From Anaeropeptidivorans aminofermentans (GTDB lineage Bacteria > Bacillota > Clostridia > Lachnospirales > UBA5962): a DNA stretch of 64,000 bases. The notes under the pieces were generated by a model. It had not been told where the DNA came from and made no database searches. It was given only the letters and a program-made list of their open reading frames with translations. Position numbers and translations under genes: made by a program. Shown in pieces: positions 1 through 64,000 of this stretch (position 1 is the first letter of the stretch; the number at the start of each line of letters is the position of its first letter). Location of the stretch: NCBI RefSeq assembly GCF_940670685.1, contig NZ_OW711693.1, positions 3,286,001 to 3,350,000 on the forward strand, given 5' to 3'.

Positions 1-263
1 ACTTCTTCCATTTTTTGAAGAGCATTGAATGCATTGCTGCTTTTTGCCGTAAAGTTTAGTAAAACAAGATTAAGGTAGTAACAAAAACCTATTTTTCATA
101 AACGTCTTAAAATATAGAATCACTATTTTAAGCCATTCAAAATATACGGTTTTTGTTACACCAATGCATTGTTTTGCTATGGTTCATAACGCTTAATAAG
201 CCTTCCACCGTTAGGCCTGTAATAATATCTCCTACGGAAGTTCCCATTCGGATTGTATTATAG
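1..263 (-). pseudogene. Third partial copy of the MuF-toxin linker, cut by a repeat
   Basis: Read on the minus strand, this stretch repeats the linker segment of the neighbouring MuF toxin: it opens with codons for MGTSVGDIITGLTVEGL, as at 1161 and near 2320, and continues to the window edge with the segment encoding NAFNALQKMEEV. It directly follows the stop of the immunity gene at 265. It has no ribosome binding site of its own and is interrupted by the 123-bp inverted-repeat element at 57-179. The rest lies outside the window, so a further toxin tip may follow. I infer another orphan toxin cassette, or its remains. Confidence 0.75.
57..179. repeat. Family A MITE-like inverted repeat, copy 1
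   Basis: 123 bp with ends TAGTAAAACAA and (inverted) TAGCAAAACAA, and inner arms GTAACAAAAAC / GTTTTTGTTAC. It sits inside a toxin-linker copy. Comparison with the uninterrupted copy at about 1085-1100 shows the surrounding sequence resuming on the other side, so this is an insertion. It contains no open reading frame. Confidence 0.85.
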
Positions 264-264
264 C

Positions 265-570
265 CTAATTAGCTTCTCTCCAAATTACACCACCATCATA
301 CAATTTAATTTCTAATGGTGGATTTTGCATAGATATCTCAATCAAACTACCAACTTCAAAATCTAGCCTCTCGGATGGAGAACCTAATATATTTGATACA
401 CCAAATACGCAAGAATAAAATTCTTGGTAATCATCATCATCCATATCCAATCCATTGTCTGTTTCAAAAATTGTATCAATTTCACCCTCTATTTCTAAAT
501 TATTTTGCCATTTGATAATAAGCTTTGTCCCATTTGGGTACTTATTTATAGCTTTTATTAGTTCGTCCAT
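265..570 (-). CDS. Probable immunity protein for the toxin-50 cassette
   Basis: A small acidic protein of 101 residues that I do not recognise by family. It starts 15 bases after the stop of the toxin cassette upstream on the same strand, which is the standard toxin-then-immunity order, so I infer that it neutralises that toxin in the cytoplasm. An ATG lies at 585, directly against the toxin stop, but a GGAGG sits 8 bases before the ATG at 570, so I take 570 as the start. The protein has no signal peptide or membrane segment, and contains a DMDDDDYQEF acidic run, common in nuclease-toxin inhibitors. Function is inferred from position only. Confidence 0.7.
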   Translation of the reverse strand: MDELIKAINKYPNGTKLIIKWQNNLEIEGEIDTIFETDNGLDMDDDDYQEFYSCVFGVSNILGSPSERLDFEVGSLIEISMQNPPLEIKLYDGGVIWREAN

Positions 571-585
571 GTCTTTAACCTCCAT

Positions 586-1161
586 TTATGGCCTTGCCGG
601 AACAATATGAGCCTGACCCTTGCTATCATAGTGTATTATACCTTTCGTTGTATCTGTGTAAGTTCCGGTGGCTTCATCATAATATTGACCTATCATCTTT
701 CCAAAATCTATGCGTTCTTTAGTAGCCCCGACTAGTTGCCCTGTTCCCGCATAATCATCAAGTAATTGTTGTGGATTTTCTGATAATATACTTCTAGGTT
801 TTCCTTTGGCAACTTCTTGATTATAATTATTTGTTCCGGGTATATGTTTGTCTTGTTGCCCTTTATTGACTTTAATACCGTTTGGATTTGCCTTACTCCC
901 CGTGCCCTCAGGCCCCTTACCATCTCTAATCCCAATTGCATTCGCCCCTTCCAGGGCCTTATTATTACTTACATAGAACTCTTTTATCTCTTTGCTATAT
1001 TGAGCGCCTTGAAGAAATTCTTCTTTAAAATATTTATCGACTTCTTCCATTTTTTGAAGAGCATTGAATGCATTGCTGCTTTTTGCCGCAAAGTAATTTG
1101 TAACGCTTGATAAGCCTTCCACCGTTAGGCCTGTAATAATATCTCCTACGGAAGTTCCCAT
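586..1161 (-). CDS. Orphan polymorphic toxin cassette, bacterial toxin 50 type tip
   Basis: The first ATG gives 191 residues, but the same frame is open back to about 1287, where homology to the full-length toxin at 1785-3383 ends abruptly and an in-frame stop follows. Residues 1 to about 85 are nearly identical to residues 355-437 of that toxin. After the shared IGIRDGKG boundary comes a different tip containing KHIPGTNNY, RIDFGKMIGQYYD and a terminal GIIHYDSKGQAHIVPARP. From memory of the family this matches the polymorphic toxin type 50 (Ntox50) domain, thought to be a nuclease. No ribosome binding site precedes the ATG, so this is probably a silent cassette that is expressed only after recombination onto the full-length head. 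Confidence 0.75.
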   Translation of the reverse strand: MGTSVGDIITGLTVEGLSSVTNYFAAKSSNAFNALQKMEEVDKYFKEEFLQGAQYSKEIKEFYVSNNKALEGANAIGIRDGKGPEGTGSKANPNGIKVNKGQQDKHIPGTNNYNQEVAKGKPRSILSENPQQLLDDYAGTGQLVGATKERIDFGKMIGQYYDEATGTYTDTTKGIIHYDSKGQAHIVPARP

Positions 1162-1376
1162 TCGGATTGTATTATAGGTGGCGATAATCCAGCCTTTATC
1201 CTTACTGCTCAGCTTCTTTTCGTAGGGTCCGAAATTTACTTTGCTCCATTCCCTGTGAGATTCTAAAATATCGTATACAGCAAGCTATCCTCAGTCTCTA
1301 TAGCAGACGGTTTTGTGGACGGTTTCTGTTCAGGAATGAAAATATCGCTTGAAGTATTACAGACGACGAAATAAAA

Positions 1377-1415
1377 GCAAGAGAAACGCTCCTAAAAGGA
1401 GTTTTTCTCTTGCTT
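1377..1415 (-). terminator. Hairpin after the toxin-immunity pair
   Basis: GCAAGAGAAA pairs with TTTCTCTTGC around a central CTCCT/AGGAG stem. On the minus strand it lies 14 bases past the immunity stop and is followed by TTTTATTTC. It separates the active toxin unit from the orphan cassette. Confidence 0.7.
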
Positions 1416-1428
1416 GAAAACAATGACC

Positions 1429-1758
1429 TTAAGCTATTTCAATTTTTTTGCATATGATTTTTCCACCTAAAGGCCAAGCTGAAATTTGAATAATGAAAAA
1501 TTCCTCCTCTTCCAGAATTTCCACATCTTGTATGAAGTATTTATAATCTAAATCTCCATCGTTTCTTTTGCCCTTACTATAAGTTTTGTCATGTTTTAAG
1601 GAAATTTCAAAACAATTATTAAATTTACATACAACAGTATCTGAACTATTTCCAACAAACGTAATAACGACATTCTCAAACCAATCGTCTATTATAATAC
1701 TTTCTATCGCAGTATCAATGGCTCCAATTTCTATCAATTTCTTCTCTAAATCATGCAT
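1429..1758 (-). CDS. Probable immunity protein of the full-length MuF toxin
   Basis: 109 residues, no recognised family, no signal peptide. It begins 26 bases after the toxin stop with a GAGGTG ribosome binding site 7 bases before the ATG, and the unit ends at the hairpin at 1377-1415. By gene order I infer that it is the cognate inhibitor of the toxin tip encoded just upstream. The sequence is rich in beta-prone and acidic segments (ILEEEEFFIIQISAW), as many immunity proteins are, but this is not specific. It is unrelated by eye to the immunity genes at 265 and 21038, consistent with each tip carrying its own antidote. Confidence 0.7.
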   Translation of the reverse strand: MHDLEKKLIEIGAIDTAIESIIIDDWFENVVITFVGNSSDTVVCKFNNCFEISLKHDKTYSKGKRNDGDLDYKYFIQDVEILEEEEFFIIQISAWPLGGKIICKKIEIA

Positions 1759-1784
1759 AAATAAACACCTCGTCTTTCTAAATT

Positions 1785-3383
1785 CTATCTTGGTATATGT
1801 GCATCAATACTATTAGCTGGAACTATGTTTCCGTTAATGTCAAGTGCATTACCGACATCATCAAAAATATGCATATGTGGATATGTAGTAACTTTATCTG
1901 CTGGATCAATCCTAATTCGATAATTTCCACTACTATCCTTTATATGTGTAAATCTACCATCGGGACTGCCACTGTAAGTCCAACCATCAGGTAACGCTTT
2001 CTTGATTTGATCAGGTGTAAGCTTGTTTAATTCACTTGGAGTCATGTTATTAAGCTTCCCCGCGCCCTCAGTGCCTTTACCATCTCTAATCCCAATTGCA
2101 TTCGCCGCTTCCAGAGCCTTATTATTACTTACATAGAACTCTTTTATCTCTTTGCTATATTGAGCACCTTGAAGAAATTCTTCTTTAAAATATTTATCGA
2201 CTTCTTCCATTTTTTGAAGAGCATTGAATGCATTGCTGCTTTTTGCCGCAAAGTAATTTGTAACGCTTGATAAGCCTTCCACCGTTAGGCCTGTAATAAT
2301 ATCTCCTACGGAAGTTCCCATTCGGATTGTATTATAGGCGGCGATAATCCATCCTTTATCCTTACTGCTCAGCTTCTTTTCGTAGGGTCCGAAATTTACT
2401 TTGCTCCATTCATCATGGGATTCTAAAATATCGTATACGGCAAGCCTCTCCTCTATATCAGGCAGTATTTTAAACATATCATAGTTCAAAAGAAAGTCCA
2501 TTTTCTGAACTGCCGCATCCGTAAGGGGCTCTTTCTCAAACATCTGCTCCACTATAAGCTTGTCTGCATATCTTCTGTAGAGTTCTTCCGTATATTCGGG
2601 GGCTTCTTTTAATTCCTTTCTTATTTCTTCTTTGCTTATATAGGTTTCCGTAGGATTATAGAAGAAGAATAAGTCTTCCGCCGGCAGCATCTCTTTCAGA
2701 AAACCGATAAGCTCTTTTTTGCTTAGAAGAGGTTCTTTGGCCTTGCTGTTTTTATCCTGTGAGACCAAAGCCCCCTTGACTATTTTTTGGCTTTCTTCTG
2801 CTAAGAAACTGTCGTTTCCCGTGATAATATCGCATTTGCAATTGGGGTGCATAGGGGGCAGGTTTATTCCCGTTTCGGCGCCGCTTATACGTAAAATGCT
2901 TCCGTTGAGCGCCTGACATTTTTTGCATGCTCCGGAAGGCGCAGTGCTGAACAGGTAGTTTTCATAGCCTTTAAGGCTTGCCAAATATAAAGCGGCTTTT
3001 ATTTCCTTTTCCTGAACCTTGTCCTGAACTTTGTTTATAAAGCTTTCCGTTCCCTTATCGAATATCCGGTTAACCCAATTTAAAATTCCGTCAAGGCTGT
3101 AATTTTTTCCTGAATACTTGGTTATTGCTTCTGTAATATCCTTCTGCAGGCTTCTCATGCTGATTTTTCCATAGTCCTTAAAATCAGCGTCGTTTATTGC
3201 AGCCTTTTCCAGTGCAAAAACATAAAAATCTTCTATATAGCCGTTTATTTTTTCGTTCAGCAGCAAAAGCTCATATTCTTTCCCAGCTTTTGAAGAAGTA
3301 TCATAATAATTCTTTACGGCATAATTTATGTTTTTCTTTACACTTAAGGCCTCTATGCGTAGCGCATCTCCAATATCACGCAA
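1785..3383 (-). CDS. MuF-domain polymorphic toxin
   Basis: 532 residues starting at a TTG, supported by AAAGGAGGG 9 bases upstream. The N-terminal part resembles the phage SPP1 gp7/Mu F head-morphogenesis domain: a helical segment, then CKKCQALNGS (residues 153-162) and PPMHPNCKC (about 176-184), the usual zinc-like cysteine/histidine signature. Residues about 200-437 form a linker that is duplicated in the cassettes at 586 and 1 and has a diverged relative at 21.4-22.8 kb. Residues 447-532 are the variable tip, with HIKDSSGNYRIRIDP, YPHMHIFD and a final DAHIPR. I do not recognise this tip; the repeated histidines suggest a nuclease. The protein is probably exported or phage-associated and delivers the tip to rival cells, with the following gene as immunity. 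Confidence 0.8.
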   Translation of the reverse strand: MRDIGDALRIEALSVKKNINYAVKNYYDTSSKAGKEYELLLLNEKINGYIEDFYVFALEKAAINDADFKDYGKISMRSLQKDITEAITKYSGKNYSLDGILNWVNRIFDKGTESFINKVQDKVQEKEIKAALYLASLKGYENYLFSTAPSGACKKCQALNGSILRISGAETGINLPPMHPNCKCDIITGNDSFLAEESQKIVKGALVSQDKNSKAKEPLLSKKELIGFLKEMLPAEDLFFFYNPTETYISKEEIRKELKEAPEYTEELYRRYADKLIVEQMFEKEPLTDAAVQKMDFLLNYDMFKILPDIEERLAVYDILESHDEWSKVNFGPYEKKLSSKDKGWIIAAYNTIRMGTSVGDIITGLTVEGLSSVTNYFAAKSSNAFNALQKMEEVDKYFKEEFLQGAQYSKEIKEFYVSNNKALEAANAIGIRDGKGTEGAGKLNNMTPSELNKLTPDQIKKALPDGWTYSGSPDGRFTHIKDSSGNYRIRIDPADKVTTYPHMHIFDDVGNALDINGNIVPANSIDAHIPR

Positions 3384-4035
3384 ATAGTGATTCCCTCCTT
3401 TAAATTATACAATGAATCTGCTTTTATTCCAACAGACCGGGGCGTTGGATTAAAAGATTGACAAGACTTTTTTAAATAGCTTTGACGGAATAAAGATAAG
3501 TAGATATTGTATAACCGAATAAACAATAAGCCCTCGATTCTTAAAGCTTATCTACGGTCTGATTTTTCATAATATCGAACTATCTTTTCTATAAACTAAT
3601 TTGAAATGGGTCTATAAAAGTCTCATGATTTAAGGAGGAGAATTATATTTTAGCTATTTAGCGGAAATATTTTATGCTTCTCAAACTAGGCTGTATCTAA
3701 AAAAGGATACACGCAGAAGCCTGTATCCCTTTTTTAACAAATGTTCATTATATATTGAACAAACTCTTTAATTATCTTAAATATAATTTTCATGAACAAA
3801 GCTCATCAACACATAAAGCCAAGTATACCCTAAGTACACAGCGCACATTTAAACCGCATCTGTATTGTTTTCTATGTTTGCTCCTGCTTTTAGTAATAAT
3901 ATATACTTATGCAACTGCACAAAGCAGAAAATGATTGTGCAATTCAAGCTGTAACATTGTATTCAATTGTGCTACTATATAAATAGAATATCTCTATAAT
4001 AAGGCGTATTGCAGATAAAGATGAGGGGGAGTAAT
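3384..4035. other. Intergenic stretch with one hairpin
   Basis: No gene seen. It holds the leader of the toxin gene on the left and of the amidohydrolase on the right. At 3699-3735, AAAAAAGGATACA pairs with TGTATCCCTTTTTT. This could terminate transcription in either direction and resembles the inner hairpin of the family B repeats near 5.8, 57.5 and 59.8 kb, so it may be a remnant of one. Confidence 0.5.
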
Positions 4036-5655
4036 ATGGAAAAGGCTTCAACTGTATATAAAAACGGCAATATAATTACATTAGATGAGAATAATACCAT
4101 TGCAGAGGCCGTGGCTGTAACAGATGACACAATTATTGCCGTGGGCAGTTTTAACGAAATGGAGCGATATATCAGCCGAAATACGGAGATTATTGATTTA
4201 GGCGGTAAAACAATGCTGCCCGGCTTTTACGATTCTCACAGCCATTTGCTGAGCCAGGCGGCAAACAGACATTATGTTGATTTGTCAGCCTTTGGTAATG
4301 ATAATATAAAGTCCATCAGTGACTGTATTGGGCTTCTGAAAGAAAAAGCGGATAGTACGCCTGAAGGCCATTGGGTTTTAGGCTTGAGATTTAGAGACAT
4401 CAGCATGGCGGAAAATCGTCCCCTTACACGAGACGATTTAGATAAAGTCAGCACAAAGCACCCTGTTTTTGTGCTGGAGGCCTCCTCCCATGTGGCATAT
4501 GTAAACAGCTATGCCCTTGAAAAATCGAACGTATCCGAAAGCACAGCCGACCCAGACGGCGGCGTGTTTGGCAGATATGCCGGAACTGCAACGCCAAACG
4601 GCATTATTGAGGAAGCCGCCATAAAATATTTTACCAATGCCGCAGGGCTAAAGCAGCCTTCTCCCACAAAAGAAGATATCAGCAATGTTACCTATCAATA
4701 CGCTAAAGCAGGTGTTACGACAGCCAATGACGGCGGAACCACTTTCGAAACATTGGAACTGGCATTGGAAGCCGCCGAACAAAATCAACTATTCACAAGA
4801 ATCGTAGTCAATGTTACATGCCCTCATTCCGGTATGTCCGTAAAAGAAACCTGCCGTAGGGCAAAGCAATATAATTATAATAAACAGGTTATCTTCGGCT
4901 GTATGAAAATGATGCAGGACGGCTCTATTCAAAACGGAACCGCTTATCTGACAAAACCTTACCATAATAACAAAAACGGCGAACGAGGCTATCCATGGTT
5001 GGAGAAGGAAACACTTGCTGCTAATGTAATAGAGGCCGCAGAAAACGGCTTTGCTGTTCAATGCCATTGCAACGGTGATGCCGCAATAGACGATGTACTG
5101 GACGCCTATGAGGCGGCCATACAAAGATGTAATATAACCGATGGACGGTTCACGCTGGTTCATGCTCAGACAATTCGGCCCGATCAATTGGAGCGTGTAA
5201 AGCGCCTAGGCATTGCCATAACATTTTTCGGCCCCCATATTTACTATTATGGCGACAGGCATTATGATACTTATTTAGGGCCGGAACGGGCGGAACGGAT
5301 GAACCCCTATCACGAAGCGATTACCATGTGCATTCCCACAACAATACATACTGATGCCCCTGTTTTCCCTCAGGACCCGTTATTCTGCATATGGTGCGCT
5401 GTAAACAGAGTCACGGCAGAAGGGCGTATCCTTGGGCAAGAGCAGCGAATCAGCCCACTTGAGGCCCTTAAGTCTTATACAATATATGGTGCATATCAAT
5501 ATCATGAAGAAACTATCAAAGGCTCCATAGAGTCAGGCAAACAGGCGGATTTTGTTATACTGAATGAGAACCCTCTTGAATGTAATCCTATAAAAATAAA
5601 GGATATAACGGTATTGGAAACTATTGTCGGTAACAAGCAGGTATATAAACTATAG
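4036..5655 (+). CDS. Amidohydrolase family 3 (YtcJ-like) metal-dependent hydrolase
   Basis: About 539 residues, starting at the ATG with GAGGGGGAG just upstream; an earlier in-frame TTG (4009) and ATG (4021) have no such site. It belongs to the amidohydrolase superfamily of the YtcJ type: early GKTMLPGFYDSHSHLL carries the HxH metal ligands, AVQCHCNGDAAID and TLVHAQTI give further histidine ligands, and TIHTDAPVFPQDP has the aspartate of the TIM barrel. The C-terminus returns to the small beta domain (GKQADFVILNENPLE). Such enzymes hydrolyse amide or ester bonds of small molecules in the cytosol; the substrate cannot be told. It stands alone between a long leader and a strong terminator. Confidence 0.88.
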   Translation: MEKASTVYKNGNIITLDENNTIAEAVAVTDDTIIAVGSFNEMERYISRNTEIIDLGGKTMLPGFYDSHSHLLSQAANRHYVDLSAFGNDNIKSISDCIGLLKEKADSTPEGHWVLGLRFRDISMAENRPLTRDDLDKVSTKHPVFVLEASSHVAYVNSYALEKSNVSESTADPDGGVFGRYAGTATPNGIIEEAAIKYFTNAAGLKQPSPTKEDISNVTYQYAKAGVTTANDGGTTFETLELALEAAEQNQLFTRIVVNVTCPHSGMSVKETCRRAKQYNYNKQVIFGCMKMMQDGSIQNGTAYLTKPYHNNKNGERGYPWLEKETLAANVIEAAENGFAVQCHCNGDAAIDDVLDAYEAAIQRCNITDGRFTLVHAQTIRPDQLERVKRLGIAITFFGPHIYYYGDRHYDTYLGPERAERMNPYHEAITMCIPTTIHTDAPVFPQDPLFCIWCAVNRVTAEGRILGQEQRISPLEALKSYTIYGAYQYHEETIKGSIESGKQADFVILNENPLECNPIKIKDITVLETIVGNKQVYKL

Positions 5656-5672
5656 TGTGTTTTTCAAGAATT

Positions 5673-5711
5673 GCCCAAGTTCACATATGTGAACTTGGGC
5701 GATTCTTTTTG
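5673..5711 (+). terminator. Terminator of the amidohydrolase gene
   Basis: A perfect 28-base palindrome with arms GCCCAAGTTCACAT / ATGTGAACTTGGGC, followed by GATTCTTTTTG, 18 bases past the stop codon. Confidence 0.92.
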
Positions 5712-5770
5712 TCAAAGCATACTGCTTCAGCTTTGTATTGAATTTTCACCGGAAATTCAAGGGCATATGG

Positions 5771-5970
5771 TAAATTTATTATGAAGAAATAGCAAAAGCC
5801 TATTCCAAGCAGACTCATTGCTATCAAACAAAAACAAGTTTGATAACAATAAGAATACACTCACTTAAAAAAGGGTACGGGCTTGCACCTATATCCTTTT
5901 CTAAGTTCGCTCCATATAAAACCATGACTTTCCTTCGGAAACATAGTGAAATTGCCTTTATACTGCAATA
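5771..5970. repeat. Family B repeat, degenerate copy
   Basis: It shares TAAATTTATTATGAAGAA at its left end, the AAAAAAGGGT inner hairpin and the TTTCCTTCGGAAAC motif with the copies at 57.5, 59.7 and 62.8 kb. The right end has decayed and its limit is approximate. From its end to 6569 I see no gene. Confidence 0.55.
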
Positions 5971-6569
5971 AATCATAAGGCTTTCAATATATAAAATCAA
6001 ATAAAGACAGTTCCATAAAAGGCCATTTATTATATTTCTTCTAAAACGCATTTATGAGACTGGGTATAGTCAATCTGTTTTTATACCTTTATAAATATGT
6101 AGTTTTAAGGGACATAAAATAAGAGAAAAGCAAATTGACACTGCTGCTCTTTCATATAAATTCAAGCGATATACGGCCTTGCTACTGTTTAACTTTAAAT
6201 TTACTATAGAGATTCCTTCAGCAGGGAATAAAATTGCTGGCCATTCTTAATAAGTAACATCTCAGCATACAAACTAACGGCTGATGGTCTTCTGGAAAGT
6301 TACGGCCATAAAATTAACCTTAATGCACTCTCTGCAAATGCATTTTTGAAAAAGAAAAACAGCACCTTTGATTGTTATTTTTAAAACCTCTTTGGGCTGA
6401 CTTTGTTCTGTTTAGACCTGTAACAGTTTTTCTGCTAAAGCAGTGGTTTTTTATTTCTGTTGAACGGTTCTGTTCTCGTACTGCAAAGAATTGAGGCAAG
6501 CAGGCTTCATTGCATATCTAAGTTAATTTCAGTGTGCATCTTTTTACTGCGGAAGTATTGATTTCTTTA

Positions 6570-6929
6570 TCATATTCTTTCAAGTTTCTCAACCGTCTTA
6601 TCATTTACAATATTTCCAGTATTTAATGTACTTTTGGGTTCAATTAAAAGAACATGAACTTCTTCAGGGGCAACTGGCATATGCTCAATTCCTTTTGGAA
6701 TAATAATGCTTTCCCCCTCCTGCAAACATATATCTTTATCTTTGAATTTTACTGTTAATATACCTTTTACTACATAGAACATCTCATCTTCATTATAGTG
6801 AGTATGCCAAGTAAATTCGCCCTTAAACTTAGCAATCTTTACATAAGAATCATTGAGTTCTCCGATAATCTTGGGGCTCCAGTATTCATTAATAAGCTGA
6901 AATTTTTCTGCCAAATTAATTTTATCCAT
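6570..6929 (-). CDS. Small single-domain cupin protein
   Basis: 119 residues. The start at 6929 has AGGAGG 8 bases upstream; an ATG 21 bases earlier overlaps that site and is less likely. The cupin motif 1 reads WHTHYNEDEMFYVVKG with the two histidines and the glutamate that bind metal, and motif 2 is EGESIIIPKGIEHMPVAPE with the later histidine. These are single-barrel cytosolic proteins that bind a metal and a small ligand; many act as isomerases, dioxygenases or ligand sensors, and the role here cannot be fixed. There is no linked partner gene; the DNA on both sides is gene-poor. Confidence 0.85.
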   Translation of the reverse strand: MDKINLAEKFQLINEYWSPKIIGELNDSYVKIAKFKGEFTWHTHYNEDEMFYVVKGILTVKFKDKDICLQEGESIIIPKGIEHMPVAPEEVHVLLIEPKSTLNTGNIVNDKTVEKLERI

Positions 6930-6950
6930 TTTCTGCACCTCCTGTGTCAT

Positions 6951-8070
6951 TTTCTTTTTTATATTTTTGCCGCCACCTACAGGGTAAGCCCATCATTTCT
7001 GCAAATCAAACAGGATAAGCGTTGGCAATGAAATTTTTTACTGCTTTCTTGTAAAAGCAGCATTTTCAAATTACAACTATTCTCAACAGCGAAAACACTT
7101 CTATCTGCATAATATTGGCCTTTGGTATATGTCCCCACCGCTGGAATTTCAGTGCCATCAATTTATAATTAAAATGTCTGAACCTAAAAGACCCTCTATT
7201 AGCTTATCGGAAAGTTAAGGATATTTTTGAAGGCAGCCTTTGCTACCATATCCTTTTCTTCAATAAATCCTGTATAAAAAGCAACAACCATATCACTTTT
7301 TATCTTTTTCATTAGTATTAATAAGCCAGTCACTTGAAGCTTTAATATATCATTCTGTTTTAGAGTCAATGATTCTATTCTCCTAAATCTAATAAAAAGA
7401 ACTTATTATTTTTTGCTTGCTTCTCCATTACATAGTCTAAGTATAAATCTTCATTATAATATTTTACACTCGCCTCTCTTTCTCTTGAAAATAAGCAATT
7501 AATTTTGTAGTTTATTTTTATCTGGATATGAAATTCTCTATTGAAGTTATGGAAAACAATATTAATTCAACAAACCCACAAAACTCCTATCTATCGGATT
7601 TTATGTATTTACGTTAATTATTGTCAGACAGTTATCTTTATACAGTTTTCTAAACCATTCCTTATATTCAGATTTTGAAGCCCTATATATTTGAAAATTT
7701 CACTTTGCCTTGTTTCGTGTTATTTTGCCAGTTCCTATGAGCATATCTGCTTTGTTATTAGCAGCACCAAGAACAAACCTCACAATACTCAAACAACGGC
7801 CCATCTCCAAAATCACTTTCAAAAATATAAAATTCATAACCAGGCACTTATACTTTTCATTATATACCTACATTTACTCACTTTGGTACATATTTGCTAA
7901 TTTGCTCTGACCAATAATTGAAACTTGGCCCCGATTTAAAATGTATTGATATTCCGCCGTACTGATTTATTATCCCAAATTTATTTCATATACTCCCTGG
8001 CAAAACAAATGATTGTGTTGTTGAAGCGGGTAATTTTTCTAAACTCATATCTCAAAATCCAATAAAAACA
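6951..8070. other. Decayed DNA with short coding remnants
   Basis: No intact gene. On the minus strand there are short readable pieces, for example a run ending DYVMEKQAKNNKFFLLDLGE near 7395-7500 and one ending GTGKITRNKAK near 7700-7800, each cut by stops and frameshifts. I cannot assign a family to any of them. The stretch lies just outside the leftmost tRNA-Gln scar and looks like an old, decaying accessory region. Confidence 0.45.
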
Positions 8071-8072
8071 AA

Positions 8073-8162
8073 AAACTCAAGGCCTCTTAAAAACCTTGAG
8101 TTTACTTCATTTGTGAAAGCTGGGATGGATGGATTTGAGCCATCGAATGCAGCAGTCAAAGC
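8073..8162 (-). mobile_element. Old attachment scar: tRNA-Gln 3' half plus its terminator
   Basis: At 8117-8162 there is a copy of the 3' half of tRNA-Gln (anticodon loop to acceptor end) with about 4 mismatches to the intact gene at 31510-31581. Below it is a tRNA-style terminator hairpin (AAACTCAAGG / CCTTGAGTTT). The 5' half is absent. Such half-tRNA repeats are what tyrosine recombinases leave at the far end of an inserted element. Confidence 0.8.
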
Positions 8163-8569
8163 GCTAATAAGATAAGTAACTTATATGTAGTCTTCCTCAT
8201 TAGAATATAAATACGGTATGATACTAAAACCTGCGTATTTTCAAGGTCCTTGGGTGTCAATTCTAAAAACAGCATAAATTTATAAAAATCGCTTAAGGCA
8301 TCTTAGCTTGATAAAATCATGGCAAAACAAATAATATTTTATTTGCTCTTTTAATATATTAAGCGTCTTAATACCATAGCCAGTTATGCTCCGTCCGCAG
8401 ATAAAAATACCCCTCTGTAATGGCGGGATAAAATCCGCCACAGCAGGGTCTTAACTCTCTGTTTTCGGGTAATGCTGATTAAGGTTTCATTCATACTCAA
8501 ACCTCTATCTATCACCATTTCCTGCATGTGGTTTAATAATTTTTTAAGGTTTATTATAAATGAGAAACA

Positions 8570-8608
8570 AACAGAACCTAAATCTCTTAGTCGGCTTAGG
8601 TTCTGTTT
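8570..8608. terminator. Hairpin with T-tract in gene-poor DNA
   Basis: AACAGAACCTAA pairs with TTAGGTTCTGTT, followed by TATTTAC on the plus strand; on the minus strand it is followed by TGTTTCTCATTT. No gene abuts it on the left, so it probably ends the PTS operon transcript or is left over from a lost gene. Confidence 0.55.
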
Positions 8609-8885
8609 ATTTACATCATTAATTATTGTTCTTAGAAAAATGCAGTTTATATTGAACTGAAGGGTATAACTCTACTATATGATTCATTTTACTGTTAAAA
8701 ATATAGCTGATGCGTAATATTCATTATAAATAAATCTATCTAGTAGCAGCCAAATGATTTTACAGCATGATTATATTTATGTATTGTATATAATCGTATA
8801 GAGAAAGCAGCGGGTTAATTTCTTAATAATATTTTTTCTTCTTGCATCTTTTTGTGCCTTACACTAAAATCGGTTTTCTGCTTCC

Positions 8886-9111
8886 TTAACCTATCTGATT
8901 GCATAAATAGTTCCACAGCGGAAAATCATTACTGTATATCTCATATGTATAATTTTCGGCGTCTTTGGAAAAGCAGATTGCGGCAGGTACCATAATCTGA
9001 AAGTCAAAATCCATATTATATTGTTCCGCCATTCTTTTTCGCAATGTACTTGCAGGCTTTCCATATCCGGCAACAATCCTCTATATCAAACAGAACGGCT
9101 TTAATTCCCAT
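8886..9111 (-). pseudogene. Decayed last gene of the PTS operon
   Basis: A good start (ATG at 9111 with AAAGGAG upstream) opens MGIKAVLFDIEDC, which resembles motif I of HAD-family phosphatases, but the frame stops after about 31 codons. A second frame then reads MAEQYNMDFDFQIM and continues to NYLCNQIG before a stop at 8886. The two halves suggest a frameshifted, internally deleted gene. The HAD assignment is tentative. Confidence 0.5.
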
Positions 9112-9164
9112 AATGGTTAGCTCCTTTCAAAGCACTTTAGATATAGCCTGTTTATCGTAAATAC

Positions 9165-9575
9165 CTAGAACTTATCAGGCTCCATCATGCTTTTCATATA
9201 TCCGTTCATATATAGAATCTGCTCTTTGCTTAAGCTGATGTGCTCCTCAATATTGTCCTCATGTATTATTTTGCCGGAGAAAATTATTGATAAAATTAGC
9301 GGAAGGTTCATGCCGGCCACAACATGGACAGGGTAGATTTGGGACAGCTTTACTGCAGCTTGATTCACGCTGCCTCCCATAATATCTGTAAAGATTAAAA
9401 TATCCTTCTCATTAATGGCGCTGATTTTTTCTGTTAAAACCTGCTCAAAATCCAAGCCATCCTCATAAGCGCATATGTAAAAAACCCGCTCATCAATAGC
9501 AGCATCAAAAAATTTTAAGGTGTCATACATGCCTTTGGCAAGGTTGCTGTGAGACGCCAAAATGATTTTATTCAT
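9165..9575 (-). CDS. PTS mannose-family EIIA component
   Basis: 136 residues, preceded by TTTTGGAGG. The start MNKIILASHSNLAKGMYDTL matches the mannose (PTS-EII Man) IIA fold, with the phospho-accepting histidine in ASHSNLA at position 9. A later ILIFTDIMGGSVNQAA segment is the conserved core strand and loop. It receives phosphate from HPr and passes it to EIIB. It is the 3'-most intact gene of an operon coding for SIS protein, EIIB, EIIC, EIID, a decayed kinase, the aldolase and this EIIA, all on the minus strand. Confidence 0.88.
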   Translation of the reverse strand: MNKIILASHSNLAKGMYDTLKFFDAAIDERVFYICAYEDGLDFEQVLTEKISAINEKDILIFTDIMGGSVNQAAVKLSQIYPVHVVAGMNLPLILSIIFSGKIIHEDNIEEHISLSKEQILYMNGYMKSMMEPDKF

Positions 9576-9610
9576 ACTTTATCCTCCAAAATGATTTAAT
9601 ACATTGGTGA

Positions 9611-10459
9611 TTAAGCTTTGCCGGCGCTTCCGCAAACCTCAATTTTATTCATGACATATTTCTTAACTTCTTCTCTGCCCTTTGAGCTGTATTTTTTGGG
9701 GTCAATGGTATCAGGTACTTCCCTAAGGACCTCACTAACACCTTTTGAAAAGGCAATCCTTAAATCGGTAGCATAATTCACTTTGCAGATTCCCCGGTGA
9801 ATACACTCTCTAACCGTATCATCAGGAACGCCTGAAGTTCCATGAAGCACAAGGGGTATGGTAACCACTTTTTGAATTTCACTTAGGCGTTCCAAATCCA
9901 ATTTGGGAACCCCTTTATAAATACCGTGGGCGGTTCCTATGGCCACTGCAAGAAAGTCAACACCTGTTTTTTCAACAAACAGCTTTGCCTCTTGCGGGTC
10001 TGTATAGCGGGCTCCGCCGCCGTCCAAGTCATCTTCTTTACCGCCTACCTTGCCAAGTTCAGCCTCAACCGGAATACCCGATGAATGACAGGCCTCCGCC
10101 ACCGCTTTGGTAACAGCAATATTCTTATCAAACACTTCATAAGAGCCGTCAATCATAATAGAAGTATATCCTGCTCTAAACGCCTGCATGGCAAGTTCGA
10201 AACTGTTTCCATGGTCTAAATGAATAGCTATGGGAACGCTTGCCTTTTCGGCTGCCGTTCTTGCATTGGCATAATAATATTCCAGGCTCCCATACTTTAT
10301 TGTGGTCGGCGTTGTCTGTAATATAACAGGCGACTGAAGTTCTTCCGCGGCAGCCACTACTGCCTGTATCATTTCCATATTCTCCACATTAAACGCTCCG
10401 ATGGCATATTTACCTTTCTGAGCGTCCAGCAATATTTTTTTTGTTGTCACAAGCGGCAT
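9611..10459 (-). CDS. Class II tagatose/fructose-bisphosphate aldolase
   Basis: 282 residues with GAGGG upstream of the ATG. Zinc-binding motifs of class II aldolases are present: HLDHG near residue 83, VEAELGKVGGKEDD near 133, and HGTSGVP near 207. The length and the YTDP motif fit the KbaY/GatY/FbaA family. In this operon, with a SIS-domain protein and a mannose-family PTS, I infer tagatose-1,6-bisphosphate cleavage to glyceraldehyde-3-phosphate and dihydroxyacetone phosphate, as in N-acetylgalactosamine use. The family cannot be split from fructose-bisphosphate aldolase by motif alone, so I leave the symbol blank. Confidence 0.88.
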   Translation of the reverse strand: MPLVTTKKILLDAQKGKYAIGAFNVENMEMIQAVVAAAEELQSPVILQTTPTTIKYGSLEYYYANARTAAEKASVPIAIHLDHGNSFELAMQAFRAGYTSIMIDGSYEVFDKNIAVTKAVAEACHSSGIPVEAELGKVGGKEDDLDGGGARYTDPQEAKLFVEKTGVDFLAVAIGTAHGIYKGVPKLDLERLSEIQKVVTIPLVLHGTSGVPDDTVRECIHRGICKVNYATDLRIAFSKGVSEVLREVPDTIDPKKYSSKGREEVKKYVMNKIEVCGSAGKA

Positions 10460-10474
10460 AGCAAACCCTCATTT

Positions 10475-10870
10475 CTATAATCTATATATCTTTTCATTTT
10501 TAATAAGATTTTCATAAACGGCATTATCAAAATTACCAGTTTTTGTGAAAAGTGCACTGGCTGCTGCAATGGCAACTGCATATTTATTAATACAGCATCT
10601 CGCTTTACCCCGTATAGTTCTAAATCTATAATGGATTCCATTCTCATTCAGGAGTAATTTCAGATATCTCCCGTTAAACCCGCCGATAAACCCTGCTCTG
10701 CACCTACTCGCCGCATTTTAAACTTCTGCCGACATTGAGGCCCTTTCCGCCGGCTGAGTTTTGGCACGACGACTCTCGCATTACTGCATTGCTTTCGATT
10801 GGATATTCATAGAATATACTTTATCAATGGCGAATTTACTGTGATTGTTATTGTCACTTTTACTGCCCGG
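10475..10870 (-). pseudogene. Decayed PfkB sugar-phosphate kinase
   Basis: In broken frames on the minus strand the pieces of a 1-phosphofructokinase/tagatose-6-phosphate kinase are readable in order: ITVNS-IDKVYSM near 10840, SAGGKGLNVGRSLK near 10740, GFIGGFNGRYLKLLLNENG near 10650, then a jump to the C-terminal YAVAIAAASALFTKTGNFDNA and stop at 10475. The central ATP-binding half is missing. Position between EIID and the aldolase fits the kinase step of a tagatose-phosphate pathway. Confidence 0.8.
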
Positions 10871-10962
10871 CAAAAGATAGAGAGAAGAATTTTTCCAATA
10901 TCTTTGTTTATAAAGTAAGGAATGAGTCAAAACAGGCTATATTTTGACTCATTCCTTTAATG

Positions 10963-11793
10963 CTATGATGCTATCGGTAAGAAAAAGGGCAGCCCTTCAA
11001 TCAATACGATGATGATGCCGAAAAGCAATAAATAAAACATCAGTTTCGTTGTGCTGATCCCTTTTTTCATTAAGGCGTACACACCAAAGGCCAAGCCAAG
11101 AGGCAAAAGCTTCGGCATCAAACTATCAAATAAGGATTGAACTTCAAAATGAGTCTGGCCAAAATTGAGTGTGATAGAAGTCGTAAAATTTATCATACTT
11201 GCAATCATGGCGCCAACCACCGTTGTACCAATAAGCCTTGCGCCACTGGTTACTTCTTCAATGGCTCCGCCGGACATGGCATTTGACAAAAACTGTACAC
11301 CCTGCTTATAGCCAATATCCAACCCCTTCCAGCGAATGATAAAATGAGGGATATTATGTACTAATAGGAATATAATAGGGCCAAGAAAGTTGCCTTCAAG
11401 GGCTAATGCAACACCAAGCCCAAGGCCGATGGTGCGAAGGGTTCCAAAGAAAAGCGAATCTCCGATGCCTGCAAGCGGCCCGATAAGGGCTGTTTTAATA
11501 CCTGTTATGGCGGATGCGTCAAAGTCCGAATTTTCATGTTTTTGTTCTTCCAGCGCAATAACAGCCCCTGTGATAAATGTTACAAACTGGGGAGAGGTAT
11601 TAAAGAACTCTGTATGGCGCAGCAGCGCCTCCTTCAGCCCTTCAGGGTCGTCATGGTATATTTTTTTAAGTGCGGGAACCATTCCGTATAAAAATCCTAC
11701 AGCCTGCTGCCTTTCATAATTGAAACATCCCTGCAACGCCAGGGAGCGCCAGAAAGTAGAGCGAAATAGCTTTTTATCCATTATTTCAGACAT
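10963..11793 (-). CDS. PTS mannose-family EIID component
   Basis: 276 residues. The N-terminus (KKLFRSTFWRSLALQGCFNYERQQAVGFLYGM) is typical of the IID subunit, and GIGDSLFFGTLR is the conserved IID loop. Hydrophobic segments occur in the middle and at the C-terminal end (LMFYLLLFGIIIVLIEGL). IID forms the membrane channel with IIC and takes up the sugar. Its start lies 11 bases past the IIC stop, so the two are co-translated. The downstream gap to the aldolase holds the decayed kinase gene. Confidence 0.92.
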   Translation of the reverse strand: MSEIMDKKLFRSTFWRSLALQGCFNYERQQAVGFLYGMVPALKKIYHDDPEGLKEALLRHTEFFNTSPQFVTFITGAVIALEEQKHENSDFDASAITGIKTALIGPLAGIGDSLFFGTLRTIGLGLGVALALEGNFLGPIIFLLVHNIPHFIIRWKGLDIGYKQGVQFLSNAMSGGAIEEVTSGARLIGTTVVGAMIASMINFTTSITLNFGQTHFEVQSLFDSLMPKLLPLGLAFGVYALMKKGISTTKLMFYLLLFGIIIVLIEGLPFFLPIAS

Positions 11794-11804
11794 AATTGTC
11801 CCTC

Positions 11805-12551
11805 CTATGCATTTGCGGACTTTTTATTCAGATACTGGACATAAACAATAATCACTGCCAATATAGTTATGCCAAGGGTCGACAGCCCCATAAATGCAGA
11901 CAGCAGGAACCCTAAAAATAGATAAGGGGCAGTTGATTTGTCAAAAAGGAAGCTCATAAGCAGTGCCATACCAAGGGCCGGCAGTAATGAACTGGAGCGG
12001 GTTAATCCATCCAATATAAACTGCGGGATATATTCGATAATACTCTGAACTAAATCAGACCCGAAATAACAGCCCAGAAATACAGGAACGGCCGTTAAAA
12101 CAAAGAATACCCAGGCACCATACCACATGGTTCTGTCACAGCCTTTTGTATCGCCTTCCCTAGCATATCTCTCAGCCATATGATTAAATTGCGCATTAAT
12201 AACGCGGCTCAATATACCTAATGCCTGGCCGAGTATGGCCATTGGCATCGCCAGCGCCATAACCTGCTCTACACCTAAACCGCTTTTAATTGAAAGGACC
12301 ACTCCTATAACGCCGCCAATCAGTGCATCTGGCGGTGTTGAGGCGCCAATGCCCACGATTCCGAGAAATACTAATTGCAACGTTGCGCCCATAATCAATC
12401 CAGATTGCGGGTCTCCAAATATCAACCCTACTAAAACTCCCGCTACAACGGGTTCATGCAAAAGATTTTGGCCGAATATACGCCCGTCCCAGCGAAGAAG
12501 TCCTGCCAATATCGAAACTAAAATACACTGAACTAAAAACATAGAATTCAC
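11805..12551 (-). CDS. PTS mannose-family EIIC component
   Basis: 248 residues with several membrane segments. Recognisable IIC features are the first helix with GLLRWDGRIFGQNLLHEP, VGLIFGDPQSGLIMGATLQL and the GIGASTPPDALIGGVIGVVL loop. It forms the sugar-translocating part of the membrane complex with IID. It lies between EIIB and EIID, with about 120 bases between EIIB and this start. The family includes permeases for mannose, sorbose and N-acetylgalactosamine, and sequence alone does not choose between them. Confidence 0.92.
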   Translation of the reverse strand: MNSMFLVQCILVSILAGLLRWDGRIFGQNLLHEPVVAGVLVGLIFGDPQSGLIMGATLQLVFLGIVGIGASTPPDALIGGVIGVVLSIKSGLGVEQVMALAMPMAILGQALGILSRVINAQFNHMAERYAREGDTKGCDRTMWYGAWVFFVLTAVPVFLGCYFGSDLVQSIIEYIPQFILDGLTRSSSLLPALGMALLMSFLFDKSTAPYLFLGFLLSAFMGLSTLGITILAVIIVYVQYLNKKSANA

Positions 12552-12675
12552 CGCTTTCTATAGTCTATCTGCCATTTTAAAATGGCCGCCGAACACTACA
12601 GTAAGAAAACAGAAAAAATAAAATCATGCTGGGGCTTGTCCAGTTTATATTTTATAAAACAAGCCGTTATGCCTT

Positions 12676-13158
12676 TTATTTATTCCATATTGATAAAATG
12701 TCGTTATAGAGTAATTTCTTATCGGATGTTGTCGCTTGCAGATAAATATTTTTTCCAAGGCTGTGAATTGATTTAATGTCTTCCATTTCGGCCTCATTTA
12801 GAAAAAACTGCATGCCAATCTTTTTCCTTCCGTCTGCCGACGGCATTGCGCCGAGATTAACGTCGGTAATGTCACAGTTCTTTGCCAGCTTCAATGCTTC
12901 CGCTGTCGTGCCGGTTACCAGCAAAATACTTTTCCGTGCATTCTGGGCGTCATTTAAATAAGAAATCGTATCGGAAGTCGATAGGATAACCAAAACTGTA
13001 TTTTTAGGCTTACCGAGGTTTAATGTCATGTGCATCAGCTGATCATTTGCATATTTATCCGATGCTACCACAATAGTATCCGCCAGCGTGTGGGAAACCC
13101 AAAATACTGCGACCTGCCCATGAATCAAACGGTGATCAATTCTTAATAATTTTATCAC
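12676..13158 (-). CDS. PTS mannose-family EIIB component
   Basis: 160 residues from a GTG start chosen because AGGAGGGAGG lies just upstream; an ATG 42 bases further out has no site and would add a tail unlike the family. The N-terminus IKLLRIDHRLIHGQVAVFW contains the histidine of RLIHGQV, the phosphorylated residue of IIB. It passes phosphate from EIIA to the incoming sugar on the inner face of the membrane. The gene follows the SIS-domain gene by about 57 bases. Confidence 0.92.
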   Translation of the reverse strand: MIKLLRIDHRLIHGQVAVFWVSHTLADTIVVASDKYANDQLMHMTLNLGKPKNTVLVILSTSDTISYLNDAQNARKSILLVTGTTAEALKLAKNCDITDVNLGAMPSADGRKKIGMQFFLNEAEMEDIKSIHSLGKNIYLQATTSDKKLLYNDILSIWNK

Positions 13159-13215
13159 TGCCTTTTCCTCCCTCCTTAAATATTTATACCTATATTTCAT
13201 AAAATGCTTAGGCTA

Positions 13216-14298
13216 TCATACCTTACTGCTCATTTTTTGATGGAATGCAGGGTCGCTCGGTACATTGGGATTGATACCCTTATCCTTTGCAATACGATAA
13301 GATAAAATTTGAAGCGGTACGATATACTCCATTGTATAAAAATCAGCATCATCAACGAAATCGTATAAAAAGGCTTTTTTATCTTTTATGCCGCTTTTCT
13401 TATTGCCAATAACAAAGTTATGTTCCGTTTTCTCACTGCAGTAATCTTTAAGTTTTAATATACGCTCAGCATAAGGCCCTTGGCTCATTACATATACCAT
13501 ATAACAATCCGGATTAATGGAATGATATATTCCGTGCATGAATTCTTCCAACTCATACCAGAATACTCCGAACCTTCCGTTCTCAAGTATTTTTAATGCG
13601 CCTTCCTGTATATTGCCAAAGTTATCGTCATAACCAATTACCAGCATACGCTCTGCCTGCTTCATTTCCTCGGACTGGAGGTCATACCAAGCGTCCGCGG
13701 CTTCAGCAATGGGGGTTAGATTGTCTGCCGTTTTTAACATCTGAGCTATTTTTTCTTCATATTCTTCTTCTGTTATGTATCCCCATTTTCTGGCGGCTTC
13801 AATAGCACAGAGCATCAATATCGTCATTTCCGTAATATAGCTTTTTGATTTCGGGCTGACATCTTCAATACCATAATCAAGGAATAAAATATCATCGGCG
13901 TACTTTGCGATTTCGGAATCCCTGGCATTGGTAGCCGCCAGCGTATAGAATCCGTCCCTTTTTGCCTTATCTACCGCTTTTATTGTGGATACGCTACCGC
14001 CAGTTGCTGAGATTGCAATTAGTATATTACCTTCATCAAAAAACATCTCGCTGTCAAGAAAGCGTATTGGATAATGGACAATTACCTTTTTTCTTAACAG
14101 CTTTTCCATCATTCTTCTGGCTGAATGACCTGAATAGCAACTGGTGCCTGCCCCGGTAATATGAATTGTATTGCATTTTTCAGGGTCAAAGTAATCTACA
14201 AACCCTTTGACGGCTTCCTTTCTATTCTCGATTACTTTGCGAATAACTGCTGAAGACTCATGGATATACTCATGCATATCCCCTTTGAATGTTTTCAT
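13216..14298 (-). CDS. SIS-domain sugar-phosphate isomerase/deaminase (AgaS-like role)
   Basis: About 360 residues. Two ATGs lie 9 bases apart; GGAAGGG is placed 9 bases before the inner one, so I start there. The two SIS folds are visible: the first with HITGAGTSCYSGHSARRM and the later AISATGGSVSTIKAV; the second with ILENGRFGVFWYELEEFMHG. This resembles the isomerizing half of glucosamine-6-phosphate synthase and the AgaS/FrlB group that deaminates or deglycates amino-sugar phosphates. As first gene of the PTS-aldolase operon it probably turns the imported amino-sugar 6-phosphate into a ketose phosphate. Confidence 0.85.
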   Translation of the reverse strand: MKTFKGDMHEYIHESSAVIRKVIENRKEAVKGFVDYFDPEKCNTIHITGAGTSCYSGHSARRMMEKLLRKKVIVHYPIRFLDSEMFFDEGNILIAISATGGSVSTIKAVDKAKRDGFYTLAATNARDSEIAKYADDILFLDYGIEDVSPKSKSYITEMTILMLCAIEAARKWGYITEEEYEEKIAQMLKTADNLTPIAEAADAWYDLQSEEMKQAERMLVIGYDDNFGNIQEGALKILENGRFGVFWYELEEFMHGIYHSINPDCYMVYVMSQGPYAERILKLKDYCSEKTEHNFVIGNKKSGIKDKKAFLYDFVDDADFYTMEYIVPLQILSYRIAKDKGINPNVPSDPAFHQKMSSKV

Positions 14299-14544
14299 AA
14301 TATTCATCCCTTCCGATAAAAGTATGTACTAATTATATATTGTCTTTACATTTTATTCAATTATAAATTATAATGTAAATATATTTTGGTTTATATGTAT
14401 AAATAAATTCATTGCTTTTGTGCACAATTAAAATTTAGTATGTATTGATTTAATTGAAAATAGTGTATAATATAGCTACTTATCATGGCATTGTTATATT
14501 TTACAAATAAAATTACACTGCTAATTGAAGAAAGAGGTTATGCA
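14299..14544. promoter_or_regulatory. Divergent promoter region between SIS/PTS operon and GntR gene
   Basis: AT-rich DNA separating the divergent SIS gene and GntR gene. An inverted repeat TTTACATT (14345-14352) / AATGTAAA (14372-14379) lies close to the PTS-operon side. A TATAAT at 14466-14471 is a plausible -10 for the regulator gene. I infer that the GntR protein acts here; which sequence it binds is not shown. Confidence 0.55.
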
Positions 14545-15300
14545 ATGAAACAAGCGAAGCATGAGGAGATTCAATCCTATATAAAAAAGCGTATCATGTC
14601 CGGAAGTTACCCTGTAGGCCACCAGATTGAAACAGAAGTGCAGCTGTGTGAAAAATTTAAAGTGAGTAGACAAACTGTGAATAAAGCTTTACAAAGCCTT
14701 GCAAATGATGGTTATATTGATAGAAAGCGCGGAAAAGGCTCTTTTGTTATAGGGCCTTTTGTTCAAAAAAGTATGCGCCGCCATACAAGCTTTACAAAAG
14801 ACTTGGAAAGTGTAGGCATAAAACCAGGGTCACGATTGTTAAAATATGACTATATAAGTGCAAAAGACGAGCCGGAAGTCGCATCCGCATTGCGGCTCGC
14901 AGAATCCGATTTTTTGCATTATTTTATTCGATTACGTACTGGAGATAATATTCCCATAGCTATCAGCTATTCTTATTTATCTGCACAGGCTGTTCCCGAA
15001 ATTGACTTTTCAGCGCTTTCTTATTCTCAGGACAAGATGCTGCAGGACATGAATATTCATCATAGAAGGGCTATTTATCAGCTCAGCGCCTGCTCTCCCA
15101 CCGAGGCGCAAATGAAACTTCTGGAAATAGAACACCATACTGCCCTTTTCAGAAACCATCATATAACATTTAACCAATATGACATCCCTTATGAATATGT
15201 TGACACCTATTATATAGGCTCTAAATATACCTATAATATTGAAGTGAGTACGGAACTATCTGAAGTTCAAGAGCAAAATGAACAGGAAAAATATAAATAA
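14545..15300 (+). CDS. GntR/HutC-family transcriptional regulator with UTRA domain
   Basis: 251 residues from the ATG preceded by AAAGAGG at 7 bases; an earlier in-frame ATG has no ribosome binding site. Residues 1-70 are the winged helix (KFKVSRQTVNKALQSLANDGYIDRKRGKGSFV), which binds DNA. The remainder is a UTRA ligand-binding domain (FIRLRTGDNIPIAISYSYL ... HITFNQYDIPYEYVDTYY), which in this family senses a sugar phosphate. Its divergent position next to the PTS operon suggests that it represses that operon until the sugar phosphate appears. Confidence 0.93.
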   Translation: MKQAKHEEIQSYIKKRIMSGSYPVGHQIETEVQLCEKFKVSRQTVNKALQSLANDGYIDRKRGKGSFVIGPFVQKSMRRHTSFTKDLESVGIKPGSRLLKYDYISAKDEPEVASALRLAESDFLHYFIRLRTGDNIPIAISYSYLSAQAVPEIDFSALSYSQDKMLQDMNIHHRRAIYQLSACSPTEAQMKLLEIEHHTALFRNHHITFNQYDIPYEYVDTYYIGSKYTYNIEVSTELSEVQEQNEQEKYK

Positions 15301-15435
15301 AACTGTATAAAGTATATTTTTGAACCGCTGATATAAGTGTTTCCCACAATAAAAGGTACATAAATTTACCGTGTGGTGTAAATGCCTCTTTACGCTATGA
15401 GTATCGTATAGGTATTGGTATAATAAACATAAAAA

Positions 15436-15475
15436 GCAGCAATTCACCTAAGCTTAAGTGAATTGCTGCTTTTTA
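15436..15475 (+). terminator. Terminator downstream of the GntR gene
   Basis: GCAGCAATTCAC pairs with GTGAATTGCTGC, followed by TTTTTATG, preceded by AAAAA, so it may work in both directions. Confidence 0.85.
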
Positions 15476-15573
15476 TGCCATTTATTTCTTTAAAAGGTTT
15501 TCGTCACCAGAGTTTAGATTGCAAAAATCTATTTGAAAACAGTAATGAAGCATAAGTTTTGTTAAATCATCAC

Positions 15574-15995
15574 TTAGAAATCCACACTGTCTCTTAAAAC
15601 ATATGCTACCGCCATTGCCATGTCATCAGATTTAGTTCGAATTAGTACGCCGCCACTATAATTAGAAATTCTCTTTAGCTCTTTAATCAAATATTTTGAG
15701 TTTTTACGCTGAAATACCCGAAGAAATGCTATGTTGAGTAAAGAAATGCCTCTCACCCTGGGAATAAATTATTGTTTGTGCGTATTCTTTAAATATCCGA
15801 TAAATCAAAGGAAAAATTATTATAACTATTAATTTTCTTCTTTAGCGATATTGTTTGTGCATAGATATTGGGCAAAATAAATCTAAAAGCCCCTTCCACA
15901 TTTTCAAATATTGGTTGCAAGTGAAAGCCTTTATAGGCGCTTATAGTTCTACTTAGGCCTGTTCGAAGGTATTTTTGTACTCTTAGCTACTGTAC
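15574..15995 (-). pseudogene. Remnant of an AlbA-type ATP-binding protein and an unknown tail
   Basis: At about 15840-15990 the minus strand reads LRTGLSRTISAYKGFHLQP and EGAFRFILPNIYAQT. This is the same protein segment found in the larger pseudogene at 19625-20908 (GLGKIISSYKGHSLQPKFE, EGAFRVTLPNIHAQ). A short open frame at 15574-15756 ending VAYVLRDSVDF follows it on the same strand and is unassigned. Both are fragments. Confidence 0.55.
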
Positions 15996-15999
15996 ATAA

Positions 16000-17160
16000 A
16001 TCCCAAAGCATCTTGCTCCTTGCGACGTTCCTTTTGAAAGCATTCTTTTATCTGTACTTTGCTATAACCAAGCTTTTCACAAGTTTCCCGATGACTGTGC
16101 CCTTATTTTTAGAGATTTTATTTCTTCCTCAAACTTTTTTGCTTACCCTATACTCTCAACATAATTTTACCGGCTCTTGTAGTTTATATCCTATCAACAA
16201 GAGGTGGGTGGCTGCAATGTCTATTTTTATTGGTATAGTATATTAAGTCATATGGATAAAAGCAGAGCCATCTTGTGTATTATCGAAAACAAAGTCATAT
16301 ATATAAATGGTGTCAATACCGTATTCTTTTGCATATTCATTTTTAAGGCCTGCTGTTGCGGCACCATAATCCGGCTATAATTTCCTTCCTTCTGAAGCAA
16401 ATTTACTACCTGGTCATAGTTAATATCTTCAAATGTATCAATTTCCTGACGTGGCGTGTCATTATTGGAATGAGTGTTAAAATCCCCAAACATGTATTTT
16501 TCTCAAATCCATAATCAATTGAAGAAAACTGAACGGCTGCTTTAGGCTTCTCCTGGCAGCTTCAACAGATTTCTCACTGCTTCCGCTGTTATTGCTTCTG
16601 TTAGTGCCTTAAGTGTATTCTTTTAAATATAGGTATTGTATACATAAAGTAAGCAGTAGTATGGCCTACATGTTTATGCTTTTTTGCAAAGCTTTCAAAG
16701 GCTTTTTGAACGGGAATATAAGTTAAAACGAAGGACTTTATTCAAAAAATGTGAAGAAAACTCGGGGTTGTTATAATGGCAAGAAAAATCACACTAGAAT
16801 GTCGAGCAAAGCGAAAAGAACTGTTTGAATTGTTACCTCATGAGCCGGTAGCACGGATACCTATGGTTTTCCACTAATATGTAGCTAAGGGGGGTAAGCT
16901 TTTTTCCGGACTTACACCACATAATTTTATTGTTCTATTTGCACCTTTTTGACTTTACACAAAGTTTGGGATTTTACTAACTATGAAGTCTGGTAATTAA
17001 TGATAGCATCTTCAGCAGCCGCCTGCACTCATCACTGCGTCCGTACGGTACTACCAGCTAGATCAGTTTTTTAGACTTTGCGTTGAGTGTTTCTTCTATA
17101 GCTATCCCATATTCTTTACTTCCCCATTAAGCTGTACAATTTTCTAGGGCAGGTTTACCT
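16000..17160. other. Decayed DNA including a frameshifted unknown gene
   Basis: On the minus strand at 16248-16493 one frame reads MFGDFNTHSNNDTPRQEI and on to LLQKEGN, after which the reading passes into another frame as PDYGAATAGLKNEYAKEYGI and ends DGSAFIHMT. It looks like one frameshifted coding region of unknown function. A 33-codon plus-strand frame at 16776-16877 (MARKITLECRAKRK) has no ribosome binding site. The rest shows nothing I can name. Confidence 0.4.
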
Positions 17161-17182
17161 TTATCTGGAAAAATTATCAGAG

Positions 17183-17345
17183 CTATAATCTTTTAATAAC
17201 TTTTCTATAGTATACATCTTTAGACCCATTGTATTCAAGAATCTCAAACCCATGCTTTCTGTAAAAGGCATAAAGGAGTTCTTTATGGTTGCCATGACAA
17301 TAGACCGGTCGCTCGTTATTATATGTTTCCTTAAAAGCGTTTTGC
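17183..17345 (-). pseudogene. C-terminal fragment resembling a GNAT acetyltransferase
   Basis: The minus strand encodes a tail with AFYRKHGFEILEYNGSKDVY, typical of the last strand and helix of GNAT acetyltransferases. It begins inside the end of the radical SAM gene in another frame and has no start of its own. I read it as a truncated gene end joined to the radical SAM gene by rearrangement. Confidence 0.5.
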
Positions 17346-18191
17346 ATACCCACATCGGCGGCAAAGCTCCTCGCTGGGTTGGCGTGCCGAAAAACCTTTA
17401 TAAAGTGCCTGTGCACGTTCACCAGACAGTATTTGAGCAAGTGGCGTTTGAAAAATGCTGCCCAGTGCAATATCGCCTCTGCTATCCAAACAACAAGGCA
17501 CGACAGTGCCATTGCTCAGTACGGCTACCTGATTACGCAGCCCATGGCAGAATATGGGCTGCTCCGTGGGAGGTTCAGTCATGCTCGGCCACGTAAAACG
17601 AGCCGCCTTTCCAAGAAAAAGTTGCGGTGCCAGCATTGTATTACCGCTTTCACAGATTTTAATTCGTGCTGCTTCCTGTGCAGCATTGTTTAATCCTAAA
17701 AGACGGCATAAGGGGGCGAAAATAGCCTCATTATCAATGTCGTTTACACCTAGATTCCACAGCCTCAGTTCACAAAAAATTCCTTTGTCTGTTGCCGCTG
17801 TAACAAACGATGCCACATCTCGCAGATACTCCTCTTTGTGATATGTGCTATCAGGCTCCATGCTGTGTAATGATATGCTTACCTTTCGTAGTGCAGGTGC
17901 ATCCAGCAGTACTTTCTGTGTTTTTGCAAGCAATGTACCGTTTGTGGTAATGTTTACACTCATGCCGAAGTGATGTGCCGCACTTAAAAATGTTTCCAAT
18001 TGCGGATGTATCAGAGGCTCTCCCAGTACGTGCAGATAGATGTGGTTCGTATACGGCTTTGCTTGCCGAATTATATATGAGAACTCGTCAATACTCATAA
18101 ATCGTGGTGCACGAACGTTGCCAATGCAAAAACTGCATGACAAATTACACATATTCGTAATTTCAATGTAGATACGAGAAAATTTTTTCAT
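17331..18191 (-). CDS. Radical SAM/SPASM-type protein, orphan
   Basis: 286 residues from the ATG preceded by AAAGGTG; an upstream TTG would add 21 residues without a site. The N-terminus reads IYIEITNMCNLSCSFC, the CX3CX2C cluster motif, followed by HVLGEPLIHPQL and INITTNGTLL-like strands of the radical SAM barrel. A C-terminal region with VLSNGTVVPCCLD and LCRRCGYAKRF carries cysteines like a short SPASM domain. Such proteins mature peptides or modify small substrates. No precursor peptide or partner is evident beside it. Its downstream end abuts a GNAT fragment. Confidence 0.82.
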   Translation of the reverse strand: MKKFSRIYIEITNMCNLSCSFCIGNVRAPRFMSIDEFSYIIRQAKPYTNHIYLHVLGEPLIHPQLETFLSAAHHFGMSVNITTNGTLLAKTQKVLLDAPALRKVSISLHSMEPDSTYHKEEYLRDVASFVTAATDKGIFCELRLWNLGVNDIDNEAIFAPLCRLLGLNNAAQEAARIKICESGNTMLAPQLFLGKAARFTWPSMTEPPTEQPIFCHGLRNQVAVLSNGTVVPCCLDSRGDIALGSIFQTPLAQILSGERAQALYKGFSARQPSEELCRRCGYAKRF

Positions 18192-18435
18192 AAGTTTGTT
18201 CACCTTTGCTGATTTTGTATAATTAAAATATATCCTTGTAGTGTCCTCAGACAATTTTTAAAAACTAAGAGGTTTCAAAGCACTAAACTCATTGTTTGAA
18301 CAAAAGAAAAAGCCAATAAACATTACTCTTAGCCGTAACTCTGTGCGTAAATAAAAGGGGTTCCCTGATATTATTTTAGCTGAATTAATGTTTATTTATA
18401 GACAATTTCATTTTAAACAGTAACTTGGAGTTCTA

Positions 18436-18807
18436 TCATGATATAATCTTAGATAGAAAAGTCATGGCCTTTTTTGTTTCATAGTCGTACAAAGAAACAG
18501 AATTTCTATTTATTTTACCCTCATAATGTTTTTTGCTTCCATAATCATAACCCGAAAAGAATTATTGCTTATTTTTAAATCAATATGTTTTTTCAGACCA
18601 TAATTATACAAAGAGTATTGATTTTGCGATAATAGGAACCAGTTACATAACATTTTTTATTATAGTCATAAACATTAACACCATTTTGATTTACCTCACC
18701 AGAAACATTTACATTTTTTCTTCATATGAATATATGCTTGAGACATTTTTGTTAGAAATCAATATAAATGCAATTACAGATATTATTATACGTTGCTCTT
18801 TTGTCAT
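18436..18807 (-). pseudogene. Frameshifted small secreted or anchored repeat protein
   Basis: It begins MTKEQRIIISVIAFILI, a membrane anchor or signal-like helix, then breaks into stops and frameshifts. The end reads YDYGSKKHYEGKINRNSVSL and YDYETKK, repeating a YDYxxKKxxEGxI pattern seen in small Clostridial surface proteins of unknown role. Inactive in this form. Confidence 0.5.
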
Positions 18808-19271
18808 TTACTATCCCTAAAAATTAATGATAACGACACTTCTCATTATTGCTATAATAAGCCACAAATAGCTATGTAGTTTCTCCCTATCTTGTGCCAT
18901 TATAACTTTAAAATTTCTGTTTACGCTCATATCTGACATACTTTTCTTTTATTATACTTATTCATCGAAAGATTTTCCACCCTCATACCAAAAGAAGCAG
19001 AAATACCTTCTTATTTTAATTTGGGTATTTGGAATATATAATTATATACTAAGAAAAATGTACTTTTGACAAACTAAAAAAGGATATAATTACAGCTCAT
19101 ATTCCTTTTAGAAAGCATTTACAAGCGGCATGCTTAATAATATTAATTCCATTTAGGACAATTTTTATCAATAAATCATATCAAAACACAAAGAAAAGGT
19201 AATGCCAACCTAAAACCGTGGCAATATCGTGGCAAACCCCTCAAAAATCAACAAAAAGACAAAATAAAAAA
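18808..19271. other. Gene-free AT-rich stretch
   Basis: I see no supported gene, RNA or clear terminator here. It lies directly left of the tRNA-Gln attachment scar. Confidence 0.5.
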
Positions 19272-19358
19272 CTCAAGGTCTATAAAAAGCCTTGAGTTTA
19301 CGTTATTTGTGAAAGCTGGGCTGGATGGATTCGAACCATCGAATGCAGGAGTCAAAGT
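19272..19358 (-). mobile_element. Attachment site: exact 46-bp tRNA-Gln 3' half with terminator
   Basis: 19313-19358 is identical over 46 bases to 31507-31552, covering the acceptor end, T arm and anticodon arm up to the anticodon loop of tRNA-Gln. Below it lies the hairpin AAACTCAAGG/CCTTGAGTTT, matching the tRNA terminator. The tRNA 5' half is missing. Together with 31.5 kb this defines a 12.2-kb segment bounded by direct repeats. Confidence 0.88.
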
Positions 19359-19624
19359 GCAAATAGCTATTTTTTAAGGCATATTTGTAGGGGCCTGGTG
19401 ATGCTGATTAATGCCTATCAGATCTAGGAAATAAGCCGTTTTTAATGCAAATACGCTAAATATCAAACAAATAAAAAGAAGAATTATAATAATTATTTTT
19501 TTGCATTTTTTTACACGGCCTCGCTACTGAAATTATTTTTTAAAATAAAAGTATCCTACATATACCCTATATAATTTATCATAAAACTTAACTTAAATAG
19601 TCCTTAGTTTTAAAGAAAAAATTT

Positions 19625-20908
19625 TCAGCTCTTAACGGCATATCTTGTTTTTTTGCCAATGCCAATTTTATAAATCAAATCTTTTTCCTGCATTTCTTTT
19701 AACAAGTTGATTGCATAAGTAGTGCCAATGCCTAAAGCCTCTTCAACATCAGAACGTGTGATTTCTTTCTTTTTGTCAAATAAATTCAATATAGGTAAGT
19801 ATTTTGCTTCCACAGAGGATACTATTTGTGCATGGATGTTTGGCAAAGTAACCCTGAAGGCGCCTTCTACAGTTTCAAATTTGGGCTGTAAAGAATGGCC
19901 TTTATAAGAACTTATGATTTTACCTAAGCCTGTGACCTATGCTTCAATTAATTTTACATGATAAAATATATTTGCCAGTTTTTCATTTCTCGGTTGTGAT
20001 GCACCGAGCATTGCCGTTTCTAAGGATAAGCCCAGAATTAAACCGCCTAAAGAAATAAATTCCAGCCTGTCAGAATAGAGATTAATAAAGGTACTTCTGC
20101 CAGTCTCTGTGAACGATAGCATTAAGCAATGCCTCACGAACGTCATCTTCTGGATAGTCCTTTCATCTGTACGGAGTAAGTCTTGAAAGGTTGCCTTTGT
20201 TCTGTTATAGAAATAAATAGTTTTATAGGCCGCATTAACCTGGGTGAATAAAGAACCGGTTAATTCTCTTCCGTCTTTAAATACCAGTTTATCCGTGCCT
20301 TGGAAAATGGCAAATTTAATAGAACGCTTACACTGATCAGATACTAATAAAGCCATATTTGTATATATTGTTGGAAGAAAGAATCCCTATATTCTTCATC
20401 TGAACAGGGCTGAACTCTAAGTTTCGCTTTGCCATCTCTCCTTTTAATGCATGAAAAGTAAGTTCTCGAATTAAAGAGCGGTTACTTTCAAAGGTATCCC
20501 CGTCTGTGTCTTTTATCATCATGCGAATGGCATCTTCAGAGACAGGGGCAGAGGTTGTTCCGTTTCGAATGTATATGCCTGAGACTTTTAGCCTCTTCTC
20601 AGATAAATAATAAGGCTTTTTAGTGCCTTGGCTTGTTATTTTGATAATACTTTTTCCATCGTCTTTTACTACTTCAATGTTTACAAACATAGATAAATCA
20701 GTGCGAATACTGTCTCTTAGAGAATTTGATATTGATGCGTTACAAAACCAGCTTTGCCAACACCGATTACTTTACCGTCATCTCAAAATCCTATATATAT
20801 ATTGTGCCGCCATTTGTATTAGCAAAGGCAACAATCTCTTTCTTTAAATCAGATATATATACTTCTTTTAATCCAACAGATAACTGATTCGCTTTTATAT
20901 AAGTCCAT
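19625..20908 (-). pseudogene. AlbA-2 type ATP-binding regulator, multiply broken
   Basis: Pieces in order on the minus strand: an N-terminal divergent AAA/AlbA-2 segment (KEIVAFANTNGGTIYIG, then an in-frame stop), a long open part from about 20690, a frameshift near 20345, another near 20115 that scrambles EALLNAIVHRDW, an in-frame TAG at 19937 where the family has tyrosine in IEAYGTG, and a C-terminal winged-helix part ending GKKTRYAVKS. The intact family consists of cytosolic ATP-binding DNA-associated regulators, often found on mobile islands. At least four lesions make it non-functional. A shorter remnant of a relative lies near 15.9 kb. Confidence 0.8.
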
Positions 20909-21037
20909 GGTATCACTCTTTGTAACAGTTAATATCACTTTATAACACTAATTCAACACAAAAAGTGATAGAAATCAAACAAATATGTATGATAGCTTAC
21001 AACAAAAAGATATTGTCCCTTATTTTTGCCACAATCA

Positions 21038-21355
21038 TTACTTAAGTTGCGCAAAATAATCTTTTGCTGGCTCAATATTTTCTGAATACGATCTCAAGAT
21101 TTCCTTCGTTTGATTTTGACCATTTGGGAATACATATGAATCTGAAAAATCATTATAAGCCGTTCCATTTTCTATAGCTTTTAGCAGCGTATTTTTATCA
21201 TTCGTATTAATATACCAGCCGCTCAAATCCTCTACATACCAACCTGTGTCTGTGTCAATATAATCATTACCCTCACCTGAATCAATTATGAATATTTTGC
21301 CGTTCTTTTCTGCTTGTTTCATTACAAATTCAATAAAAGGTTCCTCGTTTAACAT
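21038..21355 (-). CDS. Probable immunity protein of the third MuF toxin
   Basis: 105 residues with AAGGAGGATTTT before the ATG. It follows the toxin frame after 15 bases. It carries an acidic, tryptophan-rich centre (DTGWYVEDLSGWYINTN) and lacks signal peptide or membrane helices. I do not recognise the family. By position it is the antidote for the RNase-like tip encoded just upstream. The gene is intact although the toxin is broken, so it may act as an orphan immunity gene. Confidence 0.7.
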   Translation of the reverse strand: MLNEEPFIEFVMKQAEKNGKIFIIDSGEGNDYIDTDTGWYVEDLSGWYINTNDKNTLLKAIENGTAYNDFSDSYVFPNGQNQTKEILRSYSENIEPAKDYFAQLK

Positions 21356-21370
21356 TAAAATCCTCCTTCT

Positions 21371-22770
21371 TTATGGCCAAATACGTGTAGCGCCCTGAAC
21401 TCTTAAATTATTAATCCCATCTTTCATAATCGTGACAAAGTTTTCATTCAAATCCGTTACGACAACACCGTTACCCTGTATATAGAATTTTGCTTATCCT
21501 GGAGCATTAGAGCTATTTGGTATTTTTTTGCCCATACCCATCCATTCCCCTTGTCGAACTTCAGTTGCATTACCATAGATATCGTTTATTGTATTTCTCA
21601 GGATATTTCTTACATTAGGGTCTGCTGGATCTAATCCATAATCTTGTGCGTGCTTTCCGATCTTTTTACCAAACTGACCATCATCAATGTTTAACTTCCT
21701 ACTTGAATCCTTAGCACTCTTGCTGGTTTTACTAAGAAGTTCTGCCTCGTTTGATAAACCCAAAGCTTTACTGTTATTAACATAAAATTCCTTAATTTCT
21801 TTTGCATATTGGGAACCTTGAAGAAATTCTTCTTTAAAATACTTATCAGCTTCATCAACCTTTTGAAGAGAATTTAAGGCACCGCTGTTTTTGGCGGTAA
21901 AATAGCTTGTAACACCAGACAGGCCTTCAAGAATAAGCCCTGTAAATATACCCCCTACAGTAGTACCCAGCTGAGTAGTGTTATAGGTGGCAATAATCCA
22001 AGCTTTATCTTTATTGCTTAGCTTGTCCTCATAGTGTTGAAAGTTTACTTTACTCATTTCTCCGTGGGACTCAAGAATATCATAGATAGCTAAGCGGTCC
22101 TCAATAACGGGAAGCTTTTTGTACTTATCATAATTAAGGAGAAAGTCTATTTTCTTGACTACCTTATCTGAGAGGAGAGCATCCTCAAACAGCTGCTCAA
22201 CAATGAGCTTATCTGCATATCTTTCATAAAGCTCTTCTATATAATCAGGGACATTTTGCAAGTCATTTCTTCTTTCATCTTTGCTTATATAGGTTTCAGT
22301 CGGATTGTAAAAGAAGGACAAATCCTCAACAGGTAAAGTTTCTTTCAGCATATTGATAAATGCTTTCCTGTTGGGGAATGTTTCCTGAGTGTCCTTGTCT
22401 TTATCTTCTGAGATTAAAACATCTTTAAGTATATTTTGTTTTTCATCTTCTAAAAAATTATCGCTGCCAGTTGCAATCTCGCATTTGCAATTGGGGTGCA
22501 TAGGGGGAAGATTGATTCCCTCCTCGGCTTTATCAATAGATAAAATACTGCCGTTAAGGGCCTGACATTTTTTGCAGGCGTCTGAAGTGCTGTACGAAAC
22601 AGGTAGTGCTTATAACCTCTTAGCCTAGCCACATACAAGGCTAATTTAACTTCCTGTTCTTTAACCTTGTCCTGCACCTTATTAATAAAGCTTTCTATTT
22701 CCTTATCAAATTCACGGTGTATTCTGTTTAATATGCTGCCAATTTTGTAATTTCTGCTGGAATAGCCAAC
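21371..22770 (-). pseudogene. MuF-domain polymorphic toxin, truncated, frameshifted and stopped
   Basis: A diverged relative of the toxin at 1785-3383. The head domain starts only at the YSSRNYKIGSIL segment (22770), a frameshift near 22590 breaks it within the CKKC region, and the frame then runs through HPNCKCEIATGSD and the linker to a tip with FGKKIGKHAQDYGLDP. A TAA at 21494-21496 interrupts the tip; the same frame continues as AKFYIQGNGVVVTDLNENFV and ends at ATRIWP (stop at 21371). The GKHAxDYG and FVTI features resemble BECR-fold RNase tips. With no start region left it cannot be expressed normally. Confidence 0.8.
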
Positions 22771-23055
22771 CAGTACACAGGCTCGGCGGGAGAGGGCTTT
22801 GTGGATTATTTGAGACAAACAGAAAACACCATTATTGTCGGAACAAATACAAAGGGCGCTTATTCCACCGGAAATGTTGTCCAAGTAAAGCTTCCCTATA
22901 GTAAAATTGCTATCTCCTGCGGCTTCAATCTACATCTGGAGCCGGATTTGCCAAGTATCGAGGGTATTGGCATAGAGCCTGATATTTGGGCACCACCGGA
23001 TGAAAGCCTTGAAAGAGTCATTAAATTCATAGAGAATTATGGATTAGCGGATTAA
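22745..23055 (+). pseudogene. C-terminal fragment of an S41-family peptidase
   Basis: The plus strand reads QYTGSAGEGFVDYLRQTENT, the active-site serine region of S41 (C-terminal processing/tricorn-like) peptidases, followed by IIVGTNTKG and the closing GIGIEPDIWAPP. Everything upstream of the catalytic segment is replaced by the truncated toxin head on the other strand, so the two genes are joined head to tail by a rearrangement near 22765. It has no start site. Confidence 0.75.
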
Positions 23056-23084
23056 ATGAAGATGTAAAATAATTGCCTGTGAAG

Positions 23085-23122
23085 AACCCTTCTATAAAAA
23101 ATAAAAAATGGAAGGGCTTTTA
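23085..23122 (+). terminator. Hairpin after the S41 fragment
   Basis: ACCCTTCTAT pairs with ATGGAAGGGC-type sequence and is followed by TTTTAATG, 30 bases past the stop. It probably served the former peptidase gene. Confidence 0.6.
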
Positions 23123-23331
23123 ATGCTAAAAAAAAAGTAAATGAGTAGGGTAGAAGAGTAGTAATAAAGTGATTTTCAAACAACCCAATACATATATGCT
23201 CAACACTCCAGAAATGCGTGCCAGAACTGAACCCTTCACCTTAAATCAACATTAATTGAAGGGCAAAAAGGTGAATGCCAGTTATCCGCCTACAAAAAAA
23301 TGCCAAGTGTCCGATTTCTCATCTATATAAT

Positions 23332-23447
23332 AGTAACCGCAAGGCTAAAAACCTTGCGGTTACTATGTTTTTTGGTGGAGATAAGCGGAATTGAACCGCT
23401 GACCTCTTGAATGCTATTCAAGCACGCTTTTATATATTGGTATCCCC
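23332..23447 (-). tRNA. Degenerate tRNA-Ala gene with terminator (pseudo-tRNA)
   Basis: On the minus strand GGGGATA pairs with TATCTCC, followed by ACCA, with an intact T arm (AGCGG/CCGCT) and an anticodon stem CTTGA/TCAAG. The loop reads ATAGCAT, giving AGC where I expect GGC, and the D arm has decayed. The tRNA body is 23372-23447; at 23332-23363 a strong hairpin (AGTAACCGCAAGG/CCTTGCGGTTACT) follows. Probably not functional. Confidence 0.7.
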
Positions 23448-23530
23448 ATAAAAATGCTTTCATGAGGATTTTAAATACAAAAACGAAAAAATCAAGTCCC
23501 ATACAAACCTTGGATTTTCTATGTTTTTAA

Positions 23531-23580
23531 TGAAGGTACCACCCAGATTTGAACTGGGGGTGAAGGAGTTGCAGTTGCTT
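23531..23580 (-). tRNA. 3'-half remnant of a tRNA, Cys-like
   Basis: The minus strand shows CTGCAACTCC (anticodon GCA), a T arm CCCAG-TTCAAAT-CTGGG and an acceptor end GGTACC, matching the 3' half of Clostridial tRNA-Cys. The 5' half is absent and unrelated AT-rich sequence begins. A weak hairpin lies below it. Another integration scar or decayed tRNA cluster. Confidence 0.55.
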
Positions 23581-24081
23581 AAATACATTGTTATATAAAT
23601 TTATAATACTTCAGATTAAATCAAAAAACGGCTATTTTAAAAAGATTTTAGAGAGTAAGCGTGTACAGGAAACTATATACAAAAAAGAAGTTTTTCAAAA
23701 TTTATTAGAAACCCTATTAGAAAACATCATTAACTAATTTTTAGAAATAGATTAGGTGGTCTAAGAAAAGCATTGCTGCTTGTCTGTACGCTCTTAAAAG
23801 TATATATTCTACGTCTCATCAAAAATTTGAGAGAACTTATATGCCTTCTTCTGCATTATTTTATAATTTGTACTACCATCATTAAGGTGAGCAAATCCAA
23901 GATCGCACCTATTTTAGGCGCTATGCATTTTTCGATATCTTTCAAGGGAATTTATCGTTTGCCTTTAGCAAGTATTCAAATCTCAATGACAGAGGTCCTA
24001 AATATAAAAAAGGATAAAGCACTAAATAGGCTCGATTAGGCTCCTCAACGTTTTGCACCCACTTTAATTTATAGTAAGCAT
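23581..24081. other. Gene-free stretch before the exporter gene
   Basis: No gene supported. An 88-codon plus-strand frame at 23773-24039 has no ribosome binding site and an atypical composition; fragments of a decayed minus-strand frame (KCIAPKIGAILDLL) are readable but unassigned. Confidence 0.4.
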
Positions 24082-25704
24082 TTATAAAACATCAAAATTG
24101 ATTACCTCATCAGCTATTTTAACAAAATCTGAATGATGAGTAATAATAATTATAATTTTATTTGCCTTCTCCTTTTTTAAAATATCATATAAATTCCATA
24201 TACTTTTTTTATCTAATGCTGAAGTTGGTTCATCCATAATTAATAATTCAGCCGTCTTGTTGAGTGCACCAATAATTGCTATTTTTTGCTTTTCTCCACC
24301 AGAAATATTATCAGGGTTTCTTTGTATGGAAAAATCTAATCCTTCGTCTAAGGTATCTATAAACTGATTAAAGTTAAATTGTGTTGCTATATTTCTGAAC
24401 CGACTATCACTTTCAATATTAAGATTATCTCGAACAGAATCGAAATAGAGCTCTGGCTCTTGAAGCACTACTGCACATTTAGATTCCCGAAATTGACTCA
24501 TATTGATATCTTTAATATTAACTCCATTTATTTTTATTTTTCCAGAATAATTATAGAGTAGACCGAGCAATAAAGTATATAATGTACTTTTTCCAGAGCC
24601 ATTTTTACCTGAAAGCACATAAATTTTGTTTTTTTCTAATTTTAAATTTAGATTGCGTAATACCATTCTTTCATTATCATATGAGAAACTTAAGTCTGAA
24701 ATTTCAATATTATGGAGCTCTCCAATTGATATCTTTCCTTCTATTTCTCTTTCAGCATCAAGTATATTGCGTAGCCTATGGTAAGATACCAAAGCGCTTT
24801 GATAGGATTCGCTATAATTTAAAGCGTAAGATATATTAGACATTAAAATCTGAGAGTATGTATTGATTATAATAAATGTGCCTAAGGTCATGTTACTGAT
24901 AAGTATTTCCTTCGCTGAATAAAGAAAAATAATACTGTTAATCATATATTTAGCTATACTATCAATTATTCCATATGTCTGCTTTATCCAAATATATTTC
25001 ATTTTTGAAGATAGAAATGGCCCAAAACTTTGAATAACTTTAGAGTCTGTGCTATCAAAAATTCCATTCAACTTAATATATTTAATGAACTCCAGTTGAT
25101 GGTGCATCTTAGAAAAAAAATTGTTCTGAATTTCTCTAAATTTAAAATTTGCATTATATAATGGTTTTTTAAAAAAATTGTAAAACACAAAATAAACAGG
25201 TATGAGTCCAAAAATCAGAATAGTCATTATTTTGTTTAGCTGAAACATATATATAGCAATATATACAAATGAAAGAACTGTGGTTAAAATAGACATTATG
25301 CTTTGAATTGCAAATGCAGTTAAGTTTTGTGAATCGTTATTTATTCTTTCGGTAAAATACGCTGATGAATTCTCACTTAAATATGATAGTGGTAATCGTT
25401 TCAAATGTGTAAACACATGATATTTTATGTCAAATTCAGCCTTTGTATAAAGTTTTGCTGATGTAATATCATTTATAAAATCAGCTAATATTTGAATTCC
25501 CCAAGAAATAAATAGTATAATCAATATTCTAAAAGTATTGTTTTCATATTCTATTAAAGTATTTTTAAGTGAGTCAACAAATATCCCAACCAAATAAGGA
25601 TTAAATAACGATAATATCCATATTAGTGATGATAGAAAAAAAAATAGAAAAAAAATACTTTTATGTTTTAATAAAAAAGGAAATATAAATTTATATAATG
25701 ACAT
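24082..25704 (-). CDS. ABC exporter (membrane domain fused to ATPase) of the RiPP cluster
   Basis: 540 residues. The N-terminal two-thirds hold about six membrane helices (FLLKHKSIFFLFFFLSSLIW onward). The ATPase has Walker A GKNGSGKST, the signature ISGGEKQK, Walker B LLIMDEPTSALD and the switch histidine in ITHHSD. It exports as a homodimer. There is no C39 peptidase domain at the N-terminus, unlike many bacteriocin exporters, so leader removal must be done by another protein. The gene starts 9 bases after the radical SAM stop and is the last gene of that operon. I infer export of the matured peptide; multidrug-type export is the alternative. Confidence 0.9.
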   Translation of the reverse strand: MSLYKFIFPFLLKHKSIFFLFFFLSSLIWILSLFNPYLVGIFVDSLKNTLIEYENNTFRILIILFISWGIQILADFINDITSAKLYTKAEFDIKYHVFTHLKRLPLSYLSENSSAYFTERINNDSQNLTAFAIQSIMSILTTVLSFVYIAIYMFQLNKIMTILIFGLIPVYFVFYNFFKKPLYNANFKFREIQNNFFSKMHHQLEFIKYIKLNGIFDSTDSKVIQSFGPFLSSKMKYIWIKQTYGIIDSIAKYMINSIIFLYSAKEILISNMTLGTFIIINTYSQILMSNISYALNYSESYQSALVSYHRLRNILDAEREIEGKISIGELHNIEISDLSFSYDNERMVLRNLNLKLEKNKIYVLSGKNGSGKSTLYTLLLGLLYNYSGKIKINGVNIKDINMSQFRESKCAVVLQEPELYFDSVRDNLNIESDSRFRNIATQFNFNQFIDTLDEGLDFSIQRNPDNISGGEKQKIAIIGALNKTAELLIMDEPTSALDKKSIWNLYDILKKEKANKIIIIITHHSDFVKIADEVINFDVL

Positions 25705-25713
25705 AATCTAGCC

Positions 25714-27021
25714 CTATCTTTGTTCTGACAGACACCAATTTTCATATACGAATTTTAATTTATCCTTATAACTATGTAAATCATGGCAGCATGCATAGTT
25801 ATCTTTATTATTTATTCTAAAGTAAGCACAACCGCCTTGACAGCATGGTAAATATGTACAGGCTTTACATTCATCAGACAAATCTAAGCTCAACCATTTT
25901 GTCTGCTCATAATTATATACTGGACCTGTTTTAACGCTGCCTATATTGTTATCTTTAACATTGATTTTGTTCCAACACGAGTATAATAATCCATCTGGAG
26001 CGACAACGTATTGCCCTAACCTTTCAGCACCACAATATAGATGCTTTTGTAAAGGATATAGTCTATTTCTAAATTCATCTGGGGATAGTCTGTATTGCAT
26101 TTTTGCAACCTCAGTATCTAACTCTCCAAACCTTTCCATGTTAATCATATACTTTTCTTTATTAGCATGAGTTTCAGAGGTATTATCAACGGGAGCTAAA
26201 TAAAAGTATGGATTTACCCCCCATCCCATATCATTAATAAAATAATCAATCAATTGTAATATATCCTGTTCATTTTTAGAATCAACATTAATACGCACAT
26301 TAATATCCATAACATCTTTTGCCTGTTCAATATTACTAATGAGCAATTCAAAACTATCTTCGCCATTTTTTAATATTCTTCTTTTATTATGGATATCTTT
26401 AAGCCCATCTATAGTGATTTGTGCAAATGCAACTTTTTTTCCTCTCAACTTTTGAGCTGTCTCTCGATCCAATAATGCACCGTTCGTAATAATTCCAGCA
26501 CCATAGTCAACATCATTTTCGCTACATATTTTTATTAATGCATCCGAAAGATTATAAATTATTTGCGTTTCTAATAAGGGCTCTCCTCCGAACCATGTAA
26601 CTTCAAGATGTTTGCATGAGTTTCCTTTGAGATACTTCTCTACAAATTCAACTAAATCATGCTGGGTTTCCTCACTCATTACCTCCTTTGTATGTTTTTC
26701 AAAACAATATGGACATGCCATATTACAATACATGGTTGGAGCAATGGTAAGGCTAACTGCCTCGGTATCATTTCTACTTAAATTCCTCAAAATAGAGATT
26801 TGACCAACTTCGTCAATATCCTCTTGGACAATAAACCCAGCCTTTTTCATTAAATCTATTATTTCTATATTTGCAGCATGCTCATCTATATTCTCAATAT
26901 TATTGTATATTTCTAAACCTTCTTCATCTAATTCGGTGAAAATACCTGAATATGTATTATACATTAAACTATATTCCGAATTTTTGTCCACTTCAATATT
27001 ATAAAAGGATTTTTTATACAT
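25714..27021 (-). CDS. Radical SAM/SPASM peptide maturase
   Basis: 435 residues from an ATG with TTGGGGGC upstream; an in-frame TTG at 27033 is less likely. Residues 1-75 resemble the peptide-recognition region of such maturases. The radical SAM motif CNMACPYC (CX3CX2C, residues 99-106) is followed by WFGGEPLLE. The C-terminal SPASM region has cysteines in YCGAERLG, LYSCWNK, CKACTYLPCCQGGC and ACCHD, enough for two auxiliary iron-sulfur clusters. Enzymes of this layout form thioether bonds from cysteine side chains in RiPP precursors (sactipeptides, ranthipeptides). The six-cysteine peptide gene lies just upstream on the same strand, so I infer that this enzyme crosslinks it. It resembles the Clostridial Cys-rich-peptide maturase family (CcpM) from memory. 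Confidence 0.9.
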   Translation of the reverse strand: MYKKSFYNIEVDKNSEYSLMYNTYSGIFTELDEEGLEIYNNIENIDEHAANIEIIDLMKKAGFIVQEDIDEVGQISILRNLSRNDTEAVSLTIAPTMYCNMACPYCFEKHTKEVMSEETQHDLVEFVEKYLKGNSCKHLEVTWFGGEPLLETQIIYNLSDALIKICSENDVDYGAGIITNGALLDRETAQKLRGKKVAFAQITIDGLKDIHNKRRILKNGEDSFELLISNIEQAKDVMDINVRINVDSKNEQDILQLIDYFINDMGWGVNPYFYLAPVDNTSETHANKEKYMINMERFGELDTEVAKMQYRLSPDEFRNRLYPLQKHLYCGAERLGQYVVAPDGLLYSCWNKINVKDNNIGSVKTGPVYNYEQTKWLSLDLSDECKACTYLPCCQGGCAYFRINNKDNYACCHDLHSYKDKLKFVYENWCLSEQR

Positions 27022-27303
27022 AATTGCCCCCAATAATTAATAATTTATATTACTAGTTCACTAGCTAATAAATTATCTTTTCAAAAAGTTATCTTAGCTT
27101 TTTAAAGTTGGATTATCTGTTTAATAAACGAATACGACTAATATAAGACATTAATTGGGTAAACATTAAATCAATTAACAAAATAATGTACCTTTTATTT
27201 CCCCTATTTTTTTAAACTTACACTATACTTAGTTTTTCACTTATATATTTAGCTAAATATCAGCCTTCTTCTGTATATAAAAGCAACATAACGCTATAAG
27301 TTT

Positions 27304-27347
27304 CTTAGGAACTACTGATTTATTGTAATAGGCCAGTAGTTCCTAAG
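27304..27347 (-). promoter_or_regulatory. Hairpin between precursor and maturase genes
   Basis: CTTAGGAACTACTG and CAGTAGTTCCTAAG form a perfect 14-bp stem with a 16-base loop, 62 bases downstream of the precursor stop. No T-run follows on the minus strand, so it is more likely an mRNA-stabilising or processing hairpin, or a partial attenuator, than a full terminator. Such hairpins often keep precursor mRNA more abundant than enzyme mRNA. Confidence 0.75.
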
Positions 27348-27408
27348 AGACAATTAAGTATAAGCCCATAAGAATATGCAAGTACTTAATCCTATTAAGA
27401 TAGCGTTC

Positions 27409-27528
27409 TTATCTACTTATGCAATGGCTGCAAAAGCAAGCCTTTTGACAACCAGCATCGCAAGCATTACATTTAATAGTGATCAGTGTAGGCTTCTTAA
27501 CAAGAATTTCAGGATTAATGATTTTCAT
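27409..27528 (-). CDS. Six-cysteine RiPP precursor peptide
   Basis: 39 codons, shorter than usual gene-finder cutoffs. AAAGGAGGAGGC lies directly before the ATG. The leader is MKIINPEILVKKPTLITIK, 19 residues with no GG cleavage motif. The core starts at C20 and has cysteines at 20, 23, 27, 31, 33 and 36 (CNACDAGCQKACFCSHC) before ISR. Six cysteines in 17 residues with interleaved small residues is the pattern of thioether-crosslinked peptides made by radical SAM/SPASM enzymes. From memory it resembles the CLI_3235-type Clostridial Cys-rich peptides. It is first in the operon with the maturase and exporter. Bactericidal, signalling or metal-binding roles are all possible. Confidence 0.88.
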   Translation of the reverse strand: MKIINPEILVKKPTLITIKCNACDAGCQKACFCSHCISR

Positions 27529-27578
27529 AAGCCTCCTCCTTTCTCGTTATTTTTATATAATGATAAAATATAATGTTT

Positions 27579-27650
27579 GATAAAATTAAGTAGGATTTTG
27601 AGTCTGATAGAATTAAGTAGAATACTAAGTTCGATAGAATTAAGTAAGAT
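27579..27650 (-). promoter_or_regulatory. Three 27-bp-period direct repeats upstream of the precursor
   Basis: The 18-base unit GATARAATTAAGTARRAT starts at 27579, 27606 and 27633, exactly 27 bases apart, with 9 unrelated bases between units. It lies 51 bases upstream of the precursor ATG. An AT-rich segment with TATAA-like elements lies between. I infer an operator array for an activator or quorum-sensing response regulator. Confidence 0.75.
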
Positions 27651-27698
27651 GTAGGTCAGACAAAGAAATTAAATCTAGAAAGTGAAATTATTAATAGT

Positions 27699-27728
27699 AA
27701 GGTTATATGATATATATATCATAACCTT
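27699..27728 (-). terminator. Hairpin after the cytosolic S41 gene
   Basis: AAGGTTAT and ATAACCTT flank an AT palindrome (GATATATATATC). It lies 79 bases past the stop of the S41 gene and before the repeat array, so it insulates the precursor promoter from upstream transcription. Confidence 0.6.
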
Positions 27729-27806
27729 TAATTTGTGTCAACATATCTCTAACTATATTTTTTTTATCATTTATTTGGTTACTTTTGATATAATTAATTA
27801 CAATTA

Positions 27807-29114
27807 TTAATTTAAAGATAAATATTCTACAATTGGGTCTTTCCCTAAAATATAATCTGTAACAGATATATAAATTTCTTTGTCAGGCACTAATACATTG
27901 TGGTTACCTACACAGTCAGTAATAATATCCAAATCAAAATCTTTCAAATGCTTAAAGTTCTTTGAGGATAAATTAAATTTAAACCCTGTGTTTTTCATAG
28001 TATGAAATATTGGAGCAGAATATCCAAGAAAGTTCCCTCCGGAGGGCTCCCCTAATATAGTTGCAGCTGTTGAAATTTTAAGCCATGCCACTTGCTTGGT
28101 AGCTAAAGAAAAAGTATGAATATCTGTAAGTATAATTAAGCCATTATTTTCGTTTTTATAGTCAATGATGAAGTTAAGCCACTCATCATTTAAAGAGCCT
28201 GTTCCACCCTCATTTCCCCTAAAATCAATTATAATTTTTTTAGGCATAACTTTTTCGACTCTATTTTTTAATGAAATAAAAAACCTATTTAACTCATTAT
28301 CTGTTAAAATAAGTGAGCCTACTTTAATGTAGATGCCATTTATATCTGGCATTTCACATATTATTATCGAGTTTTGGGGGTACTGTCTATAAAGCGGTGT
28401 CTCGGTTGACTCTTTTACATAAATCAAGTCAAGCTCATTTTTTAAAATCTTATACTTATCAATAAACTCTATTCTATATTCTGATATAGAACCACTTATC
28501 TTTTTAACTCCTAAATTAATGGTTTTGATATTGCTATTTATCAAATCTAATGCTTCTAACATTATATATGAGGAAATATTTTTTATAAATTTACTTTGAG
28601 CATTATAAATGTTATCATATCCCGTAAGATTTTTAAATTTTTCAAATATATCTATTATGTTATTTCCATTTATGCTTATTAACTTACTGTTAACTATATC
28701 TGCATATTTTTCCAAGTAACTTCCAACACACCAAATCTCCTTATCTAGATATTCAAAATGCAATGGTATCACTTCATTCACAAAAGGATTCTCAAAGCTA
28801 CTTTTATATATAAACTGTCCAGCACTATGACCATCATTTGGCAATGCTAACGTTTTCTGAATATTTATTTTTATATCTTTGTCATCTAAAAAGGTAATAT
28901 TTTCCTTAATTAAATCAACATTTTTTATTTTATTTTCAAATAAACTTAGCGTATCTGTTTTTATTAATACGTCATGAAAAGTACTTTTATATGTCTCTAA
29001 TTCTTCTATTAAATAATTTAAATCATCTTTCCACAATTGAATTCGTTTACTGAATTTTCTTTTATCAGTATTCATAATATTAAGTAAAGGCTTATCCTTT
29101 TTAAAATTTTCCAT
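27807..29114 (-). CDS. Cytosolic S41-family peptidase of the RiPP cluster
   Basis: 435 residues from an ATG with AAAGGAAATG upstream; a TTG start 18 bases earlier overlaps that site. No signal peptide or membrane helix is visible. A helical N-terminal part contains LALPNDGHSAGQF. The S41 catalytic half has IIDFRGNEGG, TDIHTFSLATKQVAWLKIS (with the serine of TFSLA) and LGEPSGGNFLGYS. The protein ends ILGKDPIVEYLSLN, close to the ending of the divergent partner. S41 enzymes cut proteins near C-termini or inside unfolded segments. Lying beside a precursor gene with no GG leader and no C39 exporter, it is the best candidate for leader removal inside the cell. Confidence 0.85.
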   Translation of the reverse strand: MENFKKDKPLLNIMNTDKRKFSKRIQLWKDDLNYLIEELETYKSTFHDVLIKTDTLSLFENKIKNVDLIKENITFLDDKDIKINIQKTLALPNDGHSAGQFIYKSSFENPFVNEVIPLHFEYLDKEIWCVGSYLEKYADIVNSKLISINGNNIIDIFEKFKNLTGYDNIYNAQSKFIKNISSYIMLEALDLINSNIKTINLGVKKISGSISEYRIEFIDKYKILKNELDLIYVKESTETPLYRQYPQNSIIICEMPDINGIYIKVGSLILTDNELNRFFISLKNRVEKVMPKKIIIDFRGNEGGTGSLNDEWLNFIIDYKNENNGLIILTDIHTFSLATKQVAWLKISTAATILGEPSGGNFLGYSAPIFHTMKNTGFKFNLSSKNFKHLKDFDLDIITDCVGNHNVLVPDKEIYISVTDYILGKDPIVEYLSLN

Positions 29115-29378
29115 ACTTTCATTTCCTTTCAATAATAGATTTATTTATTAATCAAAATATTAATTATTGAAAACTTTTGCATTATTATAATTTCAAACTA
29201 AAAATGGCTAACCCTTTAATTTAGATAATCATATTGTGGGAAATAAAATATACAATTTTAAAATGTCGACTATTCTAATTAAATGCTTTGACAATTTAAT
29301 GCTTTAATATATAATTTTAAGCATAATATATTTTAATTACAATTTAAAATTATTTTTTTAAAATAAGGGAGAATTTCT
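29115..29378. promoter_or_regulatory. Divergent promoter region of the two S41 genes
   Basis: Very AT-rich. For the plus-strand gene, TTGACA at 29288-29293 and TATAAT at 29310-29315 are separated by 16 bases, 63 bases before its ATG, a near-consensus vegetative promoter. I cannot place the opposite promoter with confidence. Confidence 0.75.
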
Positions 29379-30725
29379 ATGCATAAAAAAATTAAAAATA
29401 TACCTATATTTGTAGGAATCTTAACCGTTTTATTAATTAGTGTATTCGTTATAGGTAAAATCAACTTATCTCATAATGAATTTGTAGGGCCTCGCCCAGA
29501 TACTGTCAAAAGTAATGATACTGAGCGAAATATTAAATGGGTCGAAGATATTGATTATTTTAAAAAATTATTAAACGGCTATATAAGCAGAACTCTTGAT
29601 ATAAAAAATAATGAAGAGGATGCCCGAATAAGCGAAGTCTTTACTTTAGAAATTGAACGGCTTAAAAATGACATTCCCTATCTTAACAACTTTGAGATAG
29701 AAGCGAGAATACAAATGATTACAGCCTTGTTTCATGATGGTCACATGGCTACCGAATTTTTATGGGAAAGTTATTATAAAAATGCTTTGCCCTTGTCCTT
29801 TACTTTATATGAGGATGGTATATATTGTACCACAGTTTTTGATAAGTCCTATAAAAATGCCTTGAATTGCAAGTTAAATGCTATAAATGGTGTATCAATT
29901 GATACAATTTCTGATAGATTTGAAATATTTTTTACAGGTGACAATATCTATGATTCGAAATCAAAACTTAGCAGACGTATAAATTGCCCTCAGGTCCTTA
30001 AAGGATTAGAAATTATAGAAAGTATAGAAGACCCCGTAACTTTTACACTTACAACCTTAGAAGGAGATACTTTTGATTTATACGTTGATAAACGTATAAA
30101 TCAAGATATAAATCATGAAAGTTTCATTAAGAGAGATGAAGGTGATGAAGCCTTTTTTAATCGGGATGTAAAAAATGATAAAGATTACTGGATTGAATTT
30201 TTAGAAGAAAATAATATATTATATATCCGCTCCTATTATATTCCACACACCAATGCTCTTGATAAACTTAATGAAAATATTCTTAACATTTTAACAGAAA
30301 AACAGGTAGATAAAATAGTTTTAGATTTACGTGGAAATGAAGGCGGCCAAATTACACTTGAGCATAGCTGGAATGATACCCTGATATCCTTTGGCAATGA
30401 AACGGGGCATTTATATGTAATAACTGATTATGACACATTTTCTATGGGCGCTGTAACAGCGATATACTTGAAAGAGAAAGGGAATGCCGTCATTATAGGC
30501 CTACCACCTTCTGGAGGGGCCCCAAAGGTTGCGGATATGACCCCCTTTGAGCTTCCCAATTCAGACTTTATGGTAAACATTCCTCAAAACAAATTCAGGT
30601 CTAAAGTAAAAATAAACCCAAATTTAAAAGACAATATACTTGAACCTGATATTCAAACTGGTATAGATATTAATAACTATATTCATAAAACCGACCCTGT
30701 TTTAGAATTAATTAAAACCTTTTAA
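29379..30725 (+). CDS. Membrane-anchored S41-family peptidase of the RiPP cluster
   Basis: 448 residues with GGGAGA upstream. It begins KKIKNIPIFVGILTVLLISV, one membrane segment, so the peptidase half should lie outside the cell. Shared features with the divergent gene are LFHDGHMATEF, LDLRGNEGG, TDYDTFSMGAVTAIYLKEK (catalytic serine in TFSMG) and LPPSGGAPKVADM. Both end in a similar KTDPVLEL/KDPIVEYL tail. I infer a second cleavage or clean-up step after export, or immunity by degrading the peptide at the cell surface. It has its own consensus promoter and terminator, so it can be expressed independently. Confidence 0.85.
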   Translation: MHKKIKNIPIFVGILTVLLISVFVIGKINLSHNEFVGPRPDTVKSNDTERNIKWVEDIDYFKKLLNGYISRTLDIKNNEEDARISEVFTLEIERLKNDIPYLNNFEIEARIQMITALFHDGHMATEFLWESYYKNALPLSFTLYEDGIYCTTVFDKSYKNALNCKLNAINGVSIDTISDRFEIFFTGDNIYDSKSKLSRRINCPQVLKGLEIIESIEDPVTFTLTTLEGDTFDLYVDKRINQDINHESFIKRDEGDEAFFNRDVKNDKDYWIEFLEENNILYIRSYYIPHTNALDKLNENILNILTEKQVDKIVLDLRGNEGGQITLEHSWNDTLISFGNETGHLYVITDYDTFSMGAVTAIYLKEKGNAVIIGLPPSGGAPKVADMTPFELPNSDFMVNIPQNKFRSKVKINPNLKDNILEPDIQTGIDINNYIHKTDPVLELIKTF

Positions 30726-30774
30726 ACAAACAAATTTATAATTATCTATAAAATATAATTTTGCAAGAGGCACA

Positions 30775-30812
30775 AAAAAGTAGCAGAATATGTATCTTTC
30801 TGCTACTTTTAA
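30775..30812 (+). terminator. Terminator of the membrane S41 gene
   Basis: AAAAGTAGCAGAA pairs with TTCTGCTACTTTT, ending in TTTTAATTATTTTG, 50 bases past the stop. Confidence 0.88.
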
Positions 30813-31045
30813 TTATTTTGCCAGTTAGTCAAACGGCCTTTAATAAGATTCTCTAACAAGGCTTACTGGCGTATTGTGCTTATATCATCTTCCACTTTTT
30901 GAGTTCTGCATTATCCTTAATTCCAAAACGGCTGCGCAGAGCATTGGTGTCGCTGTAACAGTAAATCGACTCCGAGGTTGCAAAATATCATATTTATTAA
31001 ATAAAAACTCCACCTTGACTGATTCAAACAGCCCTATATAAATCT

Positions 31046-31427
31046 TTGTTAATAATAGAGCCATATAAAGAGCAACAGAAACAGAATAAGTTATTGCAAC
31101 CAAATGATTACGTTGATGAAGGCTATGTATTCACTCACCCAGATGGCAGGCTTATATCTCCCAATTATATAACCAAACATTTTAGGCAGTTATTAGAGCG
31201 CAATAATTTAGAGGTAATAAAATTTCACGACTTATGCCATTCATCAGCCAGCTACCTCTTGTATCTCGGATATAACCTCAAAGCAATATCAACTTGGTTG
31301 GGGGCATGGTGATATAGGCACTACGATGAATCTATATGCTCATATGGATTTGGAAGCTAAAAGGAGTATAGCAGAAAATCTTAACGATAAATTTTCCAAT
31401 ATGGCTTCTAATCTTATATATGATTAA
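31046..31427 (+). pseudogene. C-terminal part of a dead tyrosine recombinase (integrase)
   Basis: The plus strand encodes GYVFTHPDGRLISPNYITKH, then FHDLCHSSASYLLYLGYNLK and, after a shift, GHGDIGTTMNLYAHMD, ending NLIYD. Tyrosine-recombinase box II should read HxLRH; here the catalytic arginine is a cysteine. One extra G in a GGGGG run breaks the WLGHGDI frame. The nucleophile tyrosine in NLYAHMD is present, but the N-terminal half is missing. It lies 80 bases from tRNA-Gln, the usual position of an integrase relative to its attachment site. Confidence 0.88.
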
Positions 31428-31449
31428 AATTTTAGACAGGCAGTAAAAT

Positions 31450-31494
31450 TAGTAAAAAAAATAGAATCAAGGTCTATACAAAACCTTGATTCTA
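31450..31494 (-). terminator. tRNA operon terminator
   Basis: TAGAATCAAGG pairs with CCTTGATTCTA and on the minus strand is followed by TTTTTTTTACT. It ends the tRNA-Gly/tRNA-Gln transcript and was copied, in changed form, beside the half-tRNA scars. Confidence 0.92.
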
Positions 31495-31509
31495 TCAGTA
31501 AAAATGAAG

Positions 31510-31581
31510 CTGGGCTGGATGGATTCGAACCATCGAATGCAGGAGTCAAAGTCCTGTGCCTTACCGCTTGGCGACAGCCCA
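31510..31581 (-). tRNA. tRNA-Gln (anticodon TTG)
   Basis: A 72-base cloverleaf: acceptor TGGGCTG/CAGCCCA, D arm GCCAAGCGGTAAGGC, anticodon arm CAGGACTTTGACTCCTG, T arm GATGG-TTCGAAT-CCATC and discriminator G. CCA is not encoded. Bases 31507-31552 are the attachment core shared with 19313-19358. Confidence 0.96.
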
Positions 31582-31592
31582 TTATGAAATTA

Positions 31593-31664
31593 AGCGCGAA
31601 ACGGGATTCGAACCCGCGGCCCTCGCCTTGGCAAGGCGATGCTCTACCACTGAGCCATTCGCGC
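31593..31664 (-). tRNA. tRNA-Gly (anticodon GCC)
   Basis: A 72-base cloverleaf with acceptor GCGCGAA/TTCGCGC, anticodon loop TTGCCAA, T arm GCGGG-TTCGAAT-CCCGT and discriminator T. CCA is not encoded. It is co-transcribed with tRNA-Gln, 11 bases upstream of it. Confidence 0.96.
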
Positions 31665-31774
31665 ATAATGTTTTAAATATTAATTAAATTACTGCAATAT
31701 TGTACTATTCAATCTTATAATTGTCAAGAGTTTTCCTTGAAAAGTTAAATAAAAACCTGAGTTTCCATACAATT

Positions 31775-31899
31775 ACAGCAAAACAATGAATTAGCGTAAC
31801 AAAAACCGTATATTTTGAATGGCTTAAAATAGCGATTCTATATTTTAAGCCGTTTATGAAAAATAGGTTTTTGTTCCTTCCTTAATCCTGTTTTGCTAT
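31775..31899. repeat. Family A repeat, copy 2
   Basis: About 125 bp with TACAGCAAAAC / GTTTTGCTA ends and inner GTAACAAAAACCGTAT / ATAGGTTTTTGTT arms. No coding capacity. Confidence 0.8.
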
Positions 31900-32536
31900 A
31901 GTTCCTATTTTTGCAATTTAGGGCAATTATAGAGATATAAATACAATATATAGAAGTACTATGAATAAAATTAAGCCTTCCTTAATTTTATTTTCAAATA
32001 CATTTTTCAATAAAAACTTGTTTATAAGCCTAATTTTATAATCAAAACCACACGCTTAACGCATGGGTATGCCTTGGTCCAATATTATTGGCCGCCCCTT
32101 CAGATGCAATAATGTTTTTTTATGCATACCCTTTTCTCTGCTGTAGGAAACAAGATAGCCTTTTATGGTTTTCAGTTTTGTATCTTTTTTGAAAATTATC
32201 ATCTGCATTACTTAACACTGTTTGCGGAAGCTTTCTATTCTGACGGCTCTTACCTGATGTAATAAAGCATTCTGCCTATATTATGTTAAAATTACGTATT
32301 TTGTGATATTATATAATTATTATCCTAAGTAAGTTTAGAAATGATACAAGTATAGACTGTGAAGTATTCTAAGTAAATATACTTTTATTTGAATCAATAA
32401 TTTAATTTTATTAATTATAATATAGCCGTAACAGTTTCTATACTTTCTCTTAAGGATAATATATAAGAATAAAAAGAAACCCAGCTATTTCAAAATATTA
32501 CTATTGCTGTAAATTCAATTCATAAAGGAGAATTCA
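31900..32536. other. Gene-free leader of the endonuclease IV gene
   Basis: AT-rich, no intact gene. On the minus strand near 32060-32190 a short frame reads KTIKGYLVSYSREKGMHKKT and could be a transposase scrap, but it is too short to assign. Confidence 0.4.
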
Positions 32537-33367
32537 ATGTTAAAAATAGGAAGTCACATATCCTCGGCAAAAGGCTATTACGCCATGGGGAAACAGGCCT
32601 TAAAGCTTAAGGCAAATACCTTTGCGTTTTTTACAAGGAACCCCAGAGGCGGAAGCGCCAAACCCATAGTTGAAGAGGATATTAAGAAATATAATGAACT
32701 GTCTCAGGAAGCAGGCTTTCATAAAATAGTTGCTCATGCCCCCTATACACTGAACGGCTGTTCTGCGGATGAAAGCGTTAGGGAATTCGCATGGAGAACT
32801 ATGGCGGAAGACTTGAAAAGAATGGAGTATACCCCCCATAATTATTATAATTTTCATCCGGGAAGCCATGTAAAGCAAGGCGTTGATGTAGGGATAGATT
32901 ATATATCCCAAATGCTTAATTTTGTGCTTAAAAAAGAGCAAACAACCATTGTTCTTCTGGAAACTATGGCTGGAAAAGGAAGCGAAGTAGGCAGAACCTT
33001 TGAAGAGCTTAAGGAGATTATTGACAGGATAAACTTAACGGATAGAATCGGCGTATGCCTTGATACCTGCCACGTCTGGGATTCGGGATATGATATCGTT
33101 CAGGACCTTGACGGGGTACTGGCGCATTTTGATAAAATTATAGGGCTTCCGTTTCTTAAAGCCATACACCTTAACGACAGCATGAATGACAAAGGCGCCA
33201 GAAAAGACCGTCACGCAAAAATTGGCGAAGGCAGAATAGGCCTTGAAGCAATGGAAAGAATTATTAACCATACTGCCCTCAGAGAACTTCCTTTTATATT
33301 GGAAACCCCTAATGATGATGAAGGCTGGGCAAGAGAAATAGCCCTTTTAAAATCTTTGTATAAATAG
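32537..33367 (+). CDS. nfo: Endonuclease IV (AP endonuclease)
   Basis: 276 residues with AAAGGAGAATTC upstream. It has the TIM-barrel signature of Nfo: [11 protein letters not shown] at the start, the zinc ligands in [72 protein letters not shown] and LETPNDD. It cuts DNA at abasic sites and at oxidised 3' ends in base excision repair. The length matches the family. It is a monocistronic backbone gene just outside the accessory region. Confidence 0.96.
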
Positions 33368-33925
33368 ACTTTTTTCGCCTTCATATTAAGCTGTAAGCCT
33401 ATAATTATATTTTCAGCCATTGCTGTGTATTTTATTTCGGAATGTAAAATAGAAATTCCTATTACAGAAATAATCAGAATTTTTCTATGTTATCTTTTTA
33501 ATGCTATTAAAGAAGATTAAAAATAAAAATGCTTCATTATATTTATATACTATAAAATCTTGCTTAATCCACTGGATAAGGTAGCCCCAAACCACTGGCC
33601 TGCACTTTATAGACCTAACCCTTTGCAATAGCAAAGCCTGTCTTGTTTTGTTTTATTCTAAGCGAATTTAATAATTATGCAAACAGAAACTTATAAATAG
33701 TTTTTTAAGGGAGCGCCTTTTTGTGGCTATTTATTAGTTCTTTTAAATGTCTTCAGGAAATTATATCTTAAAATACAATCGTACCTTAACATAATAAAAA
33801 GAACCTGCATATGCAGGTTCTTTTTATATAAGTAAGCTTTTAAATATTTTTTTAAGTTCACGCTCACCATATGTTTAAAAGCTTTTTCAATCTTATCCAG
33901 CATTACATTATAAGTATAGAATTCT
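33368..33925. other. Gene-free stretch with one terminator
   Basis: No gene. At 33796-33825 the perfect palindrome AAAAAGAACCTGCAT/ATGCAGGTTCTTTTT is a bidirectional terminator between the convergent nfo and M20 genes. Confidence 0.8.
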
Positions 33926-35110
33926 TTATTGATTTAAATAATCTTGAACAAGCTGAACCATTACGGCGCTTCCCTTTGCGAAAACACTTTCATCAAGGAG
34001 AAACTTCGGATTGTGGTGGCCGTAGACAACGCCGTCCTGAGATACAACGCTTCCTAAGAAATAATATGCGCCGGGAACTTCGTTAAGGAAAAAGGACATG
34101 TCTTCCGAGCCCATGATAGCCTGAGGCTGAACGAATACCTTATCGCTGCCAAGAATTTTCCCTGCTCCTTCTATAACCATTTCTGCCATTTCCTTATGGT
34201 TTGTAAGAACCGGATAATCCCATGAGAATTCAAATTCGTAATCAGCCCCGTAGGTCTCACAGGTGGTTTTTACTACCTGCTCTATTCTTTCGGCTATAAA
34301 TTTACGAACCTTAGGGTCTATGCTTCTTGTGGAGCCTTCCATTTCAACCTTTTCAGGAATAATATTAGAGGCTGTTCCCCCGTGAATCATGCATACGGAT
34401 ATTACGGAAGGAGAAAGGGCGTCAAGCTCTCTTGCTTTTATCATATAAATGCCGTTTATAATCTGGGCGGCTATGGCAACAGGGTCTATAGAAAGATGCG
34501 GGGTGGAGCTGTGGGCGCCTCTTCCCTTTACGGCAATTTTAAAGGCATCACGGCAGGCCATGGCATTTCCGTAGGAAACGGCAACTTCTCCCGTTTTAAG
34601 GCCGTCTATCAGTACCCCGATATGCTGGCCGAAAATAGCGTCTACTTTAGGATTTTCAAGGCAGCCTTCTTTAATCATAGGCTCTGCACCTCCGGGAGAT
34701 TCTTCTCCCGGTTGGAATATCAGCTTCACATTGCCTTTAAGCTCTGATTTGTGGTCGTTTAATATTTTTGCGGCACCAAGAAGCATTGCGGAATGGGCGT
34801 CATGGCCGCAGGCATGCATAGAACCGTTTGTGGATTTAAAATCCAATCCTGTTTCCTCAAGAACAGGCAAAGCGTCCATATCGCTTCTTAAAGCGACGGT
34901 TTTCCCGGGGCTTCCCCCTTCAATAAGGGCAACGATACCGGTAACGCTTTTCGTGCAGGTATAAGGAATACCCATTTCATCAAGCTTACCCTTTATGTAT
35001 TCGCAGGTTTTAGGAAGCTGAGTGCCAACCTCCGGTATCTGGTGAAGCTCTCTTCTCCATTTGATAATCTCGTTTTCAATTTCCAAAGCAAGGTTTAAAA
35101 TATTTTCCAT
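33926..35110 (-). CDS. M20-family amidohydrolase (hippurate/N-acyl amino acid hydrolase type)
   Basis: 394 residues with GGAGATGT upstream. Two-metal M20D motifs are present: ACGHDAHSAMLLGAA (about residue 103), FQPGEESPGGAEPM (about 136) and GQHIGVLIDG, plus the dimerisation domain (GRGAHSSTPHLSIDP) and a C-terminal GSEDMSFFLNEVPG. Such cytosolic enzymes split N-acyl amino acids, indole-acetyl conjugates or N-acetyl-diaminopimelate. The substrate is not evident. It stands alone between a terminator and a family B repeat. Confidence 0.92.
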   Translation of the reverse strand: MENILNLALEIENEIIKWRRELHQIPEVGTQLPKTCEYIKGKLDEMGIPYTCTKSVTGIVALIEGGSPGKTVALRSDMDALPVLEETGLDFKSTNGSMHACGHDAHSAMLLGAAKILNDHKSELKGNVKLIFQPGEESPGGAEPMIKEGCLENPKVDAIFGQHIGVLIDGLKTGEVAVSYGNAMACRDAFKIAVKGRGAHSSTPHLSIDPVAIAAQIINGIYMIKARELDALSPSVISVCMIHGGTASNIIPEKVEMEGSTRSIDPKVRKFIAERIEQVVKTTCETYGADYEFEFSWDYPVLTNHKEMAEMVIEGAGKILGSDKVFVQPQAIMGSEDMSFFLNEVPGAYYFLGSVVSQDGVVYGHHNPKFLLDESVFAKGSAVMVQLVQDYLNQ

Positions 35111-35155
35111 AGTACATCTCCTTTCAATGATAGGCCGCAGTTTTCTTATGTATTG

Positions 35156-35284
35156 TAAGTTTTTTAAAGAAGTAACATAAGCCGATTCATTATAAGCTCA
35201 AAACCACAGCTTCCTTCGAAGGCAGTATATTTTGAGAAAGCGTTAAAATACGGTTTTGTTACTGTTTAAATATGCTATACTATA
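35156..35284. repeat. Family B repeat, short form
   Basis: It has AGAAGTAACA at the left, TTCCTTCGAAGGCAGTATATTTTGAG in its middle (two short motifs shared with the 62.8-kb copy) and GGTTTTGTTACTGTTTAA at the right. It contains a CTTCGAAG hairpin tip. Confidence 0.65.
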
Positions 35285-35357
35285 AGCCTGCGTTACTTTG
35301 GTTTTTTGTTTTTAATCTTATTTACATAAGTATAATTATACTTTAAAAAAATATATA

Positions 35358-35395
35358 AATATACCCCTTTATCATAATTTTAAAGGGGTATATTT
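35358..35395 (-). terminator. Terminator of the hslO operon
   Basis: AAATATACCCCTTTA pairs with TAAAGGGGTATATTT and is followed on the minus strand by ATATATTTTTTT. Confidence 0.85.
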
Positions 35396-35471
35396 GCTTT
35401 ATATTGAATTATAAAATTTCGGTTTAATGCTGAATTATTTCTTAAAGCTGCGCTGAGATATTTTTCTGAGC

Positions 35472-36347
35472 TTATATTTTTTCCAAAAGCTCTTTTAAAT
35501 CGTTTTCCGTAAAATCATATTCTTTATTGCAGAAATGGCATCTTAAATTGGCATTCTTGTCATTTTCAAGCATATCTTTAAGCTCTTCTTTTCCTACACT
35601 GATAAGGGCTTTTTCAACTCTCGTTCTGTCACAGTCACATTTGAAATTTACCGGGGTTTTTTCATAAAAAATAATATCTAAATCCTCTAAAATCATTTTC
35701 ATAATGTCCTCGGGGGAATTGCCTTTATCCAGAAGGGTGGTTACCGGTTCAAGATAGGGAAGCTTTTTTTCTATGACGGAAATGACCTCTTCGGGGGTAT
35801 CCGGCATTAACTGAATGATGAAGCCGCCGGCTTCTTTACAGCTATAATCCGTATCCACTAATACCCCAAGAGCAACCGAGGAAGGAATCTGCTCACTTTT
35901 GGCAAAATAATAGGTCAAATCGTCTGCTATTTCCCCGGATACTAAAGGAACCTGCCCCGACATAGGCTCTTTTAGGCCCATATCCTTAATGACTGTAAGC
36001 ACTCCTTGGCCTATGGCGCCGCCGACGTCAAGCTTTCCGCTGGGCTTTAGAGGCAAGTCCACGATAGGCTCGTATACATAGCCTTTTACGTTTACTTTAT
36101 TATCTGCCGTAACGACGATGCCTTTTAAGGGGCCGTCTCCTTTGGCTGTAATGGTCAAAATATCCTGATCGTTTTTAAGCATTGCCCCCATAATGGCGGC
36201 ACCGGTTAAAAGCCTTCCCAAAGCCGCCGTTGCTACAGGGCTTAAGCTATGGAGCCTTTGGGCTTGTCCCACCGTATTTTTCGTATATGCGAAAAACGCT
36301 CTTACGGAGCCGTTTCCTGCCGACATTCTAATGATATAGTCTTCCAT
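35472..36347 (-). CDS. hslO: Redox-regulated chaperone Hsp33
   Basis: 291 residues with AGGAGG overlapping the stop of the preceding methyltransferase gene. The N-terminal chaperone domain includes MSAGNGSVRAFFAYT and the GDGPLKGIVVTAD loop. The redox switch near the C-terminus has CDCDRTR (CXC) and LRCHFCNKEYDF (CXXC), the four zinc-binding cysteines. On oxidative unfolding it holds aggregation-prone proteins. An oxidative-stress chaperone is common even in strict anaerobes. It forms a two-gene unit with the methyltransferase. Confidence 0.97.
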   Translation of the reverse strand: MEDYIIRMSAGNGSVRAFFAYTKNTVGQAQRLHSLSPVATAALGRLLTGAAIMGAMLKNDQDILTITAKGDGPLKGIVVTADNKVNVKGYVYEPIVDLPLKPSGKLDVGGAIGQGVLTVIKDMGLKEPMSGQVPLVSGEIADDLTYYFAKSEQIPSSVALGVLVDTDYSCKEAGGFIIQLMPDTPEEVISVIEKKLPYLEPVTTLLDKGNSPEDIMKMILEDLDIIFYEKTPVNFKCDCDRTRVEKALISVGKEELKDMLENDKNANLRCHFCNKEYDFTENDLKELLEKI

Positions 36348-36356
36348 TTTGTCCTC

Positions 36357-37094
36357 CTATCTTTTGCATACAAATACGGCCCTTTCGGAAAAATCCGTTA
36401 ATGCTTCCCCGCTATATCCGCCGTAAATGTTTTTTATTTCAAAGGAAAGCGCTGTAAGCATTTGGGATAGCTCGTCTATACCATATGCTCTTTCGTAATG
36501 GGCCTCCTGAAACCGTTCAAAAAGACCTGTTTCTTCATCTTTTATAAAAAAGGTCATCATGTATTCGTTTATTTTTTCCTCTTCATCATAATAATTTTCC
36601 CATATATAGGCGGCATTATCCTCCGCAGCGGAAAAATTATGTTCTCCAAGGATATTTTTAAATTTATGCTCTGTATTGATGTCAAATATAAATGTTCCGC
36701 CGGGATTCAGATAATTCTTTACAAGACGTAAAACCGCCATAACCTCGGAAGGCTCCAAAAGATAATTCAGCCCGTCGGAAAGGCATAGAATACTGTCTAC
36801 AGTACCGTAAAGCTCAAATTCCCGCATATCCTGCTGCAAATAAAGGATTTCAGGAGAATTATCCCGCTGCCTTGCTACAGAAAGCATTTCTTCCGAAATA
36901 TCGATTCCCGTCATGTCATAGCCTTTTTTATGAAGAAGGGAGGTAATCTCTCCTGTTCCACAGCATAAATCAAGGATTAAAGAAGGCTTTGTGCCTTCTC
37001 TAATCCATATATTTTCTAAAAACGCAACTCTTAGCTCATTATCGTTTTCCATAAATAAATCATAAACTTTGGCAAATTTGCCGTAGGCTCTCAT
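36357..37094 (-). CDS. Class I SAM-dependent methyltransferase
   Basis: 245 residues. Motif I is LILDLCCGTGEITSLLHKKG with the glycine-rich SAM loop, followed by MTGIDISEEMLSVAR (acidic ribose-binding residue) and YLQQDMREFEL. A PF13649-like methyltransferase fold; the N-terminus AYGKFAKVYDLFM is typical of this cytosolic group. The substrate is not known. It starts 82 bases after the giant activase stop and ends 9 bases before hslO, so it is co-transcribed with hslO and possibly with the activase. Confidence 0.9.
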   Translation of the reverse strand: MRAYGKFAKVYDLFMENDNELRVAFLENIWIREGTKPSLILDLCCGTGEITSLLHKKGYDMTGIDISEEMLSVARQRDNSPEILYLQQDMREFELYGTVDSILCLSDGLNYLLEPSEVMAVLRLVKNYLNPGGTFIFDINTEHKFKNILGEHNFSAAEDNAAYIWENYYDEEEKINEYMMTFFIKDEETGLFERFQEAHYERAYGIDELSQMLTALSFEIKNIYGGYSGEALTDFSERAVFVCKR

Positions 37095-37176
37095 AGTTCC
37101 TCCTGTAGGGCGGTGTATGTTTCAAGGCCTATGGGAACGTTTGCCCCCATAGACCCCAATACTTATCGTAAATATC

Positions 37177-40100
37177 TTATTGAACCCCCATGGCCTTTTC
37201 ACGTTTTTTAGACGCAAATATTTTGGGCTCTTTGGCTTCTTCGTAATGAATATCAAGCTCCATATTCCTTCTCGCGGCAGAAAGCATCAGTTTTATTCTG
37301 TTGAGCTGGTTTACTTCGCTTGCGCCGGGGTCGTAGTCTATAGCCACAATATTGGAAAGAGGATATTGACGCTTCAGCTCTTTTATAATGCCCTTTCCTG
37401 TTACGTGGTTCGGAAGGCAGGCAAAGGGCTGCATGCAGACGATATTATTTACGCCGGAATGAATAAGCTCAACCATTTCCGCCGTCAAGAACCAGCCTTC
37501 TCCCGTTTGGTTGCAAAGGGATACGATAGGTTCTGCCATTTCCCCAAGCCTTTCAACCGGAACCGGAGCTTTAAATCTTCTGGAACTGTCCAGTGCTTCT
37601 CTCATGGGCTTTCTAAGCCATTCGATAAGCTTTATCACTACAGCGGAAGTAAGGGTCTTAGATTTACTTGCGCCCAAATATTTTTCCTTATATTTGGCAT
37701 TATAGAGGCTATACATGACAAAATCAAGTAAATCCGGCATAACGGCTTCGGCCCCTTCGCTTTCTATAAGGTTTACGGCATCGTTATTTGCCGTTGGATG
37801 GAATTTTACAAGGATTTCTCCCACAAGGCCTACCTTGGGCTTTTCTATATCAAGGATTGGAAGATTATCGAAATCTTCAACCATTGCCTTGCAGATTCTC
37901 TTATACTCTTTAAAGCTTCCTTTTTTAACGGCCCTTTTGCAGATTTGATTCCATTTATAGTAAAGAGCATCGGCGGAGCCTTTGTTCTTCTCATAAGGGC
38001 GAACCTTATACAATACCCGCATTAAAATATCGCCGTAAATAACCGCCTGCATGGCTCTTACTAAGAGTGACGGAGTGTATTGCATGCCCGGGTTCTGTTC
38101 AAGGCCCGACGCATTCAGGCTTATAACAGGTACATGAGAAAGATTTGCTTTCTCCAAGGCTCTTCTGATGAAGGCAATGTAATTGGTGGCCCTGCAGCCG
38201 CCCCCAGTCTGGCTGATTAATACGGAAACATTGTTGATATCATATTTTCCGCTGTTCAAGGCGTTTAAAAGCTGACCTACGACAATCAAAGACGGATAGC
38301 AGGCATCATTATTCACGTATTTAAGGCCGGTATCAACGCTTTCTTTATCGATGGCGGGCATCACCTCAAGATTATAGCCGCTGCTTACAAAGGCTTCCCT
38401 TAAAAGGTCAAAATGAATCGGTGACATTTGAGGGCAGAGAATGGTATGGTTTTTCTTCATTTCTTTGGTGAATACGATTCTTTCCGCCTTTGGCTTGGCA
38501 GGCTTAAGGCCTCTGTTCTGCCTTCTTCTTTCTTCAAGGGCTGCGAATAAGGAACGGATTCTTATTCTTGCGGAGCCTAAATTGGAAACCTCGTCTATTT
38601 TTAAAAGGGTATATATTTTTCCTGTTGCGGATAAGATGTCATGAACCTCATCTGTGGTTACGGCATCAAGGCCGCAGCCGAAGGAATTCAGCTGTACAAG
38701 CTCAAGGTTTTCTTTATCTCTTACATAGAAAGCCGCCGCATAAAGCCTCGAATGGTAGGCCCATTGGTCGATGACCCGCAAAGGCCTTTCCACATTGCCT
38801 AAATGGGCAACGCTGTCCTCTGTTAAAACCGCAACTTTATAGCTTGTAATAAGCTCCGGAATACCGTGGTTGATTTCAGGGTCCACATGATAGGGCCTTC
38901 CTGCAAGAACCACGCCTTTCATATTGTTTTCTTCAAGGTATTTTAAAGTTTCTTCGCCTTTTTTGCGAATGTCCTCACGGAAGCATTCCTGCTCGTTCCA
39001 TGCTTTATGAAAGGCATTTTCTATAAGCTTTGTATCGATAAATGAAAATTCCTCGTTAAGCCTTTTAAAAAGATTTTCCCTGTCTCCGAAATTAAGGAAG
39101 GGGTTTGAGAATATAATATGCTTTTCCCGAAGGTCTTCCACGTTATTTTTGATGTTTTCAGGGTAGCTTGTAACAATAGGGCAGTTATAATGATTATTCG
39201 CCCCTTCCATTTCCTTCTTTTCATAAGCGATACAAGGGTAGAAAATAAATTTTACGCCCTTTTCTATTAAATCCATAATATGGCCGTGGGCAAGCTTTGC
39301 CGGATAGCACACGGATTCACTGGGAATGGATTCAATGCCCTTTTCATATATATTTCTGTCGGATTTACCGGATAATACGACTTTATATCCTAAATTTGTA
39401 AAGAACACATGCCAGAAGGGGTAGTTTTCATAGATATTCAAAACCCTCGGGATACCGACGGTTCCTCTTACGGCTTCTTCCTCTTTTAAAGATTCATAGG
39501 CAAAAAGCCTGTTATATTTATAGTCGAATAAATTCGGAATCCCTTCTGCCGCCTTGTCGTTTCCAAGGCCCTTTTCACAGCGGTTACCGGAGATGAACCG
39601 TCTCCCGCCGGAAAACTTATTGATGGTCAAAAGGCAGTTATTATTGCATCTTCTGCATCTTGCATGGCTTGCTTCAACTTCAAGGTTTTCAAGGCCGTGA
39701 AGGTCCAAAAGACCTGTTTCATAGCCTTCTTCATATCTTTCCCTTGCGATTACGGCAGCGCCGAAGGCGCCCATAAGCCCTGCAATATCCGGCCTTATGG
39801 CTTCCCTTTCGCTGATAAGCTCAAAGGCTCTTAAAACTGCCTCATTATAGAAGGTTCCCCCTTGAACCACAAGTTTTTTCCCCATTTGCTTGGGGTCTGT
39901 GATTTTAATAACCTTATGTAAAGCATTTTTTATAACAGAATAGGCAAGACCTGCGGAAATATCCGAAACCTCCGCCCCTTCCTTCTGAGCCTGCTTTACT
40001 CTTGAGTTCATGAAAACCGTACATCTGGAGCCTAAATCGATAGGTTTTTCCCCTACTAAGGCTATTTTTGCAAAATCCTTTGTTTCCATGCCAAGGCCCT

Positions 40101-41466
40101 TTGCAAAGGTTTCTATAAAGGAGCCGCAGCCGGCGGAGCATGCCTCGTTCAAAATAACATTTTCAATCACGCCGTCTTTTACCTGCATGCATTTCATATC
40201 CTGGCCGCCGATATCCAAAATAAAGTCTACCTCAGGCTCGAAAAATGCCGCCGCTTTATAATGGGCAACCGTTTCGATTTCGCCGATATCCACTTTAAAG
40301 GCTGCCTGGGCAAGGCCTTCACCATAGCCTGTAGAACAGGAATTTCTGATATGCACCGTATCAGGCATTTTATGATAAAGTTCTTTTAAGGATTTACTGA
40401 TTACGTTTAAAGGGTTTGCCTCATTAGAAGCATAATAGGAATAAAGAAGCTCCCCGTTTTCTCCTATGAGGGCAACCTTTGTCGTTGTGGAGCCTGCGTC
40501 AATGCCTAAGAAGGCATCCCCTGAATAGGCCGCTAAATCGGCTCTTTTAACTGTTGCCTTATCGTGCCTTTTCTTAAATAACGCATATTCTTCCGGGTCT
40601 TTAAACAAAGGCTTGAGGCGGCTGATTTCAAAATCCACCTGACGGTTATAATTTAAATTATGGATAAGTTTCGTAAAGCTTATAACCTTTTGGTCTTTAA
40701 CGCTTAATGCTGCACCCATGGCGGCAAATAAATGAGAATTTTCAGGAATAATAATTTCGTCCTCTTTCAGTTTTAAAACATCTATAAACCGTTCCCGAAG
40801 CTGGTCAAGAAAGTGCAAAGGCCCGCCAAGAAAAGCAACCTTTCCCCTGATGGGCTTTCCGCAGGCAAGGCCGCTGATGGTCTGGCTTACGATAGCCTGA
40901 AAAATGGATACGGCTAAGTCTTCTTTTCTTGCCCCTTCATTAATCAAAGGCTGAATATCGCTTTTGGCAAAAACACCGCATCTTGCTGCGATAGGGTATA
41001 TAATTTTATAATCCTTCGCAAGGTCGTTAAGGCCTGTTGCATCTGTCTGCAAAAGGGTCGCCATCTGGTCGATAAAAGAACCTGTTCCGCCGGCGCAGAT
41101 GCCGTTCATTCTCTGTTCCAGACCGTCTTTAAAATAAATAATTTTGGCGTCTTCTCCGCCGATTTCTATAGCTACGTCAGTCTGCGGCGCCGTCTGGGTA
41201 ATCACATTTGAAACGGCCACAACCTCCTGAATGAATTCGGCCCCTACCCACTTTGAAAGGCTTAATCCGCCGGAACCCGTAATCATAGCCTGAAACTCAA
41301 TGTCTCCAAGCTCTTCCATGGCAGACCTTGCCATGTCTGAAAGGGTTCCCGCTATATTGGAAAAATGCCTTTGATATCTGCCGAAAACAATATTTTTCTC
41401 CTGGTCTAAAATCGCTATTTTAATGGTGGTGGAACCGATATCTATTCCCATTGAATATTTTTTCAT
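37177..41466 (-). CDS. Giant 2-hydroxyacyl-CoA dehydratase activase-like protein
   Basis: 1429 residues. The ATG at 41466 overlaps the TetR stop (ATGA), so the two are translationally coupled. Two BadF/BcrA ASKHA ATPase domains lie in tandem: [15 protein letters not shown] (about 7-250) with [10 protein letters not shown], and [16 protein letters not shown] (about 320-570) with [10 protein letters not shown]; each cysteine binds the bridging 4Fe-4S cluster of this family. Then come CRRCNNNC, a DUF2229 region ([20 protein letters not shown]) and a dehydratase D-subunit-like end with [16 protein letters not shown]. The family drives ATP-dependent, ferredoxin-fed one-electron transfer. No dehydratase subunits are adjacent, so its substrate enzyme is unknown. 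Confidence 0.92.
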
Positions 41467-42074
41467 AAAATCACCTGCTTGCAAAAAGAGTTAAAAAGCT
41501 CATCGGCATTTTCCTCCGCCAGCTTTTTGATATTGATTTCTTTTTTTATCATTTTAAGAGACATAAGCCCCTCATTTAAAAGCATTATTTTAAACGCCAA
41601 TGCCTTAGGGTCCCCGTCGTTACCGTAGGGGTTCCCCTCTCTAGCCGTTTCCAAAATAGAAGCCGCAAGAGCGCATGCCTCGTCAAATACCTTTTTACGA
41701 AATTCCATCATATAGTCGAATTTCTTGCTGCCCTCCACAATGAGGCTGAATATTTTAGAAAATGAAATGCTGTCGTCTTTGAAAATTTCCTTCAGGTAGT
41801 CCTCATAGCCCAGTAAAAGGCTGCATAAAAGCCGAAGCCTCTCTTTCGGCGAAAGCCTTGATGAACGAACCTTTATAAACAAGTTTTCAAAGTATTCCAA
41901 TATGTATGTTTTAAATATTTCATATATCAGCTCATCTTTACTTGAATAGTAATGGTAGAAGCAGCCCTTTGTAATTCTTGCGCTCCCTACAATATCATTT
42001 ACGGAAACATCGCCGATACCGCTATCTATAAAAAGCCTGAAAGAATGGGCGGCTATGTTTTCTTTTTTTGTCAT
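41463..42074 (-). CDS. TetR/AcrR-family transcriptional regulator
   Basis: 203 residues. The N-terminal helix-turn-helix is [19 protein letters not shown] followed by [15 protein letters not shown], the usual TetR start. The C-terminal part is a ligand-binding helical domain. The gene overlaps the giant activase by four bases and precedes it, so this regulator is likely an autoregulator controlling the activase. A matching palindrome sits on its promoter at 42151-42168. TetR proteins of this FadR-like operator type often bind acyl-CoA or fatty acids, which is only suggestive here. Confidence 0.92.
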
Positions 42075-42150
42075 ATCTCACACTCCAATGGTTCTCATGT
42101 TCCTGTTAAAAATTTTTATGCAGTAAAACGAAACCCTATCAGCCAAAACA

Positions 42151-42197
42151 AAACCGACCGGTTGGTTTATTATAGAATAAAAAAACACCTTTTTCAA
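42151..42197 (-). promoter_or_regulatory. Promoter and TetR operator of the regulator-activase operon
   Basis: On the minus strand, TTGAAA (42192-42197), a 17-base spacer and TATAAT (42169-42174) form a near-consensus promoter. Immediately downstream, covering the start site, is the palindrome AAACCGACCGGTTGGTTT (42151-42168, plus-strand text) with one mismatch. This is a standard TetR-class operator layout, 77 bases before the TetR ATG. Confidence 0.85.
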
Positions 42198-42864
42198 CAC
42201 CTTTTACAGCTTTTTAATATTAAACTATAAAATAAACTTCAATATTCTTAGGGCAAAAATGCAGTTTTTAATATATAAAACCATCTTATAATATTAAATA
42301 TACAAATTTCCTAATAGATTTTCAAGCCTTTATACTATAAATTATCTAAAGAAAATCATTATTATAACTTAAATATTAAAAATTGCCTAATTATATTTAG
42401 CAAACCTGAAAATTAAGTTTGTTAATCCTCTTAGGGAAGTAATTTAAAAATAATTTACAAACTTATTCTTATATAATAAATTTACAGTTAAACAGCAGCA
42501 AGTCCGCATATCACCTGGATTTAAAAATTTACCGTTCCCGAAGGAAATCCATATTTTTGAGGCTGCAGTGAATAGATTGTTATTACTTCTTTATAGAAAT
42601 TTACTCTATCATTTTAAATAAGCTGAGTATAAATTATATAGCCGCAGATCTGCGGCCATATAATTGAGGTAAAATTTTTAATGCAATATAATTATTTTTA
42701 CGTAAACCGGCAATAAATGTCTGTATCGGGTTGATTCGTATGAAGCAATTAAAAATTGTATAATCCCAAGGTTGTAAATTATTTTTAAGCTCGCGTCTCC
42801 TTATGATTAATAAACATCTTTTTAAATTTGTTCGCTATATTTTTTGACCTCTCCGTTAAGCTTC
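42198..42864. other. Gene-free stretch
   Basis: No gene. A GCCGCAGATCTGCGGC palindrome at 42641-42656 lacks a T-run. The sequence is otherwise AT-rich. Confidence 0.5.
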
Positions 42865-43704
42865 TTACTTCGCATAAATAAGACAGGTATGCTCTTTAAA
42901 ATTATAAATATTCGTAAGTTCCATATTTATGCCTGATTTTCTTAAAAGGACGGAAAGCTCCCCTACTGTTCTCTGCCGTGCCCCTCTGAAATTCACACTG
43001 AGCCGAAAGCCGTAAAGCAAGGCCTCGACAGGCTCTTTTCCGTTTTCAAATAAAATATCTTCATAAATAAAGATATTTTCACAGTCCTTTAAAATATCAG
43101 CCATATTGTTTAAAATGCAAATACATTTTTCATCATCATAGTCATGAAGGATATTGGATAAGATTACACAGTCGTATTTTCCTTTAGGGCTGTCTTTAAA
43201 AAAATCGCATTCTATATAATGAATATTGCGGCTTAACTCTTTTCCTCTTTCACAGGCCTCCGGCAGGTCAAAAACATAAGAAGAAGCCCCTGTAAAGCTC
43301 TCCATAACCGCCGAAAGAAGGCCGCCGGAGCTTCCCCCGATATCGGCTATTTTCTTCCCTGTGAAATCAAATATCCTTGAAATATTCCTTCCGTAGCCAT
43401 AAGATACTTCATAATTACAGCTATGGTATAACAAAAGCTCGGAGGAACTAAGCCCCTGAAAAAAACTTGGGGGATTTAATTCCTGCATTTTTTCATAGAG
43501 GATAGCGCTGTCCTCTTCTAATTGACGGCTTTTGTACTCCTGAAGAAACGCTTCACACCTTTCTTTGTCCGAAATGCCGAAGACATCTAAAATCCGAAGG
43601 GCCGCCTTCTCCCCTTCAGGGCATTGGGCAGGAATCTTAAAAAAATCCGTCTTCAATGCAGCATAAGCCGCTTCGTATATAAATTTTATCTGATAATCTT
43701 CCAT
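42865..43704 (-). CDS. O-methyltransferase-like SAM protein
   Basis: 279 residues. The N-terminal half is a helical dimerisation part (KIPAQCPEGEKAALRILDVF). The SAM-binding core reads FDFTGKKIADIGGSSGGLLS, then VFDLPEACERGKEL and YDCVILSNILHDYDDEKC, with the histidine of ILHDYDD that serves as the general base in plant-type and acetylserotonin O-methyltransferases. The end (NFRGARQRTVGELSVLLRKSG) is typical. It probably methylates a small hydroxylated molecule. There is no partner gene nearby. Confidence 0.88.
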   Translation of the reverse strand: MEDYQIKFIYEAAYAALKTDFFKIPAQCPEGEKAALRILDVFGISDKERCEAFLQEYKSRQLEEDSAILYEKMQELNPPSFFQGLSSSELLLYHSCNYEVSYGYGRNISRIFDFTGKKIADIGGSSGGLLSAVMESFTGASSYVFDLPEACERGKELSRNIHYIECDFFKDSPKGKYDCVILSNILHDYDDEKCICILNNMADILKDCENIFIYEDILFENGKEPVEALLYGFRLSVNFRGARQRTVGELSVLLRKSGINMELTNIYNFKEHTCLIYAK

Positions 43705-43734
43705 AAGCTCATTCCTTTGTAAAATAAGAATATA

Positions 43735-43859
43735 TAGTAATATAATTTTAAGGTAGTAACAAAAAGCTATTTCTCATAAAAGGCTTCATCTATAGAAGCA
43801 TTTAAATGATGCCTTTCAAAATACACGCTTTTTGTTACCCTGTTTAAGGTATATTACTA
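43735..43859. repeat. Family A repeat, copy 3
   Basis: 125 bp with exact ends TAGTAATATA / TATATTACTA and inner GTAACAAAAAGC / GCTTTTTGTTAC. Very similar to the copy at 50919-51043. Confidence 0.88.
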
Positions 43860-43951
43860 TAAGATTGATTAATAGGCTGATATGCGCTTCTAGTCATCGT
43901 CCAAACCGTAACCTGGCCACTTTAAAAAAGCCGCTTTAAGCGGCTGGTTTC

Positions 43952-44872
43952 CTATACAATCTTTTGTATTTTTACATCGTCAAATATTTTAAGCATTTCA
44001 TCATAGGTGGATATGTCGGAGGTATATGCTGTGGCGCTTCCCGCTGCGACACTCATCTGGAAACTTCTTAAATAATCCCCTGATTTAATCAGTTCTCCGA
44101 TAAAGGCCCCTACCATTGCATCTCCTACGCCGTTTGTATTTACTACTCTGCCGGGAGGAAATTCAGCTTTGTAAATGCCTTCTTTCGTAAAATATATAGG
44201 TCCTTCCCTGCCGTCAAGGGATACAATTACATTTTGAGCACCAAGCTCCACCGCCTTTTTGCCGTAATTCATAACGGCGTCCATGGTTACTATGGTAGTG
44301 TCAAACATAATGCCTAGTTCTTTAAGGCTGGGCTTTATGAAAAAGGGCTTTGCACTTATCATTTCCCTTAAAGTGTCCCCGTCGGAATCAACCACAAGGC
44401 GAACGTTCTTTGCCTGGGCCGCATCTCCTAAGATTTTATAAAGGCCCATAAGCTCGGGACTGTGAACTGAGCCTGAAAGAAAAAGATAATCCACCTCTGT
44501 AATCATATCAAGCTTCCGAAACATTGCTTCAATATCTTTTCTGCTTATTTCCGGGCCTCTTGCGTTTATGACGGTGTCATAGCCTTCGCTTAGGATTTTT
44601 ATATTTATTCTTGTTTCCCCTTCTATTTCAACAAAGCTCCACCGTATGCCTGCTTTATCCAGAATGCTTCTTACAAACTGCCCCATAAAGCCGCCTACAA
44701 ACCCCATGGCTATACATTCAACGCCCATGTAATTTAGTATCCTGCATACATTAATTCCTCTTCCCCCTGCAAACATGGTCTCAGAGCTTACCCTGTTATA
44801 ATAGCCCTTCTGAAGATCCGGAACGTTCAATATATAATCTATAGAGGGGTTTACAGTTAAGGTATATACCAT
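43952..44872 (-). CDS. PfkB-family sugar-phosphate kinase (1-phosphofructokinase/tagatose-6-phosphate kinase type)
   Basis: 306 residues. It opens VYTLTVNPSIDYILNVPDL, followed by FAGGRGINVCRILNYMG and GFVGGFMGQFVRSIL, the sugar-binding motifs of the FruK/LacC group. The ATP-side motif is NTNGVGDAMVGAFI with the catalytic aspartate in GVGDA. It phosphorylates a ketose phosphate to the bisphosphate in the cytosol. No PTS or aldolase gene is adjacent, but the amino-sugar operon at 8.9-14.3 kb has lost its own kinase of this type, so this one might substitute. Fructose-1-phosphate is the plain alternative. Confidence 0.88.
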   Translation of the reverse strand: MVYTLTVNPSIDYILNVPDLQKGYYNRVSSETMFAGGRGINVCRILNYMGVECIAMGFVGGFMGQFVRSILDKAGIRWSFVEIEGETRINIKILSEGYDTVINARGPEISRKDIEAMFRKLDMITEVDYLFLSGSVHSPELMGLYKILGDAAQAKNVRLVVDSDGDTLREMISAKPFFIKPSLKELGIMFDTTIVTMDAVMNYGKKAVELGAQNVIVSLDGREGPIYFTKEGIYKAEFPPGRVVNTNGVGDAMVGAFIGELIKSGDYLRSFQMSVAAGSATAYTSDISTYDEMLKIFDDVKIQKIV

Positions 44873-45079
44873 AGAATCACCGCCTTATATCATATTATTT
44901 ATAGCAACTTACAGCAATTTGTAAAAATAACCGACTTATTTGATATCGTAAATTTAAAACAGAACAGGAACAAAACCCTATATCCATGAGTGCAAAACAT
45001 GCTGTTTTTGAAGGAAGGCCGTGATTTTGCGTCTGTATCCTGTTCCTTTTTTATAAGAAATTTACTATATTGGCATTAT

Positions 45080-45964
45080 TTAAGCAAATTGCTGTAAATC
45101 TTTATAATAAATATTTCTCATGCTTTTAAGATAGTCCATTATATTTTCATCCCAGCTTTTATTATAGCAATATCCAAGGGCTTCTCCAACATGGAGAGCA
45201 GATATTCTGAATAAATCGCAGGCTGTAAAAATCGCTTCCCATAAATTATCGTAATTTCCGCCGGAATATGTCTTTTTATACAGTTCATATAAGTAGGGCG
45301 GAAGATATTTTTTATACTGTTTTCCCCACATTCCGACATTTACAGAAGAACCCGTGTCGACACTAATATACCAATCCATCATCTTATGGAGTTCTCCCAA
45401 AACCACCTCATAATACATTCTCATGGCATAAGGCAACTGGTCTCTTACGATGCCCTTTGCAACATTATTAAGACACCAGAAGAAATTATTGCAGCAGCCG
45501 TTATAGGAAGCCTCTTCAGGCCTTTTCACAAGATAATCTTTTTCGCTTGATTTTGGAATATGAGGTAAAATTCCGTCCTTATCCATTAAAGGAACAGTAA
45601 GGCTGTCTGAGCCGTAGGACTCACGCATATGGTCTATGGTTTCAATATGAAGGTCGATTCTTGTACTGTCTTTAAAAAGAATCAGAAAGCCATAATAAGA
45701 AAAATCCCATAAAATATTTTCAGGATTTAAGGAATTTATATCCGGCTCCTGAACCATAGCAATCTCTCCAAATACAGAAAGCCAGCTGCTGTCTTTAATG
45801 AAGCTTTCTATTGCCGTAACTACATACACAATATCATAATCCTGAAACAAATCCTTTTCTATATTAGGATTTGCCCGTGAGCCGTTCATGTATACGGCGC
45901 GGATCAAATTGTTTTCTTCCGCGGTTTTAAGTATTATATGAAACATTTCTTCTTCTGATCTCAT
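45080..45964 (-). CDS. Aminoglycoside 6-adenylyltransferase-like protein (AadE/ANT(6) family)
   Basis: 294 residues. It begins RSEEEMFHIILKTAEENNLI, then VYMNGSRANPN and LFQDYDIVYVV, the nucleotidyltransferase GSRAN and DxD motifs that bind ATP and magnesium in ANT(6) enzymes. The rest (QEPDINS, DGILPHIPKSSEKDY, NNFFWCLNNVAKGI) follows the streptomycin 6-adenylyltransferase pattern at normal length. It could give streptomycin resistance, but many Clostridial chromosomes carry such homologs without proven resistance. No mobile element is attached. Confidence 0.88.
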   Translation of the reverse strand: MRSEEEMFHIILKTAEENNLIRAVYMNGSRANPNIEKDLFQDYDIVYVVTAIESFIKDSSWLSVFGEIAMVQEPDINSLNPENILWDFSYYGFLILFKDSTRIDLHIETIDHMRESYGSDSLTVPLMDKDGILPHIPKSSEKDYLVKRPEEASYNGCCNNFFWCLNNVAKGIVRDQLPYAMRMYYEVVLGELHKMMDWYISVDTGSSVNVGMWGKQYKKYLPPYLYELYKKTYSGGNYDNLWEAIFTACDLFRISALHVGEALGYCYNKSWDENIMDYLKSMRNIYYKDLQQFA

Positions 45965-46291
45965 TTATAACCTCCCTAAGGATAAAACAATCAAATAACT
46001 TATCCGGTAATTTCCATAAAACTCAATATAAGCAAAACTTATAATTCAGGATTTATGCTATAAGAATCAGGCAGGAGAATGGTTTTTAAATAAGTGATTA
46101 TAATGAAATACTTCTGTTTTTTATTGAAAAATAAGATTTAACTGTCGTACATTTAATATTAATTCCTTAAACTTATAAAGTCAACCTTGTGAATTCTGCC
46201 TTTTAGTAAAATTTATTTTTATTTGCTTTAAATTTCGATAAAAATTTTGTATAATGTATACAGCTAATAAATTTTAGGGGAGATGATGCTT
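45965..46291. promoter_or_regulatory. Divergent region before proC
   Basis: No gene. TATAAT in TTTTGTATAATGTATAC about 40 bases before proC is a plausible -10; I see no good -35. Confidence 0.45.
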
Positions 46292-47104
46292 ATGGGTATT
46301 GGTTTCATAGGCGCAGGCAACATGGCCGGAGCAATTATAAAGGGCCTTCGCCGTTCAGGCTTTAAAGACGATATTTTCTTGACAGATGTTCAGCCTGATA
46401 AAGCAAAAATCATAGCTGACGAAGCAAATGCCGTCCTTTGCCAAAGCAATGAAGAAATTATTGAAAAGGCGGAATATGTCCTTCTTGCCGTAAAGCCGGA
46501 TATGTATAAAAAGGTTTTAGAAAGCCTTTCCGAAAAGCTTTCCCAAAAGAAACCTGTAATTATTTCCATTGCCGCAGGTACTTGTCTTGATGCGGTTACA
46601 GAATATGCAGGTGTTGAAACCCTTCCCGTAATCAGAGTAATGCCCAATGTAAATGCCTTGGTTCTCGAAGCTGTTAGCGCCCTTTGTAAAAACAGCCATG
46701 CTACGGAAGAAAACCTTAATTACGTAAAATCTGTTTTTGATGCCATAGGAACGACTGTGCTTCTTGATGAAAAATATTTTACGGCCTATACGGGAATCGC
46801 CGGCTGTTCCCCTGCCTTTGCCTTTCTTTTTATAGATTCTCTGGCAAATGCTGCGGTTAAACACGGTATTCCTAAGGAAACTGCCGTTAAAATTGCCTCT
46901 CAGGCCCTTCTCGGAAGCGCTAAAAATCTTCTTCATTCCGGCGAGGTTCCCTGGGCCATGATAGAAAAGGTATGCTCTCCCGGGGGAACTACCATAGAAG
47001 GTGTTCTTGCCCTTGAGGAATACGGCTTTAACACAGCCGTTGTAAAGGCTGTTGACGCAACCATAGCAAAAGATAATCACTTAAAGGAAATTCTCTCCAA
47101 GTAA
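46292..47104 (+). CDS. proC: Pyrroline-5-carboxylate reductase
   Basis: 270 residues. Three in-frame ATGs follow TTTAGGGGAG; the third, at 9 bases, gives the family's MGIGFIGAGNMAGAII start. The Rossmann fold shows GFIGAGNMAGAI, LLAVKPDMYKKVL and VIRVMPNVNALVLEAVSALC. The C-terminal proline-binding helices read AGCSPAFAFLFIDSLANAAV and VCSPGGTTIEGVLALEEYGF, both diagnostic. It reduces pyrroline-5-carboxylate to proline with NAD(P)H. It is monocistronic. Confidence 0.97.
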   Translation: MGIGFIGAGNMAGAIIKGLRRSGFKDDIFLTDVQPDKAKIIADEANAVLCQSNEEIIEKAEYVLLAVKPDMYKKVLESLSEKLSQKKPVIISIAAGTCLDAVTEYAGVETLPVIRVMPNVNALVLEAVSALCKNSHATEENLNYVKSVFDAIGTTVLLDEKYFTAYTGIAGCSPAFAFLFIDSLANAAVKHGIPKETAVKIASQALLGSAKNLLHSGEVPWAMIEKVCSPGGTTIEGVLALEEYGFNTAVVKAVDATIAKDNHLKEILSK

Positions 47105-47621
47105 TTGGCGGTACCTTTATATACCAGGTATAGTTTTCAATTATAGGTATTGTTTTAAATCTATATTAAGTCTATAATGTAAATGTTAAAATTATAACTT
47201 TTTTAACTTATACTGACATATTTTGAGAGGCCTTGATTAAAGGGCTTTTCCCCGTTTTACGAGAATTATTTACAATTTTAATTCTTGGTTAAGATTTAAT
47301 CACTGTCAATCTTTGTTGAAAAATATGCATTTATGTAATTTATGCGATGTAAGGCTAACCCTTAGGGCCATGCCACTTCATATATAAAGCTAAATTAAGA
47401 ACATATTACTTAATCAGGCTTACGCATCATAATCAGGTAAATCAGAAGCGCTGTTTTTCATATTCTTTATAGGTATTTTTGAACATCGTGCTTTAAATAT
47501 TTATTTGATTATAGCCAAAAGCCCCGCTGCTTAATCGATTAAGGACAGGCCGGGGGAATTTTCCCTGTCTTTATCAATTTAAGATAAGCGTAAATTCACA
47601 ATTATTAAAAGGAGTGTAACT
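47105..47621. other. Gene-free leader of the nfn operon
   Basis: No gene in 517 bases. Near 47520-47570 there are GC-richer bits (AAGCCCCGCTGC, GGCCGGGGG) and a CTTAATCGATTAAG palindrome which could form leader hairpins, but no riboswitch class is recognisable. GGAGTG is the ribosome binding site. Confidence 0.45.
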
Positions 47622-48473
47622 ATGTTTAAAGTAGTAAGAAAAAAAGAACTTAACACCTCCGTTACTTTAATGGAGATTGAGGCCCCTTTTATCGCCAGGA
47701 AAGCCAAGGCCGGCCAGTTCATCATTTTCCGCGTGGATGAAGACGGCGAGCGTGTTCCCCTCACCATAGCCGACACCAATACGGAAACCGGCACGGTTAC
47801 GATTATATTTCAGCAGGTTGGAAGATCAACCATGCTCTTAGCCCAGCTTAACGAAGGAGATTATCTTCTTGACTTTGTTGGCCCCTTAGGTCTTCCTACT
47901 CATGTTGAAGACAATGTTAAAAAAGTATGCATCATCGGCGGCGGCGTTGGCTGCGCTATTGCTTATCCCCAGGCTAAGCACTTTTTCAAAGAAGGTCTTC
48001 ACGTAGATATGATCGCGGGCTTCCGCTCAAAGGACATCGTTTTTCTTGAAGAAGAAATGAAGGCTGTTGCAACGAATCTTTATATTACTACAGACGACGG
48101 CACCTACGGAGAAAAAGGCTTTGTTACAGATAAGCTTAAATCCCTTATAGACGCCGGAAACAATTATGATCTCGTTATCGCCATAGGACCTATTCCTATG
48201 ATGAAATTCGTTTCAAAGACTACAGAGCCTTACGGCATTAAGACCCTTGTTTCCTTGAACCCGATTATGATAGACGGAACAGGTATGTGCGGCGGCTGCC
48301 GTGTTTCCGTAGGCGGAGAAATAAAATTTGCCTGCGTTGACGGCCCCGACTTTGACGGACATAAGGTAGATTTTGATGAGCTTATGAGAAGAAACACCTT
48401 CTACCGCGGAGAAGAAACACATAGCAGAGAAAATTGCAGACTTTTCAATCAGGGAGGTAAGGAAAATGCCTAA
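47622..48473 (+). CDS. Small subunit of NADH-dependent ferredoxin:NADP+ oxidoreductase (NfnA type)
   Basis: 283 residues. A FAD domain (PFIARKAKAGQFIIFRVDED, ERVPLTIADT) is followed by an NAD-binding part (CIIGGGVGCAIAYPQAKHF) and a C-terminal 2Fe-2S segment with MCGGCRVSV and KFACVDGPDFDGHKVDF. This matches the electron-bifurcating NfnA and the sulfide dehydrogenase/dihydroorotate dehydrogenase electron-transfer subunits. It overlaps the next gene by 8 bases, so the two subunits are coupled. In anaerobes the complex links NADH, NADPH and ferredoxin pools. Confidence 0.9.
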   Translation: MFKVVRKKELNTSVTLMEIEAPFIARKAKAGQFIIFRVDEDGERVPLTIADTNTETGTVTIIFQQVGRSTMLLAQLNEGDYLLDFVGPLGLPTHVEDNVKKVCIIGGGVGCAIAYPQAKHFFKEGLHVDMIAGFRSKDIVFLEEEMKAVATNLYITTDDGTYGEKGFVTDKLKSLIDAGNNYDLVIAIGPIPMMKFVSKTTEPYGIKTLVSLNPIMIDGTGMCGGCRVSVGGEIKFACVDGPDFDGHKVDFDELMRRNTFYRGEETHSRENCRLFNQGGKENA

Positions 48474-49857
48474 TATGGCCCCAAATAAAACCGCTATGCC
48501 GGAACAGGACCCGAATGTAAGAAATAAGAACTTTTTAGAAGTAGCAACAGGCTACACAGAAGAAATGGCAAAAGAAGAAGCCGAAAGATGTTTGAACTGC
48601 AAGCATAAGCCCTGCGTTTCCGGCTGCCCCGTTAACGTAAGAATACCTGAATTCATTATGCAGGTAAAAGACGGCAACTTTGAAGAAGCTTATAAAATAA
48701 TAACTTCTACAAACACTTTGCCTGCTGTATGCGGAAGAGTTTGCCCTCAGGAGAGCCAGTGCGAAAGCAAATGCGTAAGAGGCATTAAAAACGAGCCTGT
48801 AGGCATCGGAAGACTTGAGCGCTTCGTAGCTGACTGGTATATGAAAAATGTAGAAGCAAAGGCTGAAAAAGTTTCTTCAAACGGCCATAAGGTGGCTGTA
48901 ATCGGCGCAGGTCCTTCCGGCCTTACCTGTGCAAGCGACCTTGCAAAATTAGGCTATGAAGTTACTATTTTCGAAGCCTTCCATACAGCCGGCGGCGTTC
49001 TTGTTTACGGTATTCCCGAATTCAGATTGCCAAAGGCAATTGTTAAAAAAGAAGTTGAAAACCTTGAAGCCATGGGCGTTAAGATTATGACAAATATGGT
49101 TATCGGAAAGGTTTTATCCATAGACGAGCTTTTTGAAGACGGTTTTGAAGCCGTATTCGTAGGCTCAGGCGCAGGGCTTCCGGCATTTATGGGAATCCCC
49201 GGCGAAGGTCTTGTAGGCGTATATTCCGCCAATGAGTTCCTTACACGTATTAACCTTATGAAAGCTTACAAAGACGACAGCGACACCCCTATTAAAAAGA
49301 GCAAGCGCATTGCAGTAGTAGGCGGCGGAAACGTTGCCATGGACGCTGCAAGATGTGCTAAGAGAATCGGTGCAGAGGAAGTTTATATTGTATATAGACG
49401 CGGTTTAGAAGAAATGCCTGCAAGACTTGAAGAAGTTCACCATGCACAGGAAGAAGGCATTATTTTCAAAAACCTTACAAACCCTGTAAAAATAGTAGGC
49501 GATGAAAACGGCTTCGTATGCGGTATGGAATGCATCGAAATGGAGCTTGGAGAGCCTGATGCTTCCGGCAGAAGAAGACCTGTTGCAAAAGACAATTCCA
49601 ACTTCATTCTTGATGTAGATGCAGTTGTTATGGCTATCGGAACTTCTCCGAACCCGCTTATCAGAACCACAACAGACGGCCTTGAAGCCAACAAATGGGG
49701 CTGCCTTGTGGCAAACGACAAAATGGCTACAACCCGCGAAGGCGTATTTGCCGGCGGAGACGCCGTTTCCGGCGCAGCTACCGTTATCAATGCCATGGGC
49801 GCAGGTAAAACTGCCGCTGCTTCCATTGATGAGTATATCAAAAACAAAAATAAGTAA
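48466..49857 (+). CDS. Large subunit of NfnAB or NADPH-dependent glutamate synthase-like protein
   Basis: 463 residues with GGGAGGTAAGG upstream inside the previous gene. The N-terminus has two 4Fe-4S motifs (CLNCKHKPCVSGCPV and CGRVCPQESQCESKCV). Two nucleotide-binding sites follow: AVIGAGPSGLTCASDLAKLG for FAD and IAVVGGGNVAMDAARCAKR for NADPH. The end EGVFAGGDAVSGAATVINAM binds flavin. Its length and partner fit NfnB, which catalyses NADP+ reduction with NADH and reduced ferredoxin; many databases call it GltA. No glutamate synthase large subunit is linked, favouring the Nfn role. Confidence 0.92.
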   Translation: MPNMAPNKTAMPEQDPNVRNKNFLEVATGYTEEMAKEEAERCLNCKHKPCVSGCPVNVRIPEFIMQVKDGNFEEAYKIITSTNTLPAVCGRVCPQESQCESKCVRGIKNEPVGIGRLERFVADWYMKNVEAKAEKVSSNGHKVAVIGAGPSGLTCASDLAKLGYEVTIFEAFHTAGGVLVYGIPEFRLPKAIVKKEVENLEAMGVKIMTNMVIGKVLSIDELFEDGFEAVFVGSGAGLPAFMGIPGEGLVGVYSANEFLTRINLMKAYKDDSDTPIKKSKRIAVVGGGNVAMDAARCAKRIGAEEVYIVYRRGLEEMPARLEEVHHAQEEGIIFKNLTNPVKIVGDENGFVCGMECIEMELGEPDASGRRRPVAKDNSNFILDVDAVVMAIGTSPNPLIRTTTDGLEANKWGCLVANDKMATTREGVFAGGDAVSGAATVINAMGAGKTAAASIDEYIKNKNK

Positions 49858-49888
49858 TAAAACCTTTCGTCTATTAAGACAGTTATAT

Positions 49889-49919
49889 AAAAAGCTGAGG
49901 ATAAAATCCTCAGCTTTTT
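49889..49919 (+). terminator. Terminator of the nfn operon
   Basis: AAAAAGCTGAGGAT-AAA-ATCCTCAGCTTTTT, perfect and T-rich on both strands, serving the convergent S66 gene as well. Confidence 0.95.
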
Positions 49920-49939
49920 GAATTATTAAAAAATGTTTA

Positions 49940-50839
49940 TTAAGGAATATTGCAAAAAGTCATCCATTGATTATCCGCATCAAGCTTCGCATTCATACCG
50001 ATAGGCAGTATTGCGTGCTTTGCGCCATGGCCGAAATCATCTGTGTAAACAACAGGAATACGGTATTTAGCACCAAAGCGCGCTAGGCAGCGCAATAAAT
50101 CCTCCGGAGCATTAAGGGCATAATGTCCGAAAATTAGTCCGGAAACGTTTTTCATGAATCTGCTTTGGCCGATAAAAGCAAGGTATGAGCTTACTTCTCC
50201 TACGCCGCTGAATTTTTCATGATCTTCTAAGAACAAAAGGTATTTTTTATCAGCATTATACTGAAAATTTTCATTGGCAAGCATTAGGCCGAAGAGCGCA
50301 GTGTATCCGCCTATAAGCGTACCCTCGCAAACACCGCCGTGCAAGGTTTTCCAATTGCTGTTGCTTATAAATCGGTCTGCCTGAAACCCTTCCACAAAAT
50401 GAGAACAAAACTGCATGTAATCATAATGCCGCAGGTCTGAAAACTCCCCTGCTCCCATGCCATAGTAAGTAATCAGACCTGTTTGAGCATAAATTGCATT
50501 GAGTATAGAAGTGCCATCACTGTAGCTGCTGAATATTTTCGGGTGACGCCGGATATTATCATAATCAATCAGCGGCAGAATCTCCGCTGCACTTGCACCA
50601 CCGTTAAATAAAACCATTTGTACACTGCCATCTGCCACAAGGGAATTTAAATCGGCGGCTCGTTCCTCCGCACTAGCGGCATAGCCGTAAGTATCCTTTT
50701 GAAAGTTATCACCGAGTTTTATTCTAAATCCAAGGCGTTCTATTGCGGCAAAGGCAGGAATATAGCGCCCCATATCAGCCACATGACTTGGACAAAATAT
50801 CCCGATTGTTCCGTTAATATTCAGTCTCTTTGCTTGCAT
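49940..50839 (-). CDS. S66-family LD-carboxypeptidase / MccF-like peptidase
   Basis: 299 residues, starting at the ATG preceded by GGAGGAGG; a longer frame begins at 50866 without such a site. The N-terminal domain reads GTIGIFCPSHVADMGRYIPA and, with the nucleophile serine, IFSSYSDGTSILNAIYAQ; the NGGASAAEILPLIDYD segment matches the GGxxAxxLLxxLDYD motif. C-terminal GHYALNAPEDLL and GHGAKHAILPIGMNAKLD supply the Glu/His region. S66 enzymes trim muropeptides, and the MccF branch cleaves microcin-C-type nucleotide peptides. The lack of a signal peptide favours the cytosolic MccF/LD-carboxypeptidase role. Confidence 0.85.
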   Translation of the reverse strand: MQAKRLNINGTIGIFCPSHVADMGRYIPAFAAIERLGFRIKLGDNFQKDTYGYAASAEERAADLNSLVADGSVQMVLFNGGASAAEILPLIDYDNIRRHPKIFSSYSDGTSILNAIYAQTGLITYYGMGAGEFSDLRHYDYMQFCSHFVEGFQADRFISNSNWKTLHGGVCEGTLIGGYTALFGLMLANENFQYNADKKYLLFLEDHEKFSGVGEVSSYLAFIGQSRFMKNVSGLIFGHYALNAPEDLLRCLARFGAKYRIPVVYTDDFGHGAKHAILPIGMNAKLDADNQWMTFCNIP

Positions 50840-50918
50840 ATATAAAACCTCCTCCAAGCATTTCACTGTATCAAAAAATAGCTTTTGACTTTATCTATGA
50901 TAATAGCATGGTCTTCTA

Positions 50919-51043
50919 TAGTAATATAGCTTTAAGGCAGTAACAAAAAACTATTTTTCATAAACGGCTTTATCTATAGAAGCGCTTAAATGAAGCCATT
51001 CAAAATATACGCTTTTTGTTACCCTATTTAAGGTATATCACTA
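50919..51043. repeat. Family A repeat, copy 4
   Basis: 125 bp, ends TAGTAATATA / TATATCACTA, inner arms GTAACAAAAAAC / GCTTTTTGTTAC. Nearly identical to the copy at 43735. Confidence 0.88.
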
Positions 51044-51141
51044 TATCCTGTGTCTAGGATGAACTCATAGGACGTTTCGCATTTGCCGTATAAAAATAAA
51101 ATAAGAGCTGAAAAACTGATTTTCCTAAAATGCAGCTTCTG

Positions 51142-51162
51142 CCGTCCCTTTGAAAGGGACGG
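51142..51162. terminator. Short perfect hairpin
   Basis: CCGTCCCTTT-G-AAAGGGACGG, followed by TAAAATATAAATTTATTTC on the plus strand. Role uncertain; possibly one of two hairpins between the SDR and S66 genes. Confidence 0.5.
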
Positions 51163-51230
51163 TAAAATATAAATTTATTTCAGAAACCTTAACCGGATAT
51201 CCTCTGTCTTTATACCTTTTATATTAAATA

Positions 51231-51266
51231 AATACCGATACCGCCTTTCAAGGCGGTATCGGTATT
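51231..51266 (-). terminator. Terminator of the SDR gene
   Basis: AATACCGATACCGCCTT pairs with AAGGCGGTATCGGTATT over 17 bases, with TTTATTTAATAT following on the minus strand. Confidence 0.85.
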
Positions 51267-51420
51267 TATTTTCTTTTTTATTATAAAAATAAGATATTAT
51301 CATACGAATCCTATCGCCTTAAAATTATTACTATATATCTTAAAAGCCAACTGCCTCCAGAGACACAATGGAAAACAGCTTAATCCGTTTTGAGAAATCG
51401 ATACTTTTTAACAGTAATTT

Positions 51421-52179
51421 TTAGTAAGCTGTCCAGCCGGAGTCTGCTACGATTTCCGCTCCGTTAATGAAGCTTGAATCGTCTGATGCAAGGAAAAGCG
51501 CTATGGAAGCAATTTCATCAGGGGTCCCCATACGGGCCATATTGGCGCCGCCTGCCTGGGCCATTTTAATACCTAAGGGGCTTGGGTTTGTTATGCCTAC
51601 GCCGATTTCCGATGCAACGCCGCCGGGGCATATTACATTGCAGCGTATGCCCTGAGACGCATACATATAGCCTATATTTTTCGTCATGCCTACAAGGCCG
51701 AATTTAGAAGCCGTATAAGAGGCACCGGCACGGCCGCCGTTTAAACCGCCGATGGAAGCTACGTTAATGATATTGCCGTGGCCTTGGGAAAGCATCACGT
51801 TAACTGCCTTTCTGCATGAATAGAAAGGACCGCTTAAATTAACATCTATGATTTTATGCCATAATTCGTCGGTAACTTCTGCCACAGGCATCATTTCATC
51901 CATAATGCCTGCGTTGTTTACCAAAATATCAATACGACCAAACTCTTTAATTGCTGTGTCAATCATCAGTTCATTGTCTTCTTTTTTAGACACATCACAG
52001 CGGAAAGGAATAATCTTGCCTTCATAGCCCTCTGCTTCTTTGGCTAATTCCTCAAGGCGTTCAGCTCTTCTTGCGGCGGCAATTACCTGTGCCCCTTCTT
52101 TTGCAAAAAGAAGGGCGATCGAACGGCCCATACCGGAGCTTGCCCCTGTTACAACAGCAACTTTACCTTTCAATTTCAT
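51421..52179 (-). CDS. Short-chain dehydrogenase/reductase
   Basis: 252 residues, classical SDR: VAVVTGASSGMGRSIALLFA (TGxxxGxG cofactor loop), DILVNNAGIM, the catalytic NVASIGGLNGGRAGASYTAS with YxxxK (YTASK), and a family-typical end with FINGAEIVADSGWTAY. It uses NAD(P)H to oxidise or reduce a secondary alcohol, a sugar or an acyl carrier substrate; the arginine after VIAAARRAER hints at NADPH preference. GGGAGG lies upstream. Monocistronic, between two gene-poor spaces. Confidence 0.93.
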   Translation of the reverse strand: MKLKGKVAVVTGASSGMGRSIALLFAKEGAQVIAAARRAERLEELAKEAEGYEGKIIPFRCDVSKKEDNELMIDTAIKEFGRIDILVNNAGIMDEMMPVAEVTDELWHKIIDVNLSGPFYSCRKAVNVMLSQGHGNIINVASIGGLNGGRAGASYTASKFGLVGMTKNIGYMYASQGIRCNVICPGGVASEIGVGITNPSPLGIKMAQAGGANMARMGTPDEIASIALFLASDDSSFINGAEIVADSGWTAY

Positions 52180-52570
52180 AATCTAAGCCTCCCTTATCTT
52201 TATTGTTAAAATCAGGTCAATCCTAATTATAAAAATAATATAGCTGATTAACCTAAAATATAGTAATATAATCTGAATTTACAAGAATCTATACATAATA
52301 AAGGAATATGCCAAGAGGCTTCGTTAAGACCGTATCTTTGGGATAACCTTTACCATATAATTGTAAATGTTTGTGATTAATATGTCAATTTATTAAAGGT
52401 TAAAATATTTAACTATGATGATTTTTATATATAATACCTATAGGCTATAAGTATTTGCTTTATATTGGGAGGCACTGTTTTTCGCTTTTGAAATTTTATT
52501 TGCCTATATTAAATTTAATAAGTATTTGTTGCTTTCTTATAAAAAATTTACTATAAATGCGCTAAATGTC
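52180..52570. other. Gene-free AT-rich stretch
   Basis: No gene, RNA or clear hairpin seen between the NUDIX and SDR genes, which are transcribed in the same direction. Confidence 0.5.
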
Positions 52571-53032
52571 TTATAATCTTTTACAGAAAGCAATATATGC
52601 TTTCATGCCCTTAACTACAGGGGGAGATAAATTTTCGGGAATATCATCTATGGGAAAAAACTTAAGCTCTAGCACCTCGTCCAACTGGGGTATCAGCTCC
52701 CCTGCATAATCTTTGCAGATATAAAGGATTTCTATATTTGAAACCTCGTCGCCGTTGGGATATATATAATGCAATTCAGGGCCTGAAAATACGCCGAATA
52801 AATCAAGTTTATTTGCCCTTAGTCCTGTTTCTTCAAATAATTCCCTTTGGGCGGCTTCTTCTACTATTTCGTCAATCTCCACAGCGCCGCCTGCATAGGC
52901 CCAGCAATTATTATCTTTTCTTAATTGCAATAATATTTCGTTTTTTTCATTTACTGCAATGACACTCGCTCCGCATTGGAGAATAGGTCTTTTGCCTACA
53001 AGCTTTCTCATTGATTTTATATATTCCTTCAA
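52571..53032 (-). CDS. NUDIX hydrolase
   Basis: 153 residues. The NUDIX box reads GGAVEIDEIVEEAAQRELFEETGL, i.e. GX5EX7REUXEEXGU with the metal-binding glutamates (shown in parts: AQRELFEETGL near residue 60). Flanking segments (GASVIAVNEKNEILLQLRK, DEVLELKFFPIDDIPENL) match small cytosolic NUDIX proteins that hydrolyse nucleoside diphosphate derivatives. No partner fixes the substrate. GGAGGG lies upstream. Confidence 0.92.
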   Translation of the reverse strand: MKEYIKSMRKLVGKRPILQCGASVIAVNEKNEILLQLRKDNNCWAYAGGAVEIDEIVEEAAQRELFEETGLRANKLDLFGVFSGPELHYIYPNGDEVSNIEILYICKDYAGELIPQLDEVLELKFFPIDDIPENLSPPVVKGMKAYIAFCKRL

Positions 53033-53504
53033 AAAATTCCCTCCTTACCTTTTTGATTTAGTTATATAACTTTCTGTTTTATACTCAAATTCATACCAAA
53101 TAACCCTATTGTCAAATGGAACAGGAAAAAACCTGACTGGATTAAAATATCGTTTACATCATTTGATTCTATAGTATTTTGCGGAGCAAAAATCTTATTC
53201 TTTTTCTCTTATTTTATATCCTCCAAAACCACATATTGGCAGCAGTATAAAAAACAAATAGATGATATATCCCTTCTTTTTAAATTCTATCTCTGTTATA
53301 ATTAATAGGGAATGCTTCTACCTTATCTATTGTTTTTTATCATAAACAGATAATATTACAAAGAGCAAAGGATTATTTTAAAAAAGTATTAAACTTACCG
53401 TAATTTTCTTCGTATAATTACTTAGAAAGAAAGGATACGTATTATAGATTCTCTTTCAATTTTAGCGAATTAATGCTTTATACTATATAAAAAGGAGGTA
53501 CAGC
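53033..53504. other. Leader of the NfeD-flotillin pair, no gene
   Basis: Divergent AT-rich region of about 470 bases. AAAAAGGAGG is the ribosome binding site of the plus-strand gene. I see no gene or recognisable RNA. Confidence 0.5.
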
Positions 53505-54161
53505 ATGCTAACCTTTTTTAAAATATGTTTTGGTGTAGGCTTAGGATATGCAGTTTTGGGCTTTATCCTCGGCCACATATTCAGTGCCTTTGATATCGGC
53601 GGAGACAGCGGAGACATTGATTTGGATTTCGGCGGAGATTTAGGTGGCGACTTAGGCGGTGACCTTGGCGGCGATTTCGGGGGAGACTTGGGCGGTGACC
53701 TTAGCGGCGATTTAAGCATTCACGGCGACGGCCATTTCGATACCGGCACCCATAATATTTCACCTCTAAAGCCTGCGTGCATTGCCGCGTTTATAACCGT
53801 TTTAGGCGGTTCAGGCATGCTTTTTTATCCGAATTTCGGCCCTCTTTTATCTCTTATGGCAGGGTCAACCTTAGGCCTTTTCACTGCATTTTTAATGTTC
53901 AGATTAATCATTGTTCCTCTCAATAAAGCCCAGAATACCAGCGCTGTTGAAATTCAAAGCCTTATCGGCCATGACGCTGTCGTTACGGAAAAAATACCCC
54001 AGGGGGGATTTGGAAAAATTACCTACAGGATTAACGGAAATATTTATTCTGCTCCGTCAAAAAGTGAGGACGGCAATGAAATATCCAGAAATACTTATGT
54101 TGAAATTGCGCATATTGAAAAAAACACTTATTTCGTAGCACCAAAGGCATCAAGAAACTAA
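53505..54161 (+). CDS. NfeD-like membrane protein with a GGDLGGD repeat
   Basis: 218 residues with AAAAAGGAGG upstream. A first membrane helix (FKICFGVGLGYAVLGFILGH) is followed by a low-complexity GGDLGGDLGGDFGGD repeat, about ten units rich in aspartate and glycine (residues 28-68). Two more helices follow (CIAAFITVLGGSGMLFYP, LLSLMAGSTLGLFTAFLMF), then a small beta domain (IGHDAVVTEKIPQGGFGKIT) like the NfeD OB fold. NfeD proteins pair with flotillins, and a flotillin follows after 80 bases. The Asp-Gly repeat between helices is unusual and might bind calcium. Confidence 0.82.
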   Translation: MLTFFKICFGVGLGYAVLGFILGHIFSAFDIGGDSGDIDLDFGGDLGGDLGGDLGGDFGGDLGGDLSGDLSIHGDGHFDTGTHNISPLKPACIAAFITVLGGSGMLFYPNFGPLLSLMAGSTLGLFTAFLMFRLIIVPLNKAQNTSAVEIQSLIGHDAVVTEKIPQGGFGKITYRINGNIYSAPSKSEDGNEISRNTYVEIAHIEKNTYFVAPKASRN

Positions 54162-54241
54162 TTAACTTTAAGGATTTTTGAAGGATAGGCTTTACGCTTC
54201 ATTCCTTTTAAGAATTAATAAATATAAATGGAGGGGTTATA

Positions 54242-55714
54242 TTGCCAATTGATTTTGGAGTTTTGACAACAGTTCTTGCTATACTGTTCGTAATTTTCCT
54301 ATTAATATTAAGTGTCGTAGCTCTTTGGAAGAAAGTTCCTCAGGACAAAGCCCTTGTAGTTACAGGCCTTAAGAAAAGAGTTATTTCCGGCGGCGGCGGT
54401 CTTGTTGTGCCCATGCTTGAACGCACCGACAGAATTTCTCTTGAAAACATGAAAATCGAAGTTAAAACTGCCGGCGCTCTTACAGAACAAGGCGTTGACA
54501 TCGTTGCCGACGGTGTTGCGGTTATTAAGGTAAAAAGCGACAAGGAATCCATTCTTGCGGCTGTTGAGCAGTTTAACACAGGTAACGAAGCAAAAACCAT
54601 AAACGTTATCGAAGACATAGCAAAGGACGTTCTTGAAGGTAAGCTCCGTGAGATTATTTCTAAACTTACTGTTGAGGAAATATATAAGGACAGAGAGAAG
54701 TTCGCTTCTCAGGTTCAGGAAGTAGCCGCTTTAGACCTTGCTGATATGGGTCTTGAAATAAAGGCATTCACTATAAGAGATATTTCCGATGATAACGGAT
54801 ACTTACAGGCTCTTGGTAAAAAGCGTATTTCAGAAGTTAAAAGAGATGCCGAAATTGCCGAGGCCGAAGCATCAAAAGAAACAAAGATAAAAACAGCCGA
54901 AGCCAACCGTCTTGGAGAAGAAGCAAGGCTTATCTCTGAAACCCAGATTGCCGAAGCTGCAAAAGAAAAAGAGCTTAAGGTTCAGGCCTACAGAAAAGAT
55001 CAGGAATCTTCAAGGGCTTCTGCCGACCTTGCTTACGAGATTGAAGCAAATATCGTTAAAAAGCAGGTTACTGAAACTGAAATGCAGATAGAAATCGTTA
55101 AGCGCCAAAAAGAAATAGAAGTAAACGAGGTTAATAAACAGCTTGCTGAAACCCAGATGCAGATAGAAATCGTTAAGAAGCAGAAGGAAACAGAGCTTGC
55201 GACCCAAGAAGCAGTCCGCAGAGAGCAGGAGCTTGAAGCAACCGTAGTTAAAGAAGCAGATGCCGATAAATACCGTAAGGAAAAAGAGGCAGAAGCCGCT
55301 AAATACAAAGAAATACAAAACGCTCAGGCCCGCGCCGAAGCCATTCGCCTTGAAGGTATGGCAAAGAGTGAAGCCAGGAAGCTTGAAGGTATGGCAGAAG
55401 TCGATATTATCCGTGAAAAGGGTTTTGCAGAAGCAGAAGCAATGACTAAAAAAGCAGAAGCTTATAAGCTTTATAACGACGCGGCTATTACCCATATGAT
55501 TATAGAAAAGCTTCCTGAAATTGCCGCAAATGTTGCCGCTCCTCTTGCAAAAACTGAAAAAATCGTTGTTGTTGATAACGGCGGCGGTGATAAAAGCGGA
55601 GCAGCAAAGGTTTCCGGCTACGTAACAGATATTGTTGCAAGCCTTCCTGAAACTGTAGAAGCAATTACAGGCGTTAATATTAAAGAAACATTATCAAGAG
55701 CAACAAAAAAATAA
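54242..55714 (+). CDS. Flotillin / SPFH-domain membrane scaffold protein
   Basis: 490 residues from a TTG start after GGAGGGG. One N-terminal membrane helix (VLAILFVIFLLILSVVALW) is followed by the SPFH domain (PQDKALVVTGLKKRVISGGG ... TAGALTEQGVDIVADGVAVI) and a long coiled coil with repeated QIEIVKRQKEIEV and EAEA stretches ending near residue 430. Its length and layout match FloT/YqiK. It forms oligomeric lipid-domain scaffolds on the inner membrane. It is operonic with the NfeD-like gene upstream, the conserved arrangement. Confidence 0.93.
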   Translation: MPIDFGVLTTVLAILFVIFLLILSVVALWKKVPQDKALVVTGLKKRVISGGGGLVVPMLERTDRISLENMKIEVKTAGALTEQGVDIVADGVAVIKVKSDKESILAAVEQFNTGNEAKTINVIEDIAKDVLEGKLREIISKLTVEEIYKDREKFASQVQEVAALDLADMGLEIKAFTIRDISDDNGYLQALGKKRISEVKRDAEIAEAEASKETKIKTAEANRLGEEARLISETQIAEAAKEKELKVQAYRKDQESSRASADLAYEIEANIVKKQVTETEMQIEIVKRQKEIEVNEVNKQLAETQMQIEIVKKQKETELATQEAVRREQELEATVVKEADADKYRKEKEAEAAKYKEIQNAQARAEAIRLEGMAKSEARKLEGMAEVDIIREKGFAEAEAMTKKAEAYKLYNDAAITHMIIEKLPEIAANVAAPLAKTEKIVVVDNGGGDKSGAAKVSGYVTDIVASLPETVEAITGVNIKETLSRATKK

Positions 55715-55813
55715 AAGACCAAGAATTTAAAAGCCAGACTTTTAAATTTTAATATAGCATTTGCTGCGGCTTATAAAAGCAAATGAAATAATTCTCTATC
55801 CTTTATTATTATA

Positions 55814-55848
55814 AAAAACCACGGCGGCTTTTGCTTCCGTGGTTTTTA
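55814..55848 (+). terminator. Terminator of the flotillin operon
   Basis: AAAAACCACGG pairs with CCGTGGTTTTT, followed by TACG, about 100 bases past the stop. Confidence 0.85.
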
Positions 55849-56048
55849 CGTTTATATTCTTTATCACTTCTTCATAATAAATTTACTATAGATGCATCAT
55901 AATAAAACAAGTAAATAAATGCCACAAAAGGCTTATATTTGGAATAGGCTTTTTCGGCTGCTTTACTTCTGGCAGGCTGCCGGCATCCATCTAAACAATA
56001 ATATGTATTGAAAAATCGTGTTTATGCAGGGGACCAGCCTGTCTCCAT

Positions 56049-56253
56049 CTAAAATTACAGTAAGAAAAACCGTATATTTTATACTTAGTGAACCTGAAAA
56101 TACTTACAGTGAAGCTAGGTGAATATTCCCTTATAGTCAACAAAGATCTTTTCATTTTTGTTTACTATAAATGGTTTAATATAAGCGTTTCTATGTATTT
56201 AAGCCCTTTATGAAAAATAAGTTTTTCTTACTGCCTTATAACTGTTTTACTTT
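56049..56253. repeat. Family A repeat split by a nested element
   Basis: The left arm (ACAGTAAGAAAAACCGTATA) and right arm (AAATAAGTTTTTCTTACTG) match family A, but an 82-bp segment at 56086-56167 separates them, with ends TAGTGAAC / GTTTACTA. The outer element resumes directly after it. Confidence 0.7.
56086..56167. repeat. Family D short inverted element, nested
   Basis: 82 bp, ends TAGTGAACCTGAAAA and GTTTACTA, with CCCTTATAGTCAACAAA near the right. A relative at 62944-63040 shares AACTTGAAAA, the GGCTGGTAA middle and ATAGTTAACAAAC. Confidence 0.6.
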
Positions 56254-56354
56254 ATATAAATATATGCAAGAGTATCTCTAGTTCACAGTGCAATCCCTTT
56301 TACAACGGAAAATCTTATCCCTTTTATTATATCGCTGTAAAAGCCCCTGTTTTT

Positions 56355-57266
56355 TTATTTGCTTTCCTTTATATACCATTTTGGAATAAACCGTTCAAAG
56401 CCCTCATACCAGTTCATGATGTTTTCCCCTTGCCGAATCATTGTTTTTATTTCCTTATCTCCAAAGGATATGGCCCAGGGTATTGAGCTTAATTGATTTG
56501 AGCAGATATAAAGAGCCATAAGCCTGAAAAAAGCCTCAGGAGGGGTGCCGTCAAAATACCCGTTTATTCTTCCCGATGCAAAATAAGGGCTTATATCGGC
56601 ACACCATACGATTCTGTCAAACTCGCTCCACGGATCTCCATAGCTTACTCTGTTTAAATCTATTATGCCAAGCATTCTGTCCTTTGATAAAACCATGTTG
56701 CCGATATGGTAATCCCCGTGCTGTAAAGACTCAGGCCTTCCTTTTAAAAGATGCCTGTTTTCATTTATATAAGAAATGATTTTTTCTTCCCCTGAAATTT
56801 TTATGCCGCATTCTTTATATCCTTTTATTTTTCTGTCTATTTTGTGATTCATTTTTATTTCCCACGGTTCCATAGGAACAGAAACGTTTATACTGTGTAT
56901 TTCTTTTAATATTTTTCCTGCTTCTATGCCGAGGCTGTATTGCTCTTTTTCAGTAAGCTCTCTAATTTTTTCTTCCAAGTCGTATCCCCGGACCCAAGAA
57001 AAAACACTAAACAGCTCATTTTCATTAAGCCTTCCGAAGGACAGGACTTTTGGAATATTGATACTGAGCCTGTTAAAAAGCTGAAGGTCTCTAAAGGCTT
57101 CTTCTCTTTTTTCATAATCATTTTGATACGGAAAAACTCTTACAAGATATTCTTTTCCGTCGTCATCTTTGGCGTAATATTTCCTGTCTTCCGACCAGCC
57201 TTTATTTATGGGCTTTATTTCACACCATTTTTCAGAGCCTTCTATGCTTTTAAAATATGCTTCCAT
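56355..57266 (-). CDS. Aminoglycoside-phosphotransferase-fold kinase
   Basis: 303 residues. The kinase motifs are visible: an ATP-binding N-lobe (WSEDRKYYAKDDDGKEYLVR with its lysine), the catalytic LQHGDYHIGNMVLSKDRML (HGDxxxxN) and the metal-binding GIIDLNRVSYGDPWSEFDR (IIDxxxxxxGDPxxDL). The family phosphorylates small molecules such as sugars, choline or aminoglycosides in the cytosol. No known antibiotic-resistance subtype is recognisable. GGAGGCG lies upstream. The gene is monocistronic. Confidence 0.9.
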   Translation of the reverse strand: MEAYFKSIEGSEKWCEIKPINKGWSEDRKYYAKDDDGKEYLVRVFPYQNDYEKREEAFRDLQLFNRLSINIPKVLSFGRLNENELFSVFSWVRGYDLEEKIRELTEKEQYSLGIEAGKILKEIHSINVSVPMEPWEIKMNHKIDRKIKGYKECGIKISGEEKIISYINENRHLLKGRPESLQHGDYHIGNMVLSKDRMLGIIDLNRVSYGDPWSEFDRIVWCADISPYFASGRINGYFDGTPPEAFFRLMALYICSNQLSSIPWAISFGDKEIKTMIRQGENIMNWYEGFERFIPKWYIKESK

Positions 57267-57290
57267 AAACGCCTCCTTTTAAAAATTCGA

Positions 57291-57456
57291 TTAGGCAGTT
57301 TCTGAAAACCGGAAAACCGATGGATATTTTGCAAGAAAGCTTGAATTCGAGAAGAAAACCGCAGAGATAGCAACGCTATCTTGAGGATTTTCGACGATGA
57401 AGTCATGCTTTTATGGCAAAATATACTAGAGTTTGGAGTTTTCAGAAACGCCCTAA
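57291..57456. repeat. Family C inverted-repeat element
   Basis: 166 bp with 22-bp imperfect ends: TTAGGCAGTTTCTGAAAAC at the left and, inverted, TTAGGGCGTTTCTGAAAAC at the right. The inner part holds GATAGC-AAC-GCTATC and TTTTGC arms. No coding capacity; single copy in this window. Confidence 0.75.
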
Positions 57457-57466
57457 TAAATTATCG

Positions 57467-57704
57467 TAAATTTACTATGAAGAAGCAGCAAAAGCTTATT
57501 CCTTTAAGGCTCATCGTTATCAACATAAAAACCAGTTTGATAACGATACGAAAGTACTTACTTAAAAAAGGGTTACAGATTTACGCCTGTACCCTTATCC
57601 AAGTTTGCTTAGTATAAAAACATGAATTTCCTTCGGAAACGGTATATTTTGAGCTTTCGTAAATGTACGGCTTTTCTACTGGCTAACTTTAAATCTACTA
57701 TAAA
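57467..57704. repeat. Family B repeat, long form
   Basis: It starts TAAATTTACTATGAAGAAG, contains AAAAAAGGGTTACAG / CTGTACCC and TTTCCTTCGGAAAC hairpins, and ends TTTAAATCTACTATAAA. It begins 11 bases after the family C element. Confidence 0.75.
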
Positions 57705-57865
57705 TAATAGAAAGTGACAACCCCCTTGACTTCCTCCAGTATAAATTGACAGGAAAGGCATTAAATGCTAAATTTATAATTACAGTAAATATTTAATGAA
57801 TAAAGTGCGTATTTTAAGCATACAAATTGTGCTTAGCAATGCGCAATACCAAGGAGGGAATTTAC

Positions 57866-58828
57866 ATGAAAACAGTAATTCTTGACGGATATACCTTAAA
57901 CCCCGGCGACTTATCATGGGAAGGCTTTGAAAGCCTTATGCCAGTAGAATATTATGACCGGACCCCTGCCAAGGACATAATTTCAAGAATCGGAAATGCC
58001 GAAATAATTATAGTGAATAAAACCCCTATTTCAAAAGAAACTATAGATGCGTGTCCTTCAATAAAATATATTGGCGTCCTTGCCACAGGCTATGACGTAG
58101 TTGATGTTAAATATGCCGGTTCAAAAGGCATCGTGGTAACCAACATTCCTACCTACGGCACAAATACTGTCGCCCAGTATGTGTTTGCTCTTCTTCTTGC
58201 GGCCTGCCACAAGGCGGAAAGCCATTCCCAAGGCGTATTCGCCGGAAAATGGCAAAGCTCTCCCGACTTTTCCTACTGGGATTCTCCTCAGACAGAACTT
58301 TGGGGAAAGACCATAGGAATTATAGGCCTTGGAAAAATAGGAAGCAGGGTTGCTGAAATAGCCTGCGCCTTTGGGATGGAAGTTATCGCCTATAACCCCA
58401 GAGGGCCGGTAATTACAAATTGCCCTGTAAAATTTGAAAGCCTTAATACCCTTCTTGAAAAATCTCACGTAATAAGCCTCCACTGCCCCCTTACGGAAGA
58501 AACAAGGGGCATTATAAATAAAGAAACCATTGATAAAATGAAAGACGGCGCCATATTAATCAATACCTCAAGAGGCCCTCTTGTAAATGAAGAAGATGTT
58601 TGTAAAGGCCTTTCCTCTGGAAAAATAGGCTTTTATGCCGCCGATGTTGTAAGTAAAGAGCCTATCCTTTCGGATAATCCTTTGCTTCAGGCTAAAAATT
58701 GCATGATTACGCCCCATATGGCTTGGGCAGCAAAGGAAGCAAGGCAGAGGCTTATGAATATAGCCGTAAACAATCTAAAGGCATTTTTAAATGGCGCTCC
58801 TATAAATACCGTAGGCCCCGCCAGATAA
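57866..58828 (+). CDS. D-2-hydroxyacid dehydrogenase
   Basis: 320 residues from the ATG after AAGGAGGG; the open frame runs further upstream without a site. The NAD-binding Rossmann domain shows GKTIGIIGLGKIGSRVAEIA, then the catalytic set: INTSRGPLVNEEDVC with its arginine, an acidic residue in AADVVSKEPI and a histidine in MITPHMAW. The N-terminal half (SIKYIGVLATGYDVVDV) is typical. It reduces 2-oxoacids such as hydroxypyruvate or glyoxylate, or works in reverse. Tryptophan in the HMAW segment resembles glycerate dehydrogenases. It is followed by a Crp-type regulator in the same direction. Confidence 0.92.
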   Translation: MKTVILDGYTLNPGDLSWEGFESLMPVEYYDRTPAKDIISRIGNAEIIIVNKTPISKETIDACPSIKYIGVLATGYDVVDVKYAGSKGIVVTNIPTYGTNTVAQYVFALLLAACHKAESHSQGVFAGKWQSSPDFSYWDSPQTELWGKTIGIIGLGKIGSRVAEIACAFGMEVIAYNPRGPVITNCPVKFESLNTLLEKSHVISLHCPLTEETRGIINKETIDKMKDGAILINTSRGPLVNEEDVCKGLSSGKIGFYAADVVSKEPILSDNPLLQAKNCMITPHMAWAAKEARQRLMNIAVNNLKAFLNGAPINTVGPAR

Positions 58829-58991
58829 AATAAACTTAAAAAAATCATGCTTGCATCCTTTTTCAAATTTGCTTAATATTAAGTAAACTTTCATAAGACC
58901 AAAGTTTTGCAGTAAAAATTTCGTGGTTCAAGGTATTTTCCAAATACCTTTTCTGCTTTGGTTTTTATCTCATATAAAAGAGGAGATTTTA

Positions 58992-59681
58992 TTGTATATA
59001 GACCCTTTGTTTTTAGAAGATGAATATCTAAATTATTTTTTTAAAAAAGTAGATTATGCCCATACAGATAAATGCAAAATTACAGCCTATGCTCCTAAAG
59101 AACTTCTTGCCATCAGAGGCTTCAAGGCAGAAAAATGCATTCTTGTGCTCTCAGGAAAATTAAGGGTGTATAATCAGTTCATAAACGGAAAAAACTATGT
59201 CCTGGAGGACATATCCCAAGGGGCTGTGATAGGCGAAATGGAAGCCGCCGGCAAATGGGGGGAATACACCTCTACAGTAGAGGCGGCGACGGAAGCAAAG
59301 GGCCTTGTTTTTCCCCATGAGGTTTATATAAGCTGGCTTACGAATAGCCATGAATTTGCCGTAGATGCGGCTATGCGCTTAGGAAGAATGATGTGTAATT
59401 CCTCAAGCTTTAAGGGGGAAAACCTTGTGTTTTCTTCCGGCTTATCTATTGCCATGCTTCTTAGAAGGTATTATGTAGAAAACGTCGGAAAAGGTGGAAA
59501 CGTCATCGTAAATGAAACAAGAAACCAGCTTTCAGAAAAATCAGGAACCTCTCTGAGAACCGTAAATAGAAGCATAAAAACATTAATAAACCTTGGAATC
59601 ATCACCATTCGAAAGGGAAAAATCTTTATGGATAAGGATAGCTTTTCAAAATTAGTTGATTATATATCAGAAAACATGTAA
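58992..59681 (+). CDS. Crp/Fnr-family transcriptional regulator
   Basis: 229 residues from a TTG preceded by AGAGGAG; a GTG 69 bases upstream would place a hydrophobic tail not seen in the family. The N-terminal cyclic-nucleotide-binding-like barrel shows ISQGAVIGEMEAAGKWGEY. The C-terminal helix-turn-helix is NQLSEKSGTSLRTVNRSIKT, followed by ITIRKGKIFMDKDSFSKL. There is no cysteine cluster for Fe-S sensing in the N-terminus, so it likely senses a small ligand. It lies downstream of the dehydrogenase and could control it. Confidence 0.9.
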   Translation: MYIDPLFLEDEYLNYFFKKVDYAHTDKCKITAYAPKELLAIRGFKAEKCILVLSGKLRVYNQFINGKNYVLEDISQGAVIGEMEAAGKWGEYTSTVEAATEAKGLVFPHEVYISWLTNSHEFAVDAAMRLGRMMCNSSSFKGENLVFSSGLSIAMLLRRYYVENVGKGGNVIVNETRNQLSEKSGTSLRTVNRSIKTLINLGIITIRKGKIFMDKDSFSKLVDYISENM

Positions 59682-59686
59682 TAGGG

Positions 59687-59917
59687 TAAACTTATTATAA
59701 GGCAGTCACAAAAACCGATTCATTAAAGACTTATGGTTACCAAACAAAAACAAGCTTAATAACCATAAAAAACTCACTAAAAAAGATTTACAGGCTCACG
59801 CCTGTATCTTTTTCCAAGTTCGCTTCGTATAAAAATATGGATTTCCGCAGGAAACAGTACATTTTTGAGTCTATAGAATATACTGTTTTGTTACTGTTTC
59901 ATTTTAAATTTACCACA
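59687..59917. repeat. Family B repeat, copy at 59.7 kb
   Basis: It starts at GTAAACTTATTATAAGGCAG, has AAAAAGATTTACAGG / CCTGTATCTTTTT and TTTCCGCAGGAAAC hairpins, and ends GTTTTGTTACTGTTTCATTT. Begins 6 bases past the Crp-gene stop and may act as its terminator. Confidence 0.7.
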
Positions 59918-60392
59918 GATCCGGCAGAGCTCTTAATGCCTGTTCCATAAGGCATAGAGCTTTGCCATTATTTTTTTGAAAAAACGATGTTTTAAAGCTA
60001 TGGTAAATAGAATATCTTCATAATATAAATTTCACCTTTTATCTGGAAGCTAAATATATATTAATATAGAGATTGTGAAACAAAATCCCCTTCAAAATAT
60101 TTCCATTAGAACCTTTATATTTTAATTAAGTTTATGCCATATGGCATATATTTTTTCTTAGATAATAATTATACTATATTCATATACATGATACGGAATT
60201 TTTATGGGCTGAAATAGGAGGCCTATAGTAAAATAATTTGATTACAGTAACAAAAACCGTATTTTGAATGGCTTAATATAAGTGTTTCTGTATATTAAGC
60301 TGTTTGTGAAAAATAGGTTTTTGTTACTGCTTTAAAGTCATTTTACTATAAAAAGAGTTTGTCCCGATATTTACTTTTTTGGAGGTAATAAT
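59918..60392. other. Gene-free leader of the YjjI operon
   Basis: No gene. It holds the family A repeat at 60226-60348, which ends only 44 bases before the YjjI start, so the operon promoter must lie in or upstream of the repeat. Confidence 0.6.
60226..60348. repeat. Family A repeat, copy 5
   Basis: 123 bp with the cleanest ends: TAGTAAAATAA / (inverted) TAGTAAAATGA, inner GTAACAAAAACCGTAT / ATAGGTTTTTGTTAC, flanked by TA on both sides. Confidence 0.9.
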
Positions 60393-61931
60393 ATGAGAGA
60401 GATTTCCCATGAAAGAATTGAACAGACAAGACAAGATATTTTAGACACCATATGCGCTTTGAATTTAACTCATGAACAAAAAATATCCGCCCTTGCAAAC
60501 CATGCCGTAAGCCTTATGGAGGTTTTAAATTATCCTAAAAATTATGAATACTATAAGGAAAAGGGAATCATCTGCGACCTGAATGAAGGAAACGCCCCTG
60601 TTCGCCCAAGATATATCGTTCCCGATTATGAGCTTCTTTTTGAGAAGGGCTGTGAATTCTTAAAGCTTGACCCTCCTTATGATTTAGACGAGGCGTTAAA
60701 TACCTTGCTTATTTTTTACAAAAATGTGCCTTCTGTAACCAACTTCCCTGTCTTTATAGGAAGCCTTGATAAGCTTCTTGAACCCTTCGTAATCAAAACA
60801 GATTATGAAAAAGCGAAAAAATCCATTAAGCTCTTTTTAACCCATATTGACAGGACCATTACCGATGCTTTCTGCCATGCAAATATCGGCCCTTATAACA
60901 CTGTTACGGGAAGGATTATCATAGAGCTTGAAAGAGAGCTTCAAAATGCCGTACCCAACCTTACACTTAAGTATGATGAGAACATAACTCCCGATGATTT
61001 CGCCGCGGAAGCAGTTAAAACTCTTCTTGCAGTATCAAAGCCGGCATTTGCAAACAACAGCATGTTTTCAAGAGAACTTGGGGATAATTACGCCATTGCA
61101 AGCTGCTACAACGGCCTTCTGAAAGGCGGCGGCTCTTATACCTTAGTGAGAATACTTCTCGGAAGGCTCGCAGAAACTGCCGAAAGCATAGAAGATTTCT
61201 TTAATAACAAGCTTCCTGACGCCATAGAAACCATGGCCGCCGTTATAGATGAAAGAATACGCTTTATCGTTGAGGACAGTAATTTCTTCGAATATAATTT
61301 TCTTTCCAAAGAAGGCTTTATATCAAAGGATAATTTTTCAGCTATGTTTGGCATCGTAGGCCTTGCGGAATGCGTAAATACCCTCATGGAAAAGGACGGT
61401 CAAACCGGTCGTTACGGCCATTCAGAAGAAGCAGATAATTTAGCGATTCGAATAATGGATTCTATAGATAATTTCAACAGCAACCACGTAAGCAAATACT
61501 GCCTTGGAACCGATAAGAGAATCCTGCTTCACGGACAGGTAGGTATAGACACGGATTCTGGCCAGACCCCTACCGTTCGAATTCCCATAGGCGACGAGCC
61601 TGCGGAACTTTCAGACCATTTAATGCACTGCTCAAAATTCCATAAATATTTCCCTTCGGGAACAGGGGATATTTTCCCTGTTGAAACAACGGCAAACTTA
61701 AATCCCGAATTTGTTTTAGATATTATAAAGGGTGCTTTCAGAAACCAGGTAAGATATCTTACCTTCCATGATTCAAATGCAGATGTTATCAGGGTTACAG
61801 GCTATCTTGTAAAACGCTCTGAGCTTGAAAAGCTTGATAAAGGCGAGGCAGTTTTACAAAATACCACCGCCTTTGGATTGGGCGCTGCAAAAAAATCAAA
61901 AATACTCGAAAGAAAGCATGTTAATATCTAA
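60393..61931 (+). CDS. yjjI: YjjI-family glycyl radical enzyme
   Basis: 512 residues with TTTGGAGG upstream. It is a compact glycyl radical enzyme of the YjjI family, distantly related to class III ribonucleotide reductase: AFCHANIGPYNTVTGRI and ATFAN-like KPAFANNSMFSRELGDNYAI segments, the cysteine-rich ASCYNGLLKGGGSYTLVRI loop, and the C-terminal radical site VIRVTGYLVKRSELEK with its glycine. The activase follows with a one-base overlap. The family's reaction is unknown in the literature I recall, so no substrate is claimed. The start of the gene is close to a family A repeat. Confidence 0.9.
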   Translation: MREISHERIEQTRQDILDTICALNLTHEQKISALANHAVSLMEVLNYPKNYEYYKEKGIICDLNEGNAPVRPRYIVPDYELLFEKGCEFLKLDPPYDLDEALNTLLIFYKNVPSVTNFPVFIGSLDKLLEPFVIKTDYEKAKKSIKLFLTHIDRTITDAFCHANIGPYNTVTGRIIIELERELQNAVPNLTLKYDENITPDDFAAEAVKTLLAVSKPAFANNSMFSRELGDNYAIASCYNGLLKGGGSYTLVRILLGRLAETAESIEDFFNNKLPDAIETMAAVIDERIRFIVEDSNFFEYNFLSKEGFISKDNFSAMFGIVGLAECVNTLMEKDGQTGRYGHSEEADNLAIRIMDSIDNFNSNHVSKYCLGTDKRILLHGQVGIDTDSGQTPTVRIPIGDEPAELSDHLMHCSKFHKYFPSGTGDIFPVETTANLNPEFVLDIIKGAFRNQVRYLTFHDSNADVIRVTGYLVKRSELEKLDKGEAVLQNTTAFGLGAAKKSKILERKHVNI

Positions 61932-62644
61932 TGAACGAAGTATACGGATATATTCATAAAATAATCAAGTTTTCCGCTGTTGACGGCCCCGGCAACAGAT
62001 CCGTTATATTTTTGCAGGGCTGTAACTTTAACTGTATGTTCTGCCATAACCCTGAAACCATACCTTTTAAAGGTGACGGCGTAAAAAAAATGACGGTTGC
62101 CGAAGTGTTTGATGAAATTGGAACAGCCATTAATTTTATACGGGGCATTACAGTTTCAGGCGGTGAAGCAACCCTTCAGCATGAATTTCTGACAGCGCTT
62201 TTTAAAGCCGCAAGAATTAAAGGTCTCACAACATTTATAGACAGCAACGGTTCTTTGGATTTGAAAAGCTACCCGGAGCTTATGAAATATACGGATTATG
62301 TTATGCTTGATATTAAGTCTTTTGATAATGAAGAGCATCTCAAAATTACAGGAATGCCAAATACAACAGTTTTAAAAAATATGCGCTTTCTGGCGGAAAA
62401 AGGAATGCTTTTTGAGGTCCGCACTGTAATATCGCCGAATATGCTTGACTGTGAAAAAACTGTAAGGGCAGTTTCTAAATTCATCGCCCCTTTTAAAACG
62501 ATCCGCTATAAACTCATAAAATACCGTGTAAACGGAGTACGGGAAGAATATATAAGACAGATGAAATGCCCCACAAAGGACTTTATGGAGAAGATGCGCT
62601 CCATTGCTTTGGCAGAAGGAGTAAAGGATATTGTGGTATTATAA
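61931..62644 (+). CDS. yjjW: YjjW-family glycyl radical enzyme activase
   Basis: 237 residues, overlapping yjjI by one base (TAATG). It is a radical SAM activase: FSAVDGPGNRSVIFLQGCNFNCMFCHNPETI contains CX3CX2C (CNFNCMFC). ITVSGGEATLQHEFL and VMLDIKSFDNEEHLKITG are the conserved glycine and substrate-binding strands. It extracts hydrogen from the glycine of the partner to form the radical. Unlike longer family members there is no ferredoxin-like insert with extra Cys motifs after CHNP, so it likely carries a single 4Fe-4S cluster. Confidence 0.9.
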   Translation: MNEVYGYIHKIIKFSAVDGPGNRSVIFLQGCNFNCMFCHNPETIPFKGDGVKKMTVAEVFDEIGTAINFIRGITVSGGEATLQHEFLTALFKAARIKGLTTFIDSNGSLDLKSYPELMKYTDYVMLDIKSFDNEEHLKITGMPNTTVLKNMRFLAEKGMLFEVRTVISPNMLDCEKTVRAVSKFIAPFKTIRYKLIKYRVNGVREEYIRQMKCPTKDFMEKMRSIALAEGVKDIVVL

Positions 62645-62708
62645 ATAGAGCATTGCTCATTAAAATAAATAATATATTGATTTCTTTTCATTGTTCCCTC
62701 TAAAAATA

Positions 62709-62766
62709 ATTCACCCCGATTATGAAACAGTAACTATACTGAATCATAATTGGGGTGAATCTTTTA
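62709..62766 (+). terminator. Terminator of the yjjIW operon
   Basis: ATTCACCCCGATTATGA pairs with TCATAATTGGGGTGAAT, followed by CTTTTATAT, 65 bases past the stop. Confidence 0.88.
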
Positions 62767-62771
62767 TATAA

Positions 62772-62905
62772 TAAATTTCATATAAAGAAGTAACAAAAAC
62801 AGATTCCCTACGGATTCAAAAATACGGATTTCCTTCGGAAACAGTACATTTTTGAACCCTCATGAATATATGGTTTTGTTACTGTTTAGCCTTAAATTTA
62901 CTATA
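62772..62905. repeat. Family B repeat, short form
   Basis: It has GAAGTAACAAAAACAGATTC at the left, TTTCCTTCGGAAACAGTACATTTTTGA (motif in parts: TTCCTTCGGAA) in the middle, and GGTTTTGTTACTGTTTAG...TTTACTATA at the right. Confidence 0.75.
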
Positions 62906-62943
62906 AGCCGTAATTAGAGATTTAAAAAGCCATTTTATACCAA

Positions 62944-63040
62944 GGGAACTTGAAAAATTGTACACGCGTAGGCTGGTAAGCAGTTTTTCAATTGTGCCCT
63001 TACTATAGTTAACAAACAAGTATTCAAGTTCGTTAACTAT
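62944..63040. repeat. Family D repeat, second copy
   Basis: About 97 bp. GGGAACTTGAAAAATTG at the left pairs with CAGTTTTTCAATTGTGCCC; the right end is TATAGTTAACAAAC / GTTCGTTAACTATA. It shares sequence with the nested copy at 56086-56167. Confidence 0.6.
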
Positions 63041-63080
63041 AAAAGAGGTATTGCAAAATAATCTTGCAACACCTCTTTAT
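63041..63080 (-). terminator. Terminator of the DUF3343 gene
   Basis: AAAAGAGGTATTGCAA pairs with TTGCAACACCTCTTT; on the minus strand it is followed by TTTATAGTT. It directly abuts the DUF3343 stop. Confidence 0.8.
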
Positions 63081-63325
63081 TATGCGATTTCTTCCAGATT
63101 GCCTTTTTCGTCCATGATATAGGCCTTTTCAATTTCTATTTCTGAATTTTTGGCAATAGTTTTTGCTGCACCGTAGTCTTCTTCCTTAATCCTTGCTGCC
63201 AGTCCGCAGGAGGCGCTTATGGCCCTTGGAACAGGAATGATTTTAATCCCTATATTATTTTCCATAGCGGCCTTTTCCATATATATAGCCGCATGGGTAT
63301 TATGAAAGGTAAATAAATTATACAT
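63080..63325 (-). CDS. DUF3343 protein
   Basis: 81 residues: FTFHNTHAAIYMEKAAMENNIGIK, PVPRAISASCGLAARI and the acidic YGAAKTIAKNSE stretch match DUF3343, a small cytosolic family often linked to selenium or sulfur carriers and cysteine desulfurase-like genes. The conserved cysteine in SASCGLA may be the carrier residue. No partner is adjacent here. It is transcribed divergently from the LysR gene. Confidence 0.85.
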   Translation of the reverse strand: MYNLFTFHNTHAAIYMEKAAMENNIGIKIIPVPRAISASCGLAARIKEEDYGAAKTIAKNSEIEIEKAYIMDEKGNLEEIA

Positions 63326-63674
63326 TTTGTCCTCATTCTTTAGATAATATAATCAATTTTATTATTTATCTTTATTATATAATATAAGGCATGGCTTTTT
63401 ATATTGACTTTCTTATACTTTATATTTTTAATTATAAGTTTTATTTATACTTTGTTTTAAATTTATCCCTTTATGCCTGATGAATAGAATGTTCCGGGAA
63501 GAACCCTTATTTTTATAATTCTTTATATTCCTATCTATTTGTTTTTTTTATGATATTGAACAGTTTATTTATTTTGCTTATATGATAAAATATGTTATAG
63601 TACTAATGTAGATATTTTTATAATTATGTAAAATTATTAACTATAATGTTTATTAAGCATAGAAGGAGCTTCCA
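63326..63674. promoter_or_regulatory. Divergent region between DUF3343 and LysR genes
   Basis: Very AT-rich, about 350 bases, no gene. GAAGGAG lies before the LysR start. As LysR regulators usually control the divergent neighbour, an operator is expected here, but I cannot pick one. Confidence 0.5.
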
Positions 63675-64000
63675 ATGAATACAAGGCAAATGGAGATATT
63701 TGTAAGCATCATCAGATACGGAAATTTTTCAAATGCGGCTAAAAAGCTTTATTTAAGCCAGCCTGCAGTGAGCGCAAATATCGATCTTTTGGAAAAGGAG
63801 CTTGAATCAAAGCTTCTTATAAGGCAAGGCAGAAAGGCTACTCTTACGGAGAAGGGGAAAATCTTTTATGATTATTGCATTTCTGTTTTAGGAATGACTG
63901 AAAAAACCGTTCAGCTTATTAAAGACAGCGATGAAATTTCCGGTACCCTTCATATAGCGTCAAGCTTTGTGCCGGGACTTTATCTTCTTCCAAAATTCAT
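63675..64000 (+). CDS. LysR-family regulator, N-terminal part (cut by window end)
   Basis: It starts at ATG after GAAGGAG and is open to the window edge (about 108 residues visible). The helix-turn-helix is FSNAAKKLYLSQPAVSANID, followed by the linker LEKELESKLLIRQGRKATL typical of LysR. The visible start of the ligand-binding domain is TLHIASSFVPGLYLLP. Its likely target is the divergent DUF3343 gene or its own promoter. Only the DNA-binding half can be judged. Confidence 0.93.
   Translation, partial: MNTRQMEIFVSIIRYGNFSNAAKKLYLSQPAVSANIDLLEKELESKLLIRQGRKATLTEKGKIFYDYCISVLGMTEKTVQLIKDSDEISGTLHIASSFVPGLYLLPKF

Follow-up and report, generated by a model that had tools for sequence, protein, structure and literature searches.

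A cysteine-rich RiPP cluster with two S41 protease genes on a genomic island of Anaeropeptidivorans aminofermentans, and the recurrence of S41 genes beside some related radical SAM/SPASM maturases

Genes and ends of the island

The window analysed here is a 64,000-nucleotide stretch of the Anaeropeptidivorans aminofermentans genome. Open reading frames read directly from it show a small piece of inserted DNA that carries a six-Cys peptide gene, a radical SAM/SPASM protein, an exporter and two S41 proteases, here called S41a and S41b (Table 1). The island is about 12 kb long and is inserted in a tRNA-Gln gene, with a 46-bp repeat at each end whose exact sequence is found twice in the genome. 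One frame of the integrase remnant (31046-31309) scores 26.5 bits against PF00589, just below the cut-off of 27.1, and the second short frame was recognised by eye. The island also carries gene fragments. A search of positions 20000-36000 against Rfam returned three tRNA matches and no other match above the gathering score.

Table 1. Features of the island and their positions in the window
Feature	Position	Strand	Basis
Left island end, 46-bp repeat of the tRNA-Gln 3′ end	19313..19358	+	repeat search of genome
Truncated third S41, C-terminal part	22732..23052	+	33.6 bits
ABC exporter, 540 aa, membrane and ATPase domains (PF00664, PF00005)	24082..25704	-	Pfam
Radical SAM/SPASM maturase, 435 aa, putative N-terminal RRE-like domain	25714..27021	-	PF04055 63.8 bits, above Pfam cut-off
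Hairpin between peptide and maturase	27304..27347	-	fold z -4.87
Precursor peptide, 39 aa, leader MKIINPEILVKKPTLITIK and six-Cys core	27409..27528	-	ORF and ribosome-binding site read directly
Three direct repeats, 27-bp spacing, upstream of peptide	27564..27650
S41a, divergent S41 peptidase, 435 aa from ATG, upstream of peptide on same strand	27807..29114	-
Sigma-70-like promoter match, 12/12, before S41b	29288..29315	+
S41b, S41 peptidase with hydrophobic N-terminus (divergent gene)	29379..30725	+	PF03572 43.8 bits, cut-off 24
Integrase remnant adjoining tRNA-Gln, two short frames	31046..31427	+
Right island end, 46-bp repeat inside tRNA-Gln	31507..31552	+	repeat search of genome

An earlier sequence-only reading had described a 39-codon gene with cysteines at positions 20, 23, 27, 31, 33 and 36, a 435-residue radical SAM/SPASM protein and an ABC exporter nine bases beyond it. 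All three were confirmed: 9 bp separate the maturase stop codon from the exporter start, and the CxxxCxxC motif and seven SPASM cysteines of the maturase are invariant in an alignment of four sequences. The two S41 peptidases placed upstream by the same reading are likewise both present; it had made no mention of the divergent orientation of S41b, and S41a, at 21.3 bits, falls just below the PF03572 cut-off of 24.

The ribosome-binding sequence AAAGGAGGAGG lies three bases 5′ of the peptide ATG. Of the window's 512 small ORFs (25-80 aa), no other than the peptide packs six cysteines into 18 residues, and 40 Markov-simulated windows held a mean of 0.025 such six-Cys ORFs and none with a ribosome-binding site; the cysteine richness of the peptide is beyond chance. 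Neither NCBIfam (up to E 10) nor Pfam contained a family that matched it. In the closest relative (L003, 44% in the maturase, same family) two Cys-rich ORFs lie next to the maturase; they begin with MEIINSD and MEIINQD, and the window peptide with MKIINPE. In keeping with a RiPP assignment, a short precursor gene adjoins a peptide-modifying enzyme and its leader start recurs in this relative; with the profile matches and the fold described below, it is well supported that the peptide, the radical SAM/SPASM maturase and the exporter belong to a Cys-rich RiPP cluster. The hairpin between peptide and maturase (0/200 shuffles equally stable) is the sole exact copy in the genome, has no T-run 3′ of it and possibly sets the peptide:maturase ratio, while the three direct repeats are possible regulator sites.

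The maturase among known peptide maturases

The best NCBIfam match of the maturase was TIGR04463 (288.2 bits versus a cut-off of 525, residues 7-406), and it lies below the cut-off of every NCBIfam family among the matches listed; 18 of these 25 are peptide maturases, and several of the top-scoring families modify Cys-rich peptides. The search of RiPP families that the sequence-only reading had suggested as a check led to peptide-maturase families for the maturase, all below cut-off among those listed, and to none for the peptide. The CLI_3235/CcpM identity raised by that reading was not borne out: TIGR04068 gave 80.1 bits where 500 are required, and the peptide was unmatched. By its profile scores the maturase lies near the Clo7bot/TIGR04463 maturases. 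TIGR04463 gave no match above cut-off in the host genome and weak matches in 12 of 14 control genomes. Membership of the SCIFF maturases (TIGR03974, 82.3 bits versus 425) and of the PapB ranthipeptide maturases (NF047865, 127.1 bits versus 340) was rejected.

An AlphaFold2 model of the maturase (pLDDT 86.9) has CteB as its nearest solved fold (5why/5wgg, E 1.5e-19), followed by TigE and an anaerobic sulfatase maturase; residues 1-83 form strands and then helices, an RRE-like pattern as judged by eye. The enzyme probably cross-links the peptide, and the crosslink is most likely a ranthipeptide-type thioether.

The likeness to Clo7bot clusters lies in a short M-K-x-[IV] leader, a CX2CX3CX3C-type spacing (as in the peptides of L028 and L098) and a nearby exporter, whereas the window has a single peptide rather than an array and its maturase reaches 256.7 bits against the TIGR04334 cut-off of 600. 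Despite the tempting CX2CX3CX3C spacing, the peptide had no match to TIGR04333 up to E 10, and its 2.8 bits against a home-made Clo7bot peptide profile were reached by 146/1999 full and 155/2000 region-wise shuffles (7%). With the SCIFF system (CteA/CteB) the locus shares six cysteines in fewer than 45 residues (39 here) and CteB as nearest solved maturase fold. SCIFFs, however, are widespread in Clostridia (PMC8326336), whereas, of 390 other genomes in the class, 16 have a member of the window's maturase group (E 1e-70). In plasmid and phage records (419 and 78) only distant maturases were found (<60% identity). The sequence-only reading had supposed up to six crosslinks. CteB makes thioethers on six-Cys peptides; a review puts the number of thioethers identified at one for the six-Cys SCIFF peptides and at six for freyrasin (PMC8326336).

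S41 genes beside related maturases

S41a aligns to S41b (E 4.6e-33) and keeps His96 and Ser336, equivalents of which are present in 14/14 aligned S41s; the Glu in the G-E-P-x-G-G stretch, by contrast, is not conserved among them. The predicted structure of S41a (pLDDT 59, pTM 0.41) is too poor for active-site geometry, and we therefore used fold class alone: a fold search with the model ranked S41 folds first. A PDB sequence search with S41a alone gave no match up to E 1, and for S41b the sole hit was IRBP (E 0.2). The S41s of other clusters all exceeded the PF03572 gathering cut-off (11/11). The truncated third S41 is closest to the S41 of a Tissierella cluster (L048, 41% over 94 aa). Sigma-70-like matches of 9 or more numbered 54 in the region versus 51.9 expected from shuffles, with the one before S41b as the single 12/12 match.

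At 9 of 108 loci an S41 gene lies no more than 2 kb from the related maturase. By position, 11 of the 13 S41 genes found at these loci fall within 2 kb of the maturase, a zone that makes up 30% of the flanks (p 8e-5), and 8 of 13 fall within 1 kb (zone 16%, p 2e-4); cluster members supplied part of the S41 profile, and two of the loci contribute two genes each. By subset, 7/7 lie within 2 kb in the 80 genome-contig loci (p 3e-4) and 4/6 in the 28 other loci (p 0.047). The count left out the window itself, L120 and L229 (which coincide with L028 and L029) and L133-L136 (nearest relatives on short contigs, L135 repeating L046). At five loci (L077, which is from Butyrivibrio sp. MC2013, L094, L099, L117 and L242) the S41 gene is on the maturase strand and adjoins the maturase or a candidate peptide, and at several it lies within the gene run. 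S41-bearing loci are scattered over the maturase tree, with 10 changes, at least 7 of them forced by well-supported branches, and the S41 label is unclustered on it (500/500 shuffles as low). The remaining 99 loci had no S41 within 2 kb, many of these contigs being short; L003 and L004, where no S41 was seen, are on contigs of only 4.1 and 3.2 kb. By set, class loci gave 1/16 (L117) and phylum loci 2/14 (L234, L242).

Starting instead from the S41 genes, we inspected the neighbourhoods of 39 of the top 40 non-own S41 matches in 391 class genomes; none of the 39 had a related maturase nearby (flanks of up to 8 kb each side, some shortened by contig ends), one contained a generic radical SAM gene (38 bits), and the 41st-ranked match was the S41 of cluster L117. 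The host genome has two further S41 genes, with no maturase within an 18-kb stretch. Strong S41 genes elsewhere are thus rarely near such maturases, and what is new is that S41 genes recur beside some related maturases. None of the open-access papers listed for S41 together with radical SAM enzymes, RiPPs or bacteriocins dealt with bacterial S41 enzymes in clusters of this kind, and that literature yielded no paper under 'Clo7bot'. To our knowledge, the dikaritin clusters contain no radical SAM enzyme. They resemble the present locus in having an S41 gene inside a RiPP cluster (PMC6514808) and differ in being fungal. A 2023 review on how leaders are removed from bacterial RiPPs covers S8 and S9, but not S41, in its serine-protease section (PMC10885120).

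Peptide processing and the alternatives

Pfam matched no C39 peptidase domain in the window exporter or in 8 others (9/9 without), and because the exporter lacks this domain an S41 enzyme is the likeliest peptide-processing protease. The two nearest relatives have a gene for an Rce1-like membrane protease next to the maturase; such proteases were rejected as a general partner, since a profile seeded from L003, L004 and L008 (E 1e-4) matched only L133 and L134 among the loci searched, the same places as L003 and L004.

We consider it slightly favoured (probability about 0.55) that the island holds a radical-SAM-modified RiPP cluster whose peptide is crosslinked, exported and processed by S41 proteases. 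The putative RRE-like domain of the maturase would bind the leader (start MKIINPE), and the enzyme would introduce at least one Cys-derived thioether crosslink into the core CNACDAGCQKACFCSHC. S41a has no N-terminal hydrophobic stretch, is probably cytosolic and would cut off the leader after modification; the exporter, itself without a leader-peptidase domain, would move the peptide out of the cell, and S41b, whose N-terminus (hydropathy 2.76) suggests a membrane anchor or signal and thus a probable membrane association, would trim or degrade the product outside. The product may serve competition or signalling. S41 processing, as the sequence-only reading had supposed, gains support from the S41 genes that recur beside related maturases. 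The divergent orientation of S41b, with its own promoter match, counts against the scheme. A wider proposal, tentative and falling somewhat short of even odds, is that bacteria have S41 proteases dedicated to RiPPs, which entered radical SAM/SPASM Cys-rich peptide clusters on many independent occasions, and that two are used here, one for cytosolic leader removal and one, membrane-anchored, for trimming or self-protection.

The main competing reading, possible and distinctly less probable than processing, is self-protection, in which a membrane-anchored S41 would clip the finished peptide outside the cell in the manner of the nisin resistance protein (NSR), so that the producer survives, and another protease would remove the leader. 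NSR, whose target is a crosslinked lantibiotic, belongs to family S41 and has a His-Ser dyad (His98, Ser236; PMC4698656), and nisin resistance genes of the S41 type are known from resistance gene clusters (PMC9958725). The lack of conservation of the G-E-P-x-G-G Glu, with His and Ser retained, would fit, as would the membrane association that S41b probably shares with NSR; about 11 of the 14 aligned S41s have hydrophobic N-termini (judged by hydropathy only), and trimming or self-protection therefore fits better than cytosolic leader removal. However, S41a appears cytosolic. The TASSAEM motif of NSR is absent from S41a and S41b (TFSLATK and TFSMGAV in its place), and the S41 profile is closer to IRBP, 4ghn and CPAF than to NSR (4y68, only E 7.7e-6), so NSR membership of S41b was rejected. 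That the S41s are bystanders, with the cluster reduced to peptide, maturase and exporter, we regard as unlikely: a patchwork island with repeats, an integrase remnant and gene fragments would accommodate it, as would a divergent S41b, host S41s apart from maturases and the 39 strong S41s of the class with no related maturase nearby, whereas the positional clustering in 9 loci on separate branches, with several S41s inside the gene run, argues against it.

The spacing of the peptide cysteines resembles that of small metal-binding peptides, and these residues could be disulfides or metal ligands, with the maturase catalysing C-C, cyclopropyl or other radical chemistry. TigE, the nearest solved fold after CteB, points in this direction, and SPASM peptide maturases are chemically varied (PMC11002830, PMC9062424). 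We nevertheless think a chemistry other than thioether formation improbable, given that the nearest fold of all belongs to a thioether maker on six-Cys peptides and that several best-scoring families act on Cys-rich peptides.

These observations bear on the question of the leader protease in radical SAM Cys-rich clusters whose exporter has no C39 domain. If S41 enzymes remove the leader, they would provide a marker for genome mining and a selective protease for in vitro production; if they serve self-protection, the peptides would be harmful to cells, which would favour an antimicrobial rather than a signalling role. S41 proteases are not a class generally linked with peptides of this type, and their presence in some related clusters of other bacteria may point to a way of processing or self-protection that is yet to be described; with either outcome the role of a large, mostly unmeasured peptide group becomes testable.

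Layout of the cluster and its probable island

The peptide, radical SAM maturase, exporter and two S41 peptidases (S41a and S41b) proposed by the sequence-only reading were all found where it had placed them. S41a, peptide, maturase and exporter share one direction, with gaps of 387 bases from peptide to maturase and 9 bases from maturase to exporter, and S41b, preceded by a perfect match to a sigma-70-like promoter, runs opposite. A ribosome-binding site, AAAGGAGGAGG, lies three bases ahead of the peptide ATG. Among the 512 small ORFs (25-80 codons) of the window, the peptide is the only case of six cysteines within 18 residues; simulated windows (n=40) held a mean of 0.025 such ORFs, in no case preceded by a ribosome-binding site. 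Three direct repeats with a spacing of 27 bp precede the peptide, a layout frequent at regulated peptide promoters. Downstream of the peptide, the hairpin has no second exact copy in the genome and may set how much peptide is made relative to maturase.

Features of the cluster and its surroundings (window positions)
Feature	Position	Strand	Remarks
Paralogous-looking proteins	586-1161, 1785-3383, 21494-22501, 22450-22884		judged by eye; common part, differing C-termini
46-bp repeats of tRNA-Gln 3′ end	19313-19358, 31507-31552		enclose the cluster
ORF with RecG-like C-terminal domain	19937-20353		PF13749, 33.7 bits; other short ORFs adjoin
Truncated third S41	22732-23052		C-terminal fragment; closest to S41 of cluster L048 (41% over 94 aa)
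tRNA-like degenerate stretch	23376-23447		Rfam tRNA 30.9 bits; not called by ARAGORN
Second degenerate tRNA-like stretch	~23530-23570		seen by eye
Exporter	24082-25704	minus	540 residues
Maturase	25714-27021	minus	435 residues
Strong hairpin	27304-27347		between peptide and maturase; fold z -4.87, no T-run
Precursor peptide	27409-27528	minus	MKIINPEILVKKPTLITIKCNACDAGCQKACFCSHCISR
S41a	27807-29114	minus	counted from its own ATG; 278 bases upstream of peptide
S41b	29379-30725	plus	divergent
Integrase remnant	31046-31427		next to tRNA; 26.5 bits versus cut-off 27.1

The 46-bp repeat occurs in just these two exact copies in the genome. G+C content is 0.26-0.33 at 23000-31000 versus 0.33-0.46 at 32000-38000, and 0.31-0.39 in the island part left of 23000. 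The stretch 19313-31552 is likely a 12.2-kb genomic island. Within it, the tRNA-like stretches are perhaps older insertion ends, and the ORF with the RecG-like domain looks like a piece of a broken island gene. The island copy of the paralogous-looking protein seems split across two frames; Pfam gave no match for 21497-22501.

The maturase, its relatives and their peptides

The maturase contains a radical SAM domain (Pfam, 63.8 bits) and falls below the cut-off of every NCBIfam family among the best 25 of 68 matches. TIGR04463 came first (288 bits versus 525), with the Clo7bot (257 versus 600) and CefB (216 versus 600) maturase families also short of their cut-offs and the SCIFF maturase family far below (82 of 425 bits). 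Since 12 of 14 control genomes also have weak TIGR04463 matches at E 0.001, such matches are not diagnostic. The relation to CcpM suggested by the sequence-only reading is not supported as an identity, the score (80 bits) lying far below the cut-off of 500.

The CxxxCxxC site (C99, C103, C106) and seven SPASM cysteines (C330, C349, C385, C388, C394, C398, C411) are invariant in a first, four-sequence alignment; in a 13-row alignment, some of whose sequences are partial, C411 is not among the invariant positions. AlphaFold2 gave a good model (pLDDT 86.9, pTM 0.87; 13 rows). Its residues 1-83, read by eye as strands followed by helices, resemble a leader-binding RRE domain in the predicted fold. 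In the Foldseek search CteB ranked highest (5why, E 1.5e-19), followed by TigE and the anaerobic sulfatase maturase. CteB forms a thioether in a SCIFF peptide with six cysteines; a review states that one bond was identified in SCIFFs though six cysteines are present, versus six bonds in freyrasin (PMC8326336); the bond number here is therefore not readable from sequence.

Maturases at E 1e-40 or better were found in 5 of the 57 genomes of the kin set, the host included. The closest (44% identity) belongs to locus L003, from the same family as the host, where two Cys-rich ORFs begin MEIINSDF and MEIINQDM versus MKIINPEI in the window, their cores differ, and a third such leader start lies in L133, a longer piece of the same place. 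Next to a related maturase, a leader start that is conserved and a core that varies are what would be expected of a precursor. Many more distant relatives also have, beside the maturase, Cys-rich ORFs whose starts resemble M-[KE]-x-[IV]; in some, the ORF scan found none there.

TIGR04333 identifies three tested peptides of loci L028 and L098 as Clo7bot peptides. It did not match the window peptide, and 146 of 1999 shuffles of that peptide scored as high with a home-made Clo7bot profile; Clo7bot identity was set aside, since this profile cannot separate the peptide from its own shuffles. A 139-kb Paraclostridium bifermentans plasmid (L008:5981-9350) has nine small peptide genes, seven annotated Clo7bot, ahead of a Clo7bot maturase. 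On a 10-kb plasmid of Sarcina sp. JB2 (L007:2478-5053), a 35%-identical maturase is followed by an MFS transporter, not an ABC exporter, with no obvious precursor in a scan for ORFs with at least four cysteines. One genome's locus (L231:6527-14105) combines three related maturases, an exporter and small Cys-rich ORFs.

S41 peptidases beside some related maturases

Loci around related maturases were searched with an S41 profile built partly from cluster S41s. In an 80-locus set, S41 genes were found in L048 (Tissierella simiarum), L076 (Desulfotruncus arcticus), L077 (Butyrivibrio sp. MC2013), L091 (Erythrobacter), L094 (Peptostreptococcaceae, two) and L099 (Defluviitaleaceae); the 28 loci of two later genome scans added L117, L234 and L242 (two), and genes farther off in L231 (5.1 kb) and L241 (4.9 kb). 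All 11 near S41s given to Pfam scored above the S41 cut-off. Layouts differ: S41-maturase-exporter-S41-two candidate peptides in L094, maturase-peptide-S41 in L077, maturase-peptide-S41-exporter in L099 and L117, S41-maturase-S41 with overlapping open frames in L242, a divergent S41 in L048, and an S41 about 1 kb upstream, with one gene between, in L076.

Of the 13 S41 genes, 11 are no more than 2 kb from a maturase, a zone making up 30% of the flanking sequence (p 8e-5, in a test that takes genes as independent, L094 and L242 contributing two each); the first set gave 7/7 (p 3e-4) and the second 4/6 (p 0.047). Within 1 kb lie 8/13 (p 2e-4). On a 112-row maturase tree, the ten S41-bearing rows (window included) require ten changes, of which well-supported branches force at least seven, and the S41 label shows no clustering at all (500 of 500 shuffles were as low). 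This fits repeated recruitment and, by itself, would fit chance as well; the position test argues against chance. In 391 genomes of the window's class, 39 of the best 40 S41 matches outside the host were inspected, and none has a related maturase nearby (up to 8 kb per side, several stretches shortened by contig ends), and one neighbours a generic radical SAM gene (38 bits); the 41st match is the S41 of cluster L117. S41 proteins like these are thus general enzymes, taken up by some of these clusters. The host itself has two further S41 genes at L206 (G000:C1:1296094-1297491, 1304241-1304858), the first 43% identical to S41b, with no maturase in the 18-kb stretch covered.

The His (D-G-H, variants) and Ser (T-F-S, variants) are kept in 14/14 aligned S41s, unlike the Glu within the G-E-P-x-G-G stretch. 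The nisin resistance protein NSR likewise works with a His-Ser pair, His98 and Ser236 (PMC4698656), but neither S41a nor S41b has its TASSAEM motif, and in the profile comparison NSR is more distant from the set than IRBP, 4ghn and CPAF are. No C39 domain is present in the exporter of the window or in those of eight relatives, so the leader must be cut by something else. By hydropathy, the N-terminus is hydrophobic in S41b and not in S41a; in the simplest reading, S41a would remove the leader inside the cell and S41b would act outside it. The two nearest relatives have an Rce1-like membrane protease gene next to the maturase, which may mean that some protease is required, its family being free to vary. 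A review of bacterial RiPP leader proteases names S8 and S9 as serine families in its section 5, and in the 12 passages listed, of 18 that matched, S41 occurs only within DOI strings (PMC10885120). S41 genes are known from fungal dikaritin clusters (passages of PMC6514808) and as nisin resistance genes (passages of PMC9958725), and among the open-paper matches listed, none described S41 enzymes within radical SAM peptide clusters of bacteria.

Judged by its sequence, the locus on the island is a real radical SAM cluster for a Cys-rich RiPP, a new and divergent member of a broad kind already known, with predicted crosslinks, S41 cleavage and function. What is new is the S41 protease partner, which we found undescribed and which is seen again in only a minority of the related clusters.

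Follow-up and report, generated by a model that had tools for sequence, protein, structure and literature searches.

In RiPP clusters whose exporter lacks a C39 peptidase domain, the leader peptidase is, to our knowledge, often not known. A locus of Anaeropeptidivorans aminofermentans raises this question directly. Within the window, by which we mean the whole 64,000-nucleotide stretch of DNA that was analysed, two genes for S41 peptidases, here called A and B, lie close to a candidate precursor gene and to an exporter gene of this kind (Table 1). A sequence-only reading of the region had proposed that B, in the cytosol, removes the leader and that A, on the outside, trims or degrades the peptide, giving either maturation or self-protection. 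Do the two enzymes act on this peptide, and if so, on which side of the membrane?

Layout and setting of the cluster

Judged from a radical SAM (rSAM) enzyme with SPASM cysteines encoded beside a small precursor and an exporter, the locus is a radical SAM RiPP cluster. The minus strand is transcribed in the order B, precursor, rSAM enzyme, ABC protein, and the gene for A is divergent from that of B, head to head with it and pointing away. B is the only S41 gene adjoining the precursor, whose strand it shares and from which it is separated by 278 bp on the upstream side, and a search for a terminator between these two genes found none. The precursor had been described as flanked by the S41 genes; in fact both are on one side of it, and it falls outside the interval from 27807 to 30725 to which that description was attached.

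Table 1. Features of the peptide cluster, in positions of the window.
Feature	Position	Strand	Remarks
ABC half-transporter (exporter)	24082-25704	-	540 aa; Pfam PF00664 and PF00005; no C39 peptidase domain
Radical SAM/SPASM peptide maturase	25714-27021	-	NCBIfam models; same-family homologues 42-44% identical
Strong hairpin	27300-27350	-	3' of precursor gene, 5' of rSAM gene; no U-run
Candidate precursor	27409-27528	-	MKIINPEILVKKPTLITIKCNACDAGCQKACFCSHCISR; 39 aa, 6 Cys, no GG
Three tandem 27-bp repeats	27575-27655	.	upstream of precursor
S41 peptidase B	27807-29114	-	435 aa; DGH and TFS kept; neither signal nor membrane helix
Perfect match to a sigma-70-type promoter	29288-29315	+	TTGACA-16-TATAAT, ahead of A
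S41 peptidase A	29379-30725	+	448 aa; DGH and TFS kept; membrane helix at the N-terminus

The precursor gene has a strong Shine-Dalgarno ribosome-binding site (AAAGGAGGAGG upstream), and the N-terminus of its product is similar to those of related precursors (for example MEIINQDML). No GG motif occurs anywhere in its 39 residues, and the Pfam scan of the ABC protein matched the two transporter domains alone, with no C39 domain, so that the sequence-only reading was right on both counts. The nearest NCBIfam models of the rSAM enzyme are TIGR04463 (288 bits, cut-off 525) and the Clo7bot model TIGR04334 (257 bits, cut-off 600); scoring under both curated cut-offs, the enzyme was not assigned to either family. 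The hairpin between the precursor and rSAM genes is long and very stable (z of -5.9 for the stretch 27280-27410) and possibly sets the ratio of precursor to enzyme. Also possibly regulatory are the tandem repeats, whose core motif is essentially confined, in the whole genome, to this one site.

GC content is 28% in the cluster compared to 38% across the remainder of the window, and the cluster looks like an acquired island. A degenerate tRNA-like stretch (23376-23447, minus strand) and an integrase-like fragment (31046-31312, plus strand) lie on either side of it, and two intact tRNA genes are found at 31509-31664. Elsewhere in the window, at 586-3383 and 21494-22884 (minus strand), related and partly broken genes with an MHPNCKC motif are present in several copies and resemble those of phage minor head proteins.

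The two S41 enzymes and their relatives

A and B align along their full length with 26% identity (420 aa, E 1e-37), and both genes are intact. They have in common the DGH, RGNEGG and TFS motifs and DP(V/I) tails at the C-terminus, which bears out the earlier description of two divergent S41 genes. The DxH, DxRxNxGG, TFS and GxP positions are kept in both and, in the alignment, are carried by remote relatives too; the catalytic motifs read LFHDGH and TFSMGAV in A, and LPNDGH and TFSLATK in B. By comparison with the His98/Ser236 dyad of the nisin resistance protein (NSR), the active site is predicted to consist of the DGH histidine and the TFS serine, and with these residues retained both enzymes are apparently active. 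The PF03572 score of A (43.8 bits) is above the gathering score of 24 while that of B (21.3 bits) is just below it, so B is assigned to the family through its similarity to A. AlphaFold models based on six sequences were of low quality (pLDDT 51 for B and 60 for A), and their fold matches are taken as agreement with an S41 fold only, not as proof of active-site geometry. Scanning genome contigs with B alone returned no relatives, plasmid matches were remote (below 26% identity), and PADLOC reported nothing.

The difference in topology noted before also holds. A has one hydrophobic N-terminal segment, with a maximum 17-residue Kyte-Doolittle average (KD17) of 2.91 at residue 10, whereas B has none (maximum 0.26). 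Translation of B is taken from the ATG at 29114, and a TTG at 29132 could also serve. An earlier start that would give B a membrane helix was rejected; this TTG, six codons upstream, is the only in-frame candidate and adds no helix.

The closest paralogue of A in the genome is a lipoprotein, 43% identical, encoded at 1296 kb of contig C1 and about 1.6 kb from a YcaO peptide cluster (C1:1296-1305 kb; positions 8085-16867 of locus L149). That cluster encodes two Cys-rich precursors ending in CGTRSIxR, an ABC protein, a YcaO protein (135 bits) and a membrane-anchored S41 protein. The genome therefore contains a pair of S41 genes at each of two peptide clusters. The second is like the window locus in its Cys-rich precursors, its ABC exporter and its S41 pair, one member of which is the closest relative of A; it differs in having YcaO in place of an rSAM enzyme and in that both of its S41 proteins are extracytoplasmic. 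The tree joins A, the 1296-kb paralogue and B in one clade (support 97/95), in which B is the sister of the other two, although the branch of B is long and its exact placement is less certain. B, a paralogue of A, has thus probably lost the membrane anchor.

An alternative is that B has no part in the pathway. A, or a housekeeping pool of S41 enzymes, would then process the peptide, and B would be a decaying or repurposed duplicate. The sub-threshold Pfam score of B, its long branch and its want of the export signal found in its relatives all fit this idea, as does the presence on the island of gene remnants, an S41 fragment among them. However, B is a full-length frame with every conserved active-site residue, on the same strand as the precursor and just upstream of it, and we consider a bystander role for B rather improbable. 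The fragment itself (22801-23055, plus strand) is the C-terminal part of a third S41 protein and is 44% identical to the S41 protein of a Tissierella rSAM cluster (L085).

S41 genes beside other rSAM genes

Two sources, 392 genomes belonging to the same order and a collection of genome contigs, were used to gather homologues of the rSAM gene with their flanks. Among the 144 other rSAM genes examined, and with the window excluded, an S41 gene lies within 6 kb at nine independent loci. All nine S41 genes are within 2.1 kb and none is between 2.1 and 6 kb; eight are on the strand of the rSAM gene. About 1.3 would be expected within 2.1 kb from genome density, an enrichment of about sevenfold; the corresponding P of about 1e-5 is a guide, as the S41 density was taken from a single genome and the loci were not sampled at random, and it is flattered, like the probability of 2e-4 that all nine would fall in the near zone by position alone, by a 2.1-kb limit that was picked after the data were seen. 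The taxa that show this linkage, among them Bacteroidales and Tissierella, are unrelated.

Several arrangements occur at these loci. Two have their genes on a single strand with an exporter free of C39, in the order precursor-rSAM-ABC-S41 (L043) or rSAM-ABC-S41 (L199). A third (L059) reads rSAM-precursor-S41-ABC, with the rSAM, S41 and C39-less ABC genes on one strand, and in the Tissierella locus the S41 gene is divergent, the arrangement seen for A. Wherever an S41 gene lies within 6 kb of the rSAM gene, no C39 domain was found inside that distance. It should also be noted that most such rSAM loci have no S41 gene, and that the two closest relatives of the rSAM enzyme, on short contigs, have a CPBP/Rce1 protease there instead (L041, 1026-1796; L042, 762-1625).

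The sequence-only reading had named homologues away from such clusters as part of what would count against it, and such homologues were found. A profile search of the order for A-type proteins showed 26 of 392 genomes to contain S41 homologues, and most of the twenty neighbourhoods fetched, among the matches listed, are not peptide clusters. S41 is thus a common extracytoplasmic family from which peptide clusters recruit members. The tree is in agreement with recruitment from a common family, since the rSAM-linked S41 proteins are scattered in it rather than forming one clade, with at least six label changes.

A family this common could drift near peptide clusters on islands with no shared function. 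Around nine S41 loci in the genome, A-type homologues that are mostly found elsewhere, and a low-GC island with degenerate tRNA pieces and a remnant resembling an integrase in its vicinity are all compatible with proximity of this kind. An enrichment that is confined to the near zone of rSAM genes and a linkage that recurs across distant taxa count against it, and we regard mere proximity as very improbable. The recurrence of S41 genes beside rSAM and exporter genes argues instead for a role in the peptide pathway, and the S41 enzymes at the window locus probably process this peptide, given that their relatives recur beside similar clusters.

Export appears to be the rule for these proteins. 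Among 13 cluster-linked S41 proteins compared, 11 have an N-terminal anchor, a lipobox or a signal-like segment; the exceptions are B and the protein of locus L054 (genome G144). A cytosolic S41 enzyme as a general feature of such clusters was therefore rejected (2 of 13), and a pair with one member inside and one outside was seen only at the window locus among the loci examined. The L054 protein is placed away from B in the tree, and the simplest reading is that the export signal was lost twice, independently.

Locus L054 also bears on what B may do. At 5903-7498, its signal-less S41 gene lies 19 bp after a precursor gene with an NHLP-type leader and a GG site, and the locus has an rSAM gene and a C39 exporter; strict mutual exclusion of S41 and C39 is accordingly not claimed. 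With a C39 exporter and a GG-type precursor, leader removal at L054 need not depend on S41. A cytosolic S41 enzyme can thus occur where C39 is present; this weakens the case for B as the leader remover, and clearance of leader or of unexported peptide is an equal option.

Known S41 systems and a possible route for the peptide

Among the closest characterised enzymes is SaNSR (PDB 4Y68), an S41 protease anchored in the membrane, which has a Ser236/His98 dyad and cleaves nisin, a peptide bridged by thioethers, on the outside of the cell (PMC4698656; PMC10257480). A has the same layout, with an N-terminal membrane helix (found in A and not in B), an S41 core, and histidine and serine at the expected places. 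The likeness suggests the main rival to processing, which is that A is an outer-face protease inactivating the cross-linked peptides of its own cell or of competitors, as NSR does, and that B removes peptide left inside. A divergent gene with its own perfect promoter match is what an immunity gene might look like, and Foldseek with the model of B weakly lists 4y68. However, the TASSAEM motif of NSR and the GGG before its histidine are absent from A and B, and there is no detectable sequence match between NSR and A (the A3 profile did not match 4Y68 at E values up to 1). The gene for A is in a biosynthetic cluster, whereas that for NSR lies beside BceAB and a two-component system. NSR has been described from non-producers (PMC4828448). 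Degrading its own product would moreover be costly to the cell, and most cluster S41 genes are on the biosynthetic strand. Taken together, self-protection of this kind is unlikely.

The C-terminal processing peptidases CtpA, CtpB and Prc have the S41 protease core in common with A and B. The Pfam scan found no PDZ domain in A or B, and the alignment no conserved lysine after the serine; in place of the lysine partner of these proteases there is the conserved upstream DGH histidine, as in NSR. CPAF and tricorn likewise use an upstream histidine partner. Clo7bot and TIGR04463 clusters have an rSAM enzyme with SPASM cysteines, a small Cys-rich precursor and an ABC exporter, as here; the window locus differs from them in the scores of its rSAM enzyme, well under both cut-offs, and in its two S41 genes, one of them for a cytosolic protein.

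The account we tentatively prefer is one in which both S41 enzymes act on the same peptide. The rSAM enzyme would cross-link the precursor at its cysteines, and the C39-less ABC exporter would carry the cross-linked peptide out. Anchored A would then cut it on the external membrane surface, most likely to free it of a leader that the exporter cannot remove. In the cytosol, the substrate of B would be this same precursor, or fragments of it, and B would make a first cut or else clear leader and unexported peptide. Gene content, paralogy, the kept catalytic residues, predicted topology and recurrence beside rSAM genes are what we see at these loci; from them we infer the substrates, the cut site, the order of events and the division of labour between A and B. 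That most A-type homologues lie outside clusters, and that A has its own strong promoter match and faces away from the operon, count against this account. The proposal that S41 enzymes take part in peptide maturation gains from the nine other loci within 2.1 kb and from the paralogy of A and B; the particular steps that the sequence-only reading gave to each enzyme are putative and not supported as worded.

A broader possibility, which we put forward as a speculative one, is that S41 enzymes are an unrecognised class of RiPP-processing proteases, enlisted on several occasions by rSAM and YcaO clusters with exporters free of C39, and that duplication and anchor loss have in this genome produced a two-compartment pair whose members handle one peptide on the two sides of the membrane. 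Our search of the literature, covering open papers only, turned up no account of S41 enzymes taking part in the maturation of rSAM RiPPs. If S41 enzymes do fill the leader-peptidase gap, many orphan rSAM and YcaO clusters could be expressed and their products made accessible, and the pair described here would offer a clean system for separating maturation from self-protection.
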